Shown in pieces: positions 1 through 64,000 of a stretch of 64,000 bases of DNA (within the stretch, counting starts at the first letter, position 1; every line of letters starts with the position of its first letter). The notes under the pieces were generated by a model. It was given only the letters and a program-made list of their open reading frames with translations. It ran no database searches and had not been told where the DNA came from. Position numbers and translations under genes: made by a program. This DNA comes from Antitrichia curtipendula. Its lineage: Eukaryota; Streptophyta; Bryopsida; Hypnales; Leucodontaceae. The DNA lies in contig OX579638.1 in assembly GCA_951230915.1 (NCBI GenBank), positions 10,062,696-10,126,695 on the forward strand, in the 5' to 3' direction.

Positions 1-2629
1 AAAGGACAAGTTCTCACCAGACTCTGCAGCACCTGAGTGTGTTATCCATGGCTTTGATAGTTTGACTCAATTTCACCAGATGGATTTCCTACGACCTACA
101 TGGTAGAGCAAAGTCCAAGCAGCAGCAATTTTGTTAAATTGGAGATATTCCATTACGTGGCTTGCAACCAAAAGCTATACCTATCCTAGTTTGTGGCCTG
201 CAATGAGATCTTTTTGAAGATATATGTCACAATTTCTGGCTTGTGGAATATCGCCAATTTAATAAAATTGATGTTAAGCATGGAGACTGAGATGGAGACA
301 CTACTCTGGTTAGCATTGAGCTAAATTGTGTGTCTACCAATAAGTTGCAATGAAGCGTGTTTCAAATAAGTTTAGGATTCAATTCAAGTGGATTCTAAGC
401 TTGAAAATTTCTGATAGTTGCATCTAGATTATAAGAAGCTTTCACTGCACCAAATCATCTGTCACTTTGCAAATTCACACCATTGATATCGTGAACCCCC
501 ACCCCACACACACAAAAAATTGGAAATGCCTTTCATTACAGCTACAGTTTATTGCAGAATATGTGATCCATTTTGTTGATTGTCAACCAGTGTAGTACGT
601 ATCAGGGTCCAACATTCATGACAAAGTACGTATTAACGACATTCCGATTTGCTCTAATTTGCTCACCCAGCTTGTGAGTAGAATACTAAAATTCTAAGCT
701 CAACAGAACACGGGCTTCTCCAGCACCAACCCTATGATGGAGGTGCATGATAGACCAGAAAGTTTGCAAGGAGTTACGCATTACGTGCAGGAACAGGTAA
801 CCAATTCTCACATTTACCTCGCCCATGAAGCTCTTGTTTCGCAGCCTGCTTTAAGGTGTGACGACAGCATACGTATTGAGGTTTGTCTCTTTTCATGGCT
901 ACATCTAAGCTGCAGAAGAAGGAGCCGCAAATTCTTGTACATAATACATACAACTCTGAATTTTTGAGTTCACACTGAAAATGGCCTCAATAATGTTGAC
1001 CTGCATTTGAGCTGCTGTGTGTGCCCTCGTCCTGGAATATGTCAACTCTTCTGATGTCAAAATTAAAGTTTTAATGAAATAGCATCCCGATAAAAATATT
1101 AAGGTGAGCAACAAGTTGTCCTGGCAAGGAAATGGACAGCAGAACATTGATGGAGCTGCCAAAAAAGAGTGGCCTAATTAGTTTCTTCAGGAAGAAGTCA
1201 CCTTCCGCAGTCCGCAAAAGAGACTGTTCTAAGGTGAAAACACCCATTCCCGTCCCTGTACCTTGCCATGGACCCTAGACTCACCCAATTATGTCCCTAG
1301 ACTTTAGTTAATCCGTCAGCCAAATGCTTGGCTTTAATTGGCTGACATACTTGAAGGACACATACCAATATCTGACTGACTTAAGAGCTGATTTCCGCAG
1401 GGTTCAGTTTTGGGTGCACCTACATGACGGTTCCAGTGATCTAGAGACCCACAACTTTGAAAAATCATAGAAATTACATATGACATCCGAAAAATCTAAT
1501 TTTTTTTTGGAAAATTCATGATTTCCTCTCGCTAACATCAGAATTTTTTTATTTTTTTGAAATGATGCCTCCAAGTATGCTGAATTCCTTAAAGTGACGG
1601 TTTTGGGTGCTTCCACCTTAACATTCAGTTTCCTGATTAATTTTAGTAGCTGAAGTACTTATGTCCTTTTCACGATTCTCCATACACTGTTGATCATAAG
1701 TTTTGCCTGTCTTCATTTCTGTGTTAAGGTAGCTCAGTAGCTGACCCTATTCTGGCCACAATTTGGGATGTGGGTCATTGGGTGGGTCATGTGGATTTGA
1801 CAAAATTGCCTAAACTGATCATTCCCCTCTCCTAATGTGCCACTGCACAAACTAAAAGACACCATTGCAGGCCCTCATCGTTGATCTTGACCTAATTTTA
1901 AAAGTGCCTTGGTTTGTACCTATTATGACATTTTGTCATTTGAAATTGCACCCTTGGCGCTGTCTAAAATGAAACCCTATAAGGTTAAGGATATAAAGAG
2001 ATTATTCACAAAGCACTTTTACGTTATAGGACCCGTATCAATTCAAACCTATTCTCACAACATTGTGACATCATGTTTTCAGATTTGAAAGTTATCTTGT
2101 TGGTTTAGGTGGATACCCTTTATTAGCATAGTCATTACTATATTGCTATGTCTGTTGGGAAGATTCATCCGGTTCCAAAACTGTTGATTTGGTATCATGT
2201 TGTAATTCTATTGTGTTCTTTGCCTAGCTCCTATTGGAACAAGTATCCAATAGGCACCCTAATTCATCCAAAAAGCATGACTCTAAGTGATGTTTTGTGT
2301 GTGCATATATATATATTGAAAGTCACAACAAGGTACAAAGTGTGCAGTCTCTCTCTAGCCTCATTGATAGCTTTCTTTATCCAACCTTCATTAAACTTCT
2401 TCTTTGCAATCCAATCTTCCTTCCTTTAGAGCTTGGTTGCCTCATAATCAATCTTCTCTAGATAAAGCTTTTCTAGCTTAAGTAAGTTCAACCTCTTTCT
2501 TCTTCTTCTTTGCTTCCTCTTATACTGTTGTCTTTATGGATCTCACATAGTAGAAACTTGTCAATTCAATTGATTGCTAATAGTCTATATGTGATCTAAT
2601 AGTCTACGTCCAATCTTGGACACTGCTTG
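1..2629. other. AT-rich spacer, no supported gene
   Basis: No convincing coding unit is visible. Only short open frames occur and none carries a recognisable motif. The stretch near 734-980 is less AT-rich and contains GT/AG pairs that keep frame, but the implied introns are only 48 and 35 bases, too short for a normal plant intron. A TATATATA run lies near 2307-2316. Confidence 0.6.
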
Positions 2630-3560
2630 TTTTGGCAACTCTAGACATTCATCAATGCTTCTATTATTGTAACATTTGTCAATAGTCTCTTGACTAGAAT
2701 GTAAAACTTCAAACAAATATTTTCCATCAACATCAATATAGTAATGTTCTACACTTTCTTGAAGTAATGAAAAGTCCTCATTGAGAATCTCTTGTATATG
2801 AACATCTAGAAGCTCTTAAATAAAATCCTTCTCTTGGAGTTCGTTAGTATGGAGTGGTCAATTTCCCATACCTCCAAACCTTGATTTGATGTTTTCATTT
2901 GTCATATCTTTGAACAATCCTAAAGAAATCCATTGTACAAGATCTTCCTTTTGTACACTTTGTCCCTTATGAGACGTGGTCCAAATATCTTGATAGTCAA
3001 TTTGCTCTAAAAGAAACCTTAAAAGATTTGAAGACAAAAATGTCTAGAGGTTGTAAAATATGTGATGTATTGTAGGATAAAGAAACTTAATCTAGTCCAG
3101 CCTATTTACATTTTTGGACTATGTCTAGAGTAATATAGAAGTTATAACCATCAAATATCATAAGATGTATATATGTTAAATCAATTAAACATTTTTTTTT
3201 AATCATGGCTTCTATAAAACATCCATCCATCTAGAGAATAGCTATATGGTCATATGTGCACTAGGTTGTATGGCCCATAATGCATTTTTTTCACACTCAG
3301 ATACATAGTCATGTCATTTTTGAATGTCATTAAATATATAGAAGTTAGGAATGAACCCTCCACCAACATTTATGGCACAAGGAAAAGTTAAAGATTTTAT
3401 TTGATTAGGTAATAGTGAGTGTACACTACCACTCCCTACCCTAGGTAGAATTCTATTTCAATACCAATGTTCAACTAAAACTCTTGTCATGCTCCAAAGT
3501 GACATTATTTCTTCAAGCTCTCCAACATGTTTTTTAGCACTTCATTTCTAGTAACACCAA
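2630..3560 (-). pseudogene. decayed pogo/CENP-B-like DDE transposase
   Basis: Reading the minus strand by eye gives a broken but colinear transposase core. Around 3150-3130 there is a leucine-rich strand followed by FDGY, equivalent to the DG(H/Y) second catalytic aspartate region of the DDE_1 family. About 30 residues later comes NTSHILQPLDIFVFKSFK (3073-3020), a close match to the family signature H-T-S-H-x-L-Q-P-L-D-V-x-x-F-x-x-x-K. Upstream (3400-3230) is a GGGFIPNFYIF stretch, then a CE..ALWAIQPSA stretch, which in the family precede the second aspartate. Downstream (3000-2640) the frame stays protein-like to a stretch ending KQAVSKIG. Several stops interrupt it. Those after CK and AGLD near the core do not look like simple C-to-T changes, so this copy seems older than the elements at 30-58 kb. 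DNA-binding domain and terminal repeats were not found. Confidence 0.6.
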
Positions 3561-6500
3561 AGATCAAGATCTCCTAACATTGCACATGCCATGCACTAGT
3601 ATTATTACGTTCCAATACTAGTTATAGATTTTTCATTCCCTTATGATTTCTATTGATCACCTAACTCTTACAAGACATCAAGTATGGCATATGATGACAT
3701 GGAATAAAACTTTTGTTGATGTCAAAGCACTTAGTGGTGGCACTACTTACTACCGGAGTTAATCACTATTTAACAATATCTAATCCTTGGTTAGGCCACA
3801 ACCTCACTTGGGGACTCACTAGTTGGAACTCACAGTCATATCTTAGCATAAAGCAAGACACCATCTAATTGGTGCTAGGAGTTCCCAAGAGCATTCCATA
3901 GTGTCATGAAGGAGGTTGTGAAGCTCTATCACCAACCACATCGCCTAAGGGCACTTTGTTTCACCATAGCACCATTCGGGAAGGAGGAGGGAGACCATCT
4001 TCATCATGTTCTTTACAAGATTTGGACCTATTAAAGGAGATTTGAGGGCATGGGAGGGCTATTTCAGGTTTCCTAGGATGTGAATTAGTCAAAATATCTA
4101 AATAATAACTAAATTTTTTATTTTATTTTAAAATCATTAAATTATTTTAAAATTTAATTAAATAATATTATTTGACGAGGCATAGTCATGGCCACATCAG
4201 ATTGTTGATTTGGTAGAGTTTCCATTGTTCCCACAATTCAAGAACTCCTAAGAACTTACGGTCTTATTTTGGCCCAAAAAATCTTCTAATGCCCTCCTCC
4301 CTATGAGTCTACATGGCATTCAAGGCACACTCAAAATTGCCAGTTCTATTGCATTCATCCCTGAAAATAGAAAAAAAATTAGAATCTAACGTGGAACCTA
4401 GTACTTCACTTACCTTATATTATGTGGTAAAAATTCCATAAAGTTTGACAATATATATTGGAAGATATTAGCCTTCAAAGTTTGAAAAAAATTATTTTTT
4501 TGAACACTAATTTGCAATTTAAGATGACTTTGACTGTCATTTGTGAAAAATTCCACTTTAGACTTTGAATTTAAAAAAAATTGTGTTATAGAATTGAGTT
4601 GAAAGTCTAGAAGTTTTTTTTTAAATACGCTTGATTTTCTTTCTTTAGAAAATTGTTCAGTAGATGTAGGTCCAAGATTGAAAGAAAAATTAAATTGTTA
4701 ATAGCTATGAGATGGGATTGAAACACTATAATTTCAAGGGTGAAATAATTTTAGCAAACAAACTCAACTTTTTCAACAATTGTTTTTTGAAGAACTATGA
4801 AAATTGCACTAAAAAATGAATCTTATACGTTATTTTTTCAAGAAGATGCTCTAATTGCCCCCCTAATAAAAAATTTCATAATTTCACATAACAAATTCAA
4901 ATGGAATGAATAAAAGCTTTCCAGATAGATAAAATTACAATCTATAAAAAACAATTTTTTTTAAATTATATATTTATTTGTGTGTGGAGTCAGTTTTTGC
5001 CCTCAACATCAAAAAAGGACCTATTGTGGCATAACTTTTGCTCATGGGCAACAATTGAAATAAAAATTATATTCCTTAAAAGCTAACATAATGAATATTG
5101 GGTCCCTAGGAGATTGCCAAAAATCCATTTTGTCCTCGAAGGGGACAATGGGACTTTAGGGGTTAAAGGTTAACCTTGGAACATGGGGCTAGTTACTACA
5201 TAAATCATCTTGTTTTGTTCCATATAAATTATTTGCTTAAGGAAAAACAAGAATACTCATAGGAGGTGAAACTAGTGTGCAAAACCTTCTCTTTTCACAC
5301 AAAATTCCAATGATGGAAATCTGCACTTCTTTCTTACATTGAAGGATTCTTGGTCATCCATTAGACAATTAGTGTCTGCATGCTAAATGTAATCTTAACT
5401 CTAAAGGACATAACCTACAATTGTGTAGTTAAACTTGAAAGTCCCTTACTTTGTATCTTCTATTCTTTTATGATTTATGAGTTTAACATTTTTTAAAGAT
5501 GAAATCACATGTCTAATATTTTCATAAAAATTTTAAATCTTTTTTGAGAAAATTTCAAATTACCATAAATTTTTGAAGAGAAAACGAAGAAAATTTATAT
5601 CAAATACAAACTATGTTCAAAATATCTAATTTTTGGGATAGACATACATTAGTATAGAATGTTGTGGTATTAAGAATTTTTTGTATTATTTATTATTTAA
5701 AAACATGGATATAGATCTTCAACTTCAAACTTTATTGAAATGCTTATGTTTAAGGAATTTCTAAAAATTCTAGATACAGTAAAGTTTTACTTTAAAATTT
5801 TGATTTTATTAGTTTTGATAAGAAGAAAAAGGAATTATTTTGAATGTCAAAATCAAATTTTAAGGATAAAAGTTCAAAGTATTGAAATACATTGGATAGT
5901 GCATCGTTTTTTTATAAACTACCTCGTATAAAACCAAGAAACAACTAAAAAATTTTGAACTTAATTCAAGGATGTGGGTATAGCATCAAAAAAGTTGCAC
6001 ATAAAAAATTGGATGAAAATCATCCATTTTTAATATGCACAAAGTTTGTTTGATCATTCACAATACACAAAGTGTCTTTGGTGTCATTCCAGGGTTAATC
6101 TGAAAATGACCTCCATGACTAAAATGTGTAGGTTCTAAATATGAGATTTTAGAATCAATACTAATTAAATTTAAAATGAACAATTATAAAATCATGACGA
6201 GGCTATCTTCTATGTGTGTGCTTTGTGTAGGTGCATTACTACAAGAAAAAGGGTTATTTTAAGTATAATCCTAATAATATAGTCCTATAATTTATGATCT
6301 TGCTCCAATGCATGGGGTTAGGTAAACCAATCCATCCTAGGCAAAAGATCCATTACAAATACCTCAGAAGTAATCTATTACTTCTGAAGGCCATTTAATT
6401 GGATTAAAAAACATTCAAGATTGTCATTTTCAATGCATACAACAAAATTTTAAACACACTTTTTTTGGCATATCCAACCACAGGATTTTGCAATAGACTA

Positions 6501-7944
6501 ATAAGAGTACGTCTTCAGGAAATTTTAGAAACTTTGATTGTATTGCTTACAAGATATGAATGTTTAAAGTGAAGAAAACAAGTTTCTTAAATTCCTAGCC
6601 TAACTAGATTGTCAGGCTTTGAATCCTCTTAACTTAAATTTTTTTGTGCTACAAATTGTGAACCAAATTTTTTTACGTTGAATAATTGAATTGAAAATTC
6701 AGAATTTTTTTACAAAAAACTACTTCCTTTGTCCCTCTAAAAACCTCAAAAAACTTTTCCCATTAGAGATTAACTGTACTTTTGGTCTTTGTGCCAATGA
6801 TAAATGCATTCAAAAATCAATAATCCATCCCTTAGATTGATGCAAAATCTTCAACTTAGGTGCCATCATTTAGGCATCCAAAATCTATATAGAAAGTATC
6901 ATATTATTTGAGCATTGTTCATGAATGGTGCCAACTTGTCATTCATGTTGATTTAATAGTTGGAGGCAAGAATAGAATTTTAGAAATATATATTCCCAAT
7001 CCAAATACATGCAACAAGGAAAGTTGGCCCCTTTCATGAACAAATCTTCATAGCACCCAAAATGGTCACCAAATCCATTGTCAACATGGTTGTTTGAAAA
7101 AGCAACAAATAGAAAGGGCTTCATATAGGCAAGGCCAAGCTTGTTACAAGAAGAATGCTTCCTAATTGCACCTTCAACAAGGTCATTCAATTCAATGCTT
7201 ACTCAAAGGTCAAAATCAGTAAACAGAGTTTTTTAGTGGGACACAAATTGTGCGTGATTCGGAGGTTTTTAGAGGGACAGATTGTGTATAATTCTCATCC
7301 TTTTAAAAGTTGCTGGATTTGTATAAGATACAAGGAAACACTAAATTGTTGATAGTTCTAAAATAAAATTGAAACTCACTAATTCCAACAATGAGATTTT
7401 CTTAGAAAGCAAAATAAACCATGTGCAAGTTTTTCTTTGAAATGTTGTTAAAATTGAGTTCTTAAATGGATACCATAGATTTTTTTCTTAGAAATTTTGC
7501 TAAGATTCCCTACAAAACAAGAAGCTCTGTAATTTTTAAATTACTTATTCAAATAGAATGAATCAAATCTTTCTACATAGACAAAATTATAGTAATTAAA
7601 AAATTAAATTTAAAAAATTATTTCAAATTTAGTTTGTTTGGCTACTTGCCTCACCTATTTGGTATTTATTGTGGCTTAATTTTTTCTCTTAGGCGCCAAT
7701 TGATATAAAAATTATATTCCCCCAAAGCTAATCAATTTTTCTATTTTGCAAAAAAGTTTCAAAAAATCTTGCAAAAAATTGAGACTATAGGTACCTGCCT
7801 AAGCCTTCAAGAGTCCCTTGATATGGGATTTTTGGAACATGACCCATTGAAGTCTTGCAAATATCCATGACAAATTTTTTCCAATGAACAAGATTTAGGC
7901 TACATCAGGTTGAGTTAGTGACCACAATTAACATCTTAGATGAT
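3561..7944. other. AT-rich spacer with degenerate repeats
   Basis: No gene is supported. The longest open frames are about 60-85 codons with biased AT-rich composition and no motif. The sequence holds decayed dispersed repeats, including phrases such as tattgtggcataacttttgc near 5021-5041 that recur elsewhere in the window. Confidence 0.55.
4985..5172 (-). repeat. fragment of AT-rich dispersed repeat family R3 (inverted)
   Basis: The stretch from a 'cctattgtggcata' phrase to 'gggactttaggggttaa' matches, in reverse complement, the start of the copy at 32613-33256, which reads 'cccctaaag...gggacaaaatgga...tatgccacaataacctc'. The 'ctttaggggttaa' edge recurs at several repeat boundaries and looks like a terminal motif. 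Identity was judged by eye. Confidence 0.5.
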
Positions 7945-8265
7945 GGTAACGGAGTGATTAGTGATTGCAATAGGAACTTCTACCTTTTGTGTGTGAATTC
8001 ATTACAAGAAGTGCCCTTTTTAGGCCTTCATGTTGTGTCAATGTTAGAAAATACTGTGACTGCTTTAGGTGAATAAGATGACTAGCATAGATATATTCTT
8101 TTGTTGGTATGGGGTAGTTTAGAAGTTCTTTTGGACCAATCAAGAAGCACACTTCCAAAATTCATAACAAATTAATTTTAGAACAATTCATATTAGGGAA
8201 AAAAACAAAAAACACACCTTCAATTGTTCTCCACATATCTCACATTTCTATTTGTGTAGAATTTA
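7945..8265 (+). repeat. dispersed AT-rich repeat R1, copy 1
   Basis: Shares a colinear run of phrases with 10905-11205 and, for its second half, with 36830-37080: 'gtgattagtga', 'gtgactg..tta', 'aagatga', 'tggggtag', 'cacacttc', 'ctcacatttctatttgtg'. It abuts the R2 repeat that starts at about 8266. It has no coding potential. Confidence 0.55.
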
Positions 8266-9404
8266 TTTTAACCCCTAAAGGACCAAACACCATTTTTTTG
8301 ACAACATAGCAATTTTGGATAGCTCACTACAACCAAATTTTTTATTTATTTTCACACAACATGTGCCCAAGGAGTAGCTTTAAGGCCCAACAATTTTCAT
8401 AACTTTTGACTAGTAGTCAAAAAGTTATTGCATGATATGTCATTTTCATTGGTTGGCGGGCAGCCCGGGCAGCTGAAAAACTTCTTTAAAAATCACTTTT
8501 TCTTAAAATAAAAAATTGAAATTGGTTCTTTAGATTTATATGTACGTGGGAAGCTTTGAATCATTCCATTTTGATTAATGAGATGATAGTTTTGAGGAGT
8601 TTTAGTTTGGGGGTAGTTATAGAATCTCTACTCTAAAATAAACTTTGAAGTCCTTTATTTAACTCAATTTTCAGTATTTTTGAAAAAAACTAAAAACATT
8701 GGGTGTTGATTGTTTATTACAACATTACAACCTTTGGGATTGGCATTTTTCAATTCCATATTTCAATTCTAAACAATTTAGTGTTATGAATATTCTCTAC
8801 CTCTTTCTACTTACTATTTATTTCCTGTATGTTTTACAATTCCAAATGATCTGAAATTTTTCAAGCATATAGACAACTTGCCTTGAAAAACAAATCCTAA
8901 GAATAACCACCATTCCGGACATTTTTCATACAAATGTGACCTTGTTAAGTGCAGCTGCCACGGATTTTTGTCAATTCAGACGCTATTATTTTGCAATGCA
9001 CACGGTGGAAATTTCTGAAATGTTTCCAACAACTTCTAAAATTAGTGTACTACAAAATCTTATGGTTACATTTTTCCAAAAATGTTTTTATTCCTAAAAT
9101 TTGGTACTTGTATCAGAAATAGCAGTTTCGGAGTGGTTTTGGTGAAAACATAGTCTCTGACCTTCACGAGTTAACCCACAAACAACGCGGAGGATGTTTT
9201 CTGGTCGATGAATGACAAAGAATATCTCCTTGTAGGACAGAAGTGCAACTATTCATCCTCCAAATTTTGTGTGGAAAGGGAAGATCATCTACAGTAGTTT
9301 GACTTCCAATGAGTGCTTTTGCATTATTTTAATCCAACAACGCACACGATGTCAAAAAACAGATGGTTTCCACGGTTATGAGCCCGTCGTTTAAGGGTTA
9401 AAGG
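8266..9404 (+). mobile_element. AT-rich terminal-inverted-repeat element R2, copy 1
   Basis: The left edge reads 'taacccctaaaggacc' and the right edge 'gtttaagggttaaagg', forming a short imperfect inverted repeat. The interior aligns with 15130-15735 in the same orientation and with 26472-27395 in reverse. Shared phrases include 'cataacttttgac', 'cattttgat(t/c)aatgagat', 'tctactctaaaataaac', 'gattgtttattacaacatta' and 'gacaacttgcct'. No protein is encoded, so it behaves like a non-autonomous DNA element. The target duplication was not resolved. Confidence 0.5.
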
Positions 9405-10055
9405 TTGAAAATTTTCCAACAACGCCAGCAGGGCCAGTCAGTCTGTCCTAGGCTGGTTTCGCTTACCTTACATGCGCTGCACACCAGCTCAGAGTCACAC
9501 CAACTGCAGTTGGTCCCCTCCGCCATGTGGGATTATTGGAATAGACAAGTTGCAGTTCAAACTGTGTCCATGTCGCAAGCTGCGATCAGTAAGTTAGCGA
9601 GGGCCTTGTCAGTCAAGCCCTCACGCTTCGGCCAGCACGGATTCTTTAGTCACGTCGTGGGCATCTTCGTCTTTCCAATCTACTGGCGGTTGAACTTACC
9701 CAAACAAGTAAGATATGACCAAAACACGAGATAAAAAATATTCATGTGCTCTCTAGGGACAGACCTGGGGTTCAGGGTCCCCCCCCCTGTGGCTGCCATT
9801 TGGCTCCCCTAGAGACAGAGCCGACAGAAAGGTGAACCAACAAATGAGCATTATTTTCATTTCATGTTGTACCAAAAAAGAGGACAAACTGCCCATCTAT
9901 CCATATTGGCAGCCACACATATCATGGACTCACATACCTTGACTAAGGACATCCATTCTGTAAGTGTGAGGAGGTACTAAGTAACTGGAGTTGGCCAGCA
10001 GGGAGCAGGTTTTTTTTTTGTGCGGGGGGAGGGTATAGGAGAAGGCTAAAAACAG
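9405..10055. other. less AT-rich segment, no recognised gene
   Basis: Base composition rises here relative to the spacers on both sides. A 109-codon open frame runs 9405-9734 on the plus strand, but it has no ATG at its start and no motif I recognise. A run of nine C residues lies near 9780-9788. The segment leads into the minisatellite and may be one insertion with it. Confidence 0.35.
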
Positions 10056-10089
10056 TTCTGTAAGGGCATTAAGAACTGCCCTTACAGAA
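10056..10089. repeat. 13-bp perfect inverted repeat abutting the minisatellite
   Basis: The arms ttctgtaagggca (10056-10068) and tgcccttacagaa (10077-10089) are exact reverse complements with an 8-base loop. The right arm ends exactly where the first 36-bp repeat begins. A hairpin at the edge of an array is a plausible start point for replication slippage; that role is inference. Confidence 0.8.
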
Positions 10090-10593
10090 GTGCCAGAAAC
10101 AGTGCACAGGGATGTAGAAATGGAAGTGCCAGAAACAGTGCACAGGGATGTAGAAATGGAAGTGCCAGAAACAGTGCACAGGGATGTAGAAATGGAAGTG
10201 CCAGAAACAGTGCACAGGGATGTAGAAATGGAAGTGCCAGAAACAGTGCACAGGGATGTAGAAATGGAAGTGCCAGAAACAGTGCACAGGGATGTAGAAA
10301 TGGAAGTGCCAGAAACAGTGCACAGGGATGTAGAAATGGAAGTGCCAGAAACAGTGCACAGGGATGTAGAAATGGAAGTGCCAGAAACAGTGCACAGGGA
10401 TGTAGAAATGGAAGTGCCAGAAACAGTGCACAGGGATGTAGAAATGGAAGTGCCAGAAACAGTGCACAGGGATGTAGAAATGGAAGTGCCAGAAACAGTG
10501 CACAGGGATGTAGAAATGGAAGTGCCAGAAACAGTGCACAGGGATGTAGAAATGGAAGTGCCAGAAACAGTGCACAGGGATGTAGAAATGGAA
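10090..10593. repeat. 36-bp minisatellite, 14 identical units
   Basis: The unit gtgccagaaacagtgcacag + ggatgtagaaatggaa repeats 14 times with no differences that I can see. The period is a multiple of three, so open frames of 179-263 codons arise on both strands: plus strand VPETVHRDVEME, minus strand frames such as SISTSLCTVSGT. Because all three minus frames and one plus frame are open, the openness is a property of the unit and not evidence for a protein. Perfect identity implies a very recent expansion or ongoing homogenisation. Confidence 0.95.
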
Positions 10594-10720
10594 GTGACCC
10601 TGTGTGGTGAGAAATTGCCATCCCATGTTGTGTGTGGTTTTGGGATATTGATCAGGTGACATGGTTCACCATCATGTGTGATTTTGTATAGTGGGAGGTC
10701 TCCCCTGAAGGCCTCACGCA

Positions 10721-10784
10721 ATGTGAGGGCCTTGGCCTCAACGCCAAGGCAGGAGCCCGAGCCTGAAGGCCAGGGCCCTCACAT
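10721..10784. repeat. 17-bp imperfect hairpin downstream of the minisatellite
   Basis: The arm atgtgagggccttggcc (10721-10737) pairs with ggccagggccctcacat (10768-10784), one mismatch, around a 30-base GC-rich loop that itself holds a cttgg/ccaag pair. No function is assigned. Confidence 0.65.
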
Positions 10785-10904
10785 CACTGGGAGCCAGATG
10801 CGATAATAAGGTAAACAAGCCCATTGTGGTCAGATGACCAATAGTGGACACCTCATGACCCCATGATGGTTTTTCAGACCACAATCAATATCTAACCTGA
10901 CACC

Positions 10905-11205
10905 TATGAAGTGATTAGTGACCTTATTAGGAACACCTAACTTTTTCAGTGTAAATCATCCTAGGAAGTGACTTTGAATGGCATTTCACATTAGAAATTA
11001 TTGTGACCACTTTAGGGGATTAAGATGAGCATATTGGATACACTTTCTGTTGGTTAAAGGGCAGCCTGTTGACCATGTTGGGAAGATCACTTCAGAAATA
11101 CATAACTAATTCACACTTTGTCTGAAAAATAAAATTTCAATTGCTCTCACTATTTCTCACACTTATCTTTATGTGGGGAAAAATTTGGAAAATTTCAGCA
11201 ATGGC
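10905..11205 (+). repeat. dispersed AT-rich repeat R1, copy 2
   Basis: Colinear with 7945-8265: 'gtgattagtgacc', 'tgtgaccactttagg', 'aagatgagcatattgga', 'tttctcacacttatctttatgtgg'. Unlike copy 1 it is not followed directly by R2. Confidence 0.5.
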
Positions 11206-11306
11206 ATAAGGGCAGACTCCAAATTCTGACCATAATGGGTTGTTTTACCTTAGTGCTATGCACTATAACCAATGCCTGGCACTATAACAAATGCATTGTG
11301 GCATAT

Positions 11307-11718
11307 AAGGTAGTAGGCTCTAAAAGCGACCCTTTAAGGGCTGATTCGCCTTTTTCATAGGTTTGCATGATTAAAAATATTTTTAGCTCATTTTTCAGAG
11401 AAAGCGAAATAGATGCCAAATGTAAAACAAGTGGTTTCATATTTTTTGAAGCATTTTTGAATTAGTTATGAATTTTCAAAGATTTTTGTTGTAGGTACCT
11501 ATTTATGACCCTATGTCTCCCAAAATCTGTCTCTTTGCAACTTCTAAAGTGATTTGAGGAAATCAAGGGCAATGATTGGCTCTTGCAATAGAAAAACAAC
11601 TTTTCCTTGATGCATTCAATAGCTAGAGTAGTCCATTCAAGGATCACCTGCAATCCATTCTACAACTAATTATAGGGTCGGTTTGAAAGAGAGGGTCGCT
11701 TTTACAGCACACTACCTT
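11307..11718 (+). mobile_element. MITE R4, copy 1 (412 bp)
   Basis: Terminal inverted repeats of about 25 bases: the left end starts aaggtagtaggctctaaaag, and the right end reads cttttacagcacactacctt, with a few mismatches. The interior matches, in reverse, the copy at 16996-17679. After removing the nested insert, that copy is 408 bases long, so both were full length when inserted. It is non-coding. Superfamily is unknown. Confidence 0.8.
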
Positions 11719-13167
11719 AAAGAAGTTCATTTTTTTGCAAGACCGAGTTCAAGAGTGCTTAATACTCATAATAAACTCTTGAATTTGGTGAGGTATGCAA
11801 AATGGCATTGAAATGTCAAAAAGTAGCAAGAAAATTGCAAAAACACATTTGAGGTTGAACCTCCTTCTACTAAAATGCTTCTCAGTCACTCATAATTTCT
11901 TGGATCAATGCAAAATTTTAACAACACAAACTAGACTAGTATGTGCAACTTTTCAGTTTTTTTCAATTGGAAACGGACATTGTATGAAGATGAAACAAAC
12001 CGCTAAAGTTCACTGTAATCCAAAAATGTCAGGATTTTAAACTTCGAATTGCTCCCAAACATTCAAAACAACTTGGATTGACATGAAAATCTTACTACTA
12101 TTACTACACCGAAAGGAAAACATAATCTAACAAACAGTTATTGAAAACAAACATCATGTGAGGTAGATACAAGACCCTAAAGTTGCAACCACCAAATCCA
12201 GTTTGGTGGACTCAAATTGAACTTGTGAACTTTGATTGGCTTCCAAAAAATTTGTACACCTTGTAGCGAGCAATTTTTTTTTCTGTATGTGGGGCGGTGT
12301 GCCGTAACATTTAGTAGCAGAGAGAACAAGTGCCCTCCCTTGGACATAATGGTGTGGAATATTCTCCACCCATCAATACCTATAAGGACTGATGTTTTAA
12401 GTATTGTTAGAATTGCAATCTGTGTTATGTAAAGTCAATGGGTCGCAGTTACACGTGATTGAGGCGATAGCAAAGAAAAGCTTCTAGACTTTTTTTTAAA
12501 ACTTCAAAAAAAAACATTCAATTTCTTGAGAAAAATAACAATGCAACAACAAAATTCCTTCACTGTGCTTCCCAAGCCATTAATGATTTACAATTTGAAT
12601 TTGTGAAATCAAGCTCTTAATATACATATAGGGAGGTAGGAGGTGAAACAACCCATGTGGGATATGTAAATTAAAATTAGTAGGAGCTCAACGTTCATAG
12701 TTAAATCAAAATGAGAAAATGTGTTTAATGGATAATTTTAGACTTCATTTAGGCATAGAAAAATAACGTTAAAAATTTGAAAAATCAAGTTAAATTTCAT
12801 CTCCAAAAATACGATTGAGATTTTGAGCTTCCAATCAAAAGTTATGGACAAATTTCAAAGAGGGGTTGGAAGGAACATTTTCTTTGACATTTTCAACACC
12901 CTCTCAAAGTTTTGTACATAACCTTCTATTGGAGGCTTCAAATTCCAAACGGATATGTGGAGATGAGATTTAGATTGATTTACCAAATTTTTTTAGTTCA
13001 AAGTTTAAAAAAAAAATATATTCTACTATGACTAAATGAGGTCTAAAATTTTACATCAAACACCATTTTGACATTTTTACAATGAGCAGTCAAGCTCTCA
13101 TTTTCAAATTAACCCATACCCTTTAAGGATTCATAGTGGACAATTGATTTCAATATAAAAATGACAT

Positions 13168-13201
13168 CTTCAACCTTCATTTCTACAAATGAAGGTTGAA
13201 G
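13168..13201. repeat. perfect 15-bp hairpin
   Basis: The arms cttcaaccttcattt (13168-13182) and aaatgaaggttgaag (13187-13201) are exact reverse complements around a 4-base loop. It may be the centre of a palindromic MITE; no wider inverted repeat was recognised. Confidence 0.8.
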
Positions 13202-15129
13202 GAAATCCTTCATTGGGTCATCAATTTTATTTGATGGCAAAAGGTTAAATGACATTGATATGTTTTATCAAAGGATTCTTAAGATTTTTGGTAAACCATC
13301 CTAACATTTATTTGTTCATTTGTTTGTTTGGTCTGAGATTTAGCAAAAAGAAAAGAGCACACCATAAGCTTAGATGAATTGCCACAATCTTGGTACCCTA
13401 TATTGAAGCTTACTTTGATTTCTCTATGTGGATGTGCCTACAAAGAGGAAAACATTGGAGAAGAAATGGAAATTGCAACAGTATTGAAATAACATTGTTG
13501 CAATATTGTTGAAAATGCTTAATAGTCTAATATTGTTTCAAATTGCAACAATACTGCTTACAATTGAAAATTGTAGTATTGCTGCAATTTTGACTTGGTA
13601 TTACAATTTTGTTACAAACAATATACTTTCAGTTTTAATATTTTTTCTTTATTCAAATTAGAGTTTATTATGTTGCAATCTACATTCCAAAATTGCTTGC
13701 TTATTGCTAGAGATATTTTTCAATATTGCAACAATACTGTAACATATCTAAATGTACCAAAAATCTACATTTCGACAGTCCCAAATGCCTTACAGTTGTA
13801 GATTGCAAATATTTTTAGATATACAAAAGGACTAGATTTGTCCATTTAGAAATGTCTAAGTCTAATAGATTGCAAGATTTGTTCATTTTAAAATGTCTAC
13901 TTGTAGTAGATTGCAAGTAGTTGTAAATGTACAAATGAATTAAATATTGTTGTATTTAAAGTTGAATTTTTTTTTAATAGACCAACATGTACATATGAAC
14001 TAGATTTCAATATTCCAAAATGTATCATAGTAGTACATAGATGTGCAAATCAGTTAGAATCTACAGTAGTATGTGATGTTCCTCTGTCTAAGATTTCTAC
14101 TCTAAATCCTAACACCACTTCCACCTATTATGAGTTGAAGGAAACAAAGTTGTCTGACTTCTTTGCAACTGAATCGAAAATATACAGCTTTCTTGCCAAC
14201 ATACCACCAAAGAATACTAAAATTCAAAATCATGACATACATGCTTTAAGAAACTGTACATCAAAAATCTTGAAGAATGGACTCATTTCCTATCAAACAA
14301 TAGACCCCTGAGGTAACAAATATATTACTGTACACACTATCCATGAATGACTCCTTAACATTGTAGCAGTTTCATGTTAAACTTCTGTGTAGTTTAAATT
14401 TTCTATAAATTCTTTTCGAAGTCTAGTTTTAGTTTCAAAAATCAAATTACGAAAAAGAATGATTATGATATTTTCTTTTCAAATTTGTGTGCAAGGGTGT
14501 CTATTGCAAATCTTGATTTTATAATGTGAAGTGATTGTTACATTTCAACTTCAACAATTTGTAACTAATTCCATAAAGGTTTAAAAAATATGAAACAACT
14601 TGGGTTAGGCAAAAATTTACAAAAAAATGTTTAATAGAGTTTAGTTGCCTTGAAAAGGCAACTTGCTCTTCAGTGGTCTTTCAGCTCTAAAAGTCTAGAT
14701 TTTTCTCCAAAATTGACAATTTGAAAAAAATCGATATGAAGTACTATTTGGAAGAATATTTTGGAATTGACATACAAATGAAAGTTGTAGATTTTGAATT
14801 TTAGATTCCATCTTGTACAATTAGATTCACCAATGCTATCATCAATATATTTTTAATGAATTTTGAAAGGAAATTTTTAAAATTCTTTCAATGTTCAATT
14901 ACAAGCAAAATATTATCATTTTTGGAGTAAAATTTATTGGAATGGATTCGAAAGGAGGGTCTCTTGGCTAGGTGATTTTGTGAGAGTTTTGTATGCTGTA
15001 CATCTATGACCTCATTTTTGAACTAGAGTCAACGCAATTTTGGCTTGGTCAACCACTTGATATACTTCCACATTTTTAATTTTAGAAACATATGTACTCT
15101 AGTATATATTACTTTATTTTGTCTGTTTG

Positions 15130-15735
15130 AAATTTTCACAGAATAAAGGGATGAGGAATAGCTATAAAGTCCAACAACTTTGATAACCTTTGACCTTATG
15201 CTTAAAAAATTATTGTATGATATGTAATTTTTTGCTTTAAGTGAGTAGTTTGGGCTAATAAAAAAAGTCACTTAAAAAAAAAAAAATTGAAATAGAAATT
15301 CTAGGTTTACGTATATGTGGAAACCTTTTAATCATTTCATTTTGATCAATGAGATGAAAGTTATGAGCAATTCTAGCTTGCAAGCATATATGGATTTTCT
15401 ACTCTAAAATAAACATTGAAGTCATTTGTTTAACTCAATTTTCAATATTTCAGGAAAAGAATAAAATCATCGGATGTAGATTGTTTATTACAACATTATA
15501 GCCATTGGAAATTTGGGATTGGCATTTTCAATTACATATCTAAATTCTTAACAATTTAGTACTTGAATCATTCTTTGTTTACTATATTTTTCTAATATGT
15601 TACATAATTCCAAATGCTCTCAAATATTTCAAGCATGTAGCCAACTTGCCTTCAAGAATGAATTCAAGGAAGCACCTCCAACATGGACATTTTTTCATAC
15701 AATGTGACCTTGTGAAGTGCATTTGCCTTGTTTTT
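15130..15735 (+). repeat. R2 repeat, copy 2 (partial)
   Basis: Aligns by eye with 8340-8960 in the same orientation, roughly three quarters identical, from the 'agtccaacaactttgataac' region through 'gattgtttattacaacatta' to 'gtgaccttgtgaagtgca'. The left part of the R2 element was not recognised here, so this copy is truncated or too diverged at its start. Confidence 0.55.
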
Positions 15736-16995
15736 TTGTAGTAACAAAAGAAAGGATTTTTGTCAATGTAAATATCTTGCAATCCACACAGTGGAAGTTT
15801 GTGAAATTTCTTCTATATCTTCTCAAACCAACTTACTACAAGATCCTATAGTTACATGTATTCCAATTTTGTTTTTTTTGAAATGTGGGACTTGTATAGT
15901 TAAGTCTAGTTCATTTACAAATTGCCAATTTGAGGCCTTCAATTTTTATTTGGGTACAATATGTAGTATAATTGATTTTATTTTGATAATTATAATTATC
16001 ATTGTATCCTTACGCAATCCCAATCCCAATCAATCATACCAAATTTTAGTTCCAAAAAACAAAATTTCCATTATTGGTGAATTTTTGAAGTCAATTTTTA
16101 TAGTTTTACATAATATTTTATTGAAAACAATTGGTGAGAATTTTTTTTAATTCAAATCCATAGATATGTAGGAAACATCTATATATAATTCTTTCTTATT
16201 AAAAAACACCCCATGAAGTAACAAAATTATAAGCTATGAAGGATTCAATGTAAAGCATCCTTTGACCAAACTTTGTGAAATAGACATCTTTATGTTTTAT
16301 CTAAAGGCAACGCAGGATGCCGCTTTCAAGAAGTCATTTGACCTCATTAAAGCTGAAGCTAGGAGCATGAATGAAGGCATCTACTTTCACATCAAAGTGA
16401 CAAAAGACAATGAAAACGTAATACAAATGCTTGCAATTTGCCCATTGCCCTCACTTACCTAGGGCCTTTGCCAACATTTCCTTAAAATAATGACAAGAAC
16501 ATTTTGGAAATGAACCTATAATGACCATGTATTGTTGAATATCAAGCTCTACACACAAGTTGAGTATAATAATGCATCCAAATCCAAGATGCAGTATCAA
16601 TGTTACCTGAAGAACAAGGGCCTTCAAGGTATGTGCGGAGGCGCAATTGTTTGCTTGTTTTGTTGTAAGTGCGCTAGGGTTCCTTCAAATTTTTTTGTCT
16701 AACCTTGTGTTTGAGTCCTGTGGAAAAAAATCTAGAATCTAAAAATCCAATACATCGGATGGTAGAACATAGTCCTTGAAAAGCTTATGATGTCGTGATG
16801 TGGGCCGTCTAGTAGTTGTAATGGCATCTTCAATTGTTAAAAAGGGGTGTTTAGTGTTAGTAGTTGCTATGTGTTAGGAGCTTGTTGTTAGTTGTGTTCG
16901 CTAGTTGCCGATTGATAACTGGTTAGCTTGTAGGATAGACAATGTGAGTTCTATTGGTTTCACTATCAAATGAATTGGTTACTTTCAAACCATTT

Positions 16996-17679
16996 AAGGT
17001 AGGAGGCTCTAGAAGCGCTCCTCTCTTTCAAATTGCTCCTTTTATTAGTTGGAGAATGGACATGAGGTGATCCTTAAATGGACCACTTTAGCAATTGAAT
17101 GAACTGAGCTAAAGTTGTTTTTCTATTGTAAGAGCCAATCATTGTCTTTGATTTTTGTACATCTCTTTACAAGTTGCAAGTGGACGGATTTTGGGACACC
17201 TATAGTCACAAATAGGTGCCTATTCCCCAAATCTTTGAAAATTTATAAGTAGTTCAATAATGCTTGGAAAAATACAAAACCACTTGTGTTAGGACCACAT
17301 TTATTTATTTTATGGCATATTTAACTACTTCTGGACTATTCAATGAATTATGGACTAAGCACAGTCTATACAAAGATCGGGGGATCTCCCGATGTTTGTA
17401 TAGATCGGGAGATCCCCCAATGCATGTATAGATCTCCCAATGGTTTGGATTGATCCCCTGATGAAAATTTAGATCTTCCATTGATTTAGATAGATCCCCC
17501 ATTCCCTCGATGCTCAATCGAGAGATCTCCTGATGACTAGTATGAACTCTGGACTTTCAAAAGTCCAAAAGTAGTTAAATATGACATTTTTTCTCTAAAA
17601 AATGATCTAGAATATCTAAGGAAACCTATGAAAAAGGCGGACCAGCCCTTAAATGGTCGCTTGTAGAGCCTACTACCTT
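16996..17679 (-). mobile_element. MITE R4, copy 2, inverted, with nested MITE R5
   Basis: The ends aaggtaggaggctctagaag and cttgtagagcctactacctt match R4 copy 1 in reverse order. The host element is split at 17312-17587 by R5. Without the insert its length is 408 bases, against 412 for copy 1. The nesting gives a relative order: R4 inserted first, R5 later. Confidence 0.8.
17312..17587. mobile_element. MITE R5, copy 1 (276 bp)
   Basis: Left end: atggcatatttaactacttc continuing tggac (17312-17336). Right end: gtccaaaagtagttaaatat continuing gacat (17563-17587). They are reverse complements over 25 bases with two differences. The interior holds gatcgggggatctcccgat-type palindromes. A second copy lies at 62394-62622. 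Confidence 0.8.
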
Positions 17680-18940
17680 ATAAATCTTTGGTCTTTTAAT
17701 GCTGATGCATGCGTAATAATGTCCTCAATCCTTTTGATCACATGTGTTGCTACTATAAGAACGTTCATTTTGAAGCAGTGGACTTAAATATTTAATTTTT
17801 GCTTAGTAAAGTCATAAGTTGTAACAATTAACTAGGGGTTCAATTTTATTTGAAACAAAATTTGAACAAAAATTTGAAAAGGATGCTAGAGGTTCTTGTG
17901 GACATAATCAGTTATTGACTTTTCACCACTACCGTGGCACTGTCCTTTTGGCAACCCGTCACCATTGTCATTACAAGTTGCAATTCATAACCTTCTTTCT
18001 TTTCAACTTGCTTCCTACAGCCTTGGATTATGAAGATCAAAGGTCATGATTGAAAAATATACAACTCCTTATGTACAATAACCTATTTGCCACTAGTGCG
18101 GCTCATCGGTTATCTTTTACTTCATTGATACATATTCCAATACTTCATATTGTATAGCAAGTAATGAGCCCCATTTGGCATGTTTAGGAAGACATGGAAG
18201 GTTTGGTGAGATTGGCGTGGCTCTTTGGAATCTACATGTGCAAATTTGGTAGTTTCAAGAGCCAAAAAGATGATAGATACCTTCAACAAAATTACAAGAT
18301 ATTATTATTACTGTAAGATGATACAAACGTACGCCAATATAATTGAATTACCTTTGTAAATATAAAAAATAACGAACTACTCTCTAATTATATTTGAAAT
18401 ATCTTCATTTGTTTGGGCTCCCTAGGCCTAGCGTTCCAGAAGTGGCTAAATTTCGTTCAATTGCTATCAAAATTTTTGAATAGTTAAATTTACATTGCAG
18501 AAAATGAATTCAAAATGAAAATTGTAGTATTAAATGTTTTTTTAGAGGTTTGGACGGCCATTTTGGGCTTATTCTTGATGTTGTTCCCCCGGCAATAAAA
18601 GAACATGCGCTATTAGAATTTTATTTTTTTTGAAAAAAAAAAAATCTTAAAATGAAAAAAGAGTATGAACAATTTTTTTTAATGTTTTTAATATGACATG
18701 GCAATCCCTCTACCATGTCATGCAGCTGTTGCGACGCAGTTCCAGATAGTTATAGAGTCTGAAAACCTTGAGGAACTCACATCTCTCCAAAGGGGCTAAA
18801 AAACATATAATTTTTTTCCCACTAGATGAATAGAAGGTTGCAAAAGTTGCCCCTCATCTATTTTCTTGATTACATTCATTCAACACATCATTGTCCATTC
18901 GTTAGCAAAAGTCCTCTCCCTATCGTTGATGTATTATAGT
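17680..18940. other. AT-rich spacer
   Basis: No coding, RNA or structured repeat feature was recognised. Poly-A and poly-T runs are common near 18620-18680. Confidence 0.5.
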
Positions 18941-20325
18941 GACGGGTGCTGTCGTAGCACAAGGAAGCACAAATCCTACCTTTAGGTGTTTTAAACGACA
19001 AAACACCCAAGATGACCCGTGTATCGTTCCCAAAGGATTTTAACTTGTAGTTTCCTCAAAATTACCGGAATGGAATCCGGAACCACAAACCAAGACAAAG
19101 AGGATCCGAAACGGAAACCCGGAAACACCCTCTTTGACACCCGTACTCCAAAATACTGTATCTTCTATTTCATACCACTTCACTAGACATGGAGGAGTGT
19201 CATAATCCTGTGCCTCTCCTTGTCTACAGTAACCATTTATTTCCCCGGGACGCGGATGCGAAACCGGAAGGAGTGTCCAAACCCTGTTCCGAATCCGAAT
19301 CCGAATCCTGGACCTAGTAACCAGTAACCAATGTAGAAGTTTAACCTCTGGTTCAGAGGGATCCGCAATTATACTTAAGGAAGGATGCGTAAATCCTACC
19401 CTCCTTTGTGTTTAGAGTAGATGGAGTGCCACTAAAAGAGAAATAACAATAAAACCATAAGAAAACGGAATGCAAGTTCTTCCTCACAACTGATCCGGGA
19501 GATTACTCCAGACTAGCAGGTCACTCAGGAAACCCCTACAATCCCCACCTTACTACAATGACGAACCTATCCGGACAAGATCCCAAGCGTCAGACCTGGT
19601 ACTTCGATAACTAGAGGATTCCAACTGTCTTCATGTTCCTCTCTTCCGGATTCAACAGAACCTCTCAGACGTCAGCCAGCGTACCTCTTCCACTCCCGAA
19701 AGATTCACCTAACCTAAGAATGGCTATGCTGCTCAGAAGACACTCAAGAAACTTCAACAACTAAAATTCCCGCCTACTACACAAAGATTTATCAACCAAG
19801 TCCTAATACTCCTGAAAACAGATCCAGATAGAATCCGGGGGTAATTCCTCCTCTCAAGTTTCTACCACCAAGCCACTTGAACTAGCCGTGGTCAAAGCAC
19901 CGCCTAACCCCTCACACAAGACCAAGACTTTTCAGACCAGTACTCAATGGAGTTGAAATCCAAGCTCTTTGCAAGATAGAATATGAAAAACAAGAATATA
20001 AAACTGCTCGGAGTTGGAACTAACTCCCAACCCCTAAATACCAAACTGAAGGGAAACCCTAAAGGTCCCCAGAAATCCAAAATCAGGATCAGAGAATGAC
20101 ACGCGTCATTCCCTATCCACTAACCGTTGACTTTCCTCTCATCCTCCCCTTTCCGCAAAAAGTGGATCTCAGATCCGAAATTCCCGGAAAAGAGGAAGTC
20201 CAGGTGCATCCTCCTGGAAAGCACCTCATGAATTGCTTTCTACCTACTTCCAACTCTGGTTTCCATTTAACTTCCTAAATTCCTTCCTAAATAACTTCCT
20301 TCCTACTTCGGAAGCCGCTTCCTAT

Positions 20326-23300
20326 CTACTTCCTAAGCCGTTTAGGAGAAGGTTCCTCATACTTGGCGGATCCCTTCCTAGGCGGCTGTACTCTACTTGT
20401 TGACGCTTTTCCACCAGTTGTCGTTTTCCCCTTGGACGGCGTCTGGGCCTTCCCCTTGAAACTCGCTGGAGAGATTGGTAATGGCTCGGATTCCTCTTCG
20501 AATCCGGATTCCGAATGAGACTCTGATCCGGAATCGGATCGCGACTGGCCTTCCTCTTTCTCGGAATTACTCGGAGTCTCATCTTCCTCCGAATGGTGAC
20601 TCTCTGAAGACACCTCCCTCGCCCTCTTTGGCGTAATCTTCCTCTTTGTCGTGCTGGGGGTATGCGAAGAGGGTTTAGAACCCTTACCCTTCGGTGTTTC
20701 TAAGTCGGATTCCGACTTCCGGAAGCCTTCCTTCGATCCGGATCCGTGTGCAGATCCTTCCCTCGCCTCTGTCTTGGCCTTAGAGGAATCCTTCGCTGGT
20801 GTCTTCTTCTCCACTTCTCTTTCCTTTGGAGGAGACATGATCTGAGTTGGCCGTATCGGCGTCGTCTCCTTCCTCGTTTCCACCCTTGTCTTCCTCTCTG
20901 AACTCGGAAGGTATCCGGCCTGTTGGAGGGCTTTGCGGATCTCGTACATAAACTTTTCGACTGCCTCCGAGTACTCCGCCAAAACCATGATTTCCTTGGC
21001 TGCTGCTTCCGTACCAGCCTTGTGGATTTCCTCATCATAAAGCCGAGCTTTGTTTAATACATCCCCGGAATGGGATACAAAACTCCGTACCCTCTTTAGG
21101 GTCTCATCAGACTCAGCTGACAGTTCTCTCGCTTCCTTACTCTTTTCCAAACTCTTTTCTAACTGCCGGTGAAGATCCTCATTCCTCTCAGTCAGCTCCT
21201 TCACTTGAGTTTCCCACTTTCGGTGTCGTGTAGAGAGGAGCGCGCTTAGGGAACACACGAGGTGTCTGGCTGCAGGTTGTGAGTGTAGATGAAAGGTAAG
21301 TAACAAAACTTGAATCTTCACTTAATCTTTTCTTCAATCTTCGCTTGATCTTCACTTCAATCTTCCGTTGACCTATCCTGTGGTGGTTCTATAGGGCCAA
21401 AGGTAAAGGTGTGTTATAAGAAACAAGGCCTCGGACGGATAAAACGGGACAGCCAAACCACGAGTTGGCCGTCCGAAAGATTGGCTCCTAAAATCAAACC
21501 CACGGTGACCAGGAAGCGCCTTTCACCGGTGGGAACAACAAATAAGATCGACCATGTGGGCCATTAACCCCACTTCGTCGCCACAAACACAAAAAGGAGC
21601 GCTTATTGGATAACCACAGCTCGCAACAAGTTTACAATGCAGAAATTGAATTGCAACTAGCCTCCAAATCCGGCTAGGAATAATAGAAATGAAAACGAAC
21701 CACAAGCCACAACACACTGGAGACCTTCAAAGCTCTTCAAATCTTCATCTTCAAGTCTTTAAGCCTTCACATCTTCAAAAATATCTTCAAAACTCTAAAA
21801 GAACTCCAACTTCACCCTCAAACTACCTAAACTCCACTCAAAAAGAAAAGGCAGCAGACCTTCCTATGCTTCCATACTCATAACTTTTGCATTTCTTCTT
21901 CAAACTAAAAGATTGATAGCTTTTCTGAGAGCTAACAAATTTTCCTATCACTCCTACAACTTTCAAGTTACTCCAAAATTCTGTCCAACTTCTATGACCT
22001 CTCAAAGTTTCGGTTCATATATGGTAAAAACAAGAGACTCTCTCACCTTCTCACACTCACAACTCACTCATAAATGCTCCAAATTGAATGAATGATAGCT
22101 TTATAGAAAGCTAACAACATGTACTACACTCCATCAAAGTTTCATTCTAAACAAAAGACCTTTCTGTTTTCTATGGTCGGTCGAAGTCTCAGCCCCTCTT
22201 CATAGGAGGCAGCAGACCTCCCTCCACTCAAACAAGCACAAATCTCAACTCACAACTTCAAATAAAGCAAGAGAGAACAATTTGGAAAGCTAACAATATG
22301 ATAAACAACTCCTCCAATTTTCATTACCAAATTCCAAAAACCCAATACACAATGAGCTTCCAAACACTCGGTTCCCCCAAAACAACATTGGGAGAGAAGA
22401 TGAATAGTGTCCATCTTTTCCTCCCCTTTTCCAACACCTTTTGCCCCACCTAAACAAGTGTACATCAGCCCTTAACTCCCTCCTAAAGTCACCTTACACT
22501 TAATGGCCTTCATATTTGGCCCCACATCTAAATCCTTATCTTTAACTTAGAAGGAAAATCACTTCAAAGTCCAAACTATTTCCATTCTTTCCTTCTACAA
22601 CTATAACCAAACAAAATAGTTTCAACAAAATACTTCAAATATGGATTGAAGTACTAACATTAAACCAATGCCTATTAGAGGTAAAAAAATAGAATTCCAA
22701 GACTATTTTTTACTCCATCTGCAAGAACTTGAGAATGCGCTTGATAGTCGCAGCGATGTAATCAACACGACCCGCCTTCGTTAAAGGATTCACTGGCCCT
22801 TCTAACCAACGATGGTGACCACGACTTCCTTCAGTAGGCTTCATCATACAGTAATATTGATCAACGTTGAGACCTTCGAAACATCCTTCAAATGTCACAT
22901 CTCGACTGCCAGGCTCAACACATCCAACCTGCAACAAAATCACCAGTGCCCGAGCGTCACGTTGAAGATTCTCGTGCCATCGCCGCTCCACACAAGGTTG
23001 CTTTTTGGCGGATGAGAAGGCCTAGCTTCTTCTTGTAGACGCTCATGCGGCGGCGCAAGACTTAGTGGCAGAAGAGGTTGATCCGGTAGTTGTGACAATG
23101 AAAATTCAAATCCAGGCTCCGATTCTACTTCTTCCTCTTGGGACTCTGAAAAAACCCTCCAGTTCGACATTCTGACTATAAAGTGGAAAATTAATATCAC
23201 TAATGGACTTCAATGAAACTCTAAAGCAAAGCCGTCCTTTTAAATAGATAACATGAACCTCCACGAAACGTCATCTTGAAGTTATTCAACAAAATAGCAT

Positions 23301-24390
23301 CACCATGAAGCTACTCAACAATACATATTATAATATGTTTTTATACTATGAACAAATTTACAACATGACACCGGGCATCACTATCCCGGATCAGACCCTC
23401 TACTTTCTCTACTAGCTCAGATACCTTGATCCCACCAAGCAGTCCACATACCTTTCTCACTGCGCCTCTCTCCGTATCTAGCTCTTTCCGGATCACCTCT
23501 AGATCCAAAATAACCCTCCCCAGTGGATCCTCTCTCTGGACTTCCGAATCCGGAGTGTTCATTCTATCCCTCTGGGGTCCTTTCTCCTTAAAAGAGGCTG
23601 GGATCCGCTCTGACACTGTCTTCCGTTCGGAAGACCTTTTCTTCCTCTCGGATGAACCCCTCCCGGATTCCTCATCCGGTCCTCTCTTCTTCTCTCTTTC
23701 CTCACTCTCTTGGGGTGGGGTTATGTTCAGTTTTACCAAGGTTGCTGCTGCCTTGTAAACCGTCCTTTCAGAGTTCCTCAACGTACCTAGGTAATCATAC
23801 AAGTGGAAGAAGAAAGGCCCAATTGGGGTTGCCTTCGTGTTCCCTAAAGAGATGACCATCTTCCCGACCAGGTCCTTCACTATTTCTGCCTAGAAGATTT
23901 TCCTCTCTCCACTCAACGCTCCAAAGATTGTATTAGCCCAAGTGACTGTGATCCGGTTTGGACGCTCCGGATACAGAATCGGGACTACAAACTCCAGCAT
24001 CCTTCTTTCTCTCCCTATCTTACAATCAGCTACTGCGTAGCCGTCCTTAGTATGGGGAGGATTAGAAAATTTACCTTCCGCGAACTTGTCCGTCCGCGAA
24101 GCCATCCCTTCTCCCGGACGCGGAAAGTCATACACCTTCTTCCACGTCTCAATCGTCCACTTTCCGGGCAGAGCACGATTTGTCTTCACCCACTCGTTGG
24201 ACTGTCCGCTCAGCAACTCCTGGATCATCTCTTTTTTCTTCAAACTCCAAGGGCGACTAAGAAACCCCGCTACTCCGATTTGACTGAGATCCTCCTCCAA
24301 CTGTTTCCTCTCTCTCTCATCCTTCGGAATGGCTGGAAAGATGTTCTTGATCTTCAGCGCTCCAGAACCACTCCCTTCCGCCTTCACCAT
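20326..24390 (-). pseudogene. split gene for charged coiled-coil protein, possibly gag-like
   Basis: I do not recognise the family. The frame starts at ATG 24390 and encodes a conserved-looking globular region with many Trp, Lys and Pro residues (motifs NEWVKTNRALPGKWTIETW and VTWANTIFGALSG). At 23890-23892 a TAG interrupts a frame that continues unchanged at 23889, so it is probably CAG to TAG. The second part (to 23372) is rich in Lys, Arg and Glu. A possible intron runs from 23371 to 21266 (GTGTCA...CCAG), joining DSDAR to HLVCSLSALL in frame. The last part (21265-20326) holds a coiled coil (WETQVKELTERNEDLHRQLE), then a long Ser/Lys/Glu-rich tail ending PSPKRLRK. Layout and composition suggest a transposon gag-like or chromatin-binding protein; that is inference. 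The 2.1-kb gap could instead be a nested insertion. Confidence 0.45.
22710..23170 (-). pseudogene. unrecognised coding fragment inside the 2.1-kb gap
   Basis: Starting at ATG 23170, one frame encodes an acidic N-terminus (MSNWRVFSESQEEEVESEPG), then a Pro/Leu-rich stretch, ending at 22940. A second frame from about 22991 to 22710 continues with protein-like sequence (VEPGSRDVTFEGCFEGLN, then WLEGPVNPLTKAGRVDYI). The change of frame near 22945-22990 could be a frameshift or a splice at 'ttttgttgcag'. No family is recognised. It may be a third element nested in the coiled-coil locus, or an exon of it. Confidence 0.25.
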
Positions 24391-25028
24391 CTTTCCCTCA
24401 TATATCTGTCTCCCACTACAAACCTCGCACAGTCCCTCAGAAACTACAGGCGATTGGATCCTTCCTCTCTACCGGATCCGGAAACTCTGAACTTGCTTTC
24501 CTCTCACACCTTGACAATTCCAAACAACTCCAAGCGCTTGAGGGGTGCTAAAAACATCAGAACGAGAAAGGAGAGTGGAAGTCCTAACCCCTGGGCATCT
24601 TCCTCTACTTCGTTCCTAACTGTTTAGGTTTCCCGTTTCCGCCGTAATCTTGGGAGGATCTGACCGTTGAACGGTCATACCTAATTTCCGGTAGAGCCGT
24701 TGGATTCAAGAAATGCTCTATTGGCTTCCGGTAGGTCCCGCAGCCTCTTCCGGTACGTGTCTGCATCCTATCTCCTCATTTTGAGATATTCCCGGGTACT
24801 GATCCGAATCCTCTTCCGATTCCGGTTCCCGATAAAAACAGGAAGTCTTAACTTCCTGTTAACATGATTATCTCTCTACTACTATACCTATTGAACGGGA
24901 ATGTTAATCTTGATAAGATTCCTGGTTTACACCTTTACAAACCCCAAAAAATGTACCAATACTAATTCATTCCCCCATCTTTCTAGGTATTTAGGCTAAT
25001 CTTCACATTTTGGTCTACGACAGGTGCA

Positions 25029-26099
25029 TCTTGACTATTGATTTCACAAGGTCATCTCCTTTGTTGGCTACCTCTTGTCTGTTACTTTGTTTGGCTATAG
25101 CACTGTAGGAGTAGGTTTCTTAGCAATGCATAATTGCCGGGGTTTATTTTATCTTAATCCTGGTTTATTGTAAATGTACATTAACTTGCATTAGAGCTCT
25201 TCCTTGGCGTGGCATTGCTATGTCTTAAAATTCTCATTGCGGTAGTGGTGGCACTTCGATATTATACTCTATTTAGAAAAAAATATTATCTTGCAATGGC
25301 ATCTTTAGAAATTGTAAGTGTCTGAGTCTTTGAGCGTTTGCAGTGCAATTCTTGATTCCAAGCTGTTATGAAATCTGTAAGATTTCTTTGTTTCTTGTAT
25401 TCATTGTTGTTTGGAATTAGAGGTTGGAATTGAATGTGGATAACTAGGAATGTGGAAATGCACGTGTTTTCAAATTGGAGCAGTTGTGGACTTGTGGTTA
25501 ACTTTACGTTGTTCACAAGAAACTTTTAAGCATGGGACGTGCTTGTGTTGTTTCTATTTCTCAATTGCTGCATTTGCCTTATTCTCTCTCTTGTGTGTAC
25601 ATTGTTGTGTATACATTGTTGTGTGTACATTGTTGTTTGTTCTCTGACGTTTGCTCATTGCCTATACTTTTAGGTTGCTGATGTGTATTGGGGTTGGAAT
25701 GCAAGATTATAAGTTTTCAGGAGTACTCATGCCATGGTGCCTTACCTGATGTTGTCAGACAACTTTTGTATGAAAACATTTTTTTCAAGTCAAAACAACC
25801 ATTGGCGTGGGTAAATTTGGTGTCGCAAGATCTACTCCGACTAGTGCGGTTGATGCTGCGAGCACGGTGGAAGTAACTCACCAATTGGAGACGAGGCTAT
25901 TTGACTCCATTTTGCTCAAAGTAGAGAGCGATTGCTCGTCCAAAGCCATTGTTGTTTCATTTGAGTCTGCGCGGAAGGGGAAAAAGTGGCAAGTTTTCAA
26001 AATTGGTATTTTGTGTATACCTCAGAAGCATCAAAAGACAACCCTAGCACCATAAGCAATCGTTGGTAGGAGGTGTGGGCTTGCAAATACATATGGATT
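25029..26099. other. spacer upstream of decayed hAT
   Basis: No gene is supported. A 'gtgtacattgttgt' phrase repeats three times at about 25595-25640. A short protein-like open stretch at 25807-26055 (GKFGVARSTPTSAVDAASTV) may be a remnant of an element, but no family was recognised. Confidence 0.4.
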
Positions 26100-26471
26100 G
26101 TAGGCGAGTTTGATGCCAATGGCAACCTTGTGGGCGTTATCTGTCAAAGTTGGAACACTATCATTGACCAAAGGAAGGTAAAGGTATCTAAAGGTGACAA
26201 CTTGGAGAAACACAAAGGTAAGAGAATGTGTAAAGAAGATGGTGTCCCCTTTCCTCACTTGAAAAAGGGGGGCACTTCTACTAAGGCAAATTGCAAACAC
26301 TTGAAATTTTACAAGGTGTAGGCAAGCAAGCGGCAATTGGAAATTGTCCATGAACAGGTCAGCGCCGGAATGGAGGGCGAGATGAAAAGAAAGGGAGTAC
26401 AATTCTCCACTCTCTTTCAAGTTCTTTGTCAAATGTATGATTATAAGAGAAAACAACATTTGCTTTGTCAC

Positions 26472-27395
26472 CTTAACCCCTTAAGTTCCTTGACTATATT
26501 TTCACCCAAATGCACCAAAACTGCCATTTCTAGTACAAGTACCAAATTTTTTTCTTAAACTTTTTTTGACACATGTAACTATAAGATCTTATAGTATGCT
26601 GACTTGAGAACACATGGTAAAAATTTCAGAAATTTCCACTGAGTGGATTGCAAGATATAAGCGTTCAAATTCAGTGAAATCATTTTTTTGGCCCTGCAAA
26701 ACACAGGGCAGCTGCACTTCACAAGCTCACTTGTCTATGAAAAAAATGTCAAAAATGGTGGTACTTCTTTGGATAATTTTTCCTAGACAAGTTGGCTATA
26801 TGCTTAAAAATTTCACATTATTTAGAATTGTACAACATATAGGAAAAAAATAGTAAGTAGAAAGAAGTAGTAAATGATTCAAAATACAAAATTGTCAAGA
26901 ATTTAGTTATGTAATTGAAAAATGCCAATCCCAATGGTTTCAATGTTGTAATAAACAATCTACATCCTATGATTTTATTTTTTTCAAAAAATATTGAAAA
27001 TTGAGTAAGATAAAAGACTTCAAAGTTTATTTTAGAGTAGAGAATCCATAACTGCCTACAAACTAAAACTCCTCATAACTTTTGACTCATTGGTCACAAT
27101 GGAATGATTCAAAGCTTTCCATATATATATAACACTCTAAACAACCAATTTCAAATTTTTATTTTTGAAAAAAATGATTTAAAAAAACTTTGCCCAACCA
27201 CAAAAAAAATCCATATTAGGCCATAACTTTTGACTCATATTTCCAAATGTCATGAAATTTATTGCGTATGAAAGATATTCCTTGTTCCCACCTTCTATTA
27301 AAATTTCAGACAAAAATATGCAAATTTATAGTCATAGGTACCTGCCCAAAATTTCTATACAAACAAAAACTGCATTCTGGTCCTTTAGAGGTTAA
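26472..27395 (-). mobile_element. R2 element, copy 3, inserted in the hAT pseudogene
   Basis: Reverse complement of 8266-9404. Left edge ccttaaccccttaagttcc, right edge ggtcctttagaggttaagg, forming an imperfect inverted repeat of about 19 bases. It separates two hAT fragments that are contiguous in the family, so it is a true later insertion and gives this family a boundary definition. It encodes no protein. Confidence 0.6.
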
Positions 27396-27673
27396 GGTTA
27401 AAAATCTATTGTGGAAGCACTAGTCCAAGTCCATAGGGTGGGAAATGAGCAAGCATCTTCAAAATTGCATTTCATCAGCCCTAAAGGTTGTAGTCCATTC
27501 TATGAGAGTCATATTGAGTAGTGTAGATAAAATAACTGCCATTGACAACACGTCATGGCTAGAAGTGCATGTCTGTCATGGACTCTTTGAAAAGAGTCCC
27601 ACATCTCTTGCACCTTTTGTGTGTCCCAAATACTGGCACCAACCACTTAATGATTGTCATAATGTACACTTTG

Positions 27674-27923
27674 TAGGTTTGTCACCGTCACATCACGCCT
27701 AGACGAATGTGACAACAACAAAACATCAAGATCCAACTCCAATGTCCATTGGGATTACAAAAACAAATTGGATGGTACATCCGACTGAACTGTTTGATGG
27801 ACATATTGTTTCTCCAAAAAAATGGGGACTGACGCAATTTGGACCCATCTGGATGCATCCAAACCAATACTGATGGGCATCCCAACGTGAAAAGCCAATG
27901 CTGTGTCGGGATGGACAACCCTG
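27674..27923. mobile_element. degenerate 250-bp relative of the 16.5-kb hAT element
   Basis: The left 21 bases (taggtttgtcaccgtcacat + c) match the left end of the large element (cagggttgtccccgtcacgt + c) at 17 of 21 positions. The last 40 bases, ending at acaaccctg (27923), match the right end of the large element at about 31 of 40, including an identical acgtgaaaagcc. Most differences are transitions. Flanks acactttg (27666-27673) and atgctttg (27924-27931) agree at 6 of 8 positions, as expected for a decayed 8-bp target duplication. It interrupts the hAT pseudogene. It has no coding capacity, so it would have needed a transposase in trans. Confidence 0.65.
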
Positions 27924-29211
27924 ATGCTTTGATGGGAGAGAGGTATCTAACCCATGAGGAGATAGCTTCAAAATTTGTTTGTTTTGGTGTTGATGGTGTG
28001 AGTACGTTCCAGGGACCTAAAACGGGCGTGACAATCCAAATCTGTAAGAAATAAGCACCTTCCTACTTGGTGCTTCTTGTACTAATCACAAGATCATCCT
28101 GGTGGTCAAAACTTTGTCCAATTATCTACTAATCGCTTGTTTCAAGGGGCTTTTTTAGTCTGTTTAGTCGTATTTTCGTTGTAGCTAGAAGTGACATACT
28201 GAGCTCCAAAAACTTGCTAATCTCATGAGACATATTGGATTTCTATGAGGAGTCCAACGGAGAGAATCATGGATGAGTACAAGACCTTGCTTGTGAAAAT
28301 GGGAGTTGATATGGAAGCAATTGCTAGTTCTAAAGCCAATGCTTGGGCTACTGCTAATTTTGACTTGATGTCTGATGTTGAGGTCTTGTTCTCACTAGCT
28401 TGCTTCATTCCTATACTAAGTGTTGTTCACTTCTTGATCAAGCTGAAACAAGCTCGTGACATTTTCATATGCAATTTTATGCAATCAATCAAAGTTGGCT
28501 AGGATGGGTTGGCCAGGATGTTCATTGAGTCTTCTATTGCCTAAACATGACAGACTTTAGTCGTTACCATGAGCTTATGAAGCTCAAGTGCCAAGACATA
28601 CCTTTGGAATAGATGGACCTAGACGGGGACAATGGCATTTGCCACTTGGTCTTCAACTTTGGCATGACTTCTATTTGGGCGAGATGTTTTGACAAGCAAA
28701 CTAGGCTCCAAATTTTTGTCATACAAGAAGGCTTTCTTTTTCCAATGTTTGATGTGAATAGGGTGATGGAATAAAGCAAAATTGTATTCCAATATTGTTT
28801 GGTTCAACTTCTTTTGCATTTCAAGTTCATCTAATGTTCGTGGGCTTCTATTTGCATGCACCTCCATTCCACGTGAACCTTGTGATTAAGCTGAGGTGCA
28901 GCATGTCTTAGTCACGACACTTAGAAAAACTCATTTCCAAATACTTTAAAGTACTAGAGATCGGGTGATGCTTGGTCTTGGAATCGGTTGAAGATGAAAG
29001 GTGTTTTTCAACCTTAAAACAAAATCACTTGGGTAAGCACTTGCCTCTTGTTGTTTGGATGTTTAGGCAAAAATACTACATATTAGAGAAGTTCCTTTAC
29101 AAAGAGGTAATTGAATCGTGGAAGAATGCGGTGAAAGTTGGCCACCATGGGGGATGTATAATGTGGTGCCACTTTCTTCAGTATCTTCTCTTTGACATGG
29201 CTTTTCCTTAG

Positions 29212-29886
29212 TTTTTACGAGATTATGCATGCTTTGAACTCATGGGCTCATGACTAGAAATTTTTCTTAATAATTCAAGTTTGGGGTGGGATTTTGTCCT
29301 TGATGCACACTTAGAAGAGTTAAAGACTTGGATTGCAAGCATCATCGACTGTTGTAGTATTGGAAGTCTCATGCAACTTAGCCTAAAGGACGTTCTTGAA
29401 TAATCTAACTTCTACTTCTAATGTGTTTTGTTTGCTTTGTAGTGTGTGCAGAATACTAATACTACATTTGGGCTGTCTTAGAAGAATTTAATTCCCTTGT
29501 TAGTGGAAATGTTAATTGTTAATTGTTTCATTATATTCTTTTGTGAGAAACACCATGTAACAAATGTTCTTTTTTTATAATACATATGCATTTTGAAAGT
29601 GCAAACTTCTTTGGATTTATTACTTTTGTCTTGAATCGGGGGTGCTATTTTGTGAGCCTAGGAGCCTGTGAGCCTCTACTTTAGGAAGTAATTTTCAGTG
29701 ATTATAGGTAATAGGACCCATGACCGTGGATTTAGGATTTAGGGTGGAATTATAATTTTGAATATAAAAAAAAAATTAAAGCATTGTAAATAAGAAATGG
29801 GGCGGTATATCACATAGGGGGAAAAAACAACACATAATATGTCCTCAAAATGTATCACAGCTATACTAAGATATAGCAGAGAAGTG
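29212..29886. other. spacer between hAT pseudogene and methylase-like gene end
   Basis: AT-rich, no gene. The 3' untranslated region of the minus-strand methylase-like gene probably lies in the right part. A gtgagcct direct repeat occurs near 29654-29676 and resembles a gctcac-rich stretch at 59360-59415. Confidence 0.4.
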
Positions 29887-30671
29887 TTATGCAGTCTCTT
29901 CATAAAGAGTACTGCTAGAAGATCTGGAAGTAGACCTCTCATTAGAGTCTGATGACTGACCATCAGACTCTTTAGTGGAGTCATCTATGAACATCAGAAC
30001 ACGTGGATCTATGGAACTGATTCTAGAAGGCGGTTTAGGATCATGGCTCTGGAATTGTCTAGCTACTGCCTCAGCATACAGTGGAAGCTGAAACGGTCTA
30101 GGTGGGCTTCGGAAGAATGCAGAATTTGCAAAAAAGGGTTTACGGGTAGAATCCTTCATCTTCGCAAGTTGCCTACAAATAGGAACACAACAAAATATTA
30201 GTATCAAGTAGAAAATGAAATCACATAAAAATAATTAAGAAAATAAAGGCAAACTTACTTACTAAATCGTGAGGTCTTCACAATATGGCGGACCTCCACC
30301 TCATCATCGTCAAGCTCAGCAACAGGAGGAGCAGGTAGCATAGGTACAGGCGTTGCGTTCACAGGCATACGGATAAGAGGAGCAAGCAAGGCCTTGTAAA
30401 TCGCCTTATCTTCTTCCAGGGCTAGAATGTGGCGACCAGTAGCTCGGCAAGCATAAATGCTTGCCCTTGCAATGATATAGAGAGAACGAAACAAGACAGA
30501 TTAGAATTTGACAAAGAGAATAGAGTGTGAAAAAATCCTCATCAACAAAAAAACATATTAGCACATCTAACCTGTAGACGCGGTGCAGTCCATGACGACG
30601 TCACCAGGCAAAGTTGTCGCCTCAACAAGCATCTGCATGAAGGCACGATCCTTTTCTCTAGGACCACGCCA

Positions 30672-30679
30672 GGCGATGT
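30672..30679. repeat. 8-bp target site duplication, left copy
   Basis: ggcgatgt directly precedes the CAGGGTTGT terminus at 30680. The identical octamer follows the other terminus at 47189-47196. Removing the element and one copy restores an unbroken reading frame in the host exon. Confidence 0.93.
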
Positions 30680-30689
30680 CAGGGTTGTC

Positions 30690-31330
30690 CCCGTCACGTC
30701 CTGTCCGTCCGTCAGCATGTCCGGACGGACGTCAGGATTCAACTCCGGCGTCCGTCAGGATGAAATCTGGACGAGAACCGTTGACAGAGGATGAAAACTA
30801 CGGAAATGGATGGATGTTCTTCGCCGACGGGCGGCGAGCTTCCGTCGATGAGCACGGAACGATCGTGATGGACGGGTATCTGGACGGGCGGGATGGACGG
30901 GTATCTGGACGGAAAACTGGACGACCATGTGGACGGGAGGGTGGACGGGCATCTAGACAGGCATGTGGACGGGAGGGGGGGCGGTTGTGTGGACGGGTAT
31001 CTGGACGGGCGGGATGGACGGGTATGTGGATGGAAAACTGGACGGGCGGGTGGACAGGCATGTGGACGGGCGGGTGGACGGGTAACTGGATGGGCGGGTG
31101 GACGGGCATCTGGACGGGTAAGTGGACGGGTAATTGGACGGGCGGGTGGACGGGCATCTGGACGGGTAAGTGGACGGATAATTGGACGGGCGGGTGGACG
31201 GGCATCTGGACGGGTAAATGGACGGGCGGGTGGACGGGCGGGTGGACGGGTAAGTGGACGGGCGGGTGGACGGGCATCTGGACGGGTAACTAGACGGTTC
31301 TGTGGACGGAAAAATAGACTGGACGGGTGG
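30690..31330. repeat. GACGGG tandem array A at the left terminus
   Basis: The core is a 12-base unit, gacggg followed by six variable bases ending in tg, repeating from about 30868 to 31300. At 31128-31270 it forms a 48-base higher-order unit: gacgggcgggtg, gacgggcatctg, gacgggtaagtg, gacgggtaattg. Nearer the terminus a 9-bp palindrome, gtccgtccg (30703-30711) with cggacggac (30722-30730), forms a hairpin. Long open frames of W-T-G repeats arise from the 12-base period and are not genes. Confidence 0.9.
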
Positions 31331-33517
31331 GATTGGATTTTTGGCTTAAATGCCCGAAGCACCCAAATCTGGTGTTGGCAAAATTTTGAAGTTAAATAAA
31401 ACCTAACCAAGTTGCTATTTTTAGTAGTATCCAAGTTGCTATTTTTAGTAAGTTCTTCTTGAAGTCTAGTTATAGCATCAATAGTCTATTCTTAAAAATA
31501 AATGATAGTGATTTTTCGTTTCAAGACTTTGTGCAAGGGTACCCATTGCAATCTTGACTTCTTGTAGCATTGAGAGCTTTTGGAAATGTGCCTCGAAAAC
31601 ACAAGATCTTGGAGAAAAAATCACATTCAAATTTTTTTTTAATTTAAAAAAAAATATGGAGTATATTTTTAAAAGCCATAAATTGTTTGGGGTTATACAT
31701 GTTCGGCAATTTAACCTCATATTTTTGTGGTCTAAATTTTTTTTAATTTTACTTGTGAAAACTGAAAAGAGGATTGGAAGACTTCACATCATTTTTGTAG
31801 TTTTAACACCCTCATGTTCAAACATTATAATCATTTACTCTATAAGTGATATTGTTGTGTTTTAGCAACCTATGAGCCCCTAATATGTCTTGTTTGAATT
31901 TATATGGTTACAATTTTTTTGGAATTGATACGCCTAGTCACCTAATCAAAATGTTAACATTTTGTTCAATTTAGAGCACATTTGTAGAAGCTCAAAACAT
32001 GCCTTGGGCATCTAGGATTCTAGGGATTAAAGTTTGTTATTGAATTTCGAATTAGAGAAGTTGCTAAATTGATTTTACATTGACTATATGGCAAGAAATT
32101 CAAAAATATTAATCCATGTAGCCATGTAGGCCCTATGTTAATTATTGCCAAAAAAAAATCCAAGTTGGCATTTCTCCATGTTCACCTTGAAATGAAATGA
32201 AAAAAAAAAATTAGAATCTATTCAATTTAAGACTTTCAAGTATAGGATCGCCATTCATAAAGTCATTTATTTCAATTGATTTTCAAATAAATTTCATGTA
32301 GTGTGACCTTATCAAGTTAGCAATTGCAAGATATTAAACTTTGATCATTTGATTTCCATAATGCCATTTGAGAAAAAATGGAAAATGTTCAATACTTTAA
32401 TTTGTAAACTTTAGATTTAAAAATAAACATGAGGGAGTAGTCAATCAATAGTCCAACTAAAAAAACATTAAAACTAATAGAACAAAAGTTACAAAACGTG
32501 AATTATTTTTTGGTTTAATTCTAAAGACTTAAAGGAGATTTCATCAAATATGAAGCAATCAAATAATTTGTTACTTATTTCTTGCTTTGGTAAAGAATTT
32601 CCATTGTTTTTATTTCTTAGCCCCTAAAGTAACATACTCTCATTGTCCTTTCTGCCAGGGACAAAATGGATTTTCGATAGGCTCCTATGATCTCATTTTT
32701 TACTAAAACTTTTGAAAACTTTTTCATAAGAATGATAAAATAGAATGATAGATAAACTTATGAGTTTATTCATAATACAATTTCTATTCCAATCGGTGCC
32801 TAGGAGCAAAGGGTATGCCACAATAACCTCAAACAGGGGAGATCGGGACACCGGGCGGTTCAAGACTCCGGGTAGACAAAAAAATCCACAAAAAAATGAA
32901 ATACAAATTTGTATATTTTTTTTCCAGTTGGATTGTATTTTCTTTTAAATGGGAGGCTTTCATTCATCCCATTTGGATTAGGAATGGAAAAGTTATGGGT
33001 TTTTTGTGGAGCGGGCAATCCTAGCAACTTCTTAAAATAAATTTGTTTCTTTCACTTCAAATGCTAATAACTTTCAATCCATACGGTCAAACATCAAAAT
33101 TTTTTTACCACGTCATCTAAGACAAGTGTAGAACAAGATCCTTTGGTTTGATTCAAAAAATAAATTGGAAAATTTAATTCATAGGTGAACATAGCAAAAG
33201 TGGTGATTTAGGGTGGTTTGGGCCAAAAAATGGACTTCCGACTTTAGGGCTTCACCAAAAATAAAATAGAACACTCTTTTACCTACCATCTAAGCATACA
33301 AGCTTCTTCTATACTATTACAAAAAGGTCCAATAGATTACAAAAATTGACAAAGGTGAAGCAACAATACACGAGGTGGAAAGAAAACGATAAATGTACAT
33401 ATTTTATAAATCCGTTGAAGTACATGGTAAACTAATAAAGGCTTTACATAATTACATACGTTCACTTTGTACAACTTTCGGTATTTAATTCTATACATCT
33501 ATCTAGTTATACACAAT
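31331..33517. other. AT-rich spacer inside the hAT element, with R3 copy 1
   Basis: No gene. The segment 31445-31590 resembles 14395-14530. An R3 repeat occupies 32613-33256, with edges 'tagcccctaaag' and 'ctttagggc'; its right third matches 42905-43111 ('tttcaatc.at.cggtcaaac', 'ttaccacgt.at'). Confidence 0.5.
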
Positions 33518-35857
33518 CTAGTCTACATCTTCGATTACAACGCCGCGTGCTATGCTATTTCTCAAAAATCGCTGCAGTTCTTCTTGCGATTCGAAAGTCC
33601 TCAGAAGCTGAAGTGCTTCTATATCGTATCTATCATGTAAGTGCCCAAAAATGTCATTCACGAGGGCTGGCTCATGGAAGGTATTGTCTTCAATGTACGC
33701 CATTTCTTCCTCATAGCTCAATTCCCCCTCAAATCCGACTGGCTGGCCTTGAGAGTTAAACATGATGCGTTATGGATGTGGTGCGCGTATAAAAATTAAG
33801 CGTTCTGGGTCCCAATGTCCACCGGCAATCTGACCAAAATATAGTCGACGCCCTGGATCACTGTCTCCAAACACCCTCCTGATCACCTCTGTTACTTGGT
33901 TGTCACTCGTCCATGGTATGTCAGCCACCGTTCCTGCCGGGAGGTGTCGGTTGTGGTGGCCCCACTTCCAAAGCCATGTCATGTCGGACCCCCAATGTAC
34001 TCTATTACCGGGGCCCGGTAAATTTTCTTCATTGTACTCGTAATGTTGAGGCATGTGGTCTTCAAGGCCAAACGTTTTGTACAGTCGTGCATGAAATGGA
34101 GCCCTGCATTGCGCACATCTCTTTCTGGTGACCATGTGTGGAATAAGACACACGGGGTGGTATAGATGGCCACATGTACCAAGATTCCATCCACCCTCGG
34201 GGCCAAACGGTTGTTGGCACATTATACATGTTGTTCCATCTTTTACAGAATCTGGAACGGAAGGCCACACTAGTGGCGTAATGCCATCGTTGTTGGGTGG
34301 CCCGTACCGTTGGCGATCGATATTATATTGGAATTCCAAGTCTGGACGGGCATTCCAGTCGATGCTTGAATTCTCCCTATACGTTGGCAAATCATCGGTG
34401 AACATTTTTGCCACCCGAGGCCACGAGGTCAAGCCAAAATAATGTTGACCGCCATCATTGAATTCTGCAGCCACTCTCCTCACTTCACGTTGCATTTGCT
34501 CAGCCTCTTTTAGCGCTAAGATGCATGTCAACTTCATATTGCACATTTGAAGCAGCCTCTGCTCCGTCTGAAGATTTTGAACCAACTGCATATTTTCAGC
34601 ACTCAATGCGGTCATGGTCTGCTCCAAGGTTGTTCTAGCTACAGTAACCACCGCCACCTCTGCCTCGGCGTTGTTGGCACGAAGTTCCAAAGCACGCATG
34701 GCGTTTGTTAATTCTTCCACGTTTGTGCAAGTACTTCCAAGCTCTGCTTCAACTCGCTCAGCACGTGCATGCATAATATCCAATGTGGCACTTTCTGCAC
34801 TTGGAAAAGTGGATCGTGATCGTAGCACAAACTCAGATGTATTGCTCGGGCCTGGTGTGTCTTCGTCTGCACCGTATGTAGCACGTTCCACTACAAGATC
34901 GAGTGGTGGAACTGAGTCTGTGCTGACCCGCCTTTCACGCTCTACGAGCTCGGCTTCACGTGTGATGAGGCGCACATTTTCATCTTGAACGGCCCGCATC
35001 CTTGCATGATGAACTTCCAACACTGCAGCATGTTGTCGTCATGTTTCTTCTTTTTCTGCTTGCAGTGTTTGTACTAATTGGCGCAAGCGAATTACTTCTT
35101 CACCGTCAGCTTGCACTCCACCAATCACAGCTTGTTGGTTTACATTTGGACCGCTGCCCTGACCAACTTCTATCTCCATCAACTCCGTCCCTGGACGCTC
35201 TGCCAGTGGAACCACGTCCATTTGCACATTTTGGACATCATCCAATGGCACGGCAAGATTTGGTACATTGTCCAACGGCACAGTAGGATTTGGTGCAATG
35301 TGGCGAGTTCGATTTGGAAATGTATTATTCCGCGATTTGCCCAAAAAGCTGCTCCAGTCCACATCCTTGCCAAGAAAAACCTCCGCATATGCCATTTGGC
35401 ACAATGAAAGTGTCTTGTCTTTCTTGGATCTTGCCCCCCAAAGTGCCAATGATACTTCAATCATCCTCTTCTTGAAGTGCGGATGTTGGCACTGGTCAAT
35501 ATTTACCACGCCAGATTTCACGTGCACCTCGTACCGGTCATGTGGCCAATGGCGGTTGATGTTGGCCCAATCTATATATTGACGACATATCACTCTTGTC
35601 CATGGGCCATCTGCCTCCAACCACCCAGGCTTTGCCATAACCTCTTCGGCATTAAGTGTGCCCCAATCCAAGGTTGCTTTGTTTCCTCTCTTCCTTCTAC
35701 CTGGGGGTTCACCTGCAGGTACCAAACCTCCTGGGGGGTCACCTCCGGGGGGGTCACCTCCAAGTCCCAAACCTCCGGGGGGGTCACCTCCAAGTCCCAA
35801 ACCTCCTGGGGAGTCACCTCCAGGTCCCGAACCTCCTACTACATCCTCTACGTCCAT
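33518..35857 (-). pseudogene. RING-H2 finger coiled-coil protein (transposon cargo)
   Basis: One continuous frame of 780 codons from ATG 35857 to TAG 33518, broken by TGA 35039-35041 (probably from CGA) and TAA 33770-33772 (probably from CAA). Order: Gly/Pro/Asp repeats (GGDPPGG, residues about 8-45), a basic RRKRGNK patch, a conserved Trp-rich region (residues about 60-170; ICRQYIDWANINRHWPHDRY), a long coiled coil rich in Glu, Arg and Ala (about 260-450), and a RING finger near residues 544-590 with C-x2-C, C-x-H-x2-H-x2-C and C-x2-C (CIMC, CGHLYHPVC, CAQC). A Trp/Arg-rich C-terminal domain follows. RING-H2 domains usually act as E3 ubiquitin ligases; target unknown. The start at 35857 is chosen because a 'ttttacag' acceptor lies just upstream, suggesting a 5' intron. 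Array B lies 5' of it. The function within the element is not known. Confidence 0.6.
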
Positions 35858-36199
35858 TCTTGATACCTGTAAAATGACACACATGATACTGTATGCGAAT
35901 ACAATGACAATTTGCTTTGCCTTATGTTGCGTGAAGGCAACTGAAATGTGGCAAAACAATGTCAAATGTATAACACTTCCCCTCAAATTGCAGAGCGAAG
36001 CTTTCTCAAGCTCGGACAGTGCAACTCAAAAGATGAAGCACGTAAACTGTCCAAAAAAGTTTACTTATACCCCCCAATTACCGACCCGATTAGGCAGGGT
36101 AATTAACATAACATCATCATGTCCCCCCCCAAATCCAGACCGTCTAGGGCATGGAACAGCCTTGGAATGGACGGCCGATACGTCCACAGAGGTCCGACA

Positions 36200-36760
36200 C
36201 AGGGTTGGGACGCCGTCAACGGGTTCGGGGCGCCGTCGACAGGTTCGGGAAATAATTACACCGCTGCCCGAGACTTGGACGGACGGATTTTCCGTCCTCT
36301 AGGCGGTCTGCCTGTCCCCTCGACGGCCTGCCCGTTCCGTCGACGGCCTGCCCGTCCCCTCGACGGATTGCCCGTCCCCTCGACGGAATACCCGTCTCCT
36401 GGATGGCATACTCGTCTCCTCGACAGCATATCCCTCTCCTGGACGGCATACCCGTCATGTCGACGAAATACCCGTCTCGTGGACGGAATACCCGTCTCGT
36501 GGACGGCATACCTGTCTCCTCGACGGGATAACCGTCCTCTTTGACGGCCTACCCGTCTCTTGGACGGAAAGGCCGTCCAAAAAGACGGGGTGCCCGTCTC
36601 TTCGACGGCCTGTCACTGGTCGGGAACGGCCCGCCCATCCTCTCGACGGCCTGTTCGTGGTCTGGGACGGCCTGCCCGTCCTCTCGACAGCCTGTCCCTG
36701 GTCGGGAACGGCCCGCCCATCCTCTTGACGGCCTGCCGAACGTCCTGGACGGCCCTTTAA
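36200..36760. repeat. GACGG/CCGTC array B, upstream of the RING gene
   Basis: Units of about 20 bases, gacggcctgcccgtcccctc, repeat from about 36300 to 36540 with variants. Each unit contains GACGG and its complement CCGTC, so the array can fold into many short hairpins. Looser copies extend to 36755. The left edge has cagggttg (36200-36207), the same octamer as the element ends, but no partner end or target duplication was found. It sits 5' of the minus-strand RING gene. Confidence 0.85.
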
Positions 36761-39290
36761 AATTTTTATGGGTATTCTTTTGAAAACTGATTTTTTATTT
36801 TTAGTAAAAAGCAGTTTTTTTATTTCTTCATGTCATGTCCATGTTAGAAAGTCTTGTAGCCATCTTAGAAAATGTTATGACTGTTTTAAGTGGGAAGATG
36901 ACCATCATGGAAACAATTTTCTGCTGATTTGGGGTAGTCTACAAACTCTTTTGGGCTTACTGGACAGTACACTTCAAAATTTAAAAAAAAATCATATTTA
37001 ATCCAAAAAATAAAATTCCAGTTGCGTTCTTCATTTCTCACATGTGTCTTTGTATGGAAAAAATTTGATTATTTTTGCTAAAGGCAATACAGCAAATCAG
37101 TCATTCTCCCTGTCTTAGGCAGGTTTACCTTATATCACAAGGATAATGACATTAGAATCGATCATAGCATAAACTTAATTTCCATTTCATGATTTATTTA
37201 GAATGTACTAAATGTAGTAGACATTAAAAACACATTCGAAGTGCAAATCGCAATAATGAAATTTCATTTTTAGGGTCGTGTTGGGGGATTTTACATAAAA
37301 TAGGAACTAGAGAAAATGAACTTTTGCCTTATAGTTAGACTCAAACTCAGAAAATATCAATTTGGGGGATAAATTTCAGATTTAGACTAAGGAGCAACAA
37401 CTTCCCAAATCCCAAGATACACTAAAGTAGCATTTTTTTTTTTTTTTTTTTCCTAAACTCTAAATTACGCGGAGGCAAATATCGGAAAGACTACAAAATC
37501 ATTTGGATACACTTTGGAACTCAACATGGAAGGTCCCCGAAAAATGAATTGAACGCTTCCACAATCTTTCCATCTCATTGAAGTGATTGAATTGCCATCA
37601 AATTGGCACTAAATGATGTCGTTGGGCGTTCCGAGGTTGAAGTTTATTGTAAATATCTTGCAATCTACAATTCTATATAGGCAAAGTTTGTGAAATTTCT
37701 TCTGGTCAATTGAACACTACTCTAGTACTCTAGTATGAGATCTTACATACTACAAGTAGATGTGCACCTTAAAGGCCTAAAGTCCTAAACACATTCATTT
37801 TTTTTTTTTACATTCTTTACTATAGAAATGGCAATTTATTTCAGATATAGGATGCAAAAGAGACCTTGGGACTTTAGTCAGTTTAGTGGTTAACATACGG
37901 TACTACATAAGCAATTAATAAACAATCCATATGAAAAACTATAATAATTCACCGTTAGTTGCTTTATAGTTTAGAAGCCATAAAAAAAATATAGAGACCA
38001 CAAAAATGTGAAGTTCATGTACTCAATGTTGCATTTCAATTTTATTACACCAATCCACTCTTATTTGCTATAGTTACATAAACTTGAACATCAAATACTC
38101 TTAAAATTGCAACAGTGAAGAGGGTTTAGGGTTTAGGGTTTAGGATTTAGGGTTTAGGGTTTGGGATTTAGGGTATTGTCCTATAGGATTTACTTCAAAA
38201 CCTAGCATGGACCGGAAACCACGAAAAATGTTCTTCCTTTTTTTAGTTGGCATTATAAGTGCAAAACTTGATCGAGATGTAGTCTTCGAAGTTTGAATTG
38301 GAAAAAAATAGATTAATGATTTAAAATCAAAGTTTTATAAAACATATTGAAGACACCAAAAAACGGCATAACAATATCTTTAGAAGGTAAAACATTCTTA
38401 AGTTTAGATGTATAGGGCTACATTCTTTTTCTGTAATGTATGAATGGAAAGCCAAAACAATGTTTTACATTAATCAATGATATGCATATGACATATGTTG
38501 TTTAGGAGGTCTTTCACTTATTTCATAATTAACCATTTCAGAGTTTTAATCTTACTACCTTTAACTAGAGCATTTAGAGGGTGGTTTATTGTCTTGGTCT
38601 TTGTATATTTGATCCGGGCTTAGTAAGTTATTGAATGTTTGTACGTTTGAGACTTTGAGTTGAGTATATTAGTGTAGACAGGGTTTAAAATTCAACAAAA
38701 TACTAAATTGTCAGGTGCACTTACATGCAGGGAAGGATGGAATCAAAATAGAATAATTCCAAAGGTGAAATTGTTCGAGTTATAATTGATAAAATTCATT
38801 TGAATTCGAATTTGAGCCCTATAGAATATAAATTATTTTAAGGGATTGAGAGATTCTGGGATTTTTGTAAAAAAAACATTGCCCAATGCCAACAACTTTC
38901 GTGAAAATGGGTGCAATTAGAATGAATCAAATATTAACATGAACATCCAAATAGAACATTCTAGGACTGACATTAAGAAGTTTTCAATTTGACCTTCTAT
39001 GGTTTTTGCTATGTTTTTTCCATTATTTACGTGCAACAAAATATAATTCCATTCTAAATGAGCATTAAACCTTGCTTTTTGAGCATTTGAATGTCATCTC
39101 TGGTATTTATTTGTCCTCTAATTGAAACAAGTGTGAACATTAAGTTAGCACTCTTAAACTATCCACCACCGTAGTCTAATGCCCGATTGAGAGGGAGGAC
39201 ACCTGTCCTGACAAGTTCGAGAGTGCCAAACCACATAAATGAAAAATTCTCCGAACAAGGATTAGAAATGAGTTACACTCAGCCAGCACT
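36761..39290. other. AT-rich spacer between divergent cargo genes, with R1 copy 3
   Basis: No gene. The stretch 36830-37080 is an R1 repeat in the same orientation as the copies at 8.0 and 11.0 kb ('gttatgactgttttaagtgg', 'gggtagtctacaaactcttt', 'catttctcacatgtgtcttt'). A run of about 19 T lies at 37432-37451. Confidence 0.55.
38121..38174 (+). repeat. interstitial telomere-type repeat (TTTAGGG)n
   Basis: About seven units of gtttagg/ggtttag type, with three variant units (ggattta, gtttggg), lie inside the hAT element. The heptamer is the Arabidopsis-type plant telomere repeat. Short internal tracts can mark repaired breaks or promoter telo-boxes. It is far from the nearest gene start (about 2.1 kb), so a break-repair relic is more likely. 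Confidence 0.75.
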
Positions 39291-39298
39291 GTTTTGAA

Positions 39299-39830
39299 TG
39301 GCCCGCTCGACGACCTTCCCGCCCTCTCGACGGCCTTCCCGTCCTCTCGACGGCCTTCCCGTCTCTCAAAAGTCTTCCCGTCCTCTCGACGGCCAGTTCG
39401 CGGGCTGGACGGCTTGGCCCCCTGGACGGCCAGTCCGCGGGCTGGACGGCCTTCCCGTCCTTAGGCCTAAAACCGCAGACTGGACGGTCTCCCCCCGTGG
39501 ACGGCCTTCCCGTCCTCTCGACGGCCAGTCCGCGGGCTGGACGGTCTCCACCCCTGGACGGCCTTCCCGTCCTCTCGACGGCCAGTCCGCGGGCTGGACG
39601 GTCTCCACCCCTGGACGGCCTTCCCGTCTTCTCGACGGCCAGTCCGCGGGCTGGACGGCTTGGCCCCTGGACGGTCTCCCCCCTTGGACGCCCTTCCTGT
39701 CCTCTCGACGGCCAGTCCGCGGGCTGGACGGTCTCCCCCCCTGGACGGCCTTCTCGTCCTCTAGACGCCTTGGACGGCCCTGGACGCTCTGTCCGTCCTC
39801 TCGACGGCCTGTCCGTCGACGTGAATGATT
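39299..39830. repeat. GACGG/CCGTC array C, upstream of the kinase gene
   Basis: A 57-base unit beginning tggacggccttcccgtcctc repeats almost perfectly from 39498 (39498-39554, 39555-39611, 39612 onward), with divergent units either side. Within the unit ccgtcctctcgacgg and cagtccgcgggctgg are short palindromes. The 57-base period is divisible by three, which creates repetitive open frames (SPRAGRSPPLDGLPVLSTA) without biological meaning. Confidence 0.9.
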
Positions 39831-40030
39831 GGGGTGGATTGACCCCCTCGTTCGGCTTTACCAGGGGTGCATGTAAAAAAAAGCCCTCTATTTTCGGCCG
39901 ATCCAGGGTTATTATTTGATGTGATTGAACTAATTAGGGGTCTTTATGAATTCAGAATTTGCAAAAAAGGAATGGTGCGGAAAACAGGGTCGGCCCGGAG
40001 GGCTGAGCGAGGGGGTCAGTTCACCCCGGC

Positions 40031-40050
40031 CACGTGAAATGGGTATATAA
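40031..40050 (+). promoter_or_regulatory. G-box and TATA box of the kinase-like gene
   Basis: cacgtg (40031-40036) is a plant G-box core, and tatataa (40044-40050) follows 8 bases later. Transcription would start near 40075-40085. The first ATG in the main frame is at 40252. tgaccccctcg (39840-39850) and its complement cgagggggtca (40008-40018) bracket the upstream region. Confidence 0.6.
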
Positions 40051-40251
40051 GACTGTTTTTAGGGTACTTTCACCACAGTCTCTCCTGCTCTGACGGTGCT
40101 CTCTTGTCTTGGATTGGTTGCAGTCCTTGCTTGCGAGCGCGGGTGCTGGGTAGAGGCTGTTTTGAGGAATAAGGGGGGCGGTTTTTCACTTTGTGGAAGA
40201 CAAATTCCTAATTCCTTTGATTTTGATTATTTGTTACTTGTTACTGTCACA

Positions 40252-41913
40252 ATGGCTGGTCGCGATTTCTCGAAGAGAAAGGTTGATGATTGGTGGATAG
40301 GTGTTGGAGATGCACCGGTTATGGACCCGGATGCGGAATCACCAGAGCCCGTTTCAGAGGCCGTAGCTGCAGAACGATCTGTAGCTGCTGTGGAGGGCGG
40401 AGAGTCTTCGAAGGGGAAGAAAAAACAACGAAGGAGGCACAAGGCTACAAATCCGGAGAAGTGGCCAAGTAAGGGTGCAACGCGCAAACTACATGAAGTG
40501 GCGTTGGAATTTTTTGATCAGTATTCGATTTTGCAGTTGAACTCAACATACGTCTCATACGGATTACAGGGAGTGGATAAAATTAAACAAAAGTTCCACC
40601 ACATGTTCTGGACAACAATGAGCGCGGATGAGTGGCATGAAGACCGCACGAAAGAATGCTTCGATCATTGGTTGGAGTCACAAGTGCAAACGTGTATCTT
40701 CAACCTTGCCCAAGTTGCGCAAAAAATAAAAGGCTTTGAGAAGAGTGTAGTGCCCAGACAACAAGCATTGAGTTTGTTGCACAAGAAGGTGTATTGGTGG
40801 CATGATGCAGTGCGTGGATTGTCTTCAAGCAACATCCGTTCCACTCCGTGGTTTCAATGAAGTCAGAACTTGGCCTTTGGTCAACAAGCTGCAGGAGGAG
40901 TGGTTTTCCTTGAAAGAGGAGTGGTGGTGGTTCCTTTGTCTGGCCATAGCAAACAAGGGGGGCATGGGAGGGTGCGCAAAGTATGTGTTCAAAATTCAAA
41001 ACATATTCCCGAGAATATGGAATTAGCTGGGAAGTCAGCCTTGCACGTGGATGAATTGAAGAAGTCCAGGGAGAAGTTGTCCATCGAGGCATTGGTATGT
41101 CCGTGCGAGCATCTAGGGGTCATCAAATTCTTTGCTATAAATGACATGACCATGGAGTGTTATTCGCAATGGTGGAATGACGGTACTCTCGGCGCCATGT
41201 TTACCCTTGATGAGAAGAATCGAGATCCAGATGAAATTGGGGAGTTGGCTTACCATGCAACTCTCCAATCAATGCAAGAAGCCAAACGACTCATGGCATA
41301 TAGACGCAAGCGCACTGAACTTGCGTGGGCGATGATTTGCATTGTGGATGCAGTGCAACAGTGCTCTGTATTGCACAACGACATCACACCGGAGAACATT
41401 ATGCTTCATTTTCCGAATGATGATGGAAGAACCGTGTGGATTGGTCTATGTGATTGGGGAATGGGTAGCCGCATCAACGAAGAAACCCCTTCTCTTTACC
41501 AATTCAATTGTCCAAGGAAGTTTCAGGCAACCCGAGCGCAACGTTGGTGGGTGGCTCCTGAGTTGATGTACTTGATTGAAGAGACAGGAACTTCATCATC
41601 TCCTACTCGCAGGGTTAAGCCACCGTGTGTTAGTATACACACGGACGGATACTCCATAGGGAAATTGGCTATGAAGGTATGGAAAAAAGATCGCGGAAAT
41701 GTAGATATGATTCCGGACCTTACGGCATTTGGTACGTTTCAAACCATGTTGGGTGAATTGTGCAAGGCGGAGCCACTACAACGACGCCCGGTGACTGGAG
41801 TCGTGCAACATCTAAGTGGTGCTCCAACGTTTTGGACACCACCCATGGATTGCTACCGCGAGGCCCGCAAAGAACAAGACCTTCAAGAAGAGCAGGCGCG
41901 CAATGAAGATTAG
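40252..41913 (+). pseudogene. protein-kinase-like gene (transposon cargo)
   Basis: The ATG at 40252 (MAGRDFSKRKVDDWW) opens a 554-codon frame, interrupted only by TGA 40858-40860 (probably from CGA) at codon 203. The N-terminal third is acidic then basic (GKKKQRRRHK), followed by an unrecognised Trp-rich region. The kinase fold follows: a glycine-loop-like GGHGRVRKV just after the stop, a catalytic loop HNDITPENIM (residues about 375-384; the Asp and Asn are present, the usual Arg is Asn), DWG in place of DFG (about 401-403), and APE (about 435-437). A histidine and a proline stand near expected positions in HTDGYSIGKLAMKVW. This arrangement could bind nucleotide and metal, but HND and DWG are unusual. 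The upstream side holds array C and a G-box/TATA promoter. A kinase is not a standard hAT protein, so it is cargo or a captured host gene. No intron is evident. Confidence 0.6.
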
Positions 41914-43241
41914 ATAATAGTGTATTACCATGTAGTTGCAAAATTAGTGTTCACTTAGTACATGCGGTTATTATAGTATGGGCTTGAGGACATCCATAGC
42001 AATGTAGCACACTTTGTGGCTTCAATGCATTTTGTACTCATTTGGGTTTATATAAAGTTATAAACGTATTTTACCTAAACATTGAGTTGTAAGAAATTTC
42101 TTGTCTTCCCTAACTTTATCATTTAAATTGCGTGTAAACACACATCTTATATCTTTAGTACTAAAAACTTTGAATTGTATATCACTACAAGAAATTTCAA
42201 TTAGTTTTGTGCAAAATTGTAATTGTCAACATTTTTGTTGCACTTCATGCCATAAATAAGTAAAAATAGAAAAAACAATTCAAGAGATTCTAAATTTTTA
42301 GTTTTTTACAAGAGGTACAAATATCAATAGAGATTTCTAGTCAGAAAAATTTTCAATTGTTTATTTAATTTTTCATGCCCAAAACTAGTAAACAACCACA
42401 AAGAAAAGCTTGAAGTCAAATTTGACTATCAAACCAAATTTATATTTTTATTGAAAATCAGCATAATATTTTAATATTTTTCAACATACGTAAGAATTCA
42501 TTTTCTATTTATGCTTTTTTTTTTCCAGAAAATTCAATAGAAAATTGATTTTATTGTGATTTTATAAAGCTAAATATGGAAATCAAATTTTATCAATTAT
42601 AATATGTATGAGAATAATCTGAAACTGGGGCCATAAATGAATGAATGAACACAAAACATAGTTTTATAATTTTAATTTTAATGAAATTTGAAAAAAAGAA
42701 AACATACATGAAAAAAACACCACACTGTGTTATTTGGATTGCAAACATAGTTTTCAATTGCAATAATTCTTTCAAATTTTGACCTCGATTCTTGAATATT
42801 CAAAAAAAGAATTCAAAAACAATAGTGCCCCGAAGGCCCAATTTTCCATAAATCACACTCAGTGAAAGTTAATCTGAAATTGCAAAGCTAGCATTCAGAA
42901 AACTAGTTTTTTCAAGTTTGAATGCTAATATCTTTCAATCTATTCGGTCAAACTTCATGAAATTTTTACCACGTGATAAAAAACATGTGAAGTATAAGAT
43001 CTTACGGTTAGATGTTGTAAAAAACATTTTTTTCCGTATGTTGAGGCAAATGCAAGAGAAAAGACAATTTTGCGTTTTTTTTGTGTAATGACTTCGGGAC
43101 TTTAGGGGTAAACAGTTCTATGAGAATGAAAGGAACAAAAGTCATATTTCATATTAATGCTGATTTCAATATGCAAGGTATTGAGCCGCTAAAACCATTG
43201 CATTTGAAAACATGAAGACCCTATTGTCTTTTCAAAAACAT
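41914..43241. other. AT-rich spacer between kinase and transposase 3' ends
   Basis: The two genes converge here. No gene is visible. The right part (42905-43111) matches the right part of the R3 repeat at 32613-33256, ending 'gggactttaggggtaaac'. Confidence 0.5.
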
Positions 43242-46200
43242 TCAACGTCTTCCATGCCTAAGAATGCGCATAGAAGTATTTGCATTTGCTTTTTGTACTA
43301 TTGGTTCACTACCACCCATTTCTTCGAGTCGACCTTGTCGAGGCACCGGCCCCCTGTAATCACTATCTCCTGGAACCTCACCATCTTCACCTATAGTACC
43401 ACCGATGGATTCACCATCATCATTGGATGTTGCACTACCACTTTCGCTGGAGGCCTCGGAATTGCGGTTTCGTTGTGGTCGAGCTATAGAAGACAACGTC
43501 CGAAGAGGTCGTTGGCCCATTGCGTCCATAATGCCATCTGTATTGGGTCCTCCTATTTGAACTTCTCTTGAAAATGGTTGGGAAGCCGCTTCTTCCCTCC
43601 TCAGCCTTCTACGCGTTCTACTACTTACACGTTCACTAGTAGTACCTTGTGGTCGTAGACGCTTCCCTCGATTATTGGCATGTACAGGTGGCCGCAATGA
43701 AGTCGTATTTCTAGTCACACGCTGTGACACCATACCAGCCAATCGTGTACCTATCGACGAAGTTGGTTCGTGTGGACGGACGTCGGAACTAGATGGCCTT
43801 GATGAACTTTGGATTTGTAGATTTTCCAATATTGGCATTTGCCTTTGTGCAACCGAGACTCGATTTGGAGGGGCCATATGTGCTTCTCCACCTTGAGGGG
43901 GCCCTTCACTGCGGGTGGTCCTCATGGGCAATGACGGTGGTACTACTACGTCTTCTTCACGTCCTCTTTGAACGTCAACACCATCTCTTTCTATTGTGGC
44001 ATCAACTTGTACATCCATAGGGTCTGGACTTAGTAATCTCGGTGCCACAACGTTCTCGTTTGTATTGCCCCCACTTGGCCCAGCATTCCACGTTTGTGGC
44101 ATTCGTGGTGGACTTCCTTGATGTCCCTCGTAGTCATTGTCGTTGTTATCCCCCTCTTCAAAGTCAAATACGGATGCATCAATTAGAGGACGCACTCCTC
44201 CCGCCCCACGAAATCTATCAAACGGTGGCTCATCGTCGTCATTGGAACTATCATCTGAATCGTCATTATTGGGATCAGAGAGAACCGAACCACGGTCTAG
44301 ACCATCAGATTCATTTGTCATGGAATCCTCTGACATCATGTTTTCAGTATACCACCTTATCGGATTTGCTGCAGCCCTTTCTCTAAGAGTCTTGGAATTG
44401 GTATAAATGTATACCAATTCCTCAGCACGCTCTGATGTCAATCTATTGCGTGATTTGTTGTGGACAAACGAATACATGCTCCAATTGCGTTCACAGGATG
44501 ATGCAGAACACACTTGCGCGAGGATCTTTCTGGCAATCGGTGCAAGTGTACGAGCACCGGCTCCGAGAAGGTCCCACCATTCGTGAGGTTGCAAATTCAA
44601 GGCGTTTACATCAGGAAGTCCATTGAAAATGCCTCACCGATCTCTAAATGCTTGGTACTCAGACAAAGCTGAAGCAAATGCTTGATCTCCAACAGCCAAT
44701 TTGCGCAAAACTCTCAGTATGGCTTCTCTTGCCTCATTATCATCCATTAGCATGACTTCGTCAAGTAAAAAGGGATTCAATAGAGCCCCAGCGTAATGCA
44801 AATCAGTCCTGAGCATGTTCCAGCGCTTGTAGAAATCATCGATGGCGGAAATTGCATATCTCCGCTCTAATGAAAATGGTGGATCCTCCAAAGATAAAAC
44901 ATGCTTTTCCACCTTTTTCATTACAAGCCATGCCTTGTCTAAGCACGAGTGCTTGCCATCAAACTCTCGAAGAGCAATCAACACGGGCTCCACTATGTGC
45001 ACAAAGTTCAAACATTTCCTCCAAAATTCATCCGTTCGCACATATCGTCGCACATCGTTAGCTTTTCTTTGCTTTTGATTGGATGCCAATCTCCGCGTGT
45101 ACTCATTCCACTGCGGATCATGGACTGTCGATTCTATCGCTTCCCTCACCTCCACCAAACGTTCGATCATGAGGAACATGGTAGCAAAGCGTGTTTGAAC
45201 GGGATTTTTCAAAACGTGATTAGGAGAATGTCGTTGAAAGATTGCAAGTGGCATGTGATGCGTTCAAATGTATTTCACAATTGACTTGGCTTTCTTGACC
45301 ATACTTGTAATCCAATCTTGTTTTCCCCAATCTTCAAATAGAAGGTCAAGTGCATGTGCTGAACATCCTTGAAAATATATGTGTGGAAATCTATGAAGTA
45401 ACAGAGCGCCAGCAGCCAACATGTTTGCTGCATTGTCTGTACAAACTTGTACCACGTTCTATACCCCTACCTCGTCAATGTAATCACCCATGCAATTAGC
45501 CACGTAAGTAGCATCTTTGCATTCGCCTGTTGTGTCTATCGATCCAAGAAAAACCTCTCCACTTGTACATGCCAACATGGCATTCATCAATGGTCGATGT
45601 GTACGTTGTCCCATCCATCAGAGCATATTGTAACGCCATATTTGTGGATTGGTGCCCTCGTCTTCTCTGCTACAATTGCTGCCACTTCGTCTTTTGTAGA
45701 TTTTATGAGCTTTGTACAAAGTGCATGGTACGCTGGAGGTTTGTAGCCAACTCTTGATTTCGATGTTGATTTCACTGCATCCAGAAAAGTAGGATGCCTT
45801 ACTACATTGAATGGTATATTGGCTTCGTAGAAAAACTTGGCCCACTTCTTGTCAAGTACTTGCTTGTTTGATGAGTTCAGTCCTTCTTGTAGAGACAGTT
45901 GCCTCATCGATCGACTGTGGGTCAAACTAGGGTTGGGCGCCTCCGATGATCGTACTTGAGAGCTTTGCCCCCCAGTGTTTTCTCCTCCATCGTTTGCCGA
46001 GATTGAAGCATCATGTTGTTGCTCACCACGTACTACACTTGGTAGTATCGTTGATGGTGATGTCACTTCCACGTCGCGTCCAGTTCCGTGCGAAGTGTCC
46101 GTAGGTATATGTCCCCCACAATTAAAAAACATTACCTTCACGGCTGCATTGACTTTAGTGCACGCTCTCACTCCAAGGAGGGTGTCATTTCGTCTATATC

Positions 46201-46345
46201 CCAAATGGAAAAGCAACCGATCTTTTCGATAGCTTCGCAAAACTTGCAAACAACTTTTCCATCTGGCCGTAGTGTGTACCAAGGTTCCCACTGTGATCTT
46301 GCTCCACCCATTGCTCTTATCTGTCCTCCTTTACCTGCCCCTGCA
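43242..46345 (-). pseudogene. hAT transposase of the 16.5-kb element
   Basis: Minus strand, starting near ATG 46311 after an acceptor-like 'ttggtgcag'. Domains in order: a BED-type zinc finger (VVCKFCEA in one frame, then FHLG and RACTKV in the next, so a frameshift splits it near 46230); a Ser-rich linker; a DUF659-like core (AKFFYEANIPFNVV; GVTICSDGW near 45620; a second frameshift near 45600; RPLMNAMLACTSGEVFLGSI); then VCTDNAANMLAAGALL and CSAHALDLLFEDWG; then the hAT C-terminal dimerisation region (HEWWDLLGAGARTLAPIARK, CSASSCERNWSMYSFVHNKS, NRLTSERAEELVYIY) at 44590-44400. A long acidic, disordered tail follows to 43242, unusual for the family. In-frame stops are TAG 45459-45461, TGA 45264-45266 and TGA 44634-44636. 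This copy cannot make a full transposase unless the assembly is wrong, so further movement would need a helper. Confidence 0.85.
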
Positions 46346-46579
46346 CCAAAAAAAAGATTAGTATTTTGTTTGAAATGTGATGTGGAAACAACACTTGTTG
46401 CTCTCACAACAAGTGCCACCACAACACACTCTTCTTGGACTTCGCTCTACCGCAATGGTTGTATTCCAACCAAGTCATGAAAGGCAAAATCAGCAAGGGA
46501 AAGTAATCTTGAATAGGCAGAAGTCCTTAATATATACCTTGAAGCCCTCCCTAAAACCGTAAACTCTAAATCCAGCTAG

Positions 46580-47110
46580 ACGGAGTGACGGCTGATGGGG
46601 TGGACCCTAAACCCGCAGCCTTGCCAACGAAACCGTCCAAGGGGCGATTGCCCCGTCCTGTAATATTCCGGTCCAGGGGACGGGACGGTTTCCCGTCCAG
46701 AGGACGGAGAGGCCGTCCAAGGGATGGATTACCGTCCTGGAGACGAGAATTCCGTCCAGAGACGGGCTCTCCGTCCAGGGGACGGCTTACCGTCCAGCAA
46801 CGGAGTCTCCGTCCAGAGGACGGCTTACCGTCCAGCGACGGACTCTCCGTCGAGCGGAGGGCTTGCCGTCCAGTGACGGACTCTCCGTCCAGAGGACGAC
46901 TTACCGTCCAGCGACGGACTCTCCGTCCAGCAGACGGGTTACCGTCCAGCGGACGGCCTCTTCGTCCACAGACGGGCTCTCCATCCAAGAGACGGATGTC
47001 CATTTGGCGACGGAGTCACCGTCCACGAGACGGCCCGATGTCGTCGCAAAATGGACAGACTTCATCCGCGCTCCAGATGGTCCCGTCAGTATCGGCGATG
47101 GGTTGTGATG
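46580..47110. repeat. GACGG/CCGTC array D at the right terminus, 5' of the transposase
   Basis: Alternating palindromic words such as ccgtccagaggacgg and ccgtccagcgacgg, separated by short linkers (cttac, actct), recur about every 15-30 bases. Each word can form its own hairpin. It lies 5' of the transposase gene and next to the right end. Established parallel: maize Ac transposase binds AAACGG-type subterminal repeats. Here the shared ACGG core suggests a binding-site array, by inference. Confidence 0.85.
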
Positions 47111-47143
47111 CGTCAGGACGCGTCAGGACGGACGCGTCATGAC

Positions 47144-47177
47144 ATCCGGACGTGAAAAGCCCATGTCACGTCCGGAT
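47144..47177. repeat. subterminal 12-bp hairpin next to the right end
   Basis: atccggacgtga (47144-47155) and tcacgtccggat (47166-47177) are exact reverse complements with a 10-base loop, 11 bases inside the right end. The degenerate element at 27.9 kb keeps acgtgaaaagcc from this hairpin, so the structure predates both copies. Confidence 0.8.
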
Positions 47178-47188
47178 AAACAACCCTG

Positions 47189-47196
47189 GGCGATGT
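47189..47196. repeat. 8-bp target site duplication, right copy
   Basis: ggcgatgt, identical to 30672-30679, directly follows the inverted terminus acaaccctg ending at 47188. Confidence 0.93.
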
Positions 47197-50100
47197 TGCC
47201 ATTCATTGCCACATCATCCTTCCCGCAACAATTCTGGAGAACATCATCCTTGGCTACGTTGACGCCAACTGCTTTGTGAGCAGGAAGGAAGTGGAACGAG
47301 AACCTGGGTTTAGAACTTCCACTCCGAGATTTGACATAAAGGGACATGTTGAAACGCATAGTCTGCACAAAACACAAAATTATATCAAATGACAAAAAAA
47401 AATCAAATTTGAGAGTAAAACCTCCAAATGAAAGAATGGTTTAGGATTTTACCATTTTTGAGATGTCCGAGGCTAGAGCCAGGTGAAGCCTATTCATGAC
47501 AAACCAGTCAATGTGTAAATGATAACCAAATGATTTGGCGAGACTAACAACGGATGACTTGACGGGTCGGCTGTATGGGTACATAACAAGAAGACCACCC
47601 CCGTCGTGTAGAAAGGTATCAGCAAAGTCAAAGACTGCTTGGAGCTTTTCCTCCGAGAACTGGTTCCAGTATGGAACGGAGGCTGGTGGATTGGAAATGC
47701 CTGGAACAAGTAGGCCCTCTGGAACATCAACAACAATCAAGTCGACAGCGGGACACTTAGCCAAAGCGTTGTCAAAGAATCGATCCTTACCGGCAGCATG
47801 CTGCACACATTAAAAGATGGCGAAGAAAATGAAAAAAACTAGACGGGATTTAATAAATACGAAAACAAGATTAGGGCAATGTCTAGAAACGTGTAAATAA
47901 TCCGTACAAGTGTACAAGCAAAACAGATAATGAGCAGGAAAAGAAATCACCACCTTCTTTAGAAATTCCACAACAAGATCGATGACGCCAGAAGAAGGAC
48001 CATTTTTGGTTCCAAGTAAACTAGTGACGGACTCATTTAAGATGCACTGATCGACAGGAGCCACCGAATCCAAATCAACAACATGGACCGGCAAGCCACG
48101 CATCAATCGCTCTTGGGTGAGCAAAAATCCTGATGAAGACTCCTTCATAGGGCCGTCACTCGTCGCTTGTTCGGCATTTGGTGTCTCGGTTTTCCTCTTC
48201 TTCCCCTTCTGCCTGCCCTTAGCCTCATCTTCCTTGGCCTTCTCTTCTTGTCGTAGTTTCTTCTTCTGTGTTGTTTCCTCCGTCTTCCTTGTTGCCTCTA
48301 TCATTTTGACCTCCTTCTTCTGGTCTGATATTTCACGCCGTCTAATGGCCTTCTTCCGTGCTTCATCCTCCATGCTAGCAAATTCGTCAAACTCAGGCTC
48401 TACCACTGCACTTTCCTTGATATTGTTGAAAAGAGAAAATTCCTGGGGAGGGATGTAACCCAGGCTGCACTCCAAATACCAAGCACCGGCTTGGAGGTGA
48501 CCGCTGGTCCAGTTCTTCACCTGAATGGCTAAGAACATACAGTCGGGAGAAGAACGATCGAGCCATGTGTTGAGGAAAGGCGGCAAATCAGCCTTGGCGA
48601 TGGCTCTCTTTGCATACAACTCAAACTTGAAATACCTGAAAGATCATGAACAATTCAGATAAACAGATGAGTCAAGGAACAACAATCTCAACACAATATC
48701 CAACTAAACCAAGAGAAGCAATGTGGATACCTGTAAATTATCCGCTTCAAAACAAGATTAGAGCCTTTGAAGTCATTAAACGAGTCTGACTTCTTGAAGG
48801 CGTCAGCCCCCTTGAAGACTCCCACGAACGCATGCTCCCACAACTTCATCCTCCAACCTTCTATGTACTCTTGAATAGACTCAGGCTCCGCATCCGCATC
48901 CATATGTAGCTTAATGTTGTCGGATCGGATTATGCTGTCAAACATCTCACAGGCTTTATCTTCAATCTATAGAATTGAAAAGAGATTAGTTGAACATGAT
49001 TCAAACTAATAAAGGAAATAAAAACAATGTTAAGGAAAAGCAAGATGCATACGGACGATATACCGCAGCATACCAACAGGCCTTGCGATAAGAAAGCATT
49101 CAGTTTGTCGTCATTTGCTGGACGTTGTGGAAATCGCCGGGCCTCACGGGTCGGAGCGGATGAATTCATCCATTTCAGCCATTTCACTTTGTGGTTGACA
49201 TGAGCATTTGATGTAGCTATTAGTTGTAGCTTGTCCAAAGTCAATTCGGGAACTGTAAACAGACTCCAATGCCGTTCGATCTACAAAGGAAAAAAACCAG
49301 TTTAGCAAACTCAGAAGTCATTGGAAATGACTCACTAAAGGATTATGAACTTGGAGCATGGAATAGCGCAGCAAAACAACAAAATAACGATGTGGAAGAA
49401 ATGAAATAGAGAAATACCTCCAATAGCCATTCATCACCTAACACAGGGTTGGCCACGGCAACAATCTTTGAAAGTTTTTTGTAGAGATTCCCCGTGGCAT
49501 CCCTGGTAGAAACCCGTATAGCTGCCGCCACACCTTCGTTCGTGACCTCCTCTGCAGGTGTGTCCTCGTGATACTTGCGGACAGCCAAGTCCGAAGCTAC
49601 CGCAATCTCTTGCTACACAGAATATTTCTAAGTCAGCACATTAGAAAATTTGTGGTAGATGAGCACAGAAAATGGAGTTTAACATGTAGTAAACTGCGGA
49701 GACAATAAAGACCAGAAGCATGAAAAAGTATCTTACCTGAAAAATGAATGATGTGAAGACCTCCAGAGGCATGGAGTACCAGATCTTCCGTGTGTTTTGC
49801 TGGCAGGTCTTCTGTTCCTCTTTGCTAAGAAGATCATTGAACTTCTCAATGGGCAAGGAATCGTACTTTCGAACTCGATACAATGTATGCACCAAGTTCG
49901 TCTTTACGTGCGAATTTTCTGTGTGCCTGATGAAAAAACAAGTTCAAGTTCAATTTCCAGTGTACCTAAAGCAAATAAGCAGAAACAGTAAATCATGCAA
50001 AGGGAGAGAAACTCACTTGTTAATGTTGTGCATGACCTGCATCGTGGCTGCAACTCGTCCTTTTGTATCCAAGATGATTGAATCGACACATATGTGCTAA

Positions 50101-51029
50101 TCCAAATCATCACCATGCAATCGAGAAATATGACGCATCCATGCTATTCGTCTGTAGTTGCCGTCACACACGTAGAATTTTGCATCTACTGGGATTTGCA
50201 GCTCTGAAAGTTTGGCCAGCTGGACATTGAAATCATCATTCACAATGTTCCAAAGGGGACCCCAGTCGACTTTCTCTGCATTTGAGAACACACCTGACCG
50301 CCCGTCTTTGTCTGAAACCGACACGTAGAAAACACGAGCTCCCTCCTCATATCCATGGACGAACTCCTGTTCCAATTTAATCAAGTCACAGGATAACGTA
50401 GGCCTCACCATAGGCATTGGAACCAAACGGCACAAAGGGATTCTCATGCGAGAAAGATTAGTCGGAGCAATACGCAAACTGGATATTGTGTTTACAAAAT
50501 CCAACTTCTGCGTTGCCCGAATGGCATCTTCACTTTCCTTCAATTCTCCTGAAACTGGTGCACATCCGTCGCCTATGGCCCCATTTGCCTCATCGGATCC
50601 CAATATTTGTGGTTGATCCTCCGACAGACTGTGATCAGATAAAGGGGCCGCTGATGCTAAGATAAGAAGACCCTCCTGAATATACCAGCAGAAGGTTGTA
50701 AGGATTCAAAACGAACCGAATGAATCATATTGACTCAACACATGTGTATTAAGGAAGACAAGGATTACAGGAAAGATTGAGTTCATTACCGGGTGAACAC
50801 ATAGGAATTATCATATGAAGACACAACTTCAGCCTTACCGCGCCTTCTCGGAGACGAGACGACCATGACAATACAGCAGACTATGACTCGGTCCAAACAT
50901 ATACCTCCGCGATAAATGGGTTGTCTTCAACCATATTCGCTTCTGTTGCCTCCACCATCTGAGAATTGACCAAGTAAAAACAGGGGAGTTAGTTCAAATC
51001 GGAAGTCCAGATCATGTACAATCAGGAGT

Positions 51030-52465
51030 TGGTAAGGTTACATAGTCACTCGGGGACGAGAAGAGATCCCGAGACGCCCCCCTCTGCACTCCGTCACTAG
51101 TTGAACAACACGACACACACAAGTCTCTTGAGATCACGTGGCTGCCTAGCCTCTCTCGGTCACGAGAAATGGATTTCACGCCACCACCTGCACCACTGGT
51201 CGCTTGATGTAGAACTCCGCAGTGGATTCGAACGTGAAGGGGTGAGAGGATTGTCTCGTCCATGAGAGAGTGATACAGCGTGAGGGGACCTGGACCTTCA
51301 CCACGAGTTCACCTCGGTACCACCAGTCTGAGAATCCTCTCTCGTGGACGAGAGCACTGGAGGGACTCACATCATTTGAGATATGTCGAACGCTACAACG
51401 CTTGCACACACAAGGCCGAAGGAGAAAAAGAATACCAGATCACGAATGGGGAGCTACATTCTCCCTCTCGTGGACGAGAAGGGACCCCGCGACACCCTCC
51501 TCTGCACTCCGTCACCCGCTGCGTCAGCTAGTCTGGGATCACGAGTGACCCAAGATGACGCGCCTGCCAAGCCTCTCTCGGTCACGAGAGAGATGGATTT
51601 CCGGCCACCACCTGCACCACCACTTGGCGACGGGCCTGGTTGTCGGAGGTAGAAGTCCGCAGTGGATTCAAACGTGGGGAGGACAAAGACTGTCTCGTCC
51701 ACGAGAGAGTGATACAGCGCGTGGGTTCCTAGACCTTCACCACGAGTTCAACTCGGTTCCACCAGTCTGAGATTCCTCACTCGTGGACGAGAGCACTGCA
51801 GGGACTCACATCTTCTGAGAGATGTCGGACGCTACGCCGCTTGCATACACAAGGCCGAAGGAGAAAAAGAATACCAAACTCAAGACCGGGGAGCTTCAGT
51901 ATCTCTCTCGGGGACGAGAACTGATCCCGCGACGCCCTCCTCTGCATTCCGACACCTGCTGTTTCAGCCAATTAACGATACATGTGTCCGAGATCACATG
52001 GCTGCCTAGCCTCTCTCGGTTACGAGAGAGATGGATTTCAGGCCTCCACCTGCACCACCACCTGGGCGCGGGACTGGTCGCCCGAGGTAAATCTCCCCAA
52101 TGGCTTCAAACGTGAGGGTTAGAGAGGACCGTCTCGTCCACGAGAGAGTCAAACATCATGCGGGGACCTGACCTTCACCACGAATTCACCTCGGGTTGGC
52201 CAGTCTGAGAATCCTCTCTTAAGGACGAGAGCATTGGAGGGACTCACATCTCTTGCGTGATGTTGAACGATACACCGCCTACATACACAACGACGAAAGA
52301 AAAAAAGAATACCAAACTCAAGAAAGCGGAGATACATTCTCCCTCTCGTGGACAAGAAGGGATCCTGCGACGCCCTCCTCTGCACTCCGTCACCCACTGC
52401 TACATCCAATAAAAGATACAAGTGTTTTGAGGTCAACTGTCGGTCCTTTCTCTCTCGGTCACGAG
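51030..52465. repeat. about 430-bp tandem repeat in the third intron of the methylase-like gene
   Basis: The phrase ctctctcggt(c/t)acgaga recurs at about 51151, 51573, 52011 and 52450, spacing 422-439 bases, so there are just over three units. Each unit also holds ctctcgtggacgagag and gtctcgtccacgagag, both near-palindromic. Reading frames in several phases are open but repeat with the unit and are not genes. It fills most of the intron 50959-52488. Confidence 0.8.
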
Positions 52466-53739
52466 ACAAATGATAATGCAAAACTAACCTGAGAAATTGA
52501 TTCCACGGGGAAATCTGGACGAGCTGATCGAGGAACAGGTATCGCTAATCTGTCTTGACCGAGTTCTTCTGGTGATGCACTCTCGCCACAGAGACCACAA
52601 TTCTGAGGGAAACTATCTGGGAACACTCTGAGTACAGCCCGCCGTTGTGAATGCCGATATTTTTGGTAGAGGCTATCCCCGAGACACAAATCAGAGTGGA
52701 AATCAATCTCCAAGCCGATCCTAACCCTAGTCTCCCATGGTCGGATGCCCCAACGTTGTATCCCGTCCACTAGTTACGGTTCTGGATCAATGTTCTCAGC
52801 AGCGGAAATTGGGAACCCTAATCCCTAATTTGCGAGACCGGAAGTGTGGGGTGGACATTTTTTTCACAAGACTGTTCCGGGAGCGGGGACACTATAAGAC
52901 GAATCCAAACCCGAAGCTTACACCATGGCCTAACCCCGCTACACGGAATGAGGAAGCGACCAGCCCAAGGGAAAATGCGGTTGGAGGAAAAATTGCTAAC
53001 CTGAGACTCCAGCTCTCGGGGATCTGGCGGAAGTACAGCTTGGTCAGTGGAGGGGGTTGCTGGTGTCAAGCGGCGATGATTTGCTCTCCCGCTCCTCGTG
53101 TCCATTTCAGCAGCCTGCACTCCCTCAATCCGTTGTTGGTGCAGAGATTAAACGCAGCGCGAGGAGGAATTGATTTCTCTTTGAGGTAACGAAAGAGGCC
53201 TCGGATTTCAGGCGATGTACAGCCATACATTGGAGATCCGAAGTCTCCGTACGGATTCGGGTGGATGAAAACGACCGTGCTTCATTTTTGATAGGTTCTG
53301 CGCCGATAAACTATGTTTCGCGTCTAATATAATAGCATGACAGATTTGGCAGTTGTGATCCTTACGAAGGGGAATTCTCAAAAGAATTGAATTTTCATAT
53401 AACATAAGAAGACTGAGGTGCAGATTTTGATGGACTTACATGGATGATTTCCTGCGTTTGGATAGCCTTCTTGCCGTCAAGAGTCCTCTGCATGAACGGA
53501 TTATTTGATTCAACTGATTCTAAAAGTGGGGGCTTCCGGAGGTTAGATGCTTCCTGGATGTTCTCCCTAGTCCCAGATTCTGGATCCCTACATAATAACA
53601 GCTTGCGTGCTTGTTGCGCCCTACTCTTTCTTACCTTCTTTAACTCTCTCGAACTACAAAAATATAGCTTACTTTTTCTTCTCTTGCATCTCTTTCCCCT
53701 ACTTGATTCAATCCTTGATGTTGCTGATGGCGTTAGCAT

Positions 53740-54466
53740 CTATGAGACATGATCCAATATTGTAGGCCTAAGGAAATACATACTAAAAGAACTACTATAT
53801 TTTAGAAGCTATTGAACATCATCCTCTTCTAAATTTAAAAGAGTTTCTCAATCCTTGATGTTACCATTTTATATGGTAGGAGGTTCTCTACTGACATAAT
53901 GAATCGTAGTACAAGACAATTATTGTCGTTACTTATGATTCACACTTCTACGATTTCGTTCATGAAGGATTTCCGTTTCCGTTGTAATTCACTTTTGGTT
54001 TCCTAAAATGATCTTAGTGGATTCTCATATTATATTGATAGCGTTATTCTCCTTCATCTACTTTACGTAGACAACTACATATTCATCTAAATCATTTATA
54101 CCTTGCCGTCTAAGTACTGCTATCGTATTCATGATTTATATCGTCTATGATTTTATGGAAATTAAAGGCATTCATTGTGCGCAATCTGTAGGCTCTTTGG
54201 TACATGTCAACACAGACTAGAATTTACAATTGCGGGGATCAAGATATCTCTTATTTACTGTCATATAATTTGAACGTATGCGCCGGTATTCTGGGATTTG
54301 AGTATTTCCAAGTGCAAGCATGTTTAAATAACATTATGGTTATAGTTGAACGTTGAAAATCCCGTTTCTCTATACACTTGTAGTGTTCTCAAGTACTCAA
54401 CGATATGTTTGCCGCTTCTTGGTTGTTATTTGCTTTTTTGTTCGACCTCATTTCTTGATTTGTGAC
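53740..54466. other. spacer between divergent methylase-like and MULE loci
   Basis: The two loci are divergent. No clear TATA box or terminal repeat was recognised for either. The open frame that enters the MULE gene from 54353 lacks an ATG before 54467. Confidence 0.4.
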
Positions 54467-57400
54467 ATGATGGCTTCTATTAGAGCCCATGGACACGAAG
54501 TTCCTCTTCTTTTGCGTTTGAATGCCAGTGGTGTAGCAGAGATTACAAGCCACTTGATTCACGTCCAATATGGTTTCACGCAGTGTTCAATCTATGTGGA
54601 AGAGGAGATTCTATCAGATTCGGGAACTCTTCTTCACTCTGTTCTTATGGCTAAGACTCAGACTGACCAAGGGGATTTTTGGATTTTGCTAGTGGGTCGT
54701 TATAGAGCATTTGGATTGTCTTCTAATGTAATTGCTGGTTCTACAAAGGTGTTGACACCACAGTCTGATGCATCAACTGCACAAGCTCCGTTTCTTAGAG
54801 TAGTAAAAGTCGAGTCAGGATGTCTTCTTCAGTCACATGATGAGACAGGAAGTGGTAATGTTCTTGTCCCTCGGGTAGGAACTTTGAGTCCAATAGTTGA
54901 GTTGTCAAGCGACTCCGAGGACGGGACGCTATATATGAGTCTTAGGTCTCCATCGATATCATGCACACCAGAAACTTCGACAATGCCTACTGCATCTCAG
55001 TCTTGTTCAGTTCGTGAAAGTAGTCCTGCTAGTTCGAACCTCTCACGCCCTCCTCTCTATCCAACTGGTCGTTCATTCCCTAGTGTGATGCAGTGCTCCA
55101 AAAACTGGCAAATATTAGAGGGTCTAGAAATGAGCTAGCGCATCTCAATTTTAAAACCATTGATCACCAGAAGGTCCAGTTCCTCCCTACGAGTTTCAAT
55201 GGAGATATTGTTTTTGAACTACCTCCATGCAGATCATCTACTTCTTCGTGTTCTTCTAAGAACATGAATGGCATGGATAAACGCTACGATGGTCATACTT
55301 GGTGTCGTACCATGACTTCAAACATTCACAATGATTTAGGATTGAAGTTCAGGAAGTCCTCCTGTGCTGGTTACTTGGTTTGCAGTAATAGTGCCTGCGA
55401 TTATTCCAGGAGGTGTTCCAAAAGGAACGAGACAGAGTGGTTTGGGAACACTAGTACTCCATTCCAAATGGGGACGATTCCTCCTAAAGATTCTACAGTA
55501 GTTTGTAGAGTTTGCAAATTAACACCGACTTGTATAAATTTCTGTGACGCTCGAATTTACTATGTTATCGGTGCAGCTGACATGACGAGGGCTTGTATTC
55601 ATCTAGGAAATCATAACCACCCAGTTGCAGATGGTTTGTGTAGAGATTCCATAAACACCATCTCTGGACTCATCAAGCATGAAGTGAAAAAAACTCCTAC
55701 TGCTAAAGCGTCTGCCATTGCAGTGGCTGCTAGTAAAGAGTTTTTGGACACATTCCTTGTTCATGCAGGTGATGGCCCGAAGGAAATGCTAAAGGGAAAG
55801 GCATTGGATGATGTTATGGACAAGTTCCAGGTGCTCAGTTCGCCAAACGTTCGGAACATCATTGCGTCCTTCCGCAACACCAGCAATGGAGGAGGGGAGA
55901 TAGATCGCATACTGGGAATGAAGAAACAAGCAAAAATGGAGTTCATTCATGACAGTGTATTCCCTGGACAAGGACATGAGAAGGTGTACCTTTTCAAGAT
56001 GCTCGTGGATGGCCCAGGGAGCGGAGTCGACCTCGTCAGGCGGATGCAAGTAGGAGGAGATCTGGCCAATTCCTGGCTAATGTTTGACCATATCAAACGT
56101 GTCAAAGGTTGGACAACTATCGCCTGCCATGTTTACGACTCTGCCTATTGCAAGGTGATGACAATTGCAGTATGCGATATGCAGTCAGAAGATACGGAAG
56201 GTCAAATCATCATGTGGCGTTGCCTTAATCGAGTGATGGAGAAGAACGGCTTCCCGAATCCTAACTTCAAAGGCTTCATGGCGGATGGTGCTCAAGCGAA
56301 TTGGAACGCTGTTCGAATCGTGTACGGCACTGGCAACCCGAAGGACAAGATGATTGATCGGGAACGGACGTGCCTTTTTCATTGGGCAACCTCCATGAAG
56401 CAACACACTGAGAGACTTATCAAGCGTGAGTTGCAATGTCAGCATGTTCGGCTGTGTAGATCATACAAGGATGCAAAGACATTAGAGGAGGCTGAAAGTA
56501 AATACTTGTAGATTAAGGCATGGTGGTACTTGTCCGGTGCAGCATCTATTGAATCTCTGAGGGAGCTTGAGCTCTGGTTGGCATTCTGGCACTTTAGATA
56601 CCGACAGTGGGGTGGTTTCATGGAAACGGTTAGTTTCTTACTTTATTTAAAGTACTTCACACTTGCTCAAGATGACCACCGAGTTTTGATTTTTATGTTA
56701 TATGTAATATGACGTCTTTAATTCTTGCAAGAATTGTCTTCAGATGAGTTGGCTAATATGCCTTCTTGCAACTTATCTGAAACAATACACAACAAATGGC
56801 TCCAAGCATCTGGGAAGCGCGGCACAGACTTATACGTTGCGACATGCGACGACTGAGTGAGAGCTTTTATGCAAATGACAAACTTTCGAGTGTATCTCAA
56901 TGGCGGCTCGTCTAGATTCGGCCCATCTAGGCAGGACTTGAAATTGAAGAGGGCAGTTGCATCTATGGATGGAAAGAGAATCACCGACGCCCTATGTAGT
57001 ATGCCCGGTGCTGAGGAGGTTTGCACGCGCATACCTCATTTGGAAGGAGAGGAAGTCTTTGGTTCCTCTAAGCGTCCGGCTGATGTACCTATTGGGTCCG
57101 AGGGTGATTCTCATCGCCCGGACAAGGTTAACTTCTCCCATCTCCGAGTGCAAAGTAGATCTACTGATCTTTCAAATGCGATTCAAGTTGATGCCACTCC
57201 TGAAATCCCTCATGTTAAGCATGTACTTGAGATTGATTGTGACCCATCAGAATGGGACATATCTCGTCTTTCTGTGAAGTCCAAGAAGAAGTGTCATGCC
57301 ATTCAGTCGCAGACAGAAGTGAAGTGCAAAATGACCATAGTTAGAGGCTCCAGAGCCACTGCTGCTCCAATGTATAAGGGGCAGAAGCGCGAGTTCAAAG

Positions 57401-58104
57401 GCACAAGAGTGGAGACAGAGGAATTCTGGTTCTGTCCGGACGACATTAAGCGTTGCGTGATGGGACCTAGGAGGTCTCACGTCCTTAGTCGACCACGAAT
57501 CCCAAATATTTGGCCAGTGTTGATCGGCACGGCCCTCACCTCTGAGGAGATTATTCTCTTTAAGGAGGCAGGGTTCTGCCTCTAGGAGCGCCCGTCTATG
57601 TCTCCACGACACCTGTTCACTTCCTCCAACCTTTTTGAGGTTATGGAATGGACTTATGCAAGACCACCTCATGCTGACAAGCCCCCATGTATTCGGAATG
57701 GAAAAAGCAACCGTAGGAATGACAGGGCACCTACTGATGATCACCGCAACCAATGGGAGAGTGCCAGGAATGTGACTGGAATTATTTTTGGGGTGACCAT
57801 CTTGCCGTATCCGGGACTTGGAGCTGTCATCACTCTACAATCTGGCGTAGAACCTCACCACATGATATATCGCATCAGTCTCTGCAATTTCCCAGCTTGC
57901 ACGTGCCTGTACTTCACCGGTATGATATCTACATCCATTGGAAAGCGAGGGAAGTATGTCAATTGCAAACATTTGTATTACATCTTTCGGTTTTTGTGCA
58001 AGTCCGACTTCAAGAAAGACAAGTTCATTCATGCTCCAAGCATGAGTATGAATGAAGTGATGAAACTTCTTCAATCTGCGGGGATGATTAAAAACAATGT
58101 CTAA
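54467..58104 (+). pseudogene. MULE-type transposase with zinc finger and SWIM domain
   Basis: ATG 54467 opens a Ser-rich N-terminal region (to about 55090). A one-base frameshift near 55090 moves into LQKLANIRGSRNELAHLNFK. A Cys/His region of WRKY/GCM or FLYWCH type follows (SCAGYLVCSNSACDYSRR ... ACIHLGNHNHPV, 55350-55630). The MULE core has aspartate-containing motifs at 56176 (IAVCDMQSED) and 56284 (FMADGAQANW), then CLFHW (56370). A SWIM motif lies near the C-terminus: C-x-C at 57898-57906 and C-x-H at 57964-57972. In-frame stops: TAG 56509-56511, TGA 56854-56856, TAG 57583-57585, each one C-to-T step from CAG or CGA. An intron probably spans about 56629-56743, but its phase does not close exactly. 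It could be an inactive Mutator-like transposon or a domesticated relative. No long terminal inverted repeats were found by eye. Confidence 0.7.
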
Positions 58105-61100
58105 TATTGCAGTATGAGGGTTAGAATTTGCTATGCTAGAATACTTAGAATGTGGACGACTCTATGTATCCAATTAGCAGCAAATGCTTTTAATGTATGA
58201 ACATCTTTTTTCTATCTGTCGATTCTTTATAAAATGCAAGTATATCCAATATTGAAGATTTTGTCTTTTGTGACCTCTTTGTGCATATTCCAAAGTGATT
58301 CATAAATGCAATGTGTGCTTTCAGTGTGTCATAAATACTAAACCATGGATGGCATGAAATTGGATTTTTATGGAGACTTGGTGAAGAAGCACGTACACTG
58401 AATATACAATATAAGCTGAAAATAATTTGTTTAGGAAATTTTTTAACACTTCTCCGTAGTAATTTTTTCTAAACTGCGCCATGGTCTAGCGGCCAAATTA
58501 GACGTCTTGGTACCAAAGGTAGAAGTTCAGGGGAGTATCTTCGCGATAGAATCCAGCGAGAATTTTGTAAACTGCTCCATACTTTTGTGCCCTCATTTGC
58601 CGTCTCGGTACCAAAAGCACTATTGCATGAGAGTAATATTTGCCACAGATATTTAGGAATCCCATTACAATCTAAAAAAGGGTAATCTTTTTGGTCCCCG
58701 GATGGACAATTAACACTGAATTTTCAATCCTGTAAATCACTCATAGGATCACACAAAATGCAGCAACAAAAAGTGCTACACCTAGGGTCCCAAGTGTCTG
58801 TACTGAGGCCCCAAATGCTACATAGGGTTAACACTAATCCGCAGGTACTGTGAATAAGTAGTCTAAGTCCTTTTATATTAGGTTATTTTGAAAATTTCAA
58901 GTTCGTGTTCTATTACTATTAGTAAATGAAATGGCAATAGTCGTCATCACCAGAAATAATTTTTAGAACTTAAACACATGAAATACAGAAATTAAAGACG
59001 GACGTAATTGTCTATTACAATGGTGCATGGTAGTCAACTCACGCCAATCTTTAGCTTGCCTAATCATGTATCTGAAGTATTCTTCTATTAGCTTATATTG
59101 ATAATCCCAATCAATATGGGATAATCAAAGGTCACCGTTTTATGTATTGAATGTACCTATAAAGATTGTAGGAAGAAAAAAATTAATATTTTGAATCTGG
59201 TCATAAGTCCACGGTAATAGGTCCACGGTGCCAGGACGGCAGTCATAGTTCTACTATAATAAGTCTGTAGATTTACTATTTCCTACCTAGAACTTTGAAA
59301 TATATTCGGGTTTTCTTTTCCTAACACTGAAAAATATGAATGTTTTTGAAAGTCGATCTTTGGGCTCACAAAATGTACGCTCACAGCTCTTAAGCTCGCA
59401 TTTCTAGGCTCACAAACTAGCGTCGTTGTGTCTTGAATTGCCATTGGTTAATATTGTGTTTTGGAGATTTGCAATTGGCTGAAAATCACCATTATTCACT
59501 ATTTGAACTTGTATCTCAATAATTGGAGCCAGTTGTACTTTGCAAAATTAGCCTTCTATTGTGCAATCAATTTTTCCACATTTTGCAAGTTGCACTTTAT
59601 CAAAGAATTTTTTTATATTTTAAAATGCCACAATTTAAATTCCATTTTATCCCTATGCTCGGTGAGCTGCTACTAACGGCAATAGGGATCATAGTTTGAG
59701 CCCCCTTGTAGCTACAAGAATAGCTTCTCTACTAATTTCGAGAAAGAGGTTTTGGGATTGCTGTTTGGGCCTCAATTGTATGCTAAATAGTACATAGTTG
59801 TTTTGGGTGTAAGATGTGTGATTGTCAGTACCTTATCTAATTCTAAACTTATGACCAATTTAACTTTCATGCTACAAGAGATTGATTGAATCTTCTAGTG
59901 TCTAAGACTATGTAAATGAAGTTTATTATTTAGCTGGAGTTGCATAAAATGTCAATTTTGTTAAAATGAAAATATTGCATTAACCCTTAAAAAGACATTC
60001 CATTATTCCATGTTCCTATTTAGTCAAACTTCATTAGTTTTCAATATCAAAACATGCCTTTTAATAATTTGATATTTTTTTCATATAATAATCTATATAC
60101 AAAATTAAACCACAACTCATTTTATCATCATTGAATGCATTAAATTGATTAAAATAAAATTTATATGATATTTTTATGTAATATCTTTGTAAAAATCATA
60201 GCAATTACAAAAATATTTAAAATAGTATAAAATTTTGAGAAAAGATGGAGATTGTAGTGACAAACATCATGATATAACCAATGTATTCCTTGAATTCATA
60301 CAAAAAGAAATTTAAAAGAAAAAGTTCAAAAAGTGGTGTATTTTAAACTTTCAAAATACTACTTTCAAAGTGTTCAAAAAACTACAATTTGAACAATTTT
60401 CAAAAAAATAAAATAGAATAAAAAGTAGAGTACTAAGCTACATTCTTTTAGTCAAGCTTTTAAACATTTATAAACAACTATGTGAAAATTGGGGTTTGAC
60501 TATAAAATCATATATGTTGAGAAAGTTTGTCTATTAAAGATTAAAATGGCATAGGTGAGCAAAATGAGAAGAAAGAAATGGCAAGATTTGAAAGCCCAAT
60601 TAGTGTATTGGTGGAAAATTGTAATAAAGGATTGGAAATTGAGATCATGCATTGCAATTAGCTAGATAATGAGTCTATGAATTGGCTGGGTTTGGCTGGT
60701 GCAACCACTTTTGAGTGCATAGTGAGTGCATAGTGGCACTTTGTGTATCACTATGCATCATGAAAATTATAAAAAATTTAATGAAAATTTTAAGTCCCAC
60801 CCATCCTCCTCATATAATTTTGGGAGGGTGGGATTGCAAACAATCAGTATGGGATAGTCTTATACTATTGTATCCGTATCCCGTCGTCCGTATTTGTATA
60901 TGATTGTATCGTATGTATATGCATATTTGTACCGTATTTCGTATATATATCTGATGGCTATTGATTTTTCTTGGTGTGTGTGTAGAATTTTTTTTGAAAT
61001 GAATCGGACGGCTCCTGATTTTTGTGGTTTGTGTGTGTGTGGTGGAGGACACACACAACTGTGTTGCCTCTTTTCACTGGATTGTTTTCACTGGATTGTG

Positions 61101-62039
61101 AATCCATGAATGTCCGTGTATGTAACACAAAATGAAATTGAGTTGATTGAATAGAATTTTGTTTTTTTAATTTCAAACCCAAAAAATAGGCACAACAACA
61201 AAAGTTGAAGTAGTGCATAAGATCCACCATGATGGTATAAGAGGCAAAAGAGGTATTATATATATATAATGTATCCAATTTATTTACAACTAACACTAAA
61301 TTATATTTGCCACCCATCAATCATGAATTTTTTTAATGTAGACAATAAATATAGAATCTCCTTTCTAATAGAAGTATGTTGTCCATGTGTCATTAGTTCT
61401 TGTTTCTTAGATAATACGTGGAACCAGAAATGATGAAAAGATTCTTAATTAATTTTACGTTAGCCATAGAATGGTTAAAGTTTTAAGTAGTATGTGCATG
61501 TACAAGCTTGCATTCGAGATTTATATAGTGGAAGGAGTCTTGATTCATGGAAAGCAAAGTGTCCTTACTTTGAACTTCAATAGTATTGCTTAGTATGTAT
61601 CCATGCACTCTTATCCAATGGTCTCTATGAATCCTAACATCTCTATAATCCTTAACAAACAGGTCGATTTTAATTCATGCTGAGTAAATAATAATGACAT
61701 GCAGTAATAAAATTGAATTTATAAACCTAATTTGGATGGCATGTGACATTGAACTTGCTATGGATCAGCAAAAGGAAGGTGTGTACACACACTCTGCACC
61801 CTCAACCCAATTCTGTCAATATCTTCAATTGTCCTACTTTTCAAGTGCTGAAATATAAGGTAGTTGTAGATATGGATGCAATTGGATTGTGGATGCATAA
61901 TGGGTCTGCTTACTTGGCAAGGGCAAGAGTGATGGGATTCCCACACCTTGGGCAATTTAGTTTTTCTTGCTCTAAATATACTAGGCTCTAATTAGGCTTC
62001 TTATTGTACGTGTAGGTCACATCAACACTCAGCTGCTAT

Positions 62040-62265
62040 CGAAATTGAATTTCCACATCAAATTCTCAGGGGTCCATGTCACTTCACACTAATATGAAAA
62101 TGACATGTGGTACTTTTTAAATACAAAATGACTTTATTTACATTGAATCAAGTGCCGAAATTGAATTTCCACATCACATTTTCAAGGCTCCACGTCACCT
62201 CACACCAATCACAAAATGAAATGTGACTCTTTTTTTGATAGAGTGACTTAAATTATGTCAAATCT
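62040..62265 (+). repeat. 116-bp direct tandem duplication
   Basis: cgaaattgaatttccacatc starts at 62040 and again at 62156. The units stay similar through 'gtca.ttcacac.aat' and 'aaatg(a)catgtg', with about 20% differences, so the duplication is not recent. Confidence 0.7.
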
Positions 62266-62393
62266 GACTTTCATGTAGGGTATATGATGGATGTTGTTCA
62301 TTTGATTGGAGACTATTGACTATTGATGCTCTGAATGCTGCATACAACTTCCAGTCAAGTTTCCACATAGCTCAATATATCTTATGCCGCATT

Positions 62394-62622
62394 TAACTAC
62401 TTCTGGACTTTCAAAGGGTCCATAATTAATAATAGAAAATAAAATGGTCATTTGGAGATAATGCAAAACATCAAGAGATCTATGTAAATCATCGAAAGAT
62501 CAATACAAAACATTTGAAGATGTAAACAAACATTTAGAAATCTCCAGATGTTATTATCCGAAGATTTTTGAATATTTTGTCCAGAATTCATGTAAAAGTC
62601 TAAAAGTAGTTAAATATGGCAT
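62394..62622. mobile_element. MITE R5, copy 2 (229 bp)
   Basis: The left end atgccgcatttaactacttc (+ tggac) and right end gtctaaaagtagttaaatat (+ ggcat) are the same terminal inverted repeats as at 17312-17587. The interiors are less alike: this copy lacks the gatctcccgat palindromes. Confidence 0.75.
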
Positions 62623-64000
62623 TCTTTGATTAGATAACCATGGTCAGTTTTCACATAGAAGAATTAAAATAGTAGTGCAATAAATTGGTAGAAAAAATTG
62701 GTAGAGCATGAAGCAAGACAACTGAGAGCAAAGCAGTCTACTATTTACCACTCTCACCACAATTCCGCCTTACATTTTTCTTCATGGACATTATAAAGCA
62801 ATTTATGTAGAGAGTACAAATACATGCGTGAGAGGAGAATTGAGATGCCAGGGTGGCCACAAAGGCAAGAGTAGTGTAGAGTACCTTATTTGGATGAGGC
62901 TTGTAGCTTTCAACAATTCTTTGTAATCCTTTTAGCAACAATACTTCATGGCTTCATGTAATGTACTTTGTCTTCCATTTTTCAAGTTGGACATCCGGAC
63001 TTTTTGAGCTAGATTGACAAATTTTTACAATATCTTTTCATTATCTTAATCACCGAAAGATCATGTGTCTTTGGTTCAAAATGGATATGTTGGTTTGACT
63101 ATTGTTTGAGATCAATATACAAATTTGTGTTATTAAGTAGTTGTAACTACCAATAATTAACATGAAAGACTCAGGTTGAGTTGAAAAATGAAGATTGACC
63201 ATTGAGACCTATACAACAATTAATAAATAATGATCTTATTTAACAAACTATACAAATTAGGTGACTTACAAAACCATTACCTTATAGTTAAAATTGAAAT
63301 GCATCTTTTAGACCTTTTGGACAAGTAGATTCAAAATGTACACTTGTTCAATGCAGCTTGTGAACAAGGTGCAAGAAATAAGAGTACCTTTTAATTCCAT
63401 GTGTGCAATAGGGGCTGTGAAAATGTATGATTGGATTTTATATATTGGGGTATTGGTGTCATAACTGCCATTTGTTACACCAAACTCAAATGAGAATAGA
63501 GTTTAATAATAGAGTTAAGTGTAAAGTGAACCACACTTTGTACGAGGGGTGTCAAAGAGAGGCTTAATTAAGAATAGTACAAAAAAACCCATCACCAAAC
63601 TCTATTACACCCAATTTGGGTGCTTTAAAGAATTTTATCATGTGTTTTTCTCAAACTTTGGCTCGTGGTTTGTCATTGCACACACTTTACGATTAACTCT
63701 AATATGAAGAAAGTCTTAAAAATGTTTCAAATTATTTGACTGTAGAGGTCTCATGGCCAATCTCCATTTCCTGGCTCTACTTGGGGCTTTCATATTAATA
63801 ATCAGTATATTGCATCGACTTTTCACAAACAGTAAATTGCTCTCAAACAAAAACCATACCGACATTCCATGATCATCGAGGCAGTGCTCTCGGTGCAAGA
63901 GCTCATGCTTGACCATTAATTCACTTGCCTGCACAGCCAGCATTAATTAATTCTCGTTGAATGTCACTTGGCCCAAGTGACATGGTCATTGAACTCGATC

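Follow-up and report, generated by a model that had tools for sequence, protein, structure and literature searches.

Transposons of the hAT superfamily normally carry a transposase gene only and measure a few kilobases. The AAACGG hexamers of one member, Ac, are transposase binding sites. Pack-TYPE elements, including Pack-hAT, consist of captured coding DNA between transposon ends and are non-autonomous, and the Starships of fungi are large DNA elements (up to about 700 kb) with a tyrosine recombinase and variable cargo. VANDAL elements belong to the Mutator-like and not to the hAT superfamily; their protein VANC is not known to be a kinase or to have a RING finger. Ac/Ds of maize is described with a hAT transposase, an 8-bp duplication, short inverted ends, near either end clusters of a short motif that terminates in ACGG, and short non-autonomous derivatives (PMC3260210). 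VANDAL/VANC of Arabidopsis is described with additional genes next to that of the transposase; its non-coding parts contain dense tandem arrays of an element-specific motif, whose units are gained and lost between copies (PMC5735166).

The window analysed in this study, a stretch of 64 kb, contains an element with an 8-bp duplication, short inverted repeats and a C-terminal dimerisation domain, as is characteristic of the hAT superfamily. With 16.5 kb and three genes (RING-H2, protein kinase and hAT transposase) it departs from the typical single-gene hAT. With Ac/Ds it has in common the transposase type, the duplication, the ends, the clustered ACGG-ending motif and the short derivatives. However, Ac has 4.6 kb and one gene against about 16.5 kb and three genes, and the motif of the window element is GACGG, which forms long arrays that are also internal. 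Extra element genes and dense motif arrays recall VANDAL/VANC, whereas anti-silencing was shown there and can only be proposed here, and the transposase matches the hAT dimerisation domain instead of being of the VANDAL type (VANA). Like Pack-hAT, the element has extra coding DNA between transposon ends, but the unit includes a transposase gene (without stops in 7 of the 45 listed places) and its extra genes are conserved between copies. It resembles Starships in being large and in carrying non-transposase genes, but its transposase is of the hAT type and its set of genes is fixed. Since hAT elements normally carry only transposase, the recurrence of three genes is unusual; no hAT bearing a kinase and a RING gene was found in the open-licence PMC papers searched. 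We propose, with a probability of roughly 0.6, that the window element belongs to a high-copy hAT family of 16-17 kb with three genes, in which kinase and RING are lasting element genes whose products act in trans.

Boundaries and insertion site

The element and its junctions are as follows.

30680..47188, no strand: whole hAT element, 16,509 bp, based on ends and duplication and on further copies that share these ends and are colinear in content
30672..30679, plus: left copy of the 8-bp target-site duplication GGCGATGT, present singly at empty site L089
30680..30688, plus: left terminal inverted repeat CAGGGTTGT, from the end read and genome-wide left-end copies
47180..47188, minus: right terminal inverted repeat, the reverse complement of CAGGGTTGT, from the end read and genome-wide right-end copies
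47189..47196, plus: right copy of the target-site duplication GGCGATGT, present singly at L089
47123..47440, minus: open reading frame with part of the interrupted exon of a repeated gene, methyltransferase-like by eye

The inverted ends and the perfect 8-bp duplication of the original prediction were confirmed at 30680 and 47188, with GGCGATGT on both sides. The terminal inverted repeats are 9 bp long. In the 64-kb window this 9-mer has one plus-strand occurrence, its complement has two (27915 and 47180), and GGCGATGT has one additional occurrence at 53211; thus, the end pair alone is no proof, which comes from the genome-wide copies.

True exon sequence begins to the right of 47188 and its remainder lies to the left of 30680. 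When the element and one duplication copy are omitted, the minus-strand frame is continuous across the junction, as had been predicted. What had been taken for a host exon belongs to a repeated gene of high copy number, with 35 further occurrences that cover at least 296 of 300 nt, so the element is nested inside another repeat. Two empty sites, for which a search had been suggested, were retrieved and are 296/300 and 295/300 identical without gaps; L089 holds one copy only of GGCGATGT.

Recurrence in the genome

The window's own 400-Mb genome was searched for further copies. With a tolerance of 3 mismatches in 30 nt, the left end was detected 453 times and the right end 560 times (controls 0 and 0), counted as single ends with any gene content. 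Among the 28 exact-end pairs listed, at least 22 are 15.7-20.6 kb apart and none, exact ends only, is spaced between 0.36 and 15.7 kb. The 8-bp flanks of paired copies are identical in 13 of 20 and differ by at most one mismatch in 17 of 20 (control 0/380). A second full copy has identical flanks ATCTGGAC, the three genes and about 95% DNA identity in long matches, and a 356-bp derivative retains both ends, one array and identical 8-bp flanks.

Gene places were taken from the best-scored places genome-wide (79 kinase, 57 of 64 listed RING matches and 45 transposase). A divergent RING gene, drawn from those 57 of 64 matches, lies within 30 kb of 26 of the 79 listed kinases, 24 times at 3.96-4.67 kb, where 0.7 pairs are expected. 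A convergent kinase is found 1.3-2.3 kb from 25 of the 45 listed transposases; at least 10 of these are full triples, a count that drew on 33 of the 57 RING places. Among the listed places, 26 of 79 kinase, 13 of 57 RING and 7 of 45 transposase genes are without internal stops. One copy of a diverged subfamily, on C218, has kept the complete gene set together with the right end and three of the arrays.

The search for loci with the same ends and genes thus yielded the exact-end pairs, the identical flanks and a recurrent RING-kinase-transposase order and spacing, and it bears out the predicted recurrent three-gene mobile unit; a lone capture does not account for it. That this is a mobile three-gene unit is virtually certain. 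Flanks are unrelated in the copy on C4 and in 3 of the 20 checked end pairs. The latter might be seen if adjacent but independent elements, or a join made in assembly, mimicked one unit. Such mimicry is extremely improbable, however, given that the same size and gene order recur, that most duplications agree within one mismatch and that the empty sites are gapless. Two separate elements with their own ends in the window copy were dismissed because no such pairs are among those listed, and an assembly artefact because of the matching flanks of other copies and the gapless empty sites. Among the exact-end pairs listed, closer pairs that would split the region were not found for the window copy or its close relatives; a possible exception is the diverged copy on C5 described below.

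Coding capacity and constraint

Three genes lie between the ends.

33518..35857, minus: RING-H2 gene, 779 codons, in-frame stops at 35039-35041 and 33770-33772, homologues P0001-P0003
40252..41913, plus: protein kinase gene, one in-frame stop at 40858-40860, homologues P0004-P0012
43242..46311, minus: hAT transposase gene, three in-frame stops and two frame breaks, DUF659 region and hAT dimerisation domain

All three predicted genes are present, but each is broken by stops and the window copy is decayed. Recoding of TGA as sense was rejected, since the stops include TAG and TAA as well as TGA and there are homologues with open frames.

The RING gene aligns in one frame to residues 3-788 of P0001, and its homologues P0001-P0003 are 66, 54 and 49% identical. 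The zf-RING_2 match of the window copy is weak (23.2 bits, under the Pfam cut-off of 27.3); P0001 and P0002 also score under the cut-off and P0003 just at it. Eight zinc ligands in C3H2C3 order (C553, C556, C571, H573, H576, C579, C590 and C593) are invariant in P0001-P0003, and among PDB structures the protein matches RING finger protein 24 (E 2e-5). The kinase scores above its Pfam cut-off (34.9 against 31.7 bits) and has homologues P0004-P0012 with 81 to 31% identity. In P0004, P0007 and P0010 the Pkinase match is above the cut-off and confined to the catalytic part, and each of the catalytic Lys, Glu, HxD, Asn and DxG residues is conserved in at least 28 and up to all 31 of the 31 copies compared. 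The transposase matches the hAT dimerisation domain PF05699 with 36.6 bits (cut-off 21.4), as does its homologue P0013 with 37.3 bits; two long pieces of the window gene are 79-82% identical to P0013. For an RNase-H-like catalytic core with D, D and E residues, the profile match to Hermes structures is weak (E 0.007), and candidate acidic residues were assigned by eye only. The N-terminus has a BED-like Cys/His pattern by eye; P0013 lacks a Pfam BED match.

Constraint was estimated as dN/dS from simple pairwise counts on non-independent pairs, without a significance test. Between subfamilies, dN/dS is 0.34 over 150 pairs for the kinase (0.26-0.39 in single pairs), 0.36-0.38 for the transposase and 0.50-0.53 for RING; within the subfamily of the window copy it is 0.69-0.84 for RING and 0.70 for the transposase. 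Kinase and transposase are thus under similar constraint in the comparison between subfamilies; a RING value near 0.5 is weak constraint. We consider it very likely that both genes are kept by selection. The original prediction had them as cargo of a giant or composite hAT; they are carried in one hAT, but 'cargo' probably understates their role, given that kinase and transposase are equally constrained.

Passive capture of two host genes, one for a kinase and one for a RING protein, which are then carried along without benefit, is an alternative. Pieces of genes are known to be captured by hAT elements (Pack-hAT), and the weak constraint on RING would fit this. The equal constraint on kinase and transposase and the many copies without internal stops make passive capture improbable, as do the relatives listed by protein search (9 kinase and 3 RING, about 8,000 candidates scored each), none of which is a named host gene. 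Moreover, the kinase and the partner domain occur together again: a second family of kinases, also multicopy and with about 30% identity to the element kinase, is linked to a gene sharing the N-terminal domain of the RING protein in 63 of 85 listed matches (0.1 expected). This suggests that kinase and partner are a reusable module. A RING was not found in the second family's partner gene within 15.5 kb of one locus; therefore, ubiquitin transfer may not be the common function.

Motif arrays and origin of the unit

The element has four GACGG/CCGTC arrays, one pair terminal and the other internal, that the original prediction did not mention.

30691..31322, plus: left subterminal GACGG array, 39 matches (shuffled mean 2.4, max 9, for 30680-31330)
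36140..36748, no strand: internal GACGG/CCGTC array upstream of the RING gene, 35 matches (shuffled mean 2.5, max 8, for 36120-36760)
39329..39813, no strand: internal GACGG/CCGTC array upstream of the kinase gene, 31 matches (shuffled mean 2.6, max 8, for 39290-39840)
46579..47127, no strand: right subterminal array upstream of the transposase gene, 36 matches (35 in 46580-47188; shuffled mean 2.1, max 8)

AAACGG itself occurs 4 times in the element. By analogy with the hexamers of Ac, the GACGG arrays adjoining the ends are predicted to be transposase binding sites. Each of the three genes has an array of this motif on its 5' side, so a single element protein could reach all of them as well as the two ends. 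At both internal positions, an array was present at the corresponding place in all four other copies examined.

The internal arrays resemble the end arrays and flank an AT-rich spacer (36.76-39.29 kb, G+C 0.32). Potentially, the element is a composite in which an ancestral RING-bearing hAT (from the left array to that at 36.1-36.7 kb) was fused with a kinase-plus-transposase hAT (from the 39.3 kb array to the right end); with the outer ends alone still functional, it would now move as a single element. A diverged subfamily copy on C5 is in line with this: two CAGGGTT-type ends 4.1 kb apart, with arrays near both, lie at the expected RING position, although their flanks are unlike; a RING match was not found in the 18-kb stretch. 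For the metagenome kinase P0007 and the transposase P0016 the longest contig has the same length, 6480, which fits a kinase-transposase part, with a RING gene possibly beyond the contig. Against a fusion, the window copy has no CAGGGTTGT ends at its internal arrays; CAGGGTT occurs at 36200 and 39904, but its complement is found inside the element only at the right end, and the listed exact-end pairs include none of intermediate size (0.36-15.7 kb). The copy on C218 has the same internal arrays, so that any fusion would be old. Altogether, we regard a composite origin as fairly unlikely.

Possible functions and implications

Under the proposed reading of a three-gene element, the transposase, broken in the window copy and open in others, would cut at the CAGGGTTGT ends and insert with an 8-bp duplication. 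The kinase and the RING-H2 protein would be lasting genes of the element rather than passengers. The RING protein might act as a putative E3 whose target for removal would be either a silencing factor of the host or the transposase, and the putative kinase may regulate the RING protein. From sequence, a role of kinase and RING in host silencing or transposase control is a tentative assignment, to which we give somewhat less than even odds. It is tempting to speculate further that kinase and partner, sharing the common N-terminal domain with or without RING, form a two-gene counter-defence module that has passed between at least two unrelated mobile-element families of one plant-lineage genome, an element-encoded signalling and ubiquitin system directed against host silencing and read out via element-specific CpG-rich motif arrays; we hold this broader idea to be unlikely.

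So far, hAT elements have been treated as single-gene parasites. If kinase and RING are selected, hAT-class DNA transposons can encode regulators, as VANDAL elements do. With its many natural copies and empty sites, the element offers a way to study how DNA transposons escape or tune silencing in the green-plant lineage.

Results

The hAT element occupies 16.5 kb of the window and carries three genes:

30680-47188, hAT element, inverted CAGGGTTGT ends, GGCGATGT flanking both sides
33518-35857, minus strand, RING-H2 gene, 779 codons
40252-41913, plus strand, kinase gene, helical N-terminal part in the model
43242-46311, minus strand, hAT transposase gene

The inverted ends and 8-bp duplication described in the original prediction were confirmed at 30680/47188. 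The predicted hAT transposase, kinase-like and RING-H2 genes are all present, and all are broken in the window copy, with in-frame stops in RING (two), kinase (one) and transposase (three, plus two frame breaks). In the RING protein, an N-terminal domain of ~100 residues is followed by a middle part predicted to be helical and by the RING at the C-terminus. A plant-type TTTAGGG-like run is also located within the element.

Insertion site

The window lies at C6:10062696-10126695 of the 400.2-Mb genome (303 contigs). A 115-kb contig of this genome carries rbcL of chloroplast type; together with the TTTAGGG-like run and a moss relative of the transposase (see below), we take it to place the host among green plants. 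Removal of the element and one duplication copy restores a single open minus-strand frame across the junction, as had been predicted for a host exon; however, the exon is a member of a repeat family, because the joined 300-nt flank matches 35 places with 93-99% identity over 296 nt or more (40 genome matches; the others are the window's own two halves and three partial matches). The element is therefore nested inside a repeat family. Empty sites, proposed earlier as a check, were retrieved twice, gap-free and 296/300 and 295/300 identical, the second with one base different within the 8-bp target. The interrupted gene (47189-50705, minus strand, and left of 30680) is repeated, apparently intron-bearing and by eye methyltransferase-like, and its adjoining ORF 50097-50705 weakly matches DndB (E 0.022). 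Tandem repeats are present elsewhere in the window at 10087-10596 (36 bp, 14.2 copies, 100% match) and 51195-52425 (438 bp, 2.8 copies, 80% match).

Recurrence as a unit

With up to three mismatches, the 30-nt right and left ends had 560 and 453 genome matches, respectively, and the reversed patterns had none genome-wide. In several listed right ends the 30-mer finishes with G rather than C, perhaps marking a separate subfamily. Pairing of the listed exact ends (at least 100 left and 85 right) gave 28 pairs within 45 kb, spaced at 356 bp (one), 15.7-17.2 kb (15), 18.3-20.6 kb (seven) and 32-37 kb (five). Flanks were checked for 20 of the 22 pairs at 15.7-20.6 kb: the 8-bp sequences were identical in 13, differed by at most one base in 17 and by five or six bases in three, and mismatched pairings agreed in 0 of 380 cases. 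Of three more kinase copies retrieved, one is a complete 16,337-bp element on C6 with identical flanks ATCTGGAC, and another has both ends with unlike flanks. The third has the left end; 3.4 kb interrupts its transposase match, so the fetched stretch does not extend to a right end.

Gene searches of the genome considered the best 79 kinase places (1427 candidates), the best 57 long RING matches (2497 candidates; seven short pieces excluded from the counts) and the best 45 transposase places (1840 candidates). A divergent RING gene lies upstream within 30 kb of 26 of the 79 listed kinases, in 24 cases at 3.96-4.67 kb. An exact right end follows downstream in 37 of the 79 (31 at 6.6-7.5 kb) and is wrongly placed in two. 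A listed kinase faces 25 of the 45 listed transposases at 1.3-2.3 kb, and at least 10 of these 25 belong to complete triples when 33 of the 57 RING places are compared. Recurrence of the same ends with the same three genes was the check originally proposed; it was found, in matching order and spacing and with duplicated flanks, and shows a mobile three-gene hAT.

Four extra same-strand RING-kinase pairs among the listed matches arise from two inverted pairs of copies, ~31-35 kb apart, at C8:23.62/23.65 Mb and C5:32.73/32.76 Mb. Their fetched kinase loci are 99.3-99.6% identical, and local transposition, duplication or an assembly effect could account for them.

Diverged subfamily and constraint

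A diverged kinase subfamily was sampled through two retrieved copies. The copy on C218 retains the gene order RING, kinase, transposase and shares the right end, with 74-87% DNA identity over aligned pieces; no left end was found in the fetched stretch. The copy on C5 (C5:9471456-9489456) has kinase and transposase and no RING match in its fetched stretch. At the expected RING place it holds a 4.1-kb stretch with CAGGGTT-type ends, GACGG arrays and unlike flanks, AGTCAACT and GTGCGTAG.

Pairwise dN/dS counts, made without significance test, for 31 kinases (the window's and 30 of the 79 listed) were 0.34 between subfamilies (150 pairs), 0.36 in the diverged set (15 pairs) and 0.50 in the window's subfamily (300 pairs). 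Against the C218 copy they were 0.26-0.29 for kinase, 0.36-0.38 for transposase and 0.50-0.53 for RING, and against the C5 copy 0.36-0.39 for kinase. Inside the window's subfamily RING reached 0.69-0.84 and transposase 0.70. We take these values to mean that copies decay near-neutrally after insertion and that the spreading lineages held kinase and transposase under similar constraint and RING under less.

GACGG arrays and a short derivative

The element holds 150 copies of GACGG/CCGTC, vs 44 in the remaining 47.5 kb of the window. Four arrays hold 39, 35, 31 and 36 motif copies, compared with means of 2.1-2.6 after 500 base shufflings. Each element end has one array, of which the right one is also 5' of the transposase gene; the other two arrays are 5' of RING and of kinase. 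In the window copy, CpG observed/expected is 0.98-1.27 in arrays, 0.71-0.83 in genes and 0.46-0.52 in AT-rich spacers.

A 356-bp non-autonomous derivative (within C6:8057560-8057955) retains both ends and a GACGG array and is bordered by identical 8-bp flanks GCTCGCAT, which suggests that ends and array are sufficient for mobilisation in trans. Of the 16 exact duplications (13 checked pairs, window copy, C6 copy and 356-bp form), 10 have T at position 2 and eight have A at position 7, in agreement with the Ac-type target preference.

Relatives and a second kinase family

Protein searches scored ~8,000 candidates per query out of 5.8 billion clusters and listed three relatives of RING, nine of kinase and 101 of transposase. 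The RING and kinase relatives sit on contigs of at most 10.9 kb; among the transposase relatives is a distant one annotated in the moss Ceratodon purpureus. Kinase P0007 and transposase P0016 have an identical longest-contig figure (6480), which suggests, without proving it, that the two share a contig elsewhere. The equal figure of 2127 for P0010 and P0092 was rejected as chance, because such a contig cannot hold both genes.

A genome search with P0012, the most distant kinase relative, uncovered a second multicopy family, of which the best 85 matches out of 1422 candidates were considered (one gene is represented by two of these); many are stop-free. None overlapped the hAT kinases at the 30 of 79 places compared. 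The single locus read (C10:23625000-23640500) has a kinase whose identity is 62% with P0012 and 30% with kinase relative P0004, followed 1.7 kb further on the same strand by an open partner gene with a 506-codon frame. The partner's N-terminal domain aligns with that of the RING protein at 36.5% over 104 residues (E 1.7e-18). This domain also occurs in an upstream gene on the opposite strand (E 1.5e-11). Neither a RING pattern nor a match to any transposase compared was found in these 15.5 kb. Window ORF 23893-24468 (minus strand) resembles by eye an ORF beside this kinase and is probably another repeat-encoded protein.

A search with the partner listed at least 89 places. For 63 of the 85 listed kinase matches, a listed partner follows downstream in the same orientation within 12 kb (61 at 1.15-1.9 kb), and for none on the opposite strand, with 0.1 linkages expected by chance among listed matches. 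Kinase and partner thus recur jointly in two deeply diverged repeat families.

Discussion

Ac carries AAACGG hexamers near its two ends, to which its transposase binds (PMC3260210), and the present element has GACGG arrays at both ends. VANDAL21 has dense tandem motifs in non-coding DNA that turn over between copies and serve as binding sites for an anti-silencing protein (PMC5735166); here too, the motif number in the arrays varies between element copies. By analogy, some element protein may bind the GACGG arrays.

Kinase and transposase are under constraint, and arrays stand at the ends and 5' of the genes. We propose that the transposase or another element protein binds these arrays, and that a putatively active kinase and the RING protein, a putative ubiquitin ligase, would work on the element's behalf, either against silencing or as modulators of the transposase. 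Since the partner in the second family is without detectable RING, the common function of the kinase-partner pair may be a signalling step, to which ubiquitin transfer was added in the hAT.
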